Notes under the pieces: model-generated
What the model was told of the DNA's origin: nothing
The model's input: the letters and a program-made list of their open reading frames with translations, nothing else
The model's database searches: none
Shown: piece by piece, positions 1 through 40,630 of the stretch
Position numbering within the stretch: position 1 is the first letter of the stretch
Layout of the letters: every line of letters begins with the position of its first letter
Program-made: the position numbers and the translations under genes
NCBI GenBank assembly: GCA_021734345.1
Contig: JAIPJC010000014.1
Span: 1 to 40,630 of the forward strand
DNA: 40,630 nucleotides
Source of the DNA: Kiritimatiellales bacterium
GTDB lineage: Bacteria > Verrucomicrobiota > Kiritimatiellia > Kiritimatiellales > Pontiellaceae
Reading direction: 5' to 3'

Positions 1-1308
1 ACGTTCGGCGATCTCGCGTATCAACAGGTCTGCTACACTCCGAACCATGTCCACCCGGAGGACGAAAAACTGCGGACGCTACTCGGCAACCGTTATGATT
101 CCCACTACTGCCTTTCGACGCCCAACAATTGGAACAACACGCCGTGGTTGACCATGAACAGCACCAGGCTAAATGCCTACCGCGCCCAGCGACTGCGCGA
201 GGCCGTCGACCTGCTGGAAAAGATAAGCGGGAACGACACGTCGTGGATCGCCGGCATCGCGCTGGAAAACGAGCCGCGCTACTGGGACACGCAGGCGGCG
301 GCAGGAGTTAAACCCCACACGGGCGAACGCTGGGCCGATTTCAATCCGTGCGCCGTGGCTGCCGCCGCGCGCGACGGAGTGACGTTGAATCCAGTGGACG
401 GGATGTCGCTCGCGGAACTGAACTGGTTGCAACGCAATGTCGGGCGTTATTTCCAAGAGACGGTTGATGTATTCCGCCAGGCGTTGGCGGCCTGTGGACT
501 GCTTGAACGGTTTCCGGTCTATACCCACTCGCTGCAGCTTCCGGTCTTGTTTCCCGGAGTGAAGATCAACCAGACGGCGGCGGATTGGGCCTTGGCGAAC
601 GGGGCGCGCACCGGTCTCGAAGGCATGTGGAGCCAACCTTCGGATTTTGACCGCGTTCGCGAATGGGGACCGTGGTGCAACCTCAACCGCGAGGAGACCG
701 ACGGGCTTCCCATTGACACGCACCTCTGGGATTTGCGAACCGCCTACGCCATGGGAGGCGGGTTCTTCAACAGCTTCAACTGGAATCTGATCAAGGAGGA
801 TGCCTACTTCAACTATGCGCGCGAGTTTGTGGAGGGTTTGCCATCCGTCACGCTTCCGCCGGTTCGCGCCCGGCGGGCGGCGGCGGATACCATCTCCTTC
901 ACGCCGCCCGGCGGGTTGCAGGCCTTCACGCGCACCATCGTTCCGGTGGATGTTCTTCCTGGCCACGCCGCCAGAGCTGCAACGGTGGCGCTGTCGATCG
1001 ACGACGGCCCCCATCGAACCTGGTTCTCCGAACGGATAACCCTTCCAGCGGATGGAAGCTGTCTGCCGACGTTTCAGTTCCCCGTTCCCGCCGAAACGAA
1101 ATGGTCTGAAGAAGGCTCACTCCGCCTGCACGCGTATGATGCGAGCGGCGCGGAGTTGCGCGATGCCGCAACCTTTGCGAACGACGCGGCGCAGGAGCTT
1201 CGTCTGGTATTTGATATGGAACAATGCCGGATCTTGAGCCAGCTTGTGATTCAATGGCGGCAGGGTGGCGAAACCGGCATTCAAGCCGGAGTGTCTGCGG
1301 AAAAGTAA
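1..1308 (+). CDS. Secreted-type glycoside hydrolase, clan GH-A-like (5' end outside window)
   Basis: The reading frame is open from base 1, so the true start lies upstream; an in-frame TTG at 148 is not a convincing start. The visible 435 residues contain an ALENEPRYWD stretch (coded near 265-290), the Asn-Glu-Pro signature of the acid/base strand in TIM-barrel glycosidases of clan GH-A. A later TGLEGMWSQPS stretch (near 613-645) is a candidate for the nucleophile strand. From about base 870 the protein becomes a beta-rich domain of carbohydrate-binding or Ig-like character. The stop at 1306-1308 lies 14 bases before the sulfatase start, so the two genes are probably one operon for sulfated-glycan breakdown. 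The exact GH family and substrate cannot be decided. Inference is strong for glycosidase, weak for specificity. Confidence 0.6.
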   Translation, partial: TFGDLAYQQVCYTPNHVHPEDEKLRTLLGNRYDSHYCLSTPNNWNNTPWLTMNSTRLNAYRAQRLREAVDLLEKISGNDTSWIAGIALENEPRYWDTQAAAGVKPHTGERWADFNPCAVAAAARDGVTLNPVDGMSLAELNWLQRNVGRYFQETVDVFRQALAACGLLERFPVYTHSLQLPVLFPGVKINQTAADWALANGARTGLEGMWSQPSDFDRVREWGPWCNLNREETDGLPIDTHLWDLRTAYAMGGGFFNSFNWNLIKEDAYFNYAREFVEGLPSVTLPPVRARRAAADTISFTPPGGLQAFTRTIVPVDVLPGHAARAATVALSIDDGPHRTWFSERITLPADGSCLPTFQFPVPAETKWSEEGSLRLHAYDASGAELRDAATFANDAAQELRLVFDMEQCRILSQLVIQWRQGGETGIQAGVSAEK

Positions 1309-1322
1309 ATGAAAGGATAAAT

Positions 1323-2795
1323 ATGAAAAAGGTGTCTCGGTATCATATCGTGAAATGGATCGGCGTCGCCGTAGTTGCCATGGGATTTCAAATGGACGGG
1401 GAAAGCGTTGCTGCCAAACCGGCGGCCAAGCCCAACATTGTTTTCCTGCTCACCGACGACCAGGGGTGGGCGGATACCTCCCGGCCCGCCGATCCAAACA
1501 TTCCGGATTCCTGCCGGTCGTTCTTCCACACGCCGAACATGGTGCGACTTTCGCAAGGCGGCATGAACTTCACGAGCGGCTACTCGCCTGCCCCGGTCTG
1601 CACGCCTTCGCGCCGCAGCATCCAGTTCGGCATCACGCCTGCGCGCGGCGGTGCGAGCTTCAAGACGGACTTTGATCCGGCCGGAAAACTGTCGCTCGCC
1701 CAGATGATAAAGAAGTGCGACCCCGCCTACACCTGCGCCCATTTCGGAAAATGGGGTGAATATCTGATCGGCAACACCGGTGAGTACAACAGCGATCCGC
1801 GCGGCGAACCGAAAAACCTCGGCTACGATGTGTCCGACGGATTCACCGGCAACGAACACGGCTCCTGTGAAGGACCCATGAAGTTCACGCTGGTTGCGGA
1901 TGACGATCCGAAACGCACCTGTACCATGACGGCGAAAGGGATTGCCTTCATGAAGGAGCAGGCGGCAAAAGGCAGCCCCTTCTACATGCAGATGAGTTAT
2001 TATGCGATTCACCGCGCGCCGCAGGCAAAGCAGGCGACCATTGATAAATACGCCAGCAAAGGCGATCCCCGTTGCGGCGAAATGACGATGAATATTCCGC
2101 CGATGCTCGAAGATCTTGATACCGGCATCGGCATGCTGCTCGACGCCGTTCGCGATCTGGGACTGGAAGAAACCACGTACATCTTTTTCGGTGCGGACAA
2201 CGGCGGGGCCGAATCCAACTACGTTAAACCGCACAAACCCGGCAAGGTCGAACCGGATCAGCCCGGCCTTCCGAACCGCAACGCGCCGCTCTCCGAAGGC
2301 AAGCATTCGCTCCGCGAAGGCGGTGTCCGCGTTCCGGTAATGGCCTGCGGCCCCGGCATCGCGAAAAACTCCTGGTGCCGCGAGCCGGTTGCCCTGTACG
2401 ACCTGTATGCGACGATCCACGGAATTCTCGGCGCGCCGTTCCAGCTGCCGGACAACCTCGACAGCGTTGATTTGCGGCCACTGCTCTTTAACGGAGGAAA
2501 GGGTTCCCTTGAGCGAAAAGCACCGGGGCTGGTGTTCCATGATCCGTTCAAGGTCCGTCCCCGTTCCGCGCTCCGGCAGGGTGACTACAAGGTGTTCATC
2601 CAGTGGAAGCCCGGCGGCTGGGAAACCAGAAACCTGGAGCTGTTCAACCTGGCGGAGGACATCGGCGAGAAAAACAACCTTGCCGAAAAAATGCCGGAAA
2701 AGACGCAAGCCATGGCCGCCGCGCTCACCGCCTACCTGCACGAGGTGAAGGCGGAGACGCCGGGTGTGAAGAAGTGGGTGGACGAAAAGGAGTAG
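1323..2795 (+). CDS. S1-family sulfatase, secreted
   Basis: The protein has 490 residues. It hydrolyses sulfate esters, presumably on a polysaccharide, outside the cytoplasm. The ATG at 1323 is chosen because AAAGGA lies just upstream and an N-terminal hydrophobic stretch (about residues 11-22) follows; reading from further upstream would put this signal peptide inside the protein. Metal-binding aspartates appear in NIVFLLTDDQGWAD (38-51). The sulfatase signature CTPSR (Cys93) is the site converted to formylglycine, and a FGKWGEY stretch resembles the GKWH-type second signature. The length is normal for a single-domain S1 enzyme. No formylglycine-generating enzyme or anSME maturase is in the window, so maturation must be encoded elsewhere. 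It follows the glycosidase gene by 14 bases and is followed by a terminator. Confidence 0.93.
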   Translation: MKKVSRYHIVKWIGVAVVAMGFQMDGESVAAKPAAKPNIVFLLTDDQGWADTSRPADPNIPDSCRSFFHTPNMVRLSQGGMNFTSGYSPAPVCTPSRRSIQFGITPARGGASFKTDFDPAGKLSLAQMIKKCDPAYTCAHFGKWGEYLIGNTGEYNSDPRGEPKNLGYDVSDGFTGNEHGSCEGPMKFTLVADDDPKRTCTMTAKGIAFMKEQAAKGSPFYMQMSYYAIHRAPQAKQATIDKYASKGDPRCGEMTMNIPPMLEDLDTGIGMLLDAVRDLGLEETTYIFFGADNGGAESNYVKPHKPGKVEPDQPGLPNRNAPLSEGKHSLREGGVRVPVMACGPGIAKNSWCREPVALYDLYATIHGILGAPFQLPDNLDSVDLRPLLFNGGKGSLERKAPGLVFHDPFKVRPRSALRQGDYKVFIQWKPGGWETRNLELFNLAEDIGEKNNLAEKMPEKTQAMAAALTAYLHEVKAETPGVKKWVDEKE

Positions 2796-2825
2796 GGGAT
2801 GGGCCGGGGCGCAGGATTTGGACAT

Positions 2826-2855
2826 AAAAAAAGCGCCCGTGAAGGCGCGTTTTTC
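2826..2855. terminator. Bidirectional intrinsic terminator between sulfatase and cold-shock gene
   Basis: GCGCC (2834-2838) and GGCGC (2845-2849) form a hairpin with a 6-base loop. A run of A precedes it and GTTTTT follows, so it can end transcription from both sides: the sulfatase gene on plus and the convergent cold-shock gene on minus. Confidence 0.8.
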
Positions 2856-2887
2856 ATGTGCGATTCCGCACCGTCTAATTCATTGAA

Positions 2888-3091
2888 TTAGAGCGGAACG
2901 ACGTTGGTTGCACATGGGCCTTTCTGGCCTGCTCCGATATCAAAGGAGACCTTTTGGCCTTCATTGAGGGATGCGTAGCCGGAGGTTTTGATTCCCGAAT
3001 GATGAACGAACAAATCTGCTCCCCCGCCATCTGGAGTTATAAAGCCAAAACCTTTTTCCGAACTGAACCATTTAACTGTACCTGTATCCAT
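2888..3091 (-). CDS. Cold-shock domain protein (CspA family)
   Basis: A 67-residue single cold-shock domain, the normal family length. It binds single-stranded RNA and DNA and acts as an RNA chaperone in the cytoplasm. The RNP1 motif is visible as KGFGFI (13-18) and RNP2 as DLFVHHS (26-32); the opening GTVKWF is canonical. An AAGGAA ribosome-binding site lies about 7 bases upstream of the ATG. It is transcribed alone, convergent with the sulfatase gene and divergent from the propeller gene at 3365. The 273-base upstream gap could hold a leader of the kind that regulates csp mRNAs, but I see no specific structure there. Confidence 0.95.
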
Positions 3092-3364
3092 ATCTTCATT
3101 TCCTTAATTGAATGAGTTGCCTGTGTACTGCGTTCCGGGGCATCTGGCTACAGAAATCGGCAACAATAAAAAACGAGGAGTAGCCAATCCGGACGATGCG
3201 GTGTTCCGGACTGGGTGGCGGGAATGGGCTTCAAGTGCCAGAAAACGGGATTGGTGGCCGGGCCCTTGTTCCAATCAAAACGGTGTTTGTTGCATGCGGA
3301 ATACGCGCTATATTGCACGTCGGCTAAAAGGAGCTCTCCGCAAAAACATGAAAGGTGCTTGGGA
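3092..3364. other. Divergent intergenic region, no gene seen
   Basis: About 270 bases separate the cold-shock gene (minus) from the secreted propeller gene (plus). It must hold both promoters. I see AT-rich patches (3165-3178, 3305-3316) but no promoter with correct spacing that I would defend. The frame of the downstream gene is open across part of it, yet the signal peptide starts only at 3365. Confidence 0.4.
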
Positions 3365-4774
3365 ATGCGTTGTTTATCACGAGTTATAACGACCATTGGC
3401 GTCGCATATCAATTTCTGGCCGGAATCGCAATCGCGCAGCCGGTCGGCGGGAACGTGAAACTCCTGTTCTCCAGTTCCCAGGATATCACCAACACCTGGG
3501 GCAAACTGCACTTTGGCGCCACGTCGCTGCAAAAGATTCGCGAGTGCGAGAATCCCGGCTTCGAGGTGGGTTGCTGCCTTGCACGGGAAGATGGTGCGTG
3601 GGATGTATATGGCCAGGTCTTTACAAAAGGGCCTCCCGTAAACAACCAAGTCAAGGAGGTCAACACCTGGTCGATCATCCACGCCACGACCCGCGATGGG
3701 GAACGATTCGAAAACGTGGAAACGGTGTTCGAGGGCGTGCCGGGACCGTGGACGTTCAACCATGCGATGGCATACAATCCGGAGGCCAAGGAGTTCATGC
3801 TGCTGAAGCTGAAAATGGAGAATTTCGGTTTTGGCTATACGGCATACTTCAGTCCCGATGGGCGGAACTGGACGGAGTACTCCAAGAATCCACTTTACTA
3901 TGACGGCGACGCAATCAGCCTCTTCTGGAGTCCGGTTGCCAAACGGTTCGTTTGCGTGGCCAAAAGCTTCCAGATGCCGGTTGCCAAGCACTTGCCGGAT
4001 CATGGCGGGATCAGCCGCCGCGTGCTTTCGATCCGTTCGAGCCGGGACGGGCGTACATGGGAACCGTCCGATTCGCTGTGCGATGTATGGAACAGGGGAG
4101 GGCAGCAAAAAACCTTGCCGGCGGAATTGCTGACGCTGCCCGACGACCAGGATCCTCCCGATCTGGAGTTCTATAGCGGCAACGGATTCTGGTACCACGA
4201 CCGGAGCTATCTCATGGTGCTTAACTACGCCGCCAGCCCTCTTGCGCCAAGGAAGCACGGCCCTCAATTGGATACGGAGTGGTGGGTTAGCCGCGACGGG
4301 CTTGCTTGGGATCGGCCGTACCGCGATGTCAATGCGCTGGGGGATGCGTCGGCGTATAACCGGATTACCCATAACCCGATGATCATCGATGGCCAGATCC
4401 TGTTTCGCTTTGCCAGGCACCTGGTAGGTATGAAGCAGGATCGGATCAGCTATGTAGGAGCCCGCGCGAACGCCGAGTTCTCGACAACGTCGTTCCAGAT
4501 GCCGCAGGCCGACCTATACTTGAATGCGGCCGTTCCTTCGCCGGATCGCACTTTCGCGACGCAACAGGCGTATGTCATGGTGGCCGTGCTGGATGACCAG
4601 GGGGAAGTCGTGCCCGGTTTCGAGGCGGAGAAGTGCCTTGTTCAGAACAACGACAAGATCGACCTACCGTTGCGCTGGCAGGAAAAATCGGCTCGCGAAT
4701 TGGCGGGACGCAACATCAGCCTTCGCATCTTCCTCCGAAGCGCGAACATCTATGCCGTAACGTCGAAGAAGTGA
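3365..4774 (+). CDS. Secreted beta-propeller protein, GH32/GH43-like fold
   Basis: The protein has 469 residues. The frame stays open upstream to 3215, but the ATG at 3365 starts a signal peptide (hydrophobic core about residues 8-22, AIAQP cleavage region) and has AAAGGTG ten bases upstream, so it is preferred. The body repeats blade-like pieces such as YFSPDGRNW, SSRDGRTWEPSD and WVSRDGLAWDRPY. Such SxDGxxW pieces are common in five-bladed propellers of glycosidase clans and in sialidase-like proteins. The last 130 residues form a separate beta-rich domain. Its place beside sulfatases and glycosidases supports a carbohydrate role. I cannot assign catalytic residues, and it could be a non-enzymatic binding protein. 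Confidence 0.65.
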   Translation: MRCLSRVITTIGVAYQFLAGIAIAQPVGGNVKLLFSSSQDITNTWGKLHFGATSLQKIRECENPGFEVGCCLAREDGAWDVYGQVFTKGPPVNNQVKEVNTWSIIHATTRDGERFENVETVFEGVPGPWTFNHAMAYNPEAKEFMLLKLKMENFGFGYTAYFSPDGRNWTEYSKNPLYYDGDAISLFWSPVAKRFVCVAKSFQMPVAKHLPDHGGISRRVLSIRSSRDGRTWEPSDSLCDVWNRGGQQKTLPAELLTLPDDQDPPDLEFYSGNGFWYHDRSYLMVLNYAASPLAPRKHGPQLDTEWWVSRDGLAWDRPYRDVNALGDASAYNRITHNPMIIDGQILFRFARHLVGMKQDRISYVGARANAEFSTTSFQMPQADLYLNAAVPSPDRTFATQQAYVMVAVLDDQGEVVPGFEAEKCLVQNNDKIDLPLRWQEKSARELAGRNISLRIFLRSANIYAVTSKK

Positions 4775-4805
4775 TGGCTGCCGGCATTCTTCGGGAGCGC
4801 CAGCC

Positions 4806-4835
4806 TTGACTTCGCATCCCGTTTTCCCCTATCCG
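4806..4835 (+). promoter_or_regulatory. Sigma-70-type promoter for ABC transporter gene
   Basis: TTGACT (4806-4811), an 18-base spacer and TATCCG (4830-4835) lie about 105 bases before the ABC gene. The -35 box is strong and the -10 box moderate. The Gfo/Idh gene has a similar promoter at 8262. Confidence 0.5.
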
Positions 4836-4939
4836 TGATCCGCATGAAAAGTTTTCTCGGGCCGAGTCCGGCAGGCGAGGGCCGCCATCAGACATGGACG
4901 GTGTTCCCGGACCGGTAAAATCCGGTACGGAATGATTGT

Positions 4940-6706
4940 ATGAACAGACCGCTTCTTCGACCACTGGAACTGGAATACAGCAGCGCCCGGCCTTTCTGGA
5001 CGCTGCTCCGTTTACTGAACCGGCCATGGTTTTTCCATGTCGGGACCGTCGCGGTTCTGGTTGTTAAGCATTCGCCGATGTGGGCGCTCCCCTTCCTGAT
5101 TGCCGGGGTGATCGACTCCCTGTCGACGCCGGCGACCTTTTCCACATCCCGGCTGGCGGTGTACTTTGCGGCCGTCACGGTTCTGGTTGTGCAGAATATT
5201 GTTTCGCATACGTTGTTTATTTCCATGCTGAGCGGCGCGGTGCGCGATCTGGAGCGGACGCTCCGCAGCGCCCTGGTCACCCGGCTGCAGCACCTGTCGA
5301 TCGCCTTCCACGACCGGACCGAGAGCGGGCGGTTGCAGGCGAAGGTCCTGCGCGATGTCGAACAGGTGCAGATGTTCTGCATGCTGCTCGGCGATGCCGG
5401 GATGCTGGCGCTGCTCTCGGTGCTGTTCGCCGTGGTGGTAACGGCCATCAAACAGCCGTACCTGCTGATCATGTTTGTTCTGATGACTCCGCTGGTTGCC
5501 GGACTGCGGGCGCTGTTCGGGCGGCATATCGACGAAAGCAACCGGGCCTTCCGTACCCAGATCGAGCAAATGTCCTCCGATGTGGTTGAAATGCTCAACA
5601 TGATTCCGGTTGTGCGGGCCCACGGGCTGGAAGAGGAAGAATCCGAACGGATGGCTACGCAGTTCCAGGAGGTCAACCGGCGGGGGCGGAAGCTCGACCG
5701 CATGAACGCGCTCTTCGGGGCGTCGTCGTGGGTCACTTTCCAGTTGTCGATGGTGGCCGGGCTCGCCGTGCTGGTCTGGTGCAACCGGCGTGGCTGGATC
5801 TCCATCGGCGACATCGTTCTCTACCAGAGCCTCTTCAGCATGATCGTGATGTGCGTGTCGCAGCTGCTCAACATCTACCCGCAACTGGCCCGCGGACTCG
5901 AGTCGATCCGTTCGATCGGCGAGGTGCTGGAATGTCCGGATATCGAACGCAACAGCGGACGGCGGACGGTCGATTCTCTAGCCGGACAGGTGACGTTTGA
6001 AACCGTCTCGTACAAATACGAGAGCGACAGGGAGCCAGCCGTGCGGGACTTCTCGCTCGACGTGAAACCCGGCGAGTGCATTGCGCTGGTCGGTCCGAGC
6101 GGAGCCGGGAAATCGACGCTCATCCAGTTGCTGATCGGTTTCCGCCGTCCCCAGGATGGACGGATCCTGTTCGACGGGCTGGATATGGAAACCTGCGATA
6201 TGCGCACCGTGCGCCGGTCGATTTCCGTCGTGCCGCAGGAGACCATCCTTTTTTCCGGATCGATCCGCGAAAACATCCTCTACGGCCTGAACGACATCAG
6301 CGATGAAAAGCTGAACGGCATCCTCCGCGCCGCCCATCTGGACGACGTCATCGCCAGCCTGCCCCGGGGATTAGAAACCCGCATCGGCGAGGATGGCGCG
6401 CTGCTTTCCGGCGGCCAGCGGCAGCGCATCGCCATCGCCCGCGCGCTGATCCGCGATCCGCGGATTCTGGTGCTCGACGAAGCCACCTCGGCGCTCGACG
6501 TCGTTTCCGAGAAGAAAGTCCAGGAGGCCATCGACCGCGCGGTGGAAAACCGCACCACCTTCATCGTGGCCCATCGCCTCTCCACCATCCGCCGGGCAAA
6601 CCGGATCGTCGTGATGAAAGCCGGACGGATTGCCGAAACCGGATCCTTCGACGAACTGATGGCTCGGCGCGGCCAGTTTTTCGAAATGCAGCAACTCCAG
6701 CATTGA
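4940..6706 (+). CDS. ABC exporter, fused permease and ATPase
   Basis: A 588-residue half-transporter of the type I exporter (MsbA/LmrA-like) class that should work as a dimer in the inner membrane. The N-terminal 330 residues carry the membrane segments. The ATPase domain shows Walker A GPSGAGKS (385-392), signature LSGGQ (489-493), Walker B ILVLDE (509-514) and the switch histidine in AHRLST (His545). All catalytic motifs are intact. The family exports lipids, peptides or drugs; the substrate cannot be read from the sequence. The ATG at 4940 is the first sensible start, though its ribosome-binding site is weak. It stands alone, 128 bases before rimO on the same strand. Confidence 0.93.
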   Translation: MNRPLLRPLELEYSSARPFWTLLRLLNRPWFFHVGTVAVLVVKHSPMWALPFLIAGVIDSLSTPATFSTSRLAVYFAAVTVLVVQNIVSHTLFISMLSGAVRDLERTLRSALVTRLQHLSIAFHDRTESGRLQAKVLRDVEQVQMFCMLLGDAGMLALLSVLFAVVVTAIKQPYLLIMFVLMTPLVAGLRALFGRHIDESNRAFRTQIEQMSSDVVEMLNMIPVVRAHGLEEEESERMATQFQEVNRRGRKLDRMNALFGASSWVTFQLSMVAGLAVLVWCNRRGWISIGDIVLYQSLFSMIVMCVSQLLNIYPQLARGLESIRSIGEVLECPDIERNSGRRTVDSLAGQVTFETVSYKYESDREPAVRDFSLDVKPGECIALVGPSGAGKSTLIQLLIGFRRPQDGRILFDGLDMETCDMRTVRRSISVVPQETILFSGSIRENILYGLNDISDEKLNGILRAAHLDDVIASLPRGLETRIGEDGALLSGGQRQRIAIARALIRDPRILVLDEATSALDVVSEKKVQEAIDRAVENRTTFIVAHRLSTIRRANRIVVMKAGRIAETGSFDELMARRGQFFEMQQLQH

Positions 6707-6834
6707 AACCACGTTTCCTGGATCAGCATCGATGACCTCGGAACGGTGGCTGGCGGCGGCGGAGTTCATTTCTTTTTCCGTGCAACACGTTCGGCGGAAG
6801 GCTAGTGTCCGTGGCTTTTCGGAAAGGGAGGGGT

Positions 6835-8208
6835 ATGGCTAGGGAATTGAAGATCGGAATGGTATCGCTGGGTTGCGCGAAGAATCTGGTGGACTCGGAA
6901 GTTATGATGGGCAGCCTCGGCGAGGCGGGCATGGCGTTCACCTCCGATCCGGCCCAGGCGGACGTGCTGATCGTCAATACCTGCTCGTTCGTGGACGACG
7001 CCAAGCGCGAAAGCATCGGTGCCATCGAGGAACTAGTGGAGGCGCGTCGCAAGCATGGCCGTCGCCAGAAGATCATCGTGGCCGGGTGCCTCTCCCAGCG
7101 GTTCGCGGACGACCTGCCGGAATTGATGCCGGAGGTGGATGCGTACATCGGCCTTGACCAGGTTGCGCAGGTCGCGGATATCGTCAAGGAACTGATGGCC
7201 AAAAAAAAAGGCGAGCGGGGCATCAGCTATGTCTCGCGCAGGTCGGAGTACATCCCCGACTTTGAAACGCCGCGCCTGCGCCTGACCGGCGCGCACAGCG
7301 CCTACGTCAAGATCGCCGAGGGCTGCAACCATCCCTGCTCGTTCTGCGTCATCCCCATGATACGTGGACGCCACCGCAGCCGCAGCCAGGCCGACATCGT
7401 CCGCGAGGTGCGCAGCCTCGTCGAACAGGGATGCCGGGAGATCAATTTGATCTCGCAGGACACCACCTATTTCGGCATGGACAAATGGGAGGGCCGCAGC
7501 CCGACTCCGCGCAGCGGGGTGGATTCCGCACGCGGCGAAAGCCTCGCGACGCTGCTGCGCGAACTCGACGCCATCGAGGGCGATTTCTGGATACGGCTGC
7601 TCTACACCCATCCGGCCCACTGGAGCACCGAGCTGATGGAAACCATCGCCGGCAGCGGGAAGGTTCTGCCCTATGTCGACATTCCGCTCCAGCACATTTC
7701 CGACAACATGCTCTCCGCCATGCAGCGCGAAACCGACGGCGCCTACATCCGCAACCTTATCCGCGCAATGCGTTCAACAATTCCCGGGCTCGGCATCCGC
7801 ACCGCCTTCATCGTCGGCTTTCCCGGCGAGACGGAAACGGATTTTGCGGAGCTGCTGGCGTTCGTCGAAGAATTCCGCTTCGAACGCGTCGGTGTTTTTG
7901 AATATTCGCGCGAAGAAGATACCCGTGCCTACGATATCGAAGAGGGCATGGTCGACGAAGAAACCCGACACGCCCGCTGGGATACCCTGATGCGCAGGCT
8001 GGCCGAACTGGCCGAAGAACGGAACGGGGAGCGGATTGGTGAACGCCTGCGTGTGCTGGTCGATTCGGCTGGCATGGCCCGCTCCGCGTGGGACGCACCC
8101 GAAATCGACTGCAACGTCTTTGTCGACGAAGAGCTGCCGGTTGGAGAATACGCCGATGTTGAGATAGTCGACGTCGATGGCTATGATCTGGTGGGCGACA
8201 CCATTTAA
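6835..8208 (+). CDS. rimO: Ribosomal protein S12 methylthiotransferase RimO
   Basis: A 457-residue radical-SAM methylthiotransferase that modifies the conserved aspartate of ribosomal protein S12. The ATG at 6835 has AAAGGGAGGGG just upstream; an in-frame GTG at 6805 would only add 10 residues. The N-terminal UPF0004 domain binds a second 4Fe-4S cluster through Cys14, Cys50 and Cys85. The radical-SAM motif is CNHPCSFC (Cys164, Cys168, Cys171). A C-terminal TRAM domain follows (from about 390). SLGCAKNLVDSE is characteristic of RimO as opposed to MiaB. One oddity is an extra stretch, KWEGRSPTPRSGVDSARG (about 217-234), between the QDTT strand and the next helix. It is a housekeeping gene. Confidence 0.94.
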   Translation: MARELKIGMVSLGCAKNLVDSEVMMGSLGEAGMAFTSDPAQADVLIVNTCSFVDDAKRESIGAIEELVEARRKHGRRQKIIVAGCLSQRFADDLPELMPEVDAYIGLDQVAQVADIVKELMAKKKGERGISYVSRRSEYIPDFETPRLRLTGAHSAYVKIAEGCNHPCSFCVIPMIRGRHRSRSQADIVREVRSLVEQGCREINLISQDTTYFGMDKWEGRSPTPRSGVDSARGESLATLLRELDAIEGDFWIRLLYTHPAHWSTELMETIAGSGKVLPYVDIPLQHISDNMLSAMQRETDGAYIRNLIRAMRSTIPGLGIRTAFIVGFPGETETDFAELLAFVEEFRFERVGVFEYSREEDTRAYDIEEGMVDEETRHARWDTLMRRLAELAEERNGERIGERLRVLVDSAGMARSAWDAPEIDCNVFVDEELPVGEYADVEIVDVDGYDLVGDTI

Positions 8209-8212
8209 ATGA

Positions 8213-8230
8213 CGCAGACCGGTGTCTGCG
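8213..8230 (+). terminator. Hairpin after rimO, possible terminator
   Basis: CGCAGAC (8213-8219) and GTCTGCG (8224-8230) pair perfectly around a 4-base loop, 4 bases after the rimO stop. No T-run follows, so it may be a weak terminator or an mRNA 3' stabiliser. Confidence 0.45.
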
Positions 8231-8261
8231 CATCGTGTTCCGTACCAAGCTTCCGTCAACC

Positions 8262-8290
8262 TTGACTCTGCCTTCCTTTGCACCTATTTT
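8262..8290 (+). promoter_or_regulatory. Sigma-70-type promoter for the Gfo/Idh/MocA gene
   Basis: TTGACT (8262-8267), exactly 17 bases, then TATTTT (8285-8290). It lies about 95 bases before the ATG at 8386 and after the rimO hairpin. Confidence 0.6.
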
Positions 8291-8385
8291 CCGCCAGTTG
8301 AAATGGCTCTCCGGACGATGCCGGGAGGTGCGTACCTCAATCGCCTGAAAAGCGTTTGCTGTTTATGTTTTGCGGAGTACCGACC

Positions 8386-9729
8386 ATGCCCAAACCATTC
8401 AAAATCCTGCGCCGTTCTTTTCTTGGCACCTCTGCCGCCGCCGCAACAGCTGGCTTGCCCTTGTGGTTCCTGGCGCGGGAGCTGGCGGCGGCGGAAGAAG
8501 TGCTGCCGCCGACGAGCAAGAACGACCGGCCCAACATCGCTCTCATCGGCTGCGGCGGCATCAGCCGCAGCATCGCGCCGAAAGCCGCCCGGTTTGGCGA
8601 CATCGTAGCCGTCTGCGATGTGGACGAGACCCGCCTCGCCGCCGCCGTGCAGAAATATTCCCAGAGCGGCAAGACACCTGAGCCGTTCACCGACTTCCGC
8701 AAAATCATGGAGCGGGACGACATCCACGCCGTCATCCAGGCCACGCCCGACCATTGGCACACGCTCGTCAACATGGCCGCCGCGCAGGCAAAGAAGGATG
8801 TCTACGGCGAGAAGCCGCTCACGCTTACCATCGACGAAGGCAAGCGCATGGTGAAAGCCATCCGCGCCAATGGCGTTGTCTTGCAGACCGGTAGCCAGCA
8901 GCGCAGCGATAAACGGTTCCGCCTCGCGTGCGAACTCGTCCGCAACGGACGCATCGGGAAATTGCAGCAAGTGGACGTGTTCGTTCCGGCGGGCGCGCGC
9001 GGTGGGCCGTTTAATTCCGTGCCGGTGCCGACGGGCTTGGATTGGGACTTCTGGCTCGGCCAAGCCCCCTACGCGGACTACATGAAAGAGCGGTGCCCCG
9101 GTGCGTTCCGCTGGTGGTACGACTATTCCGGCGGCGCGGTCGTCGACTGGGGCGCGCACCACAACGATATCGCCCGCTGGGCCATCGGCCTCGACGGGCC
9201 GGTTTCGGTCGAGGCGCGCGCGCTGGTCGACCCCATTCCCGGCGGATTCACCATCCCCAGCGAATTCGAGGCGACGTTGATGTGGGCCAACGGCGTTCGG
9301 CAAGTGGTTAAAACCACCACCGACGACACCGCCGGTGGAAAAATCATCAACCCGGAAGGCCAGCGCAACGGCGTGAAATTCATAGGCACGGACGGCTGGA
9401 TCTGGATCAACCGTGAAGAGCTCGCCGCCAGCGACGAAAACATTCTCCAAACGCCCTTGCCCGACAATGCCGTCCGCCTCGAAGCCAGCGATAATCACAT
9501 GGGCAATTTCTTCGACTGCATGCGCTCGCGTAAAGACCCGATCTGCGATGTCGAAACCGGCCACCGTTCCGCGACCATCGGCCATCTGATCGCCATCGGC
9601 CTGCGGACGGGGCGGAAGCTGCAGTGGAGTCCGGAGAAGGAGTTTTTCACCGGCGACACCGCAAAGGACGGCAACGCCCACGTCGCCCGCGAAATGCGCA
9701 AACCCTACGACTACGGTTTTCTGGGCTGA
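8386..9729 (+). CDS. Tat-exported Gfo/Idh/MocA family oxidoreductase
   Basis: The protein has 447 residues. The ATG at 8386 is preferred over an in-frame ATG at 8356 because CGGAG precedes it and the Tat signal then sits at the N-terminus: RRSFLG (9-14) followed by a hydrophobic alanine-rich segment to about residue 36. Tat export suits a protein that folds with its NAD(P) cofactor in the cytoplasm. The Rossmann motif is GCGGIS (55-60) and the family EKP motif is at 142-144. The C-terminal half is the substrate-binding alpha/beta domain. Relatives oxidise or reduce sugars and inositols; some (GH109) are NAD-dependent glycosidases, an alternative here. It converges with the sulfatase operon, ending 11 bases from its last gene. 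Confidence 0.9.
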   Translation: MPKPFKILRRSFLGTSAAAATAGLPLWFLARELAAAEEVLPPTSKNDRPNIALIGCGGISRSIAPKAARFGDIVAVCDVDETRLAAAVQKYSQSGKTPEPFTDFRKIMERDDIHAVIQATPDHWHTLVNMAAAQAKKDVYGEKPLTLTIDEGKRMVKAIRANGVVLQTGSQQRSDKRFRLACELVRNGRIGKLQQVDVFVPAGARGGPFNSVPVPTGLDWDFWLGQAPYADYMKERCPGAFRWWYDYSGGAVVDWGAHHNDIARWAIGLDGPVSVEARALVDPIPGGFTIPSEFEATLMWANGVRQVVKTTTDDTAGGKIINPEGQRNGVKFIGTDGWIWINREELAASDENILQTPLPDNAVRLEASDNHMGNFFDCMRSRKDPICDVETGHRSATIGHLIAIGLRTGRKLQWSPEKEFFTGDTAKDGNAHVAREMRKPYDYGFLG

Positions 9730-9740
9730 AGAAGCCCGCA

Positions 9741-12700
9741 TCACAATCCATCGGAGAAAACAGGGCGGAAGAAATTGGCGGGTTCGGCTGATTCCTCCGG
9801 GGTCAGTTGCAGGTCGAGATGGAGACGCTGAAACTCGAAGTCGGCCGTGTCATCAATGCTTCCGATGGTGAAGGGGCACCCGCTCCAAATGCCGGACAGC
9901 AAATCGGACCGGCGTTGGACCGCCAGACCCAGGCCACGCTCCATGGCGCCACGACGCAGGAAAACCTGTATATGCACATCCGTCGAAGGCTGGTTTGTCA
10001 CGGAAATCGCAGGCCGCAACGCCGGGACAGGACATCCAGCGCAATCGGGCGGAGTGCCGAGTTCGTATTCCATGGCGTTGCTGGCGAGGTCGGAGTCAGG
10101 ATCGGCCTCCGGTAGGTGATCCGCTGGAGCCAGCGACCCAAATCCGCCGATCCACTCGTCGAATGAACGGAGCGCGGCAACGCTGACGTCATCATAGCTT
10201 GCCACATCGCCGGTGTCGGCCTTCAACCTGAAAGCAAACTCCCCGGACTGGCCAAGGGTGGCCAGCGTGGGTATGCCGTTGGTGTCCGGTTGCGAGAACA
10301 ACACGCTGGACGATGCGGGCGGATCCGTGACCGTCCATTCCGTCCGGAACGGGTAGGGCGCAGGGCCCAGCAGCTGGATCTGCGGCGCGAGCGGCACGGC
10401 CAGCCCCGAATGCAGCGGCTGATCCGGTCCGGCGTCCACTTGCACCACCCGGCTGTAGTCTCCTGGATTGGCCAGGCCTGCGATTTCGGCGGGCGTCAGC
10501 ACGCGGTTGTAGATCCGTGCTTCATCGATGATGCCGGCAAACCAGGCACCATCGGTTTGGCCTACGGTTGTTCCATCGTGGAACCGGGTGGCGTCGTGGG
10601 CGGCACCAAAGCCGATCGCGTCCGTGCGGTTGTAGATCTGGGAACCTTGGCTGCGACCGAATTCAAAGCCATCGAGATAGGCGAGCTGGCAATCCGGTTG
10701 CACGGTCGGTCCGCCATTCAGAACCAGCGCCACATGGTGCCAGGTTCCGGCCTGCGGCGCGGTGGTGGAAATCCAGTCGCCGGTCCAGTTGCTTTGGGTC
10801 GCATCCCGGTTCCATCCGCCGGCATAGAGCTTGCCATTCGTGAGGTAGATGCTGATTCCACGCGTGCTGCCGCCTTCCTCGTAAAGCGTCTGCTTGGTGG
10901 AAAGCGATGGATCGTCTGCACGGAACCAGAGGCTGATGGTGCGCTGCGGCGTGATCTGGTTGTTGATCAACACGCTGGTATTCAGCGCCAGGACATCGTT
11001 CACACCGTCGAAATGGAGTGCGTTCGAAAAACCGCCTGTGGTCCAGGCGGCCAGTGTGTCCATGTTAAGCAGGTTTCCGACATGTCCGCTGCCGGAACTG
11101 TCCGCCGCAACGGCACCGGCGGATTCATCGAGCTTGAATTGGAGCACCAGGGCGCTGGTGGACGGTTCGGATGGTGTTCCTGCTGCCCCGACGGTCACAC
11201 TGACCGACTGCGTGGCGAAAGCGGAACCATTGTCCGCAACCAGATTAAGCATGTAGGTTCCGCTCTGCGGGAAGACGACGGTCGTGTCTTCGGCAGAGGC
11301 ATCTCCGAAGACGGCAGGTGCGGGGCCCGAAGAGAACCAAGCCACGGCGACGGGGCCGTTGCCTGGATACGGTCCGTTGTGAACCGTCGCGCGCAGCGTC
11401 ATGTTCAGGTTCGTGGGAATCGCAATGAACGCCGGATAGGGACGGTCGAACCGCAGGCTTAAACCGGGGTTGTTCCAAGCCAGCGCGAAGTCTTCGTCCG
11501 CATCGGCTGTCACGGACTCCATCCGCTGGGTCGTTGCATAACCATCCAGCGATGCGGCAAGGTCGTACGGTCCGGATTCGAGCAGCAACCGGTAGTCGCC
11601 GAAGGCATCGCTGGTCGTAGAGGCGACCATGCCGCCTGCCACCGTGGCATTGCGGAGCGGTTCACCATTTCCGGCCTCCGTCACCTTGCCTTCAATCTGC
11701 GAGTACGAGCGGACCACGAGCGCAACCACATCGCTCCATTGCTCTTCGGAACCCAGATCCAGGCGGAGGGTGAAAAGCAGGCTTTGGTTCACCGGCGCGT
11801 TGGTCGAAATATGGATCTGGAACGGCGCGAGATTGGACGCCTTGCCACTGCCGAAGTCGCCGTATGCCGAGGTGCCAGCCAGCACAACAACATTGGAATC
11901 GGACGAGGCGAGCGTCCCGGTAAGGCCAGTGTTGACGCCTGTGCCGCGCTTGATGGTTTCGATGGTGAGGTTCACCGTCTCGCCCGGTTCGGGTTGGCCG
12001 TCGCCATCGCCGCCCGCCGTGTCGTCGACGGTGATCCATGAACGCATCTTCACGTAGTTGTTTACGTCCGGCGAGGGAAAGTCGTTCACCCGCCATGCCA
12101 TGCGTTCCCATTCGCTGGCGAGGCTGGCCACGATGTCCGGGTGGGCGGCTGCGACATTGTTGGTTTCGCTGCGGTTGTCGGCCAGGTTGAACAGCTCCCA
12201 GTCCAGCGTGTTTCGGCCGATGGAGACGATTTTCCAGTCGTTGGAGCGGATGGCGCGGTTGCCCTCGTGCTCGAAGAAGAGCGTGCGCGGAACGATATTG
12301 GTGGAATTGAACGTCGGCACGAGACTCATGCCCTCCAGCGGCCGGATGGGATTGCCGTGGAACTTGGCCGGGTAGGTTGCGCCCGACAGCTCCAGTACCG
12401 TCGGCATCAGGTCGATCAGATGGCCCGGTTGCCAGCGGATGGCGGGCTGCGCGATGCCGGTCGGCCAGTGGATGATCAGCGGGGTGGAAACGCCGCCTTC
12501 GCGCACGTATTTCTTGTAGAGCCGCCACGGCGTGTTGGACCAGTTCGCGCCCACCGTGCTCAGCCGGGTGGCGGTGCTGAGTCCGCCGTTGCCGCCCTCG
12601 TTGCTGGCGCCGTTGTCCGAAAGGAAGAAGATCACCGTGTTGGTGTAGAGGTTGTTGGCCTTGAGGAAGTCGACGACGCGACCGACGTTCTTGTCGATGT

Positions 12701-13589
12701 TCTCAACCATGGCGGAATGCGTCGCCATGGCTAGGTCCTGGGTGTCCTTCTCCGCCGCCGACAGGCTGTTCCAGTTGAACGTGTGGTCGGGCGGGCTCAG
12801 CACCCAGCCGGGTTTCACGATTCCGAGGGCCTGCTGCCGGGCAAAGCGCTGTTGGCGGTGGGCTTCCCACCCGTCCATGAAGGTGTTGCGGTATTTGCCG
12901 ATGCCTTCGGGCGGCGCGGTCAGGTCGAAGTGCGGCGCGGTGAACGCCAAGTAGAGGAAGAACGGCGCGTTGGTCTGGGCCATGTGGCCGTCGAGGAATT
13001 GCAGGGCGTAGTCGGTGAACCGGTCGATGCTGTAGGGGCCGCTGCCGACGTTGGTGTAGGTGTTGTCCAGCCAATAGTTGCTGCCGTAATACCCGTCGCC
13101 GGAAGGAAGCGTGCTGCCGCCGTTGACCAGCGTGCCGAAGTAGTGGTCGAATCCGCGCTGCCGGGGAAGCTGGTTGGTCTCGACTCCGCCGATGTGCCAT
13201 TTGCCGGACATGTACGTGCCGTAACCCGCCGTCTTGAGCGCTTCGGCCATGGTGACGCATTTGCGGTTGAGGGCCGGCGTGTATCCCGGTTGCGGATAAT
13301 CTTCGACCAGATGGCCGATGCCCGCCTGCCACGAATACAGCCCCGTCATCAGCGAAGCACGCGTTGGCGAGCAGCGCGCGGTGTTGTAGAACTGGGTGAA
13401 GCGCAGCCCGTTCGTGCCTAGGTCGTCGAGGTTCGGCGTCTGGATTTCGCTGCCGTAGCAGCCGAGGTCCGAGTAGCCGGAATCATCGGCCAGCACCAGG
13501 ATGATATTCGGCGGATTTTCAGGTGCGGCTCCGGCACAAAGAACCATGCCCGCCAGCAAAGCCGGCACCATGCATGTTGATTTCCTCAT
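9741..13589 (-). CDS. Giant multidomain S1 sulfatase with LamG domain
   Basis: A 1282-residue secreted protein, more than twice the length of a usual sulfatase. A signal peptide (about 1-22) is followed by the sulfatase domain (about 27-500) with LADDSGYSDLGCYG metal ligands and the formylglycine signature CSPTR (Cys73), plus GKWHIG as second signature. Then come a beta-sandwich, a carboxypeptidase-regulatory-like domain (about 630-700, SYSQIEGKVTEAGNGEPL), a PKD-like domain, a LamG/concanavalin-like domain (about 825-1040), a second PKD-like segment and a C-terminal region ending in NFFRPVFSDGL. The extra domains probably bind glycan or anchor the enzyme. Its ATG overlaps the stop of the upstream sulfatase gene by one base (TGATG), with AAGGAGAC as ribosome-binding site, so the two are translationally coupled. 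Confidence 0.93.
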   Translation of the reverse strand: MRKSTCMVPALLAGMVLCAGAAPENPPNIILVLADDSGYSDLGCYGSEIQTPNLDDLGTNGLRFTQFYNTARCSPTRASLMTGLYSWQAGIGHLVEDYPQPGYTPALNRKCVTMAEALKTAGYGTYMSGKWHIGGVETNQLPRQRGFDHYFGTLVNGGSTLPSGDGYYGSNYWLDNTYTNVGSGPYSIDRFTDYALQFLDGHMAQTNAPFFLYLAFTAPHFDLTAPPEGIGKYRNTFMDGWEAHRQQRFARQQALGIVKPGWVLSPPDHTFNWNSLSAAEKDTQDLAMATHSAMVENIDKNVGRVVDFLKANNLYTNTVIFFLSDNGASNEGGNGGLSTATRLSTVGANWSNTPWRLYKKYVREGGVSTPLIIHWPTGIAQPAIRWQPGHLIDLMPTVLELSGATYPAKFHGNPIRPLEGMSLVPTFNSTNIVPRTLFFEHEGNRAIRSNDWKIVSIGRNTLDWELFNLADNRSETNNVAAAHPDIVASLASEWERMAWRVNDFPSPDVNNYVKMRSWITVDDTAGGDGDGQPEPGETVNLTIETIKRGTGVNTGLTGTLASSDSNVVVLAGTSAYGDFGSGKASNLAPFQIHISTNAPVNQSLLFTLRLDLGSEEQWSDVVALVVRSYSQIEGKVTEAGNGEPLRNATVAGGMVASTTSDAFGDYRLLLESGPYDLAASLDGYATTQRMESVTADADEDFALAWNNPGLSLRFDRPYPAFIAIPTNLNMTLRATVHNGPYPGNGPVAVAWFSSGPAPAVFGDASAEDTTVVFPQSGTYMLNLVADNGSAFATQSVSVTVGAAGTPSEPSTSALVLQFKLDESAGAVAADSSGSGHVGNLLNMDTLAAWTTGGFSNALHFDGVNDVLALNTSVLINNQITPQRTISLWFRADDPSLSTKQTLYEEGGSTRGISIYLTNGKLYAGGWNRDATQSNWTGDWISTTAPQAGTWHHVALVLNGGPTVQPDCQLAYLDGFEFGRSQGSQIYNRTDAIGFGAAHDATRFHDGTTVGQTDGAWFAGIIDEARIYNRVLTPAEIAGLANPGDYSRVVQVDAGPDQPLHSGLAVPLAPQIQLLGPAPYPFRTEWTVTDPPASSSVLFSQPDTNGIPTLATLGQSGEFAFRLKADTGDVASYDDVSVAALRSFDEWIGGFGSLAPADHLPEADPDSDLASNAMEYELGTPPDCAGCPVPALRPAISVTNQPSTDVHIQVFLRRGAMERGLGLAVQRRSDLLSGIWSGCPFTIGSIDDTADFEFQRLHLDLQLTPEESAEPANFFRPVFSDGL

Positions 13590-16500
13590 CAGTCTCCTTC
13601 ATCCACCTTGAAAAACTCTGCGGACAGGAACGCGCCGGGACGCACATAGACATTGGTTGGCGGCGTGGCGGCGATGTTCGTCGCCGCCGGCGACCAGGGA
13701 AGGTCGAAGGAGGGACGGCTCGAAACGCGATACTTGACGTCCGGCGTGCTCGCCCAATTGAACTGGAAGGCACCGCTTTCAACGCCCACGTCGCCCACCC
13801 GGACGACATCCGGCGAGGCGATGTCCACGGGCACATAGGAGAGCGCAATGAAATCATCCATCTGCATGCCGGCCGCGTCGCGAACCGCCACGCCGCAACG
13901 GCTGCCGATCGCCAGCGGTTCGTCCAACATCCATTCTCCGCGCCAGTACGGCACGCCGTCCGGACGCACCACCCATAGCTCTATCTTGCCGGTTTCCGGG
14001 GAATAATCCGCCACGGTGGTGAACCAGCCGGCCTCGATGGGCGGTTCGTTGGCGGTGGTGCCAACGTTGACCAGGTCTGCGACCTCGATCAGGTTCGTCT
14101 CGACCCCGTCCGTGCGCCGCATAAGGCGCACATCAACGTTTTCATCGGAGCCAACGGCGCGGCCATCCACCACGCGCAGTTCGTAGAAATTATCCTCGTC
14201 CTGCCACCCGAAGAGCACGCCGCCCGATCCGCCTTGCGAAGCAAAATTGACCCGGACCGAAACGAACTGGTCTTCTCCCGCACCGGCCAACAGATCGTCT
14301 GCCGTCATGCGCGCCTCCGTCCCGTTCGGGACAACCAGTTCGCCTCCGGCGACAGTGAAGCCCGATCCCGCTGTTTGCAGCGTCCAGTCCGCCAGACCGG
14401 CGTCGAAATGGTCGACGCGCTTCTGGCCGAGCGTGGGTGCGGCGGCGATATCGAACTTGCGCGGCGTGGTGAACAACGCGGAGCTGTTGACCTTGACCGA
14501 CCACTTCGCCAGTTCGGTCAGAATGCGCCGATGCGCATTGGTTACGCTTTGGGCGTCGTAGATGCGCGCGGCGTTCAGCGGGTGGAACAGGTTGTACCAC
14601 TCCTGCGGATCGCGGTAGTGGTCGTAAAGTTCCTCGCTGCCGTCGCTGTAGCGGATGTAGCGCCAGCGCTTGGTGCGGATGGTTTGCCAGCCTTCGCCAT
14701 CGCTCATGACCGGGAAATTATCCTCCAGCAAAGCGGGGTTTTCCATTAAAGGCACTTCGCTCTCTCCCTGCACCTCGACAGGAGGCTCGAACCCGAGCAT
14801 GTCGAGCACGGTCGGGTAGATGTCCATGTGGCTGGTCGGAACTTCGACGCGGCTGCCGGGTGTGGTGAGGCCAGGCATCCAGTACATCATCACGCTGCGG
14901 GCGGATTCTTCCCAAAGCGTAAATTTGCGCCAACGCGCTTTTTCGCCAAGATGCCAGCCGTGGTCGGACCAGAGGACGACCATCCATTTTTCGTCGGGGA
15001 ACTGCACCTTGCGTGCATCAACCGCATCGAGCATCACGCCGATGGCCTCGTCGCAGAAGTTGATCGTTGCCAGATAGGCGCGCACGGCGTAGCGCCACGC
15101 CAGATCGGGGTCGGCCGCCGCCAGGATCTTGAGATGGTCGCCGGGGTTGCCGTTGTTCTTGGCCAAGGTGGACAGATCGTCCAAATCGTTGGCCAGCACT
15201 GGCGGCAGCATGATGGATTCAACCGGGAATTTTTCGTAGTAGTTGATCGGCACGTTCCAGTCGAGGTGCGGCTTGGTCATGCCGGCGGCGATGAAGAGCG
15301 GGTTCGCGACCGTATTGGCTCCCATGATCTTCCCTTCAACCCAGCGGGCGACGCGGAAATCGTTCATGCCCTCGCGCATCGCCATCAGCGTGGTGGCCGA
15401 GTGGTCGATGTTCGTGCCCGAGCTGTAGACCACGTAGGGCGCCCAGGGAACCGGCACGTTGGCATAGTTCTCGGCATATTTTTGGACGGACAGGCTACCA
15501 AAGTCGTTGCCTGGCGTGTTGGCGTTGGGATCGAAGCCGGGATCGCCCAGGGACAAACCGTCGGCGAACAAGTCGTCCCACTCCGTTGCACCCTTCGCGA
15601 TGCCGGTCGGCTTCGAAGCCGGGAGATCCGGCGTGCCATGGTAGATCTTGCCCGAATTGATGATGCGGTAGCCGTGGTTCTTCAGGAACTGCGGAAGCGT
15701 GGTGGCGAACTGCGTTGCAGGCAATTCCCGGAAATTGGGATAGCCGTTGTCGTAAAGCGTCGATGTCGCCGGCGTGATGCCCGCCATCAGCGCGGAACGG
15801 GAAGGCTGGCACTCCGGCGCAGCGGTTTGGGCCTGGGCGAAAACCACCCCGCGGGCAGCCAGCCGGTCCAGATTCGGTGTCAGTGTTTGCGGATGTCCGC
15901 CGAGGGCTCCGATCCAGTCGTTCAGGTCGTCGACCGCGATCATCAGCACATTCCAGTTCGTCCCCGCCGCAGGCGGTGGATCGACAGGCGGAACGTTGGT
16001 CACCGTGCCGGCGAACGGAATACCGGTGACGCTCATCTTGTCGAGCCACGCGCCGGCCTGCGAAAAGTTGTTGGCGGTATTGGTCTGGCTGTAGATCCGC
16101 AGATGGTCGATGGAAACCGCGTTTCCGGCGTAGGGCAGTTCCGCGCTGGTCCAATCGTTTATGCCGTCGCGGTTCTTGTCGAACGCCACCGTCCAGTGGG
16201 TTGGCGAAGTGGCTACAACCAGCCGGCCCATGGCGGTGTCGACATAGGGGTTGTCGCCGTTGTTGACGGGAACTTCCGGACTGAGGTGCGCGCCGGAGGC
16301 CAGCGGAACAGGAACATTCAATGCGCCGGAGGCGGTATAGGCCACCTGCTTCGATGTTGTGCCGCCGAGAATGTCCAGATGGAACGATGCGGTTCCGTTC
16401 GCATCCTCGCCGACCAGGCTGTAGTTCTTGTCCGGATCGCCTTGGGTGCGCGCGATCGCCGTGTCGAACGTCAATACCGTGTTGGTCAGCGAGACGGGTT

Positions 16501-16792
16501 CGCTGAACGAAGCCAGCGCCGCGAATCCGTCCGTCGCGCCGACGCCGGTCCGGTCAAGCAGCAGCGCGCGATCCGTGTTCGCCGCATTTGCGCGAATTCG
16601 GTTGTAGCTAGGCGAATAGTTGCGCAAATCCGTCCATGAACCGACCGCGGTGCCCAGATTCAGGTTGGCGACGTCGGAATGGTCGTTGGTGGCGGCGGCT
16701 TCGAAGTCGGCATAAAACACGTTGGTCTGCGCAGTGGCGCCCGCCACCACGATCAACAAGGACATGGCAAGCTGGGAAAACAACGCTTTCAT
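13589..16792 (-). CDS. Multidomain sulfatase, iduronate-2-sulfatase-like core
   Basis: The protein has 1067 residues from the ATG at 16792, chosen because GGAG lies 7 bases upstream and the next 22 residues form a clean signal peptide; an in-frame ATG at 16819 would add 9 polar residues. Residues about 25-262 form a LamG-like beta-sandwich. The sulfatase domain follows (about 279-790): NVLMIAVDDLNDW and CQPSR (Cys328) resemble iduronate-2-sulfatase-type S1 enzymes. A second jelly-roll domain (about 800-990) and a short C-terminal sandwich ending EFFKVDEGD complete it. A sulfatase core sandwiched between binding domains suggests action on an insoluble or cell-bound sulfated glycan. It is the first gene of a coupled pair with the next sulfatase. 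Substrate is unknown. Confidence 0.92.
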   Translation of the reverse strand: MKALFSQLAMSLLIVVAGATAQTNVFYADFEAAATNDHSDVANLNLGTAVGSWTDLRNYSPSYNRIRANAANTDRALLLDRTGVGATDGFAALASFSEPVSLTNTVLTFDTAIARTQGDPDKNYSLVGEDANGTASFHLDILGGTTSKQVAYTASGALNVPVPLASGAHLSPEVPVNNGDNPYVDTAMGRLVVATSPTHWTVAFDKNRDGINDWTSAELPYAGNAVSIDHLRIYSQTNTANNFSQAGAWLDKMSVTGIPFAGTVTNVPPVDPPPAAGTNWNVLMIAVDDLNDWIGALGGHPQTLTPNLDRLAARGVVFAQAQTAAPECQPSRSALMAGITPATSTLYDNGYPNFRELPATQFATTLPQFLKNHGYRIINSGKIYHGTPDLPASKPTGIAKGATEWDDLFADGLSLGDPGFDPNANTPGNDFGSLSVQKYAENYANVPVPWAPYVVYSSGTNIDHSATTLMAMREGMNDFRVARWVEGKIMGANTVANPLFIAAGMTKPHLDWNVPINYYEKFPVESIMLPPVLANDLDDLSTLAKNNGNPGDHLKILAAADPDLAWRYAVRAYLATINFCDEAIGVMLDAVDARKVQFPDEKWMVVLWSDHGWHLGEKARWRKFTLWEESARSVMMYWMPGLTTPGSRVEVPTSHMDIYPTVLDMLGFEPPVEVQGESEVPLMENPALLEDNFPVMSDGEGWQTIRTKRWRYIRYSDGSEELYDHYRDPQEWYNLFHPLNAARIYDAQSVTNAHRRILTELAKWSVKVNSSALFTTPRKFDIAAAPTLGQKRVDHFDAGLADWTLQTAGSGFTVAGGELVVPNGTEARMTADDLLAGAGEDQFVSVRVNFASQGGSGGVLFGWQDEDNFYELRVVDGRAVGSDENVDVRLMRRTDGVETNLIEVADLVNVGTTANEPPIEAGWFTTVADYSPETGKIELWVVRPDGVPYWRGEWMLDEPLAIGSRCGVAVRDAAGMQMDDFIALSYVPVDIASPDVVRVGDVGVESGAFQFNWASTPDVKYRVSSRPSFDLPWSPAATNIAATPPTNVYVRPGAFLSAEFFKVDEGD

Positions 16793-16960
16793 AAGCATCT
16801 CCGTACGATGACTGGTCATACCAATCCAGCACCGGGCTGTATGCGCCTACTGGCCAAATAAAACAACTCCAATCGTCCGAAGGGCCTTGTAGCCAATGAG
16901 GTAGCATTCTGCGCCAAGCGACGGACGCTTTATGGCTGAAGACGGATGTATATGAAAGGC
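16793..16960. other. Gap between GH43 gene and sulfatase pair
   Basis: All three genes here run on the minus strand. I see neither a hairpin with a T-run nor a well-spaced promoter in these 168 bases, so the GH43 gene and the two sulfatase genes may be one transcript or may have an internal promoter I cannot recognise. Confidence 0.35.
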
Positions 16961-17998
16961 CTACGGGCAGCATTCGCGCGGCAGGCCCGGGGCGGGAAAC
17001 TTGTCGCCAACAGGAAATTCCAGGCGCTGGATGCCGAGTTTTACTTTCTGGTCGTCGGGGGAATAGTAGAAGTAGCTGATCCAGTTTTTGGGGCCCGAAC
17101 CGTCCAGATCGGTGTTGATCAACCCAATATGGCCGGAGGCGATGCGCCGTTGCGGAATTCCCTTGGGCAGTGTGCGGTCGATCGGGAAGAACGGTGCGCC
17201 ACCTCCGTCCAACATGTCCTTGCCGGACCTGTCCAGATAGGGTCCCGTTGGTTTTTTTGAATAGCCCATCCGCACCTCGTACGTAGCCTCGGCACCTTTT
17301 ATGTGGGGTGGGGTGCCCCAGTTGACGAATAAAACGTAGCCGCCCTTGGGGTGGGCGATCAGGCAGGACGCTTCGATGGAGCGTTTGCGGATCTTGCCGC
17401 GCGAGGCGAGGGACTGCATGGGACTGTTTTTGAGTTTTTTACCGGTGGCTGGATCGAGCTGGATCAGCTTGATGCCGGACCAATAGGAGCCGAACGACAT
17501 CCACAGCTTCCCGTTATCCGCTTCCTGGATAAGCGATGGGTCGATCGCGTTGTAGTTGCTTGCTCCCGAGGTCTCGATGACAACACCGCGATCAATCCAC
17601 GGCCCCGAGAGATCCGGCGAGGAATTGACCGCCAGCGCGATGCAGGATTTCGAGGATCCGAGCGTGGAAAGCGAATAATATAGAAACACGTTGTTTCCGA
17701 CCCGGATGATGTCCGGCGCCCATGCACCTTTCCCCCCTCCAGTGTAAGTTGACCACCATGCTGGTGGAATCGGGAATACCGCACCGGTGGAGTCCCAGGT
17801 TTTCCCTCCGTCCGATGATTTTTTAATCTGGATGCCGGCTCCGGTCGCAAAAACCCAGCATGTTCCGTCGCTGGTCCGGTAGATGGTTGAAGGGTCGAAG
17901 GTTTTATTCACCCCCGACAATTGCGCTGCGGCAGGCCCGGCGAGTAGGCAGAGGGAGCATACGAGCGACATAGCCGATGTTTTTATATGAATCGTCAT
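16961..17998 (-). CDS. GH43 glycosidase, arabinanase-like
   Basis: A 345-residue secreted enzyme with a signal peptide ending near AAAQ (about 26). It fits the five-bladed GH43 fold of endo-1,5-alpha-arabinanases and arabinofuranosidases. The three acidic residues are visible: catalytic base Asp35 in TFDPSTIY, pKa-modulating Asp153 in AIDPSLI and general acid Glu209 in SIEASCLI. WAPDIIRV (94-101) is also typical. The length suits a single-domain arabinanase. It would cleave arabinan or an arabinose- or xylose-containing side chain, and precedes two sulfatase genes on the same strand, which points to a sulfated heteropolysaccharide target. Specificity within GH43 is not certain. Confidence 0.88.
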   Translation of the reverse strand: MTIHIKTSAMSLVCSLCLLAGPAAAQLSGVNKTFDPSTIYRTSDGTCWVFATGAGIQIKKSSDGGKTWDSTGAVFPIPPAWWSTYTGGGKGAWAPDIIRVGNNVFLYYSLSTLGSSKSCIALAVNSSPDLSGPWIDRGVVIETSGASNYNAIDPSLIQEADNGKLWMSFGSYWSGIKLIQLDPATGKKLKNSPMQSLASRGKIRKRSIEASCLIAHPKGGYVLFVNWGTPPHIKGAEATYEVRMGYSKKPTGPYLDRSGKDMLDGGGAPFFPIDRTLPKGIPQRRIASGHIGLINTDLDGSGPKNWISYFYYSPDDQKVKLGIQRLEFPVGDKFPAPGLPRECCP

Positions 17999-17999
17999 T

Positions 18000-18309
18000 A
18001 GACCTGTTTATATGAGGTTAAACACTACGGGGATCAATACAAAATAGAGGCGTTTTATGCAAAGACGATCACGCATGGCTACCGGATGCGGGTTCGCCGG
18101 CACTGTTCGTGGGGGGAATGGCTGCGATTGGGCTCCCTTTGCTCGGAAATAGTATTAAAACCATCGGGGTATATGTTTATTCGACATGCAGAGTCCGGGA
18201 ACAAGGCTTGACATCGCCACTTTGTTTTACATACACGTCAGTAGATGAAATCGCTTTCAAAATTGACGCACCCCAAAGGCGATTCCATATCGCCAGGAAT
18301 CATGAAACC
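18000..18309. other. Divergent control region between GH43 and ECF sigma genes
   Basis: About 310 bases without a credible gene. It holds the minus-strand promoter at 18034-18062. It may also hold a plus-strand promoter for the sigma gene: TTGACA (18208-18213) with ATACAC 17 bases on, or TACATA at 14 bases, neither a good -10 box. A reading frame continuous with the sigma gene is open back to 18109, but its translation has no domain character. No copy of the GTAAC/TTTAG block is present here. Confidence 0.4.
18034..18062 (-). promoter_or_regulatory. Sigma-70-type promoter for GH43 gene
   Basis: On the minus strand TTGCAT (18062-18057), a 17-base spacer and TATTGA (18039-18034) lie about 36 bases before the GH43 ATG. 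Spacing is ideal and both boxes are close to consensus. Confidence 0.5.
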
Positions 18310-19047
18310 ATGAATCACCCGGGACCGGATTCATATGAGGGAACGTTTCCCACGACCCAGTGGAGCGTGGTGCTGGACGCCGGGGCGTCGGAAACCGGAA
18401 TCGCGGCGGCTGCGCTTGAAAAGCTGTGCCGACGCTATTGGTATCCCGTCTATGCCTTTGTGCGCCGCCACGGCCATGATGTTCCGGGGGCAGAGGATCT
18501 GACGCAAGGGTTCTTTGCATTCGTGCTTGAGCGAAAGGCGTTTCACCGGGCTGATCCGCAGCGCGGCCGGTTCCGGTCCTTCCTGCTCGCTTCCCTCACC
18601 CATTATCTGCACAACGAACATGACCGCGCCCAGACGCTCAAGCGCGGGGGATCGCTGAAGCTCGTTTCCCTGGATCAACCCGGTGCCGAGGAGCTGTACG
18701 GCCGCGAAACCGCCGACCACGCCACGCCGGAGAAAATGTTCGAACGGCAATGGGCGGCCCTGCTCGTCCGGCGCGTACTGGACCGGCTGGAGGAGGAACA
18801 CAACCAGCGTGGCCAGTCGGCCCTCTTCCTTTGCCTGCAACCCTGTCTGACAGGCTGCCCGGATACGGGTTCATGCGCGCGGACCGCCCATCAACTGGGA
18901 ATGACCGACGGAGCAGTCAAGGTTGCGCTGCACCGCGCCCGTCGCCGTTTTGGAGAATTGCTGCGCCACGAGGTGGCCCATACCGTTAGCCGCCCCGAAG
19001 ACGTGGAGGATGAAATCCGGCACCTCCTCGCGGCTATCGCAGAATAG
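18310..19047 (+). CDS. ECF-type RNA polymerase sigma factor
   Basis: The protein has 245 residues. The ATG at 18310 is chosen because homology-like sequence begins with FPTTQWSVVL shortly after. Region 2 is seen in EDLTQGFFAFVLERKAF and FRSFLLASLTHYLHNE; region 4 in AHQLGMTDGAVKVALHRARRRFGELLR, a helix-turn-helix for the -35 box. This is the long ECF type common in Planctomycetes and Verrucomicrobia, often encoded beside Ser/Thr kinases. No anti-sigma gene follows; instead the kinase gene begins 84 bases on. Four cysteines (175, 179, 183, 189; spacing x3, x3, x5) sit at the start of region 4, where relatives as I recall them have ordinary residues. Control by phosphorylation, as known for other ECF-kinase pairs, is inference. 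Confidence 0.9.
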   Translation: MNHPGPDSYEGTFPTTQWSVVLDAGASETGIAAAALEKLCRRYWYPVYAFVRRHGHDVPGAEDLTQGFFAFVLERKAFHRADPQRGRFRSFLLASLTHYLHNEHDRAQTLKRGGSLKLVSLDQPGAEELYGRETADHATPEKMFERQWAALLVRRVLDRLEEEHNQRGQSALFLCLQPCLTGCPDTGSCARTAHQLGMTDGAVKVALHRARRRFGELLRHEVAHTVSRPEDVEDEIRHLLAAIAE

Positions 19048-19096
19048 ATCGGCGGCGGATGCCGGGGATCCGGGATCGCGAATGGTGCATCCGCCT

Positions 19097-19122
19097 GTAA
19101 CTTTTGTCCGTGCTCGCTTTAG
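19097..19122 (+). promoter_or_regulatory. GTAAC-N16-TTTAG block before the kinase gene
   Basis: GTAAC at 19097 and TTTAG at 19118-19122 are separated by exactly 16 bases, as in the four blocks at 22881, 24738, 26578 and 27874. The spacer sequence is only loosely similar, though GC directly before TTTAG is shared with three of them. The kinase ATG is only 10 bases beyond TTTAG. If this is a promoter the transcript would be nearly leaderless and would lose the AAGGAAGAG ribosome-binding site, so chance is a real alternative. Confidence 0.4.
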
Positions 19123-19131
19123 AAGGAAGAG

Positions 19132-22100
19132 ATGGACCCCCTGTACGCAAAACCCAAGTGTACTGAATGTGGCGGCCCCCTTGCGGAGGGCGTTCCCTCC
19201 GGCTTGTGCCTGCGCTGCCTGCTTGCCCTCGGGTTGAAGTCCGAACGGGATGGCGGCGAAGAGTTCATGGATCAGCCGCCAGCACCCGCCGGCGCGGACA
19301 GCTTTGACCGCTACCGCGTAATCGAGAAGATTGGCGAGGGCGGCTGTGGTGTGGTCTATCGCGCCGAGCAGCTTGCGCCCGTGCGCCGCGAAGTGGCGCT
19401 CAAGGTTATCAAGCTCGGCATGGATACCCAGGCCGTGCTGGCCCGCTTCCAGGCCGAACGGCAGGCCCTCGCGCTGATGGATCATCCGCATATCGCCCAG
19501 GTGCTCGATGCCGGGGCGTCGCAAAGCGGACGGCCCTTCTTCGCCATGGAACTGGTTCGGGGCGAGCCCATTACCACCTATTGCGATCGTCGGGAACTAT
19601 CTGTCCGCCAGCGGCTCGAACTCTTCACTCAAGTCTGCCACGCCCTCGAACATGCCCACCAGAAGGGCGTCATCCACCGCGACATCAAACCCTCCAACAT
19701 CCTTGTCATGGAACAGGACGGAGTGCCGGTGCCCAAGGTGATCGACTTCGGCGTGGCCAAAGCAACCTCCACGCAACGCCTGGCCGACCAGACGGTGTAT
19801 ACCGCCTTCGACCAGTTCGTCGGAACGCCCGCCTACATGAGTCCGGAGCAGGCTGGTCTGACCAGCGAGGACATCGATACCCGTAGCGACATCTATTCCC
19901 TCGGCGTTCTGCTCTACGAACTGCTCACCGGGCGTCCACCCTTCGATCCCGGACGGATGCGGCAGGTTGCCATCAACGAAATCTGCCGCATCATCCGCGA
20001 GGAGGATCCCGCACCGCCCTCCTCCCGGGTGGCCACCCTGAACGACAAGGAACTCTCCGAAACCGCGCGCTGCCGCCTCAGCCCCGCGCCTCGCCTGGCG
20101 GCCCAGCTGCGTGGCGACCTCGACTGGCTGGTTATGAAAGCGATGGAGAAGGAGCGCAACCGCCGCTATGCCTCCGCCGGCGATCTGGCCGCCGACATCG
20201 GCAGGTATCTCGGGCACGAACCGATCTCGGCCGGACCTCCCGCCGCGCTCTATCTGCTTCGCAAGTTCGCCCGGCGCAACCGTAGTGCCGTCATCGCCGT
20301 CACCTCGGTGGTTCTGGCTTTGCTCGCCGGGTTGATCCTTTCCTCTTGGCTCTATATCCGCGAAAAGGAGACCCGCCACTGGGCGGAAGCGCGGGCCTAC
20401 GCCTCGGACATGGGGCTGGCGGCACGCTTGGTCAGCCAGCCGTTGGGTCTCGGTGGCGTCGCCCGCCTGTTGTCCGCGTGGCCGGATCGCGAGCCAGATC
20501 AACGCGGTTGGGAATGGTACTACCTCAACGGCCTCTGCCACCAGGAGGTGTTGGCCATTGATGCCGCCAGCAATGCGCTGTCTTCGGTGGATTGGAGTCC
20601 GGACGGCACCCGCCTCGCTTCGGGAGGAGCGGGCAATGAAGTGCGTATTTGGGATGCAACGACCGGATCGCTGGTCGCGACGCTCTCCGGACACACGGAC
20701 ACGGTGAACGCAGTCGCTTGGAATCCCGACGGGCAGCGGCTGGCGTCCGGCGGATCGGATGGTAGCGCCCGGATCTGGGATGTGACCCAATCCAAGCAAC
20801 TCCACGTCCTGCGATGCCCAGGCAATCAAATTTTTTCCATGGCATGGAGTCCCGATGGCCGCGCTCTGGCTGTCGGATGCCGGGACGGACAGGTCAAGCT
20901 TTGGGATGCCGGGAGCGGTACGGAGTTGAAGACCTTGCGCGGGCAAAGGGCCGCCCAATGCATGGCATGGAGTCACGACGGTTCACGATTGGCGGGCGTG
21001 GGCGGCGACGAACTGTTGATGCTTTGGGACGTCTCCACCGGGAAGGATATCAGCTTCAACTCACTACCCGGCTATGGAGGATTTCGCACCGTCGTCTGGT
21101 CGCCGGATGATCGCATGCTCGCCACCGGCGGCGACGATTTTACGATCAAGTTGTTCGACTCGGCCACTGGCACCAACACCGCAACATTCTGGGGCCATCA
21201 CGGCGGGATCGGGTCCTTGGCGTGGAATACGGATGGAACACGTCTCGCTTCCGCGGACAGGGGCGACGGCACAGTGCGTATCTGGGATGTGGCGGGCCAA
21301 CGGATGGTTCGCTCGTTTCGCGGCCATCGCGGACCGGCCACGTCGGTGGAATGGCAACCACACGGCACCCGCGTTGCTTCGGCCGGCTCCGACGGCACCA
21401 TCCGCATCTGGGATGCGAATCGCGACAACCAGAGCCTGCGTTCCATCCGCCACCCCAATCAGGTATTGAGCATATCATGGCACCCCGACGGTCGGCGGTT
21501 GGCCGTGGGCGGACGCGATGATTCCGCTGCGATCTGGGACATGCGCCAGATGGCGAAACCCATTGAGTTGCACAGTCCCGTCAACTGGGTCTGGAAGGTT
21601 GCGTGGAACCCCGCGGGTTCCTTGCTCGCAACGCTGGGCGATGACAACATCGTTCGGCTCTGGCATTCCGACGGGCGGGATGCCGGTCAATTCGCCACGG
21701 GGGACGGCATCCGGGCGATGGCGTGGAATCCAGACGGAACGCGCCTCGCGCTGGTTGGCGGCAAGCTGAATATCTGGACTGTGGCGACGACCAACGCCAC
21801 GGTGATCAGCGATCTGGACCATGCCGGCAGTCTTGCCGTTGCCTGGAGTCCCGACGGTGAACGCCTGGCTGCCAGCGCGGGACATCGAATACTTGTTTTA
21901 GACGCGCGCAGTGGCCGCCCGCTACGCACGTTGACCGGCCATTCCGATGCCGTGCGTGCGTTGGCGTGGAGCCCCGACTCGCTGCGGCTAGCCTCCGCCA
22001 GCGACGACGCGCTGGCCAAGGTTTGGAATATGGGAACGGGACATGACATGCTCACACTTGCCGGGCATACCGCTCCGGTCTGGACCGTGGCTTGGAGCCC

Positions 22101-22695
22101 CGATGGCACGCGGCTGGTCACCGGTGGTTGGGACAACGTCGTCAAGGTTTGGGATCCGGCCAACGGCATCGAACTCTGTTCGCTCACCGACCACCCTGCA
22201 CAGGTGGCCTCGGTGGCGTTCAGCCCCGATGGCGACCGACTCGCCTCGTCCGACCTTGATGGCAATATTTTCATCCGCGATGCCGGGCCGGGTCGGCAGG
22301 GAATCCAAGGGATGTCTTCCCGTCGGCCTTCTAGCAATGCCCTCCAGCCGCTGATCTGGCGCCGGGACATTCTGGAGAAACGCGCCATCGCAGGCGATCT
22401 GGATTCGATGTACATGTTGTCAACGCTGCTGGCCACCTGTCCATATGCCGAACTGCGCGATGGCCGCAAGGCCGTTGAGTTTGGGAAAAAAGCGGTGGAA
22501 ATCACCCACCGCAACAACGCTGGCGTTCTCGATGGACTGGCCGCCGCCTATGCCGAGGCGGGCGATTTCACGAATGCGGTCGCAACCCAGAAGGAAGCCA
22601 TTGCGCTCTTGAACGGCCCGATCGCCAAGGCCGAATTCACTACCCGCCTGCGCCTCTATGAATCCGGCACCCCCTGCCGCAACTACGATTTATGA
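19132..22695 (+). CDS. Membrane Ser/Thr protein kinase with zinc ribbon and 14 WD40 repeats
   Basis: The protein has 1187 residues, starting at an ATG preceded by GAAGGAAGAG. A zinc ribbon (CxxC near residue 8, CLRC near 27) comes first. The kinase domain (about 64-370) has IGEGGCGVVY as glycine loop, catalytic Lys91 (VALKV), HRDIKPSN (182-189) and DFG (205-207), all intact. One membrane helix (about 386-408) follows, so the C-terminal part should lie outside the cytoplasm. I count 14 WD40 repeats between about 480 and 1065, enough for two seven-bladed propellers. A helical TPR-like region (about 1085-1170) ends the protein. The layout suggests a receptor kinase whose propellers sense an extracytoplasmic signal and whose likely target is the ECF factor encoded just upstream. 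Ligand unknown. Confidence 0.93.
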   Translation: MDPLYAKPKCTECGGPLAEGVPSGLCLRCLLALGLKSERDGGEEFMDQPPAPAGADSFDRYRVIEKIGEGGCGVVYRAEQLAPVRREVALKVIKLGMDTQAVLARFQAERQALALMDHPHIAQVLDAGASQSGRPFFAMELVRGEPITTYCDRRELSVRQRLELFTQVCHALEHAHQKGVIHRDIKPSNILVMEQDGVPVPKVIDFGVAKATSTQRLADQTVYTAFDQFVGTPAYMSPEQAGLTSEDIDTRSDIYSLGVLLYELLTGRPPFDPGRMRQVAINEICRIIREEDPAPPSSRVATLNDKELSETARCRLSPAPRLAAQLRGDLDWLVMKAMEKERNRRYASAGDLAADIGRYLGHEPISAGPPAALYLLRKFARRNRSAVIAVTSVVLALLAGLILSSWLYIREKETRHWAEARAYASDMGLAARLVSQPLGLGGVARLLSAWPDREPDQRGWEWYYLNGLCHQEVLAIDAASNALSSVDWSPDGTRLASGGAGNEVRIWDATTGSLVATLSGHTDTVNAVAWNPDGQRLASGGSDGSARIWDVTQSKQLHVLRCPGNQIFSMAWSPDGRALAVGCRDGQVKLWDAGSGTELKTLRGQRAAQCMAWSHDGSRLAGVGGDELLMLWDVSTGKDISFNSLPGYGGFRTVVWSPDDRMLATGGDDFTIKLFDSATGTNTATFWGHHGGIGSLAWNTDGTRLASADRGDGTVRIWDVAGQRMVRSFRGHRGPATSVEWQPHGTRVASAGSDGTIRIWDANRDNQSLRSIRHPNQVLSISWHPDGRRLAVGGRDDSAAIWDMRQMAKPIELHSPVNWVWKVAWNPAGSLLATLGDDNIVRLWHSDGRDAGQFATGDGIRAMAWNPDGTRLALVGGKLNIWTVATTNATVISDLDHAGSLAVAWSPDGERLAASAGHRILVLDARSGRPLRTLTGHSDAVRALAWSPDSLRLASASDDALAKVWNMGTGHDMLTLAGHTAPVWTVAWSPDGTRLVTGGWDNVVKVWDPANGIELCSLTDHPAQVASVAFSPDGDRLASSDLDGNIFIRDAGPGRQGIQGMSSRRPSSNALQPLIWRRDILEKRAIAGDLDSMYMLSTLLATCPYAELRDGRKAVEFGKKAVEITHRNNAGVLDGLAAAYAEAGDFTNAVATQKEAIALLNGPIAKAEFTTRLRLYESGTPCRNYDL

Positions 22696-22851
22696 ATCAG
22701 GTCCGGCAACACATCGATACAGAACAATTACGCAAAATAATTTTATGCAAAATGTTGGATTCGAGCGTGAAGTGAATATACATGCTTCCTCTAGGGTTCC
22801 ATTTTGCATCAAATCATTTTGCTAAAACCTCCTGCTGCGAAGCCGCTTCGG

Positions 22852-22870
22852 CGAAAAAAGCAATTTTTCG
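22852..22870 (+). terminator. Inverted repeat ending in T-run, possible terminator
   Basis: CGAAAAA (22852-22858) pairs with TTTTTCG (22864-22870) around 5 bases. It is 157 bases after the kinase stop and 10 bases before a GTAAC box. The T-run is part of the stem, so terminator activity is uncertain. Confidence 0.35.
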
Positions 22871-22880
22871 AAACTTTTCC

Positions 22881-22906
22881 GTAACCCTTCTCCTCCGTTG
22901 CTTTAG
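22881..22906 (+). promoter_or_regulatory. Repeat block copy 1 (GTAAC-N16-TTTAG), upstream of kelch gene
   Basis: GTAACCC, a C/T-rich spacer with CCTCCGTTGC, and TTTAGTA. AACC preceded by a T-rich tract and a 16-base gap to a second box match the general shape of ECF sigma promoters (-35 AAC motif). It lies about 410 bases before the kelch ATG. Confidence 0.6.
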
Positions 22907-23213
22907 TAATCGGCATGGAAGCCTTGTGCTTGTATGGCGCGGGGTTCGTGTCTGCCGACGACGGCTTCCAAAGGGGGGATGGGGTTTTGAAGGATTGCGC
23001 CAACCATAACCAAACGGTGGGAATGCGCCGGTTGCAGAAGAGTCTGAAGTACAAACCGGATGTTTATTCCTCACGCGCCTTTAGATCGACAATCTCCCAG
23101 CGCATGGTTTCCAAATCTGGATCATTCCCCAAATCTTTTGGAAGATATTTGTTCATGACGAAAATCAAATTTGACTTCCCATCCAAAATTCCGTACACGG
23201 TCTACGTGATTTT

Positions 23214-23271
23214 CAGGCCGATCCTCCCGGGCGTGTGCCTGTATCGCTTGGAAAGCCGTTTCCCGCCAGTC
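23214..23271. repeat. 58-base interspersed segment, copy A
   Basis: Aligns without gaps to 31061-31118 with 41 of 58 bases equal, including an unbroken core CGGGCGTGTGCC. The core can fold as GGGC-GTGT-GCC(C/T) inside CGAT/ATCG. On the minus strand both copies read W-x3-A-x-Q-x-I-x-AHAR-x2-RP, so a gene remnant is equally possible. Confidence 0.6.
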
Positions 23272-23318
23272 GATCCTTTCGTATTCCTTCTTGAGTTCAA
23301 ACAACCGGGGGTAAAACC

Positions 23319-24566
23319 ATGAAAAAGTCCATTAAACTCGCACTGTGCGGCCTGGTGGCCGTTGGTCTTTCGTTAAATCCTATGGCCCAGGCCGCTTGGC
23401 AAGCCGGCCCTTCGCTGCTGACGGCGCGGGACCAGTTCGCGGGTGGAGTGCTGGACGGCAAGCTGATCGTGTTTGGCGGGAACGGGAATCCGGGCGGCAT
23501 TAACCTGAAATCGACGGAACTGCTCGATCCCGCCACGGGGCCGTGGGTCTACAAGGCCGACAACAACCATAACGGGGGCTGGGGCGTCGAGGAGCTTTCC
23601 GGGGCGGTGGTCAACGGCAAGTTCTATGCCCTTGGCGCAATCGGCGGAGTAATTTCCCCCTATGGCGTTTTCAATTTTGTCGAGGAATACGATCCGGTCA
23701 GCAATGCGTGGACATCCAAAGCCCCGATGCCCTCGACACGGGCGAGTGCGACGGCCGTTGCCTATAACAACAAGATCTATGTGTTTGGCGGATATTACGA
23801 AAACCAGATCGATCATGTTCGCACGAGTTATACCGTGGTGGAAGCGTATGATCCGGCCAACAATACCTGGTCGACCGAAACCTATATGCCCGAGTACATT
23901 CAAAGCCCTGCCATAACCGTGGTTGGCGACAAGGCCTATGTGATGGGTGGTTATGTTGGAGATTTCCCGGACGGACATCTTGCAACAGATGTGGCCGTCT
24001 ACGATTTTATCGCGCATTCATGGAACACCAATAGTTGCGCTCCGATGCCGAATCCCGCTGTGTTCGGGTATTCCAGTGCCACCCCCGTCAAGGATGGAAA
24101 GATATATTTGGTCGGTGGAATTGGAGTTTCCGGAACGAATGCCTGGTATTCGAGGAAGGTCAATATCTACGACACCGTTTCAAACACATGGCAAAGCGGC
24201 TATCCGCTGCCCATTGGTACGGCCAACGAATTTTGCGCGGTTATCGGCAATGACCTATGGGTGGTGGGTGGTGACAATGGCGAAGTCGATGTGAACGGGG
24301 ACGACATCGCCATCGCAACCGTTTTGAAGCACAGTCTCGACAATATCGCGCTACCCCCGCTCCTCGCTTCCCTTTCCCCTGCGATGGGCGGATTCGAGGT
24401 AAGCTGGAACGCAGTGGACGGGCTGGCCTACAGCGTACTCTGGACGCCAAACCTGACCAACAGTTTCCAGACCCTGCAATCAGGCATTGAACCACCACAA
24501 AACAGCTATACCGACACGGTGCATGCAGCCCAATCGGCGGGGTTCTACCGGGTCGAAATGGAGTGA
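23319..24566 (+). CDS. Secreted kelch-repeat beta-propeller protein
   Basis: The protein has 415 residues with a signal peptide ending around AQAAW (about 25). A GGGGG tract lies 8 bases before the ATG. Five kelch hallmarks are visible: KLIVFGGNG, KIYVFGGYY, KAYVMGGYV, KIYLVGGIG and DLWVVGGDN, each preceded by a W/Y and an acidic turn. The last 75 residues are a separate short domain (SWNAVDGLAYSVLWTPNLTN to AGFYRVEME) of the kind found at the ends of the other exported proteins here. The role is unknown; kelch propellers usually bind proteins or glycans. It is the first gene after repeat block copy 1. Confidence 0.85.
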   Translation: MKKSIKLALCGLVAVGLSLNPMAQAAWQAGPSLLTARDQFAGGVLDGKLIVFGGNGNPGGINLKSTELLDPATGPWVYKADNNHNGGWGVEELSGAVVNGKFYALGAIGGVISPYGVFNFVEEYDPVSNAWTSKAPMPSTRASATAVAYNNKIYVFGGYYENQIDHVRTSYTVVEAYDPANNTWSTETYMPEYIQSPAITVVGDKAYVMGGYVGDFPDGHLATDVAVYDFIAHSWNTNSCAPMPNPAVFGYSSATPVKDGKIYLVGGIGVSGTNAWYSRKVNIYDTVSNTWQSGYPLPIGTANEFCAVIGNDLWVVGGDNGEVDVNGDDIAIATVLKHSLDNIALPPLLASLSPAMGGFEVSWNAVDGLAYSVLWTPNLTNSFQTLQSGIEPPQNSYTDTVHAAQSAGFYRVEME

Positions 24567-24594
24567 TCCGGCCATGCGCAGTCCATGCATCCGC

Positions 24595-24649
24595 CATCCG
24601 GGATCGGTGCCCCGGATGAATGTTGTAGCCGGGGTCGGCGACCCCGGCT
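24595..24649. repeat. Twin palindromes, REP-like
   Basis: Two adjacent hairpins follow the kelch gene. CATCCGGG/CCCGGATG (24595-24618) has an 8-base loop. AGCCGGGGTC/GACCCCGGCT (24627-24649) has perfect 10-base arms and a 3-base loop. Such paired GC-rich palindromes are typical of REP/BIME elements spread by RAYT transposases, but only one unit is seen in the window and no RAYT gene. Confidence 0.6.
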
Positions 24650-24703
24650 GTATCGGAACGGGTCGGCGGCCCCATCTGCAAACCAACCAGTTGCAAAACC
24701 AAC

Positions 24704-24727
24704 TCGGAAGCCTGTCCGATTTTTTTT
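24704..24727 (+). terminator. Intrinsic terminator of kelch gene
   Basis: TCGGA (24704-24708) and TCCGA (24715-24719) form a short stem followed directly by eight T. It sits 10 bases before the GTAAC box of copy 2, so the T-run may double as an upstream promoter element. Confidence 0.6.
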
Positions 24728-24737
24728 CAACTTCCCC

Positions 24738-24763
24738 GTAACCCTTCCCCTCCGTTGCTTTAG
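24738..24763 (+). promoter_or_regulatory. Repeat block copy 2 (GTAAC-N16-TTTAG), upstream of beta-helix gene
   Basis: GTAACCC, spacer CCTCCGTTGC, TTTAGTA. Together with the following 35 bases it is almost identical to copy 1. It leaves a leader of about 110 bases before the beta-helix ATG. Confidence 0.65.
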
Positions 24764-24879
24764 TAGGCGTATGGAAGCCTTGTGCTCGTATGGCGCGGAG
24801 ATCGCGCCACCAGCGTCGGCATCCAATAGGGACGGGGTAGTAAGCGGGAGTGAAAACCATCAACACACAGGAGGAAAAC

Positions 24880-26454
24880 ATGCATAAATTCATCAGTAGG
24901 TATCAATCGCGGCTGTTGGCCGTGCTGGCAGCGCTCGGCTTCGCGGCAATCGCCGCACAGGCGCAAACCGTCATAACCGGCCCCAACATCACCACCAGCA
25001 CGTGGTCACCGGCGGGCAATCCCTACATTGTCGCGGCGAATTGCACGGTGCCGAGCGGCAACACGCTGACCATCCAGCCGGGAACCATCGTATGGATGGG
25101 GGAAGGCGTCTCGCTCACTGGCAACGGCATAATTCAGGCCGCAGGGACATCGGGTCAACGGATCACCTTTCAAGCCATTTCAGGAGGGGGGAACTGGGAC
25201 ACCATACTAGTCAACAACACGACGGGTACAAACCAGTTCAAGTATTGTGATTTTTTATCCAGCGCGAGGGCTTCGCTTTGGTTCGGGAAAGACTTTGCTG
25301 CTGGAACTAGTCAGTTCAACGAAGTAATGTATAGTACGTTTTCGAATTCTGGTGGCGGTGTTACATTCCGAGTTAGCAGCGTCAATACGGTTCAGTTCTG
25401 CGACTTTCAGAATGTGACGAACTGTATCTACATGTCAAATACTGGAGACGGAGCTGAAGTTATAGCAACGCGAACACAGTCAAACATCATAAAAAACTGC
25501 GTCTTTGAAAATTGCTCGCAACCAATCTATGGACAAGCATCCGGAACTGCTGGTCATCATGTATACAACGGTTGGGTTGTCGACTGGGCACAAACATGCA
25601 TTCTAAACGCAGATATTCGAAACTGCTTTTTTGGCTTATCAGACTCTGGAGTGCAGTTCTACATTTCTGGCCAACAATCTGTAAGCACTGTTGGTCGTGG
25701 GCACAATTACGTCACGCTAAAAAATAATAGCTTCTCTGATATATCGGGTACCGCGATATGGTTGCGTGTCGGAAGCGTGTCTGGAAGCAGCACGGCCTCA
25801 CTGATAAACAATTCCTTTGCCAGTGCGGGAAGCGGAGTTGTTGTAACGGATCCATGGGACGCGACGATCCAGAACAACATTTTCGATGGGTGCGCCAGTG
25901 CCGTTACCCGGTCGGGGTCGCTTTCGGCGACGGTGAGCTACAACGACTTTTTCGGCAACACCGCCAACTTCACGGGTTATCCCGTCACCTACGGCCAGGT
26001 GTTGCTAACCAACCGCAACGGCACGCCGAGCGACGTACTCTACAATATTTTCCAGGATCCGCAGTTTGTCGCGTCGGATGATTTCCATCTACAGGCTGGT
26101 TCGGCCTGCATAGATGCCGGCGAGGGCAGCGCGGCGAACTTCGACAGCTATTTCCCTCCGTCGCAGGGCACGACCTTCAACGACATCGGTGCGTATGGCG
26201 GCCCCGTGGCAGGAAGGTGGCTGGATGTCGCGCCCTACGAACCCTATGTCGTGCCGGTGGCGGCCATCGACCTCTATGTGGGCGTCACGGTCAACCCGCC
26301 CTCGCCCGGCCATTACCGGTTGGAGTATTCCACGGATTTGTTGGATCCCAACAGTTGGTCCCAACTCACGAACATGGACATGACAACGGAGCCGGTCATC
26401 TATTACGAGCTGCCCTCCGAGCCCCAGCGGTTCTATCGCGCAGTTCAACAGTGA
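24880..26454 (+). CDS. Secreted right-handed parallel beta-helix protein
   Basis: The protein has 524 residues. The ATG at 24880 is preceded by AGGAGG and starts a signal peptide ending at AQAQT (about 30); an in-frame GTG at 24850 lacks these. Repeated short strands with Asn/Phe ladders (NNSFSDISGTAI, NNSFASAGSGV, NNIFDGCASAV) indicate a pectate-lyase-like parallel beta-helix. No catalytic pattern of a known lyase family can be named. A SACIDAGEGS stretch near 415 is a common closing motif in such proteins. A C-terminal module ends RFYRAVQQ. The part coded by about 25200-25830 is far more AT-rich than both ends of the gene, which suggests an exchanged central segment. It is probably an adhesin or polysaccharide-binding/degrading protein. 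Confidence 0.85.
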   Translation: MHKFISRYQSRLLAVLAALGFAAIAAQAQTVITGPNITTSTWSPAGNPYIVAANCTVPSGNTLTIQPGTIVWMGEGVSLTGNGIIQAAGTSGQRITFQAISGGGNWDTILVNNTTGTNQFKYCDFLSSARASLWFGKDFAAGTSQFNEVMYSTFSNSGGGVTFRVSSVNTVQFCDFQNVTNCIYMSNTGDGAEVIATRTQSNIIKNCVFENCSQPIYGQASGTAGHHVYNGWVVDWAQTCILNADIRNCFFGLSDSGVQFYISGQQSVSTVGRGHNYVTLKNNSFSDISGTAIWLRVGSVSGSSTASLINNSFASAGSGVVVTDPWDATIQNNIFDGCASAVTRSGSLSATVSYNDFFGNTANFTGYPVTYGQVLLTNRNGTPSDVLYNIFQDPQFVASDDFHLQAGSACIDAGEGSAANFDSYFPPSQGTTFNDIGAYGGPVAGRWLDVAPYEPYVVPVAAIDLYVGVTVNPPSPGHYRLEYSTDLLDPNSWSQLTNMDMTTEPVIYYELPSEPQRFYRAVQQ

Positions 26455-26522
26455 TTCCAGCCGACAATCCGGAGCTGGATCGGGAAGGATAGTCGGAATG
26501 TGCAGTTTGGGAAATGGGCGAG

Positions 26523-26542
26523 GGGGCGATCCCCGTGCTTTT
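26523..26542 (+). terminator. Weak terminator after beta-helix gene
   Basis: GGGG (26523-26526) and CCCC (26531-26534) form a short stem with a 4-base loop, followed after four bases by TTTT. It is 36 bases before the GTAAC box of copy 3. Confidence 0.35.
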
Positions 26543-26577
26543 GGGTAATAGCAGACTGCGATTTTCTCAACTTCCCC

Positions 26578-26603
26578 GTAACCCTTCCCCGCCGTTGCTT
26601 TAG
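26578..26603 (+). promoter_or_regulatory. Repeat block copy 3 (GTAAC-N16-TTTAG), upstream of lipoprotein gene
   Basis: CAACTTCCCC precedes GTAACCC; the spacer has CCGCCGTTGC, then TTTAGGA. The first half is identical to copy 2 and the sequence after TTTAG diverges. It lies about 100 bases before the lipoprotein start. Confidence 0.6.
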
Positions 26604-26700
26604 GATGGGTGTAAGGGATCTGTATTGTCTGGTCGGGGCGAGCGGCAAGAATCCTGCGGTCTAGCCGAATGTTGGAATCGGATGATAGAGGAAGGGGCGT

Positions 26701-27126
26701 TTGAGAATAATATTTACAGCAATTGTGGCAATCGGCTTCCTTGCCGTTCAAGGATGTTCCGACCAAGCCGCGAAGGAAGTCGCCGCCGACATAGCCCTCC
26801 CGAAGGATCTCGCCATGATGCAGGGAACATGGACGTCTGTTGCCACCAACGGTTGTGGCGGCAACTGCGGGGCGACCATCGAAGGCTATACCATCCGCGT
26901 TCGCTATCAGGAGACTTCCGATTCTCCACTGGTTCGGGAAGGTGCGATCGTCGACCACCTCGATGAACAGAAGAAGCTGCTCATCATCAACAATGGGTAC
27001 GGGGCGTGGCGCTATGCCCTTGGAACGGCGGACGGGCAGGAACGGCTGGATCTGGAGTTTTTCAGCCAGCACCATCTGGATTGGCGAACACTGCACATGC
27101 GGCGAAGATCAAGCGAACAGATGTAA
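26701..27126 (+). CDS. Small putative lipoprotein
   Basis: The protein has 141 residues. The TTG start at 26701 is accepted because AGGAAGGGG lies just upstream and the N-terminus MRIIFTAIVAIGFLAVQGC is a classic lipoprotein signal with Cys19 as the lipidated residue. The mature part contains MQGTWTSV and later beta-rich sequence (TIEGYTIRVRYQE, GAIVDHLDEQKKLLIINNG), reminiscent of lipocalin-like small domains whose N-terminus reads GxW, but I do not recognise the family. A CGGNC pair (about 53-57) is unusual. It is transcribed from repeat block copy 3 as a single gene. Confidence 0.72.
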   Translation: MRIIFTAIVAIGFLAVQGCSDQAAKEVAADIALPKDLAMMQGTWTSVATNGCGGNCGATIEGYTIRVRYQETSDSPLVREGAIVDHLDEQKKLLIINNGYGAWRYALGTADGQERLDLEFFSQHHLDWRTLHMRRRSSEQM

Positions 27127-27159
27127 ATTCTTGCCTAAAGGCGCGGCGGGAGTAGGCTG

Positions 27160-27176
27160 ACCCAAGAAGCTTGGGT
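27160..27176 (+). terminator. Hairpin after lipoprotein gene
   Basis: ACCCAAG (27160-27166) and CTTGGGT (27170-27176) pair perfectly around a 3-base loop, 34 bases after the stop. Only TGTTGTG follows, so termination may be weak. Confidence 0.45.
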
Positions 27177-27259
27177 TGTTGTGATCGCAACGTACGAAGT
27201 GGCGTCAAGCGATTGCGGGAGCGAAAAAGGGGGCGCGGCATGGTGGAGGGGGCGAACCA

Positions 27260-27829
27260 ATGAGCGATAGGCTTCCGAAGGTTTTCGATTCGGGACAACT
27301 GTCCCTGTTCCCAACCGCCCCGCGGGAGCTTTGCAAGGCGCTTGGCCTCCCTTGGTGGACGGCCATCCAGCTTCACAAGGAAGGTTTCATTAGCTTTGAT
27401 CCGGACAGCATTCCAGAACTCAACGAACCACAAATGGCGGAACTGTCGTTTGTCGGATCGCTGGTGGCGGCAAACTGCTCCCCCGAAGCCTTGCAGGACC
27501 TGTTGTCCGGCCTTACGAAACCCTACTGCTACAGCCATCGTAAAATCTATTACTACTGGCCTTCCAAAACGTGGAAACCGATCCCCGAATTACCGGAAGA
27601 GGCCAGCGAATACCACCCCACCATAGCATGGAAGCTGATTCCAAAATTTCCGGAACATCCCGAAGCGTGGGATCTGTTCCCCGAATTATCGAGACAGCCC
27701 GACGAATACGCGGCCGCCTTCCAATGGCTGGATAGCCTGGGGGAGGCCGGAGAGGTCGAAACCTTGCAAGACATCCAGAACCGTATCGATCACTTGCTGC
27801 GGATCCTGCCGGATGACGGAGACGAATAA
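27260..27829 (+). CDS. Conserved hypothetical protein, cytoplasmic
   Basis: The protein has 189 residues, with no signal peptide and no membrane segment. The ATG at 27260 follows a purine-rich GGAGGGGGCGAA tract. An N-terminal region (KALGLPWWTAIQLHKEGFISFDPDSI, about 27-52) looks like a small helix-turn-helix or MerR-like reader of the type where a residue string before FxSFDP contacts DNA, but this is weak. The middle is rich in Trp, Pro and Tyr with a repeated pattern WKxIPxxPE (KTWKPIPELPE, AWKLIPKFPE, AWDLFPELSR), three imperfect units between about 100 and 150. I do not recognise the family. It is the only non-exported protein in this stretch. Confidence 0.65.
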   Translation: MSDRLPKVFDSGQLSLFPTAPRELCKALGLPWWTAIQLHKEGFISFDPDSIPELNEPQMAELSFVGSLVAANCSPEALQDLLSGLTKPYCYSHRKIYYYWPSKTWKPIPELPEEASEYHPTIAWKLIPKFPEHPEAWDLFPELSRQPDEYAAAFQWLDSLGEAGEVETLQDIQNRIDHLLRILPDDGDE

Positions 27830-27862
27830 AGATTCCCTGTAGCGTACTCTCCGTATTTTTTT
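27816..27862 (+). terminator. Terminator overlapping the end of the hypothetical gene
   Basis: ACGGAGA (27816-27822) and TCTCCGT (27848-27854) pair across a 25-base loop that contains the stop codon, and seven T follow one base later. The GTAAC box of copy 4 starts 12 bases after the T-run. Confidence 0.5.
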
Positions 27863-27873
27863 GGAACTTCCCT

Positions 27874-27899
27874 GTAACCCTTCCTCTCCCTTCCTTTAG
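27874..27899 (+). promoter_or_regulatory. Repeat block copy 4 (GTAAC-N16-TTTAG), upstream of lipoprotein operon
   Basis: GGAACTTCCCT precedes GTAACCC; the spacer is CTTCCTCTCCCTTCCT-like and TTTAGTA follows. It is the most diverged of the four in the spacer, while both boxes and their distance are unchanged. It leaves about 130 bases of leader before the ATG at 28031. Confidence 0.6.
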
Positions 27900-28030
27900 T
27901 AAGCGGTAGGAATGCGTGTTGGATGGTCGGGATGCGGGGTTCGCCTTTGGCGTTGAGCCACTACCTCCAGCAGCGAATACGGGTCGGAGAATCAGGCAGG
28001 GAAGTTAACTAAAAACAAAAGGAGAAGTGA

Positions 28031-28762
28031 ATGGTGAAAAATAGAATAGCTGGATCTTCAATAGGATTATTGGTGGCCGTAATCTTTAGCTCGGGGTGCG
28101 CGCATGAGCTGACGGTCAAGAACCTTCGCACCTACCAGAACCACCAGATGAACCCGCTCTGCAAACCACTGACCATCGGAGTGGTTCAATCGACCAACGA
28201 TGATGACTTGCAGCAGCTCGTGAATGGAGTCGGCACAGCCCTCCAAAGAAACTCTGCGACGGTTGTTCTGCCCTATCGTGCTGGACAGGGTGCCCCGGCC
28301 GATGTGGTTGCCAACATTGCCATCCGTCCCGAGTACAAGGGATCGGGATGGAATTTCCTGATCAACTGGCCGGGATTTCTCGTTTGGGCGCCAGCGTGGA
28401 ACGGCTATGTCTACAAGGCGAACTACGACGTTCAAGTCGTGCTAACAAAAGGGTCGGACAACAGCAATATCGCTTCGTGGTCCATGCCGATCAATTTGAA
28501 TATTCGCCAAGCCGAGATCGACCGGACCTGGACCGAGATCGGGTGGCTCGAATGGGGCATCACCCCGTTTATCGGCGGCTTTGTCTTCACCCAGTACGAT
28601 CCAGATGTGACATCCCCTCTCCTGGATAAGATCGAGGCTCCTATCGGTGAGTACATCGCAAAGGAAATTATCGTGCGGATTAACAACAGTGGCCAGTTTG
28701 CATCCCTGCCCGCCGCCATGGCCCAGCAAATCTGTCTAACGACAGCTCCAGACGGACAATAA
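28031..28762 (+). CDS. Putative lipoprotein, first gene of envelope operon
   Basis: The protein has 243 residues. GGAGAAG lies just before the ATG. The signal MVKNRIAGSSIGLLVAVIFSSGC gives a lipobox with Cys23. The mature part contains NWPGFLVWAPAWNGYVYKANYDVQVVL, alternating hydrophobic strands, and WLEWGITPFIGGFVF, which could touch the membrane. I do not recognise a named family. The order of a short N-terminal domain with LTIGVVQSTNDD, then a hydrophobic turn before YDVQV, is similar in outline to the next gene (PSWATDHYDATVTV), so the two may be distant paralogues. It is followed by a large stem-loop and three more exported-protein genes. Confidence 0.75.
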   Translation: MVKNRIAGSSIGLLVAVIFSSGCAHELTVKNLRTYQNHQMNPLCKPLTIGVVQSTNDDDLQQLVNGVGTALQRNSATVVLPYRAGQGAPADVVANIAIRPEYKGSGWNFLINWPGFLVWAPAWNGYVYKANYDVQVVLTKGSDNSNIASWSMPINLNIRQAEIDRTWTEIGWLEWGITPFIGGFVFTQYDPDVTSPLLDKIEAPIGEYIAKEIIVRINNSGQFASLPAAMAQQICLTTAPDGQ

Positions 28763-28769
28763 CGATAAA

Positions 28770-28830
28770 CGGAAGGGGTGTTTAAAGCTGCCGCAGTATC
28801 GCACGGGCGGTTTTGCTACACCCCTTTCCG
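28770..28830 (+). terminator. Large stem-loop between two lipoprotein genes
   Basis: CGGAAGGGGTGT (28770-28781) pairs with ACACCCC and TTTCCG (28818-28830) with one bulged T; the 36-base loop can form an inner CCGC/GCGG pair. No T-run follows. It may be an mRNA processing or attenuation structure setting the ratio of the flanking genes. Confidence 0.45.
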
Positions 28831-28921
28831 CTTAGGAATTGGATAAAAAAGGAATGTGCTGCGGGTGCAGTCTATAATCAAGGAACCGGTGAACTGTAAC
28901 AATCAGGAGGAACGAAGATTT

Positions 28922-29551
28922 ATGAACAAGATTAAAATAACATGTCTGGGTTTATGCATGGCAGCTACAACCATGTTGACGGGATGCGCGTCATTTTCGA
29001 GAAACCAACTGCCTGCGGTAGGCAATTTGCAACGGGCTCCCTTCAATGCCCAAAAGGTCGATGCAACCTATTCATTTTCAGCCGGAATGGAACTGTTTGG
29101 AAAACAAGAGTTTCCAGAGAATACAAAAGCGATGCTAAAAAAAGAGTTTACCGGTGTAATGAAGGATTCCGGTTGTTTCGCGTCGCTATCGGCGGGAGCC
29201 CAGGGCGGGATGCACATGGATGTCAGATTGGTAAATTCCGGCAGTGCCTCCGCGATGATCCCGGCAGTGATTACCGGGCTTAGCCTGTACATCATTCCCT
29301 CCTGGGCGACGGATCACTACGACGCTACGGTGACGGTGATGCCGCCGGACGGGCGTGAGCGTACCTATAAGCTTGGCGACGCCATGACCACGGTCCAATG
29401 GCTTCCGATGATCGTCGTTGCACCATTCAAGAATTTGGTTGGTGTGTCGGAGGATGTCCGCGTCAACATCTGGAAGAATCTCGTTGTCAGGATGCAGAAA
29501 GACGGGTTGCTGCCCGCAGCGGAGGCTGGGCAAACAACCTTGAAGAGATAG
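28922..29551 (+). CDS. Putative lipoprotein
   Basis: The protein has 209 residues. The ATG at 28922 has AGGAGG about 10 bases upstream and starts a signal with lipobox LTGC (Cys22); in-frame codons back to 28856 have no signal character. The mature part has a VDATYSFSAGMELFG strand region, a glycine/alanine-rich stretch (SASAMIPAVITGLSLYIIPSW) that is hydrophobic enough to insert in a membrane, then YDATVTVMPPDGRERTY. I do not recognise the family. It lies between the stem-loop at 28770 and the barrel gene at 29610 and looks like part of one envelope operon. Confidence 0.75.
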   Translation: MNKIKITCLGLCMAATTMLTGCASFSRNQLPAVGNLQRAPFNAQKVDATYSFSAGMELFGKQEFPENTKAMLKKEFTGVMKDSGCFASLSAGAQGGMHMDVRLVNSGSASAMIPAVITGLSLYIIPSWATDHYDATVTVMPPDGRERTYKLGDAMTTVQWLPMIVVAPFKNLVGVSEDVRVNIWKNLVVRMQKDGLLPAAEAGQTTLKR

Positions 29552-29609
29552 GCCAACTGCGAACCGAGTGTCGATCGAACCGAGAGGATTGCAAGGAAAG
29601 GGGAAAAAT

Positions 29610-30260
29610 ATGAATGAAAATTTAATGAAGGCAGTATTGGGCATCATGTTGGCGGCATCGTTTTGCCATGCACAAACGGATGAGGGCATTGAAGGGGTCA
29701 AAGATGGGCAGGCGGAAGCGACAGACAAGGTTGCCGTTCTATTTGGTGGCGGGTTTGTTTACTCGCCCGGCTATGGAGACTTCATAGATGACACGTATGT
29801 GAACCAAGGTTATGAAGACTCAGGGCTGGGCGGCTGGCTGGATCTGTATATGGGGGTTGAATACAAGGCGCTGCCGCAGGTTTCGGTTATTGGCGGATGC
29901 GATCTTATGCTCAACGCTGTGGATGTTTCGGGGGGTGCCCTCGATGAAACATATCTGAATGCCATCCTCAATCCTTCACTGTACGGCCAGTTCTTTACCG
30001 AGGCTCGTTCCTTCTATGTGAACGGGGGGATCAGCCTGCCGATTCCCAGCACCGGTAGCGACTACTTCGAGTACGAGAACAACGGAGTTGGGTGGGGAGG
30101 CCACATCGGATATGCATCCAGTACCGGAGTCTTTAGGATCGAAGTCGGATACGTGTCCGTACCCGTAACGGCCAAGGCTTCTGCTAGCAATCCCGTTCTG
30201 ATTGGAGAAGAGGAATATGACTTTGGCGGGTTCCAGCTCAAGGCCATGGTTGGATTCTAA
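29610..30260 (+). CDS. Small outer-membrane beta-barrel-like protein
   Basis: The protein has 216 residues. The ATG at 29610 follows AAGGAAAGGGG and begins a signal peptide ending at SFCHAQ (about 22). The mature chain is rich in Gly, Tyr and alternating hydrophobic residues, with strand-like stretches (GGWLDLYMGVEYKAL, AKASASNPVLIGEEEYDFGGF), and the last residues QLKAMVGF end in Phe, the usual C-terminal signature for BAM-dependent outer-membrane barrels. An 8-stranded barrel would fit this length. No specific family is recognised. The neighbours on both sides are lipoproteins. Confidence 0.7.
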   Translation: MNENLMKAVLGIMLAASFCHAQTDEGIEGVKDGQAEATDKVAVLFGGGFVYSPGYGDFIDDTYVNQGYEDSGLGGWLDLYMGVEYKALPQVSVIGGCDLMLNAVDVSGGALDETYLNAILNPSLYGQFFTEARSFYVNGGISLPIPSTGSDYFEYENNGVGWGGHIGYASSTGVFRIEVGYVSVPVTAKASASNPVLIGEEEYDFGGFQLKAMVGF

Positions 30261-30328
30261 CGGCGTTCAGCGGGAATTCGGGCGTACAATCGGGAAACAA
30301 AAATCAAAACAACAAGGGGACGGTTACT

Positions 30329-30769
30329 ATGAAGAATATCTATAAACTGGGACTCTGCTTTACACTCGTCGGATTTCTGTCGGGTTGCGCATCGACCAAG
30401 CAATTCGTTGCATTTCCTGACCAGACTAAACGCGTGGAAGATCCAAACAAGGCGCGAATCTATGTTGTGCGTCCCACCTCGCTCGGTGGTGCCATCAGCA
30501 TGGATGTCCGCGATGGAGGAAAAATCATTGGCACGACCGGCGCCAATGGATACCTGTGTTGGGAAAGAAATCCTGGTGAAATGGAAATAACCGGGAAGGC
30601 CGAGAACACCGCGAAACTGCCCCTAACGGTCGAAAAGGGCGGAGTGTACTATATCCAGCAACACGTAAGAATGGGATTTTTGATGGCTCGAAACAAGTTG
30701 AGCGTCCTTTCAGAGGCGGAAGGCAAAGAAAAAGTTAAGAAGTGCAAGCCGCCAACGGTTACCAAATGA
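30329..30769 (+). CDS. DUF2846-type lipoprotein
   Basis: The protein has 146 residues. AAGGGGACGG lies upstream of the ATG. The signal ends in a lipobox FLSGC (Cys20). The body matches the DUF2846 pattern: KARIYVVRPTSLGG, then SMDVRDGGKIIGTTGANGYLCWERNPGEMEI, then LPLTVEKGGVYYIQQHVRMGF, a compact beta-sandwich of unknown function found in many envelope lipoproteins. The C-terminus is lysine-rich (KEKVKKCKPP). Its stop overlaps the ATG of a tiny membrane peptide gene (ATGA), so both are probably coupled. Confidence 0.8.
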   Translation: MKNIYKLGLCFTLVGFLSGCASTKQFVAFPDQTKRVEDPNKARIYVVRPTSLGGAISMDVRDGGKIIGTTGANGYLCWERNPGEMEITGKAENTAKLPLTVEKGGVYYIQQHVRMGFLMARNKLSVLSEAEGKEKVKKCKPPTVTK

Positions 30770-30894
30770 AAACGCCCTTCGGTTTTATCGTCTTGTTGCT
30801 GGGGGCGGGTCTCTCCGGGTTGTTGGGGTCGTGGCTTTTGCTTTTGACTTCCGTTGCAATCGCAGGGGGGCTTCTGCTCCACGCACGAATCTGA
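30766..30894 (+). CDS. Tiny hydrophobic membrane peptide, translationally coupled
   Basis: A 42-residue frame whose ATG shares ATGA with the stop of the DUF2846 gene. It begins MKTPFGFIVLLLGAG and continues as one long hydrophobic segment with small residues (GLSGLLGSWLLLL, AIAGGLLLHARI), so it would form one or two membrane helices. There is no separate ribosome-binding site; re-initiation after the DUF2846 gene would be needed. A chance frame cannot be excluded, but the overlap and composition fit a small envelope peptide. Confidence 0.45.
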   Translation: MKTPFGFIVLLLGAGLSGLLGSWLLLLTSVAIAGGLLLHARI

Positions 30895-31060
30895 TTGTCG
30901 ATATTTGCGTTTATAAGCGGGGCATTGGGGATTCCCGATGTCTCGTTTTTTTTGTCGGTGGGCAATGCCGGATGTGGCGTGCAACCCGGCCCTTTGGGAA
31001 AGGTCCCAAACTTGACCGCGCCGCCGTTTTCCTGATACACATCGGCGTGAACCTGCTGTC

Positions 31061-31118
31061 CAGGGCGATTCCTTCGGGCGTGTGCCCATATCGTCTGAAG
31101 AGCGGCTCCGTGCCAGTT
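31061..31118. repeat. 58-base interspersed segment, copy B
   Basis: Ungapped partner of 23214-23271 (41 of 58 equal). The hairpin core GGGC-GTGT-GCCC is kept. The minus-strand frame (NWHGAALQTIWAHARRNRP) stays open further downstream to about 30760, which favours a decayed coding remnant. It ends 32 bases before the start of the aldehyde dehydrogenase pseudogene. Confidence 0.6.
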
Positions 31119-31150
31119 CCAAAAATTGGGACAATGAAGGAAACCCGGAT

Positions 31151-31773
31151 ATGCTCATATCCCTCAATCCCGCCAATCATAAAGTCCTGTGCGAGTATCC
31201 GGAACACAGCCCGGCGGAAGTCGCCGAGATCTTGAACGCTTCCGACCGGGCGTTCCGGAAGTGGCGGAGTTCAGACTTCGGGAAACGTGCCGCGCTTATG
31301 TCGCGGGTGGCCGGGGTTCTGAATTCCCGCAGCGAGGAGTTCGCCGTGCTCATGGCTAGGGAGATGGGCAAGCCGATCAGGCAGGGGCGGGCGGAGATTT
31401 CGAAATGCGCGGCGGTTTGCGACTATTATGCGCAACATGCGGAAGCGTTCCTGTCCGACCAGCCCATCAAAACCGAAGCAACGAAGAGCTTCGTGGCCTA
31501 TCAACCACTGGGCGTGGTGCTGGCAGTCATGCCGTGGAGATCGCCAACGACAGCGTGTTCGGGCTGGGTGCCGCGGTATTTACCCGCGATGCCGCCCGCG
31601 GCGAACGCATTGCCGCCCGTGAACTGGAGGCCGGGTACTGTTTCGTGAACGACTACGTCAAATCCGATCCGCGCCTGCCCTTCGGCGGCATCAAGCAAAG
31701 CGGCTATGGCCGCGAGCTGTCGCATCTGGGCATCCGCGAATTCGTCAACACCAAGACGGTGTCTATCCGCTAG
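31151..31773 (+). pseudogene. Aldehyde dehydrogenase, internal deletion and frame change
   Basis: The 5' part (31151-31531; ATG with GAAGGAAA upstream) encodes about 127 residues of an NAD(P)-dependent aldehyde dehydrogenase of succinate-semialdehyde dehydrogenase type: AFRKWRSSDFGKRAALM, LMAREMGKPIRQGRAEI, YQPLGVVLAVMPW. At about 31532-31540 the sequence jumps to the family C-terminus in another frame: VEIANDSVFGLGAAVFTRD, RLPFGGIKQSGYGRELSHLGIREFVNTKTV, ending at TAG 31771. A normal enzyme has about 455 residues; about 245 residues including the cofactor fold and the catalytic Cys and Glu are missing. The join GCCGTGGAGATC fits MPW (CCGTGGAAC...) and VEIAND (GTGGAGATC), so a short shared GTGGA may have mediated the deletion. 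The result cannot be functional. Confidence 0.85.
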
Positions 31774-31792
31774 CGACAACCCGGAACGCAAA

Positions 31793-31818
31793 GAAGGCAC
31801 CGCTCCAGCGATGCCTTC
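31793..31818 (-). terminator. Terminator of mscL
   Basis: GAAGGCA (31793-31799) and TGCCTTC (31812-31818) pair around a 12-base loop. On the minus strand the stem is followed by TTTG after CTTC, a modest T-run, so it serves mscL more than the plus-strand pseudogene. Confidence 0.5.
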
Positions 31819-31845
31819 CCTTTCCCTTCCAAGAGAGAAACTGGT

Positions 31846-32250
31846 TTAGTTGCGCTGCTTGAGCAGGTCCCGGATTTCGGCGAGGAGCACTTCTTCCTTG
31901 GACGGTGCCGGCGGGGCTTTCGGAGCGGCGGCCTCTTTTTTCTTGGTCGAGTTCATGGCCTTGACCGCCATGAATACCACAAACGCAACAATCACAAAAT
32001 CGAGGACGGTTTGGATGAATTTTCCGTAGCTGATGACGACGGCGGGGGCTTCTCCAACAGCCTCCTTGACGGTTATGACCAAGTTGGAAAAATCAACTCC
32101 GCCCAAAAGGGCGCCAATGGGCGGCATCACGACATCGCCCACAAACGACGATACGATTTTACCAAACGCAACACCGATAATGATGCCCACGGCCATATCA
32201 ACGACATTGCCCTTTACCGCAAACGCTTTGAACTCCTGCAGCATGCCCAT
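31846..32250 (-). CDS. mscL: Large-conductance mechanosensitive channel MscL
   Basis: A 134-residue channel that opens under membrane tension to release solutes during osmotic downshock. The first helix has the family signature [40 protein letters not shown]; the second membrane helix is [22 protein letters not shown]. The cytoplasmic C-terminus carries a KKKE stretch and an alanine/proline linker before the bundle helix [16 protein letters not shown] lies upstream of the ATG. The length is normal. It is a single-gene unit. Confidence 0.96.
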
Positions 32251-32363
32251 AATAATTCTCCCGTTTGTATGATTTGATTTTCTGCAACCTTGCCGAGTTT
32301 CCCCGTACCAACTTCACTTACGCAGTCATCATCCCGTCTTTCCAAGACGCTACCGAAAGGGGA

Positions 32364-34238
32364 CTAAAACAGCTTTTTAAGCGCGTCCGTGGCTTTTGCC
32401 TTGGTGGCCTTGGCATCATCGCTTTCAAGGAGCTTGTTGACCTCTGCGCCGGCTTTTTCCTTGGCGGCGGCTTTGGCCTTGTCCACTTCGGCGGTGGTGC
32501 GGTTGGCGAGTTCCTTCTTGCCGGCGGCGACGAGGGCTTGCTTCATGTTGGCGGTAAGCTTGTCGTAGTCGATCTTGACGCGGGGCGAGAGCAGGGAGCC
32601 ACCGAGCGAGCCGTCGATTTCGAGCGTGTTCATGGAGCTGAAGACCTCGGTGGCGGTTTTGCCATCCATGCCCATGACGGTCTTGCCTTCTTCGACATCA
32701 GCCTTGAGGTCGTGGACGAGAATCGTGAAGGGCAGTTTCAGCATGTCGGCGGAGAAGGTGCCGTCGGCTTTGATGTCGGCCTTGCCATCCTTGATGTTGA
32801 GCGGGAACGAGTCGCTGGTTTCGATGGCTCCGCCGATGGCAACACCGGCGAGGTTGGCGGCGAGTTCATTCATCGCGGCGGGGTCGTCGAAGCGCAGAAC
32901 GAGCTTGGCGGTGGGTTCGGTTCCGCCGACAGGCGTCATGACGAAGGCGGTCGGTTTCCCGTTTAGTTCGGGGTGGCTGGAGACTTCCGAGGCTTGGATG
33001 GTTTGCGCGGGATAACCGCCGCCGAGCAGGACGTTGTCGATCTTGATTTCATGAATGAGCCAGGCGGGCCGGTCGGCGACGAGGTCGGCGGTGGCCTTGA
33101 GGTAGCCGACTTTCTTGGCATCGATGACGGCGGCTTCCTTGGAGGGCTTGGGCTTTTCGCCCTTGGCGATGGTTTCGGCATTTTCGCGGTGCTTCTTCAG
33201 GTATTCATGGGCCTTGTCGCCATATTTTTTCCAGTCCTTGGCCTTGGCGAAATAGTCTTCAAGCGCCTGGCCGGGCGCCTTTTCCTCGTCGGGCTTTTTC
33301 TCTTCCTTCGCCTTCTTTTCCTTTACGACGAGTTTGCCGGGAGTTTCACGGGGGACGTCGCGTTTGAGGGTGCTGCCGGCGAGCAGGTCGATGGCATAGC
33401 TGCTGCGGAGGAGGTCGCCGACGCTGAGGTCGGCGGCGAGAGTATCGATCTGCACAAGGTTGTGGGTCAACTTGTCGGGATCGGCAACCTGCAGGTTTTC
33501 GAGTTCGAGCTTGCCGCCTGCCAGCGAAAGGTGGGCCTTGTCGATATCCACTTCCGCGCCGGTTTCGGCACTGATGGCGGCTTGCAGGCTCTTCTTGACG
33601 CAGAGATCGAGCAGGAAGAATTCAAGTACGAGACCGATGAGCACGACGCTGGCGACAAGGATGATTCCGGATTTGCGCAGGAGCGGCGATTGCTTGGCGA
33701 GCACGTCGGCGGTGGAGATCTTCTGCTTGCCGAAAACAAGCCACATGAGGAATCGTGAAAACCTGTGGCCGGTGACCTTCCCCACCTTTTCGTGTTCGTC
33801 GGCCTTGACCATCTGTTCGCGGATTTTGGTGATGGTGGCCCCCATGAACTTGGCGAAAACGAATCCCGCGACTATGGCGTAGGGGAGGCTGCCGATCATG
33901 GCATAGACGTCCAAGCCCATCAGCGCGGTAACGGGCGCATTGGCGAGCGTGGTGAAAAGTCCTTCGAGGCCCATGCTGTGGATGATGAAGTAGCCGGTGT
34001 GGAAGGTGATCGGCGCAATGGCTAGGCTGAGAAGTTTGCCAAGTGCCACGCCCAGCAGCGTAAAGCCAATATTGGCGTTGAGCAGCAGGGTGATGAGAAT
34101 CGCCAGCGCCAGCGTCAGGCTAGCCACGGGGTTGAAGCCGATCAACACGCCGCAGAACGCCCCGAGAAAGATTTCCTTTTTGCCCGCGCCGCCGCGCAGC
34201 ATTCTACCGATTTTCCGAACAAGCCCGAACGTAATCAT
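32364..34238 (-). CDS. Fusion of TIGR03546-like membrane domain and TIGR03545-like domain
   Basis: The protein has 624 residues. The N-terminal 160 residues have several membrane helices (EIFLGAFCGVLIGFNPVASLTLALAILITLLLNANIGF and onward), matching the uncharacterised family TIGR03546 (related to DUF2062). After a linker and another helix (about 190-215) comes a long soluble part with AsmA-like features (VDIDKAHLSLAGGKLELENLQVADPDK) typical of TIGR03545. A charged coiled region (about 300-365) lies inside it and an alanine/lysine-rich helix ends the protein. In other bacteria the two families are encoded by adjacent genes, so this single polypeptide supports a joint function in the cell envelope, possibly lipid transport as for AsmA proteins. 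Family assignment is from memory of their patterns. Confidence 0.65.
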   Translation of the reverse strand: MITFGLVRKIGRMLRGGAGKKEIFLGAFCGVLIGFNPVASLTLALAILITLLLNANIGFTLLGVALGKLLSLAIAPITFHTGYFIIHSMGLEGLFTTLANAPVTALMGLDVYAMIGSLPYAIVAGFVFAKFMGATITKIREQMVKADEHEKVGKVTGHRFSRFLMWLVFGKQKISTADVLAKQSPLLRKSGIILVASVVLIGLVLEFFLLDLCVKKSLQAAISAETGAEVDIDKAHLSLAGGKLELENLQVADPDKLTHNLVQIDTLAADLSVGDLLRSSYAIDLLAGSTLKRDVPRETPGKLVVKEKKAKEEKKPDEEKAPGQALEDYFAKAKDWKKYGDKAHEYLKKHRENAETIAKGEKPKPSKEAAVIDAKKVGYLKATADLVADRPAWLIHEIKIDNVLLGGGYPAQTIQASEVSSHPELNGKPTAFVMTPVGGTEPTAKLVLRFDDPAAMNELAANLAGVAIGGAIETSDSFPLNIKDGKADIKADGTFSADMLKLPFTILVHDLKADVEEGKTVMGMDGKTATEVFSSMNTLEIDGSLGGSLLSPRVKIDYDKLTANMKQALVAAGKKELANRTTAEVDKAKAAAKEKAGAEVNKLLESDDAKATKAKATDALKKLF

Positions 34239-34274
34239 TTTCCATCCTCCGTTTAAAGTTTACCGCCGCAAGAT

Positions 34275-34327
34275 AGAGCTTTGAGCTCTTTGCGGTCAAT
34301 GGACATCCTTCATAATCCGTGATTATG
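34275..34327. repeat. Two short palindromes in divergent control region
   Basis: AGAGCT-TTG-AGCTCT (34275-34289) and CATAATC-CGT-GATTATG (34311-34327) are perfect palindromes with 3-base centres. With the two at 34387 and 34457 they make four in about 200 bases between the TIGR03546/45 gene and the ATPase gene. Confidence 0.55.
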
Positions 34328-34386
34328 CCATACCCGCACGACACGGCGTATTTGGCTCCGGATGTCCGGTTCTGGTCGGATATCGT

Positions 34387-34475
34387 GTTACGCAAGATGC
34401 GTAACGCAAGAAGAATAATCCAGCGAGGGTAAAAAGTTCTTGTAGTCCGGGTCATGATTACGCAAGTTGCATAAC
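34387..34475 (+). promoter_or_regulatory. Twin operator-like sites before ATPase gene
   Basis: GTTACGCAAGATGCGTAAC (34387-34405) is a perfect palindrome with 8-base arms. ATTACGCAAGTTGCATAAC (34457-34475) matches it at 16 of 19 positions and keeps the symmetry with two mismatches. The starts are 70 bases apart. The second site ends 2 bases before the AGGAGG ribosome-binding site, and a further GCGTAA half-site lies between that and the ATG. They look like binding sites for a dimeric regulator. Confidence 0.6.
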
Positions 34476-34489
34476 GCAGGAGGCGTAAT

Positions 34490-35620
34490 ATGCGGAATCC
34501 CTTTCAATATGGTGGTGTGGTGTCGGGCGAATCGTTCTGCAACCGGACGAAGGAAGTGGCGGAACTGAAACGTGCAATCGAAAACGCCGAAAAGCTGTTT
34601 GTCTATTCGGAACGGCGGCTCGGTAAAACATCGTTGATCCGCAAAGTGTTGCGGGAGTTGCCAAAAGAAGAGTTCCTGACGGTCTACATCGACCTGTGGC
34701 CGACGGACGGAGAGACCTCGTTTGTGCTGGCGTGCGCCAAGGCGTTTTCGGAGGCGATGGCCACCACGACCGACAAGCTGCTGCAAACCGCCAAAACTTT
34801 TTTCAGCCGGTTGGTTCCGTCGGTTTCCGCCAACGACGACGGGAAACCGGTGGTCACCTTTGGGTTCGACCAGAAACGCCCGGACGTACCGCTGCTCGAA
34901 GAAATTCTGGCCATGCCTGCCCAGGCCGCCGAAAAGGAGGGCAAGCGGGTAGTGGTGGTGTTCGACGAATTCCAGCAGATTCTTGAATATGAAAGCGATG
35001 TGGTGGAGCGCCTGCTTCGCAGCTCGATCCAGCACCAGACCGATGTGGCCTATGTTTTCTGCGGCAGCCGCAAGCACCTGATCCGGCAAATGTTCATGGA
35101 TTCGCAGCGGCCGATGTACCGGTCGGGTTCGCACTACCCGTTGGGGCTGATCACGGAAGACCACTGGCAGGGATTCATCGCCGAAAAGTTTACGGAGACC
35201 GGCAAGCGGATCGGTGCGGAAACCATATCGGCCATCTGCCGCCTGACCGAAGGGCACCCGTTCTACACCCAGCACCTCTGCCACCCGCTGTGGGAGCTCT
35301 GCGAAACAGGTGGGGAGGTTAAACCCGGAATGATCGACCAGGCGACCACGCTGCTGCTGGACCGCGAAAGCTACGCCTTCATGAACCTATGGGAGTCCCT
35401 CCCGCGCAACTCGCGCCGCCTGCTCAAGGGCATCGCCGCCGAAGCACCCGGCATCCAGGTTTTTTCATCGGAATTCCTGCGCAAATACCAGCTCGGAAGT
35501 TCGTCGAACGCCCAGCGCGCCGTCGAACAACTCCTGAAAAAGGACGTGATCGACAAGGAGGAGGGGAGCGTCGTCATTCCCGACCGCTTCTTTCGCCTGT
35601 GGATCAACAGCAAGCAATAG
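34490..35620 (+). CDS. STAND-type ATPase, archaeal-ATPase-like (PF01637 type)
   Basis: The protein has 376 residues, with an AGGAGG ribosome-binding site 6 bases before the ATG. The N-terminus FQYGGVVSGESFCNRTKEVAEL is the family opening with an FxxRxxE-like motif. The P-loop reads SERRLGKTS (40-48): the Lys-Thr pair is intact (46-47) but the first glycine of GxxxxGKT is Ser40. Walker B is VVVVFDEF (Asp159, Glu160). A winged-helix-like C-terminal part (SRRLLKGIAAEAPGIQV to FRLWI) follows. These proteins are widespread in PVC and archaeal genomes, often lineage-expanded, with little known about function; a regulatory or defence role is conjecture. It is followed after 26 bases by the Nudix gene. 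Confidence 0.82.
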   Translation: MRNPFQYGGVVSGESFCNRTKEVAELKRAIENAEKLFVYSERRLGKTSLIRKVLRELPKEEFLTVYIDLWPTDGETSFVLACAKAFSEAMATTTDKLLQTAKTFFSRLVPSVSANDDGKPVVTFGFDQKRPDVPLLEEILAMPAQAAEKEGKRVVVVFDEFQQILEYESDVVERLLRSSIQHQTDVAYVFCGSRKHLIRQMFMDSQRPMYRSGSHYPLGLITEDHWQGFIAEKFTETGKRIGAETISAICRLTEGHPFYTQHLCHPLWELCETGGEVKPGMIDQATTLLLDRESYAFMNLWESLPRNSRRLLKGIAAEAPGIQVFSSEFLRKYQLGSSSNAQRAVEQLLKKDVIDKEEGSVVIPDRFFRLWINSKQ

Positions 35621-35646
35621 GCTTTCAGACGCGGAAAGGAAAAACC

Positions 35647-36267
35647 ATGCAACCCAAACACATCCAGTGGGCGAAACGGATCCAGGCGCTGGCGCAGACC
35701 GGACTGGAATTTGCCGAAAACCCCTACGACCGCGAGCGCTACGAAGCCTTGCGCGAACTGGCCGCCGAGATGATGGCCGAGTCGTCGTCGCTCTCGGCCG
35801 GGGAATTCTTGGATCTCTTCAAGCGCGAGTCGGGCTATGCCACGCCGAAGGTCGATGTGCGCGGCGCGGTGTTCAAGGACGGCAAGATCCTTCTTTCGCG
35901 CGAACTCGAGGATGGCTGCTGGAGCCTGCCCGGCGGCTGGGCGGACGTGAACGACGCGCCGTCGCAGGCCGTCATCCGCGAAGTGCGCGAAGAAGCGGGC
36001 TACGAAGTGCGCTGCACCAAGCTCGCCGCCGTGCTTGATCGCGACCTGCACTACCACGGCGGCGCCTATCCGTTCCACATCTACAAGCTGCTGTTCCTGT
36101 GCGAGATTGTCGGCGAAGCGGACGAGCTGTGCCACGACATTACCGACTCCCGTTTTTTCGATTTAAACGATCTGCCACCGCTCTCGGTGCGCCGCACGCT
36201 GCCCAAGCACATTGAACTGCTGTTCGACCACTACCAGAATCCAGCGTTGCCAACGGTGTTCGACTAG
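35647..36267 (+). CDS. Nudix hydrolase with PF12535-type N-terminal domain
   Basis: The protein has 206 residues; the ATG at 35647 follows GGAAAGGAAAAACC. The N-terminal 60 residues (IQALAQTGLEFAENPYDRERYEALREL) match the helical domain found before Nudix domains that hydrolyse nucleoside diphosphates linked to sugars or other groups. The Nudix box starts at Gly97 and ends with REVREEAGY (111-119); the first Glu of the box is Asp103, while the metal-binding REVREE core is intact. It acts in the cytoplasm, probably on ADP-ribose- or UDP-sugar-type compounds. It lies 26 bases after the ATPase gene and is probably cotranscribed. Its TAG shares CTAG (36264-36267) with the stop of the convergent NFACT-R gene. 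Confidence 0.9.
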   Translation: MQPKHIQWAKRIQALAQTGLEFAENPYDRERYEALRELAAEMMAESSSLSAGEFLDLFKRESGYATPKVDVRGAVFKDGKILLSRELEDGCWSLPGGWADVNDAPSQAVIREVREEAGYEVRCTKLAAVLDRDLHYHGGAYPFHIYKLLFLCEIVGEADELCHDITDSRFFDLNDLPPLSVRRTLPKHIELLFDHYQNPALPTVFD

Positions 36268-36647
36268 GCGTTGGGCAGGGCAGGGCGCACCTTGATGATC
36301 TTTTCGCGTTTGATCATAACGCTGCCGGGTTTGGCACCGCGCGGCTTGCCGACGTGCTTCGCCTCGGTGCACACCACAGGAACCGTTCCGGCATTGCGCG
36401 CCTTGGAGTGCCAAGCCGCGATGGCGGCGGCGGCCTTGACCGTATTGCTGTCGGGCCTGTCGCCATCGGGATGGCGGAGGATGACATGGCTGCCGGGCAA
36501 CCCGTGGACATGGAACCAAAGGTCGTTGGGTTGGGCGGTTTGAAGGCTGAGGATGTCGTTGTCGGCATCAGTCTTTCCAGCCAGCGCCTCGAATCCGCCG
36601 GGGAGTCCGTAGCACCAGCAATCAGGTTGGATAGATCGCTCTTTCAT
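36264..36647 (-). CDS. Stand-alone NFACT-R (DUF814) domain protein
   Basis: The protein has 127 residues from the ATG at 36647, chosen because the domain begins soon after; an in-frame ATG at 36716 would add 23 residues of unclear character, and neither start has a strong ribosome-binding site. The pattern DLWFHVHGLPGSHVILRHP, then AAAIAAWHSKARNAGTVPVVCTEAKHVGKPRGAKPGSV, is the NFACT-R RNA-binding domain of RqcH/NEMF. The N-terminal NFACT-N and coiled parts of the full ribosome-quality-control factor are missing, so it is a solo form like those known in some bacteria and in CCDC25. A role at stalled ribosomes or in tRNA handling is inference. Confidence 0.82.
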   Translation of the reverse strand: MKERSIQPDCWCYGLPGGFEALAGKTDADNDILSLQTAQPNDLWFHVHGLPGSHVILRHPDGDRPDSNTVKAAAAIAAWHSKARNAGTVPVVCTEAKHVGKPRGAKPGSVMIKREKIIKVRPALPNA

Positions 36648-36783
36648 GGGTGGAAGAGTTAACCAAACCAGCGAGAAAAGCAAACGCCACGTACCAGCGG
36701 GCATCGCAAAGATCACGAGCCGGATTCCGCATATTCAGCGGTTTAGGCGTTGAGATCTCCAATAAAAGGCCTATCCTCACGCC

Positions 36784-38376
36784 ATGTCGCAATCCGAAAT
36801 TCAAAGACAGGCCATGCAAGAACGCATGAATCGGTTTTTTCTTTCGCTTACATTCAAGCTGAGCTTGGCCATCTTCATGATCGCATCGGTCTTGCTTTCC
36901 GGTCTGGGCATCTACTACATCCAAAAACTGGCCCACGGGCAGCACCAGATGGCCCGCAGTTTTGCGATTGGATTCCTGCTAAGCATCCTGCTGATTACCA
37001 CGGTCAGCGCGCTGTTGGTATGGCTGCTGACCGTTCCGCGGTTGCGCAACACGCTGGATGCTTTGAAGGCGGTTGAGCAGGGCGACCTGTCCGTGCGCAT
37101 TCCGCGGGCAAAATCGCTGGATGAACTTGGCGTGCTGGCGCGCGGGGTCAACCACATGATCGGCGAGCTGGAGCGGCGCAGCGCCGAGCAGGCCAACATG
37201 CAGACCGAATTGAAGGTGGCGAAGAATGCCGCCGAAAAGGCCAACCGCACCAAGAGCGAGTTTCTCGCCAACATGAGCCACGAGATCCGTACGCCGATGA
37301 ACGGCGTGCTGGGCATGGCCCAGGTGCTCGAAGATACCCCGCTGACGGGCGAGCAGCGCGAATATATCGACACCATCTCCGCTTCCGCCGAAAACCTGCT
37401 CAAGATCATCAACAACATCCTCGACCTCTCCCGCATCGAAATGGGCAAGTTCGAGCTCAACAACGATGCCGTCAACCTGGGCAAGATGTTCGGCGAGCTG
37501 CAGGCCCTCTTCACGCCGTCGGCCAATGCAAAAGGGCTTGAGCTTCAGATCGACTGCCCCGCCGACCTGCCGGTCATCCGCACCGACGATGGAACGCTCC
37601 GGCAGATCCTGATCAACCTTCTGGGCAACGCCATCAAGTTCACCCCGCAGGGACAGGTTCGCCTCGCCGTCCAATGCCTGGAAAAAACCGGGAACGAGTG
37701 CACGCTCGGCTTCCGCGTCCGCGATACCGGCATCGGAATCGCCAAGGAGGCGCAGGAGACCATCTTCCATGAATTCACCCAGGCGGATGGAACGCATACG
37801 CGCACGTATGGCGGAACCGGCCTGGGCCTGGCGATTTCCCAGAAGCTGGTCGAGCGGCTTGGCGGCCGGCTCGACGTTTCCAGCGAGCCCGGCCAAGGGG
37901 CGGAATTCTTTTTCAATGCAACGGTGAACATGGAGGTGAACCGCCGTCCGGCCGGAACCGCCGCACCGGAGAGCGGGGCGGAAGAACGCTTCGACCTTTC
38001 CGTGCTGCTGGCGGAGGACAACCAGCTCAACCAGCGCGTGGTGGTAAAGATGCTCGAAAAGATGGGATGCCATGTCGACGTGGCCGAAAACGGCCGCGAA
38101 GCATTGGCGAAACTCAAGCTGACCGCACCCGTCGAGGACCGCCCCCGATACGACATCATTTTCATGGACATCCAGATGCCCGTGATGGACGGCCTCAAGG
38201 CCACCGGCATGATCCGCGCGCAGGAGGGCGAAGGATGCCGCACGCCCATCATTGCCATCACCGCCCACGCCATGAAGGGCGACCGCGAAAAATTCATTGA
38301 ACAGGGCATGGACGGCTACCTATCCAAGCCCGTCCGCCGCGAGGAACTCCGCGCCGCCATCAAACAATACTGCTGA
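36784..38376 (+). CDS. Hybrid sensor histidine kinase with receiver domain
   Basis: The protein has 530 residues. Two membrane helices (about 23-46 and 58-82) are joined by only about a dozen residues, so there is no real external sensor domain. HAMP (about 85-140) and a coiled linker lead to HisKA with [15 protein letters not shown] (His166). The ATPase domain has [12 protein letters not shown] (N box), DTGIGI and [10 protein letters not shown] receiver domain (about 403-525) has [10 protein letters not shown] and the phospho-acceptor Asp462 in [11 protein letters not shown]. No Hpt or output domain follows, so it needs a separate phosphotransfer partner, which is not in the window. No clear ribosome-binding site precedes the ATG, and TTGAGA-N16-TATCCT ends 7 bases before it, so a leaderless mRNA is possible. 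The next gene starts 22 bases on. Confidence 0.93.
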
Positions 38377-38398
38377 AATCCCCGTTGCCGAACATCCG

Positions 38399-39535
38399 AT
38401 GAAAACACCACTGCTACGCCTGCCGGCCATATTCCTGCTAGGCACCACCATTCTGTTCTGGTCGCTCTACGACCGCTACGAACCCGCCGGTCCAATACTG
38501 CTGTCATCGCCCGCGCTGGCGTCCGCCTCCGCCGTCCGCGGCGCCGTGTCGGAAGACGGCGGCCGGTTCATCCTGGATGTCCCGCCGGCCGGGAAACCCG
38601 CCGAACTCCGTTTTGCGTTGCCGGCGGCCACGGACCATCCGGCCCTGCGGATCCGGGCGCGGATCAAGGTGGATGGGGTGGCGGTGGGCAAATACCCGTG
38701 GAGTTGCGCGCGCCTGCTGCTGGTGCAGTACGATGCAAGGAACAAATGGATACCCGGCCACCACGGCATGGTGGCGGAACAAGGTTCCAAGGACTGGAAA
38801 CAACACGAAGACGTGTTCGAGATTTTTCCCGAAACCGCGCGGACCGACGTGGTGCTTCAGCAGGGCGGAACGGCCGGCCGGGCCGAGTACGACGCGCTGG
38901 AGGTGCAGCCGGTGCGCATCCGCGGATCGTTTCCGCGGTGGCGGATCGTGTTTGCCGTCCTATGGCTTTGCATGGCCATCTTCTATTTCCCGGTCTGCCG
39001 CCTGCATCGCCGCCGGTTGAAGGTGCTGGTTCTGCTCAACGCCGTTGCGATCCTGGCCGGAACCCTGATGCCTGGCATTTGGGTCGAAGATGCCGCGGTG
39101 CAGATGAAGGCTGCCGCCGTGCGGATCACGGCCTCGCCCCCTGTTCCTCCAGCGGCAAAGCCGGCGGTCAAGGCCCCGGCCGCTCCGCCAAAACCGGGCG
39201 ATCGCGAAACCACGCAAATGGACCGCTTCAACGAGCTGATCGGAAACGCGCACCTCACCGGGCACTTCGTCCTGTTCGCCACGCTCTGCTTCCTCGTCTA
39301 TCTTTCTGCCGCGCTTGAGCGCCAGCATCCGGCCTACTTCTTCAAGGTCGGCTTCGACATCCTGCTGTTTGCGGCCATCACCGAATCGCTCCAGTTCCTG
39401 ACGATCGACCGCAAGGCGGGGATTTGCGACCTGCGCGTCGATGTCTACGGCATGGCGCTCGCCTTCCTCGTTTTCCTTGCCGTGCTCGGTGTGTGGAAGC
39501 TCGTGCGCCGGTTCAGCGGCTCCACGGCTGGGTAG
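38399..39535 (+). CDS. VanZ-like membrane protein with N-terminal beta domain
   Basis: The protein has 378 residues from the ATG at 38399; codons upstream in the same frame overlap the histidine kinase gene and lack domain character. One N-terminal membrane helix (about 7-24) is followed by an extracytoplasmic beta-sandwich (about 35-175), two helices (about 181-225), an alanine/proline-rich linker with AKPAVKAPAAPPKPG and the VanZ-like part. That part has NAHLTGHFVLFATLCFLVY and FAAITESLQFLTIDRKAGICDLRVDVYGMALAF, the E-x2-Q ... R-x3-I-D-x2-x-N/Y-x2-G pattern of VanZ proteins. VanZ relatives have been linked to glycopeptide resistance and phospholipid flipping; here the role is unknown. It is probably cotranscribed with the kinase gene. 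Confidence 0.78.
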   Translation: MKTPLLRLPAIFLLGTTILFWSLYDRYEPAGPILLSSPALASASAVRGAVSEDGGRFILDVPPAGKPAELRFALPAATDHPALRIRARIKVDGVAVGKYPWSCARLLLVQYDARNKWIPGHHGMVAEQGSKDWKQHEDVFEIFPETARTDVVLQQGGTAGRAEYDALEVQPVRIRGSFPRWRIVFAVLWLCMAIFYFPVCRLHRRRLKVLVLLNAVAILAGTLMPGIWVEDAAVQMKAAAVRITASPPVPPAAKPAVKAPAAPPKPGDRETTQMDRFNELIGNAHLTGHFVLFATLCFLVYLSAALERQHPAYFFKVGFDILLFAAITESLQFLTIDRKAGICDLRVDVYGMALAFLVFLAVLGVWKLVRRFSGSTAG

Positions 39536-39545
39536 GGGGATTCTC

Positions 39546-39782
39546 CTATTCAGCCTTGGTTTGGGTGGCTTGGTCTTGGGCGCTTTTTGAACTGGCGGGA
39601 TAGTAGTTGAATTCAGGCGGCCAGATAAGACGGTTGCCGTGGGTCTTGCGGGCTTTGACAAACCGGGAAGCAAGGCTTCCTACTATGGATGCGGCAGGCA
39701 TGTCCATTTCTGCGGCGATTTTAGCCAAGGCTTCTTTTTCTTCTTCTGAAAGACGATAGGTTTGTTGCTCGGTTTTCTTCAC
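39546..39782 (-). CDS. Small helical protein, possible ribbon-helix-helix type
   Basis: The protein has 78 residues. AGGAG lies about 13 bases before the ATG. MKKTEQQTYRLSEEEKEALAKIAAEMDMPAASIVGSLASRFVKARK has the layout of a short strand (TYRLS) and two helices, as in CopG/Arc-type ribbon-helix-helix DNA-binding proteins that often control small operons or toxin genes. The rest (IWPPEFNYYPASSKSAQDQATQTKAE) is likely disordered. No toxin gene is beside it. It converges with the VanZ-like gene, ending 10 bases from it. Confidence 0.55.
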   Translation of the reverse strand: MKKTEQQTYRLSEEEKEALAKIAAEMDMPAASIVGSLASRFVKARKTHGNRLIWPPEFNYYPASSKSAQDQATQTKAE

Positions 39783-39890
39783 GACTGTCTCCTAGTGACA
39801 AAGCTACACGGTGAAGAGCAAAAGTGACCTAGAATTTAAGCTGGACATTGACAGTTATAGAGAGTCACTATGCGAATGCTCTTTATTGAG

Positions 39891-39919
39891 TTGTATGGAG
39901 TGTTCGCTTCTTTTATTTT
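39891..39919 (+). promoter_or_regulatory. Sigma-70-type promoter for the last gene
   Basis: TTGTAT (39891-39896), 17 bases, then TATTTT (39914-39919), 27 bases before the ATG at 39947. Spacing is ideal. Confidence 0.5.
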
Positions 39920-39946
39920 GAGCAGGATAAAATATAAGGGGGAAAG

Positions 39947-40630
39947 ATGAGGCATTTGGGTTTATTGATGGCCATAGCCATGGCAGCCTCTGGGGCGCAT
40001 GCGGCGGATACTGTCTGGGAGGGAACTACAACTGTTGCTGAGGATGTCGTGACGGGCATCTACGGACTGGAGGCGCTGTTCGTGGAACAGCAATACCGGT
40101 TCCTGCCCATCGGCCCGCCTTCGAAGGATGTGCTGGTGCAGCCGTACGGGCCCGTGGTGCCCGTGGACTGGAAGAAGTTCCCGAAGGCGTTCACGAAGCA
40201 GATGTATGCGGAGATGGACGCCAACGGGTATCCGCTCTACCGGGTCTCCGTCTATGAAGATCCGATTACCCGTGAAACCGTTTTCCTGAATGCGTATGGA
40301 ACCGAGGTCTACCGGCTGGCGGCGGAGGCGGGCTACGACCCGTATGCGTGGCAGAAGGCCATGTTCAATCTCGCGGAAGGCCAGGAGCTGGACGCGTGGA
40401 GCCGCTGGATCTTCGACCCCGCCCACATTGCGTCAAGCTTCACGCTGACCCCGGAGGTCTTCTATGCGGATTATATGGCGACGCAGGACGGGCTGGCGGC
40501 GCAGGCACTGGCCATGGCTCCGATGTCGATGATGGCTCTTTTGGGAGGGGAGACGAAAGCCGTTGCCGGCATGGCGATGGACACGAACGGGCTGGTGCAA
40601 CTGAACCTGTCGCTCCCGGAGACCTTCGGG
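39947..40630 (+). CDS. Secreted protein of unknown function (3' end outside window)
   Basis: The frame runs from the ATG at 39947, with AAGGGGGAAAG upstream, to the last base: 228 codons with no stop. The signal peptide MRHLGLLMAIAMAASGAHAAD ends near residue 20. The visible part has VWEGTTTVAEDVVTGIYGLEALF, a region rich in Tyr and Pro, then WQKAMFNLAEGQELDAWSRWIFDP and a methionine-rich stretch (ALAMAPMSMMALLGG) before NGLVQLNLSLPETFG. I do not recognise the family. The last residues read like the entry to a beta-sandwich, so the protein may continue as a large multidomain exported protein, but this is a guess. Confidence 0.75.
   Translation, partial: MRHLGLLMAIAMAASGAHAADTVWEGTTTVAEDVVTGIYGLEALFVEQQYRFLPIGPPSKDVLVQPYGPVVPVDWKKFPKAFTKQMYAEMDANGYPLYRVSVYEDPITRETVFLNAYGTEVYRLAAEAGYDPYAWQKAMFNLAEGQELDAWSRWIFDPAHIASSFTLTPEVFYADYMATQDGLAAQALAMAPMSMMALLGGETKAVAGMAMDTNGLVQLNLSLPETFG

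Follow-up and report, generated by a model that had tools for sequence, protein, structure and literature searches.

An ECF-type sigma factor gene that adjoins the gene of a membrane Ser/Thr kinase raises the question of which promoters the sigma factor reads. Sigma factor-receptor kinase pairs are frequent in Planctomycetota and Verrucomicrobiota and, as far as the literature searched goes, we know of no description of the target promoters or regulons of most of them. One such pair lies in the 40,630-nucleotide stretch of DNA from a Kiritimatiellales bacterium analysed here (the window), together with five copies of a GTAAC-N16-TTTAG block. Judged from sequence comparison, these five blocks are very probably promoters recognised by the product of the ECF sigma gene at 18310, forming a small local regulon that includes the WD40 kinase and adjacent envelope genes.

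The sigma-kinase pair and the repeated block

The features concerned are given below. Ranks and scores refer to a matrix built from relatives' sites, and signal peptides and lipoboxes are assignments made by eye rather than with a predictor.

18310..19047, + strand: ECF-type sigma factor gene, 245 aa (TIGR02937 sigma70-ECF, PDB fold matches)
19097..19122, + strand: predicted promoter site 1, GTAAC-N16-TTTAG (rank 5, score 20.7)
19132..22695, + strand: Hanks-type Ser/Thr kinase, 1187 aa (PF00069 at 61-298, WD40 repeats)
22862..22906, + strand: predicted promoter site 2 with T tract, GTAAC at 22881 (rank 3, score 24.0)
22915..23322, + strand: 135-aa ORF matching no known family, located between site 2 and the kelch gene
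23319..24566, + strand: exported kelch-repeat protein (PF24681/PF01344; signal peptide)
24719..24763, + strand: predicted promoter site 3 with T tract, GTAAC at 24738 (rank 2, score 24.1)
24880..26454, + strand: exported right-handed beta-helix protein (PF13229; signal peptide)
26559..26603, + strand: predicted promoter site 4, GTAAC at 26578 (rank 4, score 22.5)
26701..27126, + strand: small lipoprotein, TTG start, no family (lipobox AVQGC)
27260..27829, + strand: 189-aa protein of no known family, possibly the second gene of the site-4 unit
27855..27899, + strand: predicted promoter site 5, GTAAC at 27874 (rank 1, score 24.1)
28031..28762, + strand: lipoprotein, first gene of the site-5 unit (lipobox FSSGC; homologues in 16 other genomes)
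28922..29551, + strand: lipoprotein, no family, likely site-5 operon (lipobox LTGC; internal ATG taken as start)
29610..30260, + strand: exported protein, likely site-5 operon (signal peptide; internal ATG taken as start)
30329..30769, + strand: DUF2846 lipoprotein, likely site-5 operon (PF11008; lipobox)

The sigma protein, searched as 18313-19047 without its first Met, scored 43.6 bits against TIGR02937, just above the cut-off of 42.9, and remained below the cut-off for Pfam Sigma70_r2; a sequence search of the PDB returned no match. Among the best 14 PDB fold matches obtained with Foldseek for its AlphaFold2 model (pLDDT 72.7), 11 are named ECF sigma factors (AlgU, SigL, SigE, SigW), and the other three are two M. 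tuberculosis initiation-complex chains with an unnamed sigma and one sigma32. Because the Foldseek values are weak (E 0.03-0.9, none at or below 0.001; TM-scores 0.23-0.33 by query), the ECF assignment owes as much to TIGR02937 as to the fold. The protein is of the ECF (group 4) type, with sigma2 and sigma4 only and neither sigma3 nor sigma1.1, a domain count based on its 245-aa length and on the TIGR02937 and fold matches. Region 2.2 reads GAEDLTQ, which keeps the acidic AED, and the aligned D62 is invariant in 28 sequences; the replacement of DAED by an uncharged Ser/Thr that marks the ECF43 type is not found. The adjacent Hanks-type kinase gene starts 84 nt 3' of the sigma gene and encodes an N-terminal Cys motif, a C-terminal WD40 propeller and, as read by eye, one likely membrane segment. 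Site 1 is located inside this 84-nt gap, 9 nt ahead of the kinase ATG.

The original observation of exactly five GTAAC/TTTAG pairs spaced by 16 nt, with no other copy in the 40 kb, is borne out: all five sites are on the + strand (19097, 22881, 24738, 26578 and 27874), 0.02 are expected from dinucleotide shuffles of the window, and allowing one mismatch adds no further site in it. The extended likeness ascribed to the four intergenic copies is also found, as a similar block running from the T tract through the -10 box, with weaker likeness downstream and about 65 nt similar overall. AACTTCCC is common to three of the four, the 22881 copy reading AACTTTTCC, and the 27874 copy carries CTTCC instead of GTTGC before TTTAG. 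These copies span 5.1 kb in a single orientation, each upstream of a same-strand gene, and look like duplicates rather than independent sites.

The block is nearly unique in the genome, which was searched over 3.25 Mb (84.8% complete). The exact pattern has seven matches, five of them inside the window, and an extended pattern of 34 nt, searched with at most 3 mismatches, yields only the four intergenic copies. A genome-wide search of the kind originally proposed was carried out with a 30-bp model, which at E<=10 returns the five window sites and no others (150 of 267 first-look candidates scored; the five sites are part of the model). The looser GTAAC-N16-KTYAG has 9 matches in this genome versus 29 for its reversed control, and the relatives' matrix gives scores of 7-10 to the four that lie outside the window. 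Since this pattern is rarer than the reversed control here and in 8 of 9 relatives' genomes (the ninth has 3 versus 0), a broad regulon was rejected.

It had been claimed that each of the four intergenic copies precedes a unit whose first gene encodes an exported protein. This holds for the beta-helix protein, the lipoproteins and several sites outside the window. At site 2, the kelch gene starts 412 nt past the -10 box and is perhaps not the first gene of its unit, because the 135-aa ORF intervenes; this ORF may be a first cistron or a leader sequence. A conserved leader peptide was considered and rejected, as MEALC occurs at sites 2 and 3 and is absent at sites 4 and 5.

The element beside sigma homologues in other genomes

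GTAAC-N16-(K)TNAG recurs just 3' of the sigma gene, at the position equivalent to site 1, in many homologues from Verrucomicrobiota, Planctomycetota and Acidobacteriota. In this gap GTAAC is the most over-represented of the 1024 5-mers, being present in 33 of 94 homologues versus 7.0 expected, and a -10-like element stands 16 nt from it; the homologues are mutually related. With the window included, 16 of the 27 homologues with at least 45% identity have GTAAC in the gap. It is missing from 61 of the 95 gaps kept after dropping matches that end before query residue 225, stops less than 60 nt from a sequence end and duplicate gaps. GTAAC-N-[GT]T[CT]A[GAC], with a -10 pattern picked after some of the sites had been seen, is found at spacing 16 in 5 of 55 relatives, and the other spacings from 10 to 25 give 0-1. 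At three loci (L111, L113, L114) the site and the stop codon of the sigma gene overlap. Among genes with the kinase-type Cys motif, ATG codons cluster 8-10 nt past the -10 position (14 of 34 counts), a distance that suggests a leaderless kinase mRNA in many relatives.

Positive autoregulation is common, if not universal, among ECF sigma factors. No GTAAC that would point to it was found in the 200 nt upstream of the window sigma gene. Upstream of the other homologues, GTAAC occurs in 14 of 94 (about 5 expected at the background rate) and the full motif in 3 of 94, a site before the sigma gene being present in L141 and L143.

In agreement with the idea that the sigma factor at 18310 reads these promoters, a matrix derived solely from relatives (35 GTAAC sites with full flanks, some of them likely chance ones) picks out exactly the five window sites, which rank 1-5 of about 81,000 positions with scores of 20.7-24.1, the next position scoring 13.9. 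Scored with its -10 columns only, the five sites fall within the top 0.015-0.11% of positions. When the spacing in the matrix is shifted, matches in the gap, whose sites had served to train it, drop from 23 to 0-7 and those elsewhere from 19 to 2-8; the reversed-sequence control gives 9 matches versus 42. The 19 non-gap matches precede six genes for exported proteins or lipoproteins, one for a membrane protein, three sigma genes, three kinase genes and, in six cases, nothing clear.

The 30-bp model was built from 34 sites hand-picked from the matrix matches plus the five window sites, lower-quality matches being omitted, and scored part of the first-look candidates per genome (up to 150, or 21 in a survey of 345 genomes). 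Four of its nine matches outside the training set lie before kinase-like genes, three before genes for exported or membrane-anchored proteins and two before no clear gene. Among the 345 genomes of the class surveyed, eight are motif-positive, six of which had contributed sites to the model. The expected link between motif and sigma factor stands in seven of these eight and fails in G131 (89% complete), in which no sigma homologue was detected. Genomes lacking the ECF gene, a comparison also originally proposed, give a consistent picture: no motif was found upstream of homologues of the 28031 lipoprotein at 17 loci in 16 other genomes (best score 9.8 versus 24.1; at most 600 nt before the aligned part, 152 nt at one locus, two overlapping loci measured on one stretch). 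A sigma match is missing in 13 of these 16 genomes and present in G100, G188 and G265, weakly so in the latter two. The possibility that the motif belongs to the target gene was rejected on these 17 loci.

Alternative readings of the blocks

The blocks could be housekeeping sigma-70 promoters with an extended -10 box (TGC-TTTAGT) and a conserved upstream activator site (GTAACCC), the ECF gene being merely nearby. Sites 2 and 3 read TTGCTTTAGTA, in which TGC followed by TTTAGT does resemble such a -10 box and TTTAGT agrees by eye with TATAAT at 4 of 6 positions. Yet the TG is missing at sites 1 and 5, relatives often have GTCAG, TTCAG, GTAAG or CGTAG at -10, which are not TATAAT-like, and a scan of 18000-28100 called seven sigma-70-like sites (4.1 in shuffles), all of them off the motif. 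The recurrence of the element 3' of sigma genes across phyla also speaks against this reading, which is very unlikely. The blocks might instead be bound by some other DNA-binding regulator whose gene accompanies the pair, or by an ECF sigma factor other than that at 18310. This would account for G131 and is highly improbable: boxes set 16 nt apart in an asymmetric pair have the architecture of an ECF promoter, the 18310-type sigma factor is common to seven of the eight motif-positive genomes, and the genome holds only one sigma of the 18310 family, the family to which the count was confined.

Least probable of all is that the four intergenic copies represent a dispersed repeat, REP/MITE-like or gene-duplicated promoter-proximal DNA, with no promoter role. 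Their likeness over about 65 nt and beyond, all within 5.1 kb, speaks for this reading. Against it, the extended patterns (up to 3 mismatches) have no further match elsewhere in this genome or across 42 others from the order, the copies share one orientation and each lies upstream of a same-strand gene, and the conserved positions coincide with the -35 and -10 columns that other genomes yielded. A mobile MITE or REP element was rejected, as the extended pattern has just four copies in the genome, clustered locally and pointing the same way. The ECF-promoter explanation would accommodate a duplicated promoter cassette.

A proposed circuit and its relation to known systems

In the favoured reading, that of ECF promoters, GTAAC would serve as -35 box and C-TTTAG as -10 box; the collected sites have a consensus of about TGTAACCTTT-N8-TTNC-TTCAG. 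The occurrence of GTAAC and KTYAG-like boxes 16 nt apart tracks the sigma factor, which would recognise them directly. The gap promoter would produce an almost leaderless kinase mRNA, with its ATG 9 nt past the -10 box, and the four promoters within 5.2 kb past the kinase gene would mostly serve genes for exported or lipid-anchored proteins. The kinase would sense through a putative periplasmic WD40 domain and is expected to control the sigma factor by phosphorylating it; increased transcription of the kinase gene would close a feedback loop through the kinase and not via transcription of the sigma gene.

ECF (group 4) sigma factors recognise promoters with an AAC-type -35 box and a CGT-like -10 box spaced by 16-17 nt. 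SigX-type promoters of Bacillus subtilis have a TGTAAC -35 box and a CGAC or CGTC -10 box, and SigX is held by an anti-sigma factor. The blocks share with them the TGTAAC -35 box and a similar spacing, whereas their -10 box is KTYAG-like and a kinase is proposed in place of the anti-sigma. Hallmark ECF promoters are described in the available part of PMC8103513 as having AAC at -35 and CGT at -10. Control of the sigma factor by the kinase is proposed by analogy with EcfP/PknT of Vibrio parahaemolyticus and EcfK/PknS of Xanthomonas citri, where, according to excerpts of PMC8999054 and PMC13147305, the kinase phosphorylates and activates an ECF43 sigma factor. As in those ECF43-Hanks kinase pairs, the sigma gene adjoins the gene of a membrane Ser/Thr kinase. 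Unlike them, the present system has a predicted promoter between both genes, a small local regulon of mostly exported proteins, WD40 repeats in the kinase and a sigma factor whose region 2.2 keeps the acidic AED, a sequence at odds with the ECF43 phospho-switch in its described form. Sigma genes linked to Ser/Thr kinase genes, as here, are also reported for ECF59, ECF61, ECF62, ECF217 and ECF283, and DAED or a similar acidic sequence for groups other than ECF43 (both in the part of PMC8999054 seen); ECF59 has Ser in its DAED-type motif (PMC8103513, in part).

More generally, chances are about even that this is a widespread circuit of Verrucomicrobiota, Planctomycetota and Acidobacteriota, of which we found no description in the literature. 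A sigma factor for which its own gene is mostly not a target would drive its partner kinase from a gap promoter, often as a leaderless mRNA, together with a few adjacent envelope promoters, giving self-contained sense-and-respond modules with feedback through the kinase. A promoter motif readable from sequence alone predicts direct targets of a sigma-kinase pair, and it led to additional kinase genes with no recourse to the sigma sequence. The motif points to envelope proteins as the outputs of the pair, and also suggests kinase-mediated feedback and leaderless kinase mRNAs.

Five promoter-like sites around a sigma factor and a kinase

The original prediction had placed five copies of GTAAC-N16-TTTAG, a candidate promoter with GTAAC as the -35 box and TTTAG as the -10 box, beside an ECF-type sigma factor gene. 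All five positions proved exact and no sixth was found in the window, shuffled sequence yielding 0.02. As judged from the sequence, an ECF holoenzyme most likely starts transcription at these sites, which are arranged as follows.

Sigma gene and candidate promoter sites, with their targets
18310-19047: ECF sigma gene, narrowly above the TIGR02937 cut-off
19097, + strand: site 1, in the gap between sigma and kinase genes; kinase gene
22881, + strand: site 2; kelch protein with signal peptide, a 135-aa ORF intervening
24738, + strand: site 3; beta-helix protein with signal peptide
26578, + strand: site 4; small lipoprotein
27874, + strand: site 5; lipoprotein, then more lipoprotein or exported genes

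The sigma factor scores 43.6 bits against the general ECF model TIGR02937 (cut-off 42.9). A sequence search of the PDB found no chain. When its AlphaFold2 model (mean pLDDT 72.7) was used in a PDB fold search, the 14 best matches, none with an E-value <0.001, were all sigma factors or initiation-complex chains: 11 named ECF sigmas (AlgU, SigL, SigE, SigW), two M. tuberculosis initiation-complex chains with the sigma unnamed, and one sigma32. Upstream of the gene, the - strand of 9741-17998 codes for a GH43 protein and a pair of large sulfatases. A Ser/Thr kinase gene with a WD40 propeller lies 84 nt past the sigma gene. Such kinases of Planctomycetota are predicted to have a cytoplasmic kinase domain and mostly periplasmic WD40 repeats (PMC11032199), and by inference from them the window kinase may be oriented likewise.

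That each intergenic site precedes an exported product was borne out for the kelch, beta-helix and lipoprotein genes, with signal peptides and lipoboxes judged by eye, except that the 135-aa ORF comes before kelch at site 2. Likeness among the four intergenic copies spans about 65 nt and is strictest from the T tract to the -10 box. The T8 tail of a terminator-like hairpin at 24704-24719 is itself the T tract upstream of site 3, so part of the shared T tract may there mark where the preceding unit ends; the terminator count in the scan was not above shuffles. An AT-rich inverted repeat (22732-22822; 23-nt arms, 91% complementary, 45-nt loop) lies between the kinase stop and site 2. The leaders after sites 2 and 3 have 34 nt in common (22915-22948 and 24771-24804, 91%). 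Each opens with a short ORF (MEALC-YGA) that is nearly the same in both, assessed partly by eye and absent at sites 4 and 5; the site 2 ORF overlaps the start codon of kelch, and the site 3 ORF continues past the beta-helix start codon. A 67-nt direct repeat of 70% identity joins 23204-23270, in the 135-aa ORF, to 31051-31117, at the start of a probably broken gene (31082-31773), in which an ORF in a different frame comes after an N-terminal piece of aldehyde dehydrogenase.

The element beside sigma homologues

Sigma homologues came from two sources: 56 loci in public genomes, and 345 genomes of the same class, 81 of which gave a match at E<=0.001. From the class genomes, the 30 top-ranked loci and additional ones were fetched. 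Between positions -10 and +200 relative to the sigma stop codon, GTAAC is present in 34 of 95 distinct homologues (window counted; 5.5 expected) and absent from 61. It occurs in the gap of 16 of the 27 homologues at >=45% identity, and tops all 1024 gap 5-mers in enrichment (33/94 vs 7.0 in shuffles), these homologues, being related to one another, not counting as fully independent samples. The combination of GTAAC with [GT]T[CT]A[GAC], a -10 pattern picked after some sites had been seen, was found at spacing 16 in 5 of 55 relatives and at each other spacing from 10 to 25 in 0 or 1. Columns of the GTAAC-anchored sites outside the window reach p<0.001 at -5, -1, +18, +22, +24, +25, +27 and +34.

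The position of the start codon is itself an argument for the element being a promoter. The survey covered 47 ATG starts in genes bearing the kinase-type Cys motif at the N terminus, with GTAAC sought <=80 nt upstream. In 14 of 34 counts the -10 pentamer ended 8-10 nt ahead of the ATG, which puts the ATG close to where transcription would be expected to start. The ATG of the window kinase comes 9 nt after the -10 box, and in other relatives the distance is 16-50 nt. The shorter distance fits kinase transcripts that would begin at or near the ATG. The other window targets have longer leaders: kelch begins 412 nt on, and the rest measure 116, 97 and 131 nt.

Upstream of the sigma gene the element is less common (GTAAC in 14/94, about 5 expected at background rate; full motif in 3/94). 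Two relatives' loci (L141:1642, L143:1765) carry a high-scoring site there besides one in the sigma-kinase gap, and therefore some members probably autoregulate. A Bryobacterales MAG has two very similar high-scoring sites, one on each side of a sigma locus (L026:4085, L026:9772), the former preceding an exported SGNH-hydrolase-like protein (by eye).

Specificity and genomic distribution

A weight matrix built on 35 gap sites from other genomes, window sites excluded, ranked the five window sites first to fifth among all window positions on both strands (in order of rank 24.1, 24.1, 24.0, 22.5 and 20.7; next-best position 13.9). With the -10 columns alone, four sites fell in the top 0.016% of positions and 26578 in the top 0.11%. 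In relatives' loci, 23 gap sites, many of which trained the matrix, and 19 other sites scored >=15; shifting the spacing by 1-7 nt left 0-7 and 2-8, respectively, and reversed sequence gave 9 matches in all.

In the window's own genome (3.25 Mb, 176 contigs, 84.8% complete) there are two further exact matches, and four with the looser KTYAG pattern, these two included; all four score 7-10 on the weight matrix, vs 20.7-24.1 for sites 1-5. A sequence-only model built from 34 sites returned exactly sites 1-5 at E<=10 (150 of 267 candidates scored). The genome-wide search envisaged at the outset thus singles out, among the candidates scored, the window's five alone, a result that argues for absence of others and is not independent support, since these five were in the training set. 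A 28-nt extended pattern (<=3 mismatches) gave no match among 42 other genomes of the order.

The model gave 18 matches in ten relatives (E<=10) and 13 in 8 of 345 class genomes (E<=0.3); 7 of these 8 have a sigma homologue, and 6 had contributed sites to the model. Nine matches had no part in model building. L185 and L188 adjoin a sigma homologue (48% and 46%) and lie upstream of kinase-like sequence. Kinase-like genes also follow L192 and L199, with a sigma homologue 3.9 kb away on the L199 contig. The genes after L183, L196 and L200 encode exported or membrane-anchored products, and for L021:9675 and L025:7136 no gene stands out.

Whether the motif follows the sigma factor or its targets was addressed with the site-5 lipoprotein. 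No site was found in up to 600 nt ahead of its homologues in 16 other genomes, the best score being 9.8 compared with 24.1 in the window; the motif is therefore not carried along with the target gene. Thirteen of these genomes have no sigma match; of the other three, G100 has strong sigma homologues, while the matches in G188 and G265 are weak. The expectation that genomes without the sigma factor would lack the motif held upstream of the lipoprotein homologues in those thirteen and was not borne out in class genome G131 (89% complete), where a site precedes a signal-peptide gene and no sigma homologue was detected. Unless the assembly misses the sigma gene, G131 speaks against motif and sigma being tied strictly one to one.

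Relation to known sigma-kinase systems

The pairing of ECF sigmas with Ser/Thr kinases is already known, and AAC at -35 with CGT at -10 has been described as the ECF hallmark promoter shape (PMC8103513). No account of this motif or arrangement was found in searches of open-licence papers. We thus read the system as a variant, with the reservation that a published ECF group motif might already cover it.

In the EcfP/PknT and EcfK/PknS pairs the kinase phosphorylates the sigma factor (PMC8999054, PMC13147305); that phosphorylation belongs to them, and kinase control of the window sigma is proposed by analogy. The ECF43 device, in which phospho-Thr takes the place of the acidic motif, does not fit, because the window sigma keeps GAEDLTQ, with an aligned D62 that does not vary across 28 homologues. 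ECF groups apart from ECF43 have DAED or a comparable motif, and their mechanism may differ (PMC8999054); ECF59, with a Ser within that motif, is a contrary case (PMC8103513). In the proposed mechanism, the kinase would respond to a signal from the envelope by adjusting sigma activity, either as activator or as inhibitor, and increased transcription of the kinase gene would close a feedback loop.
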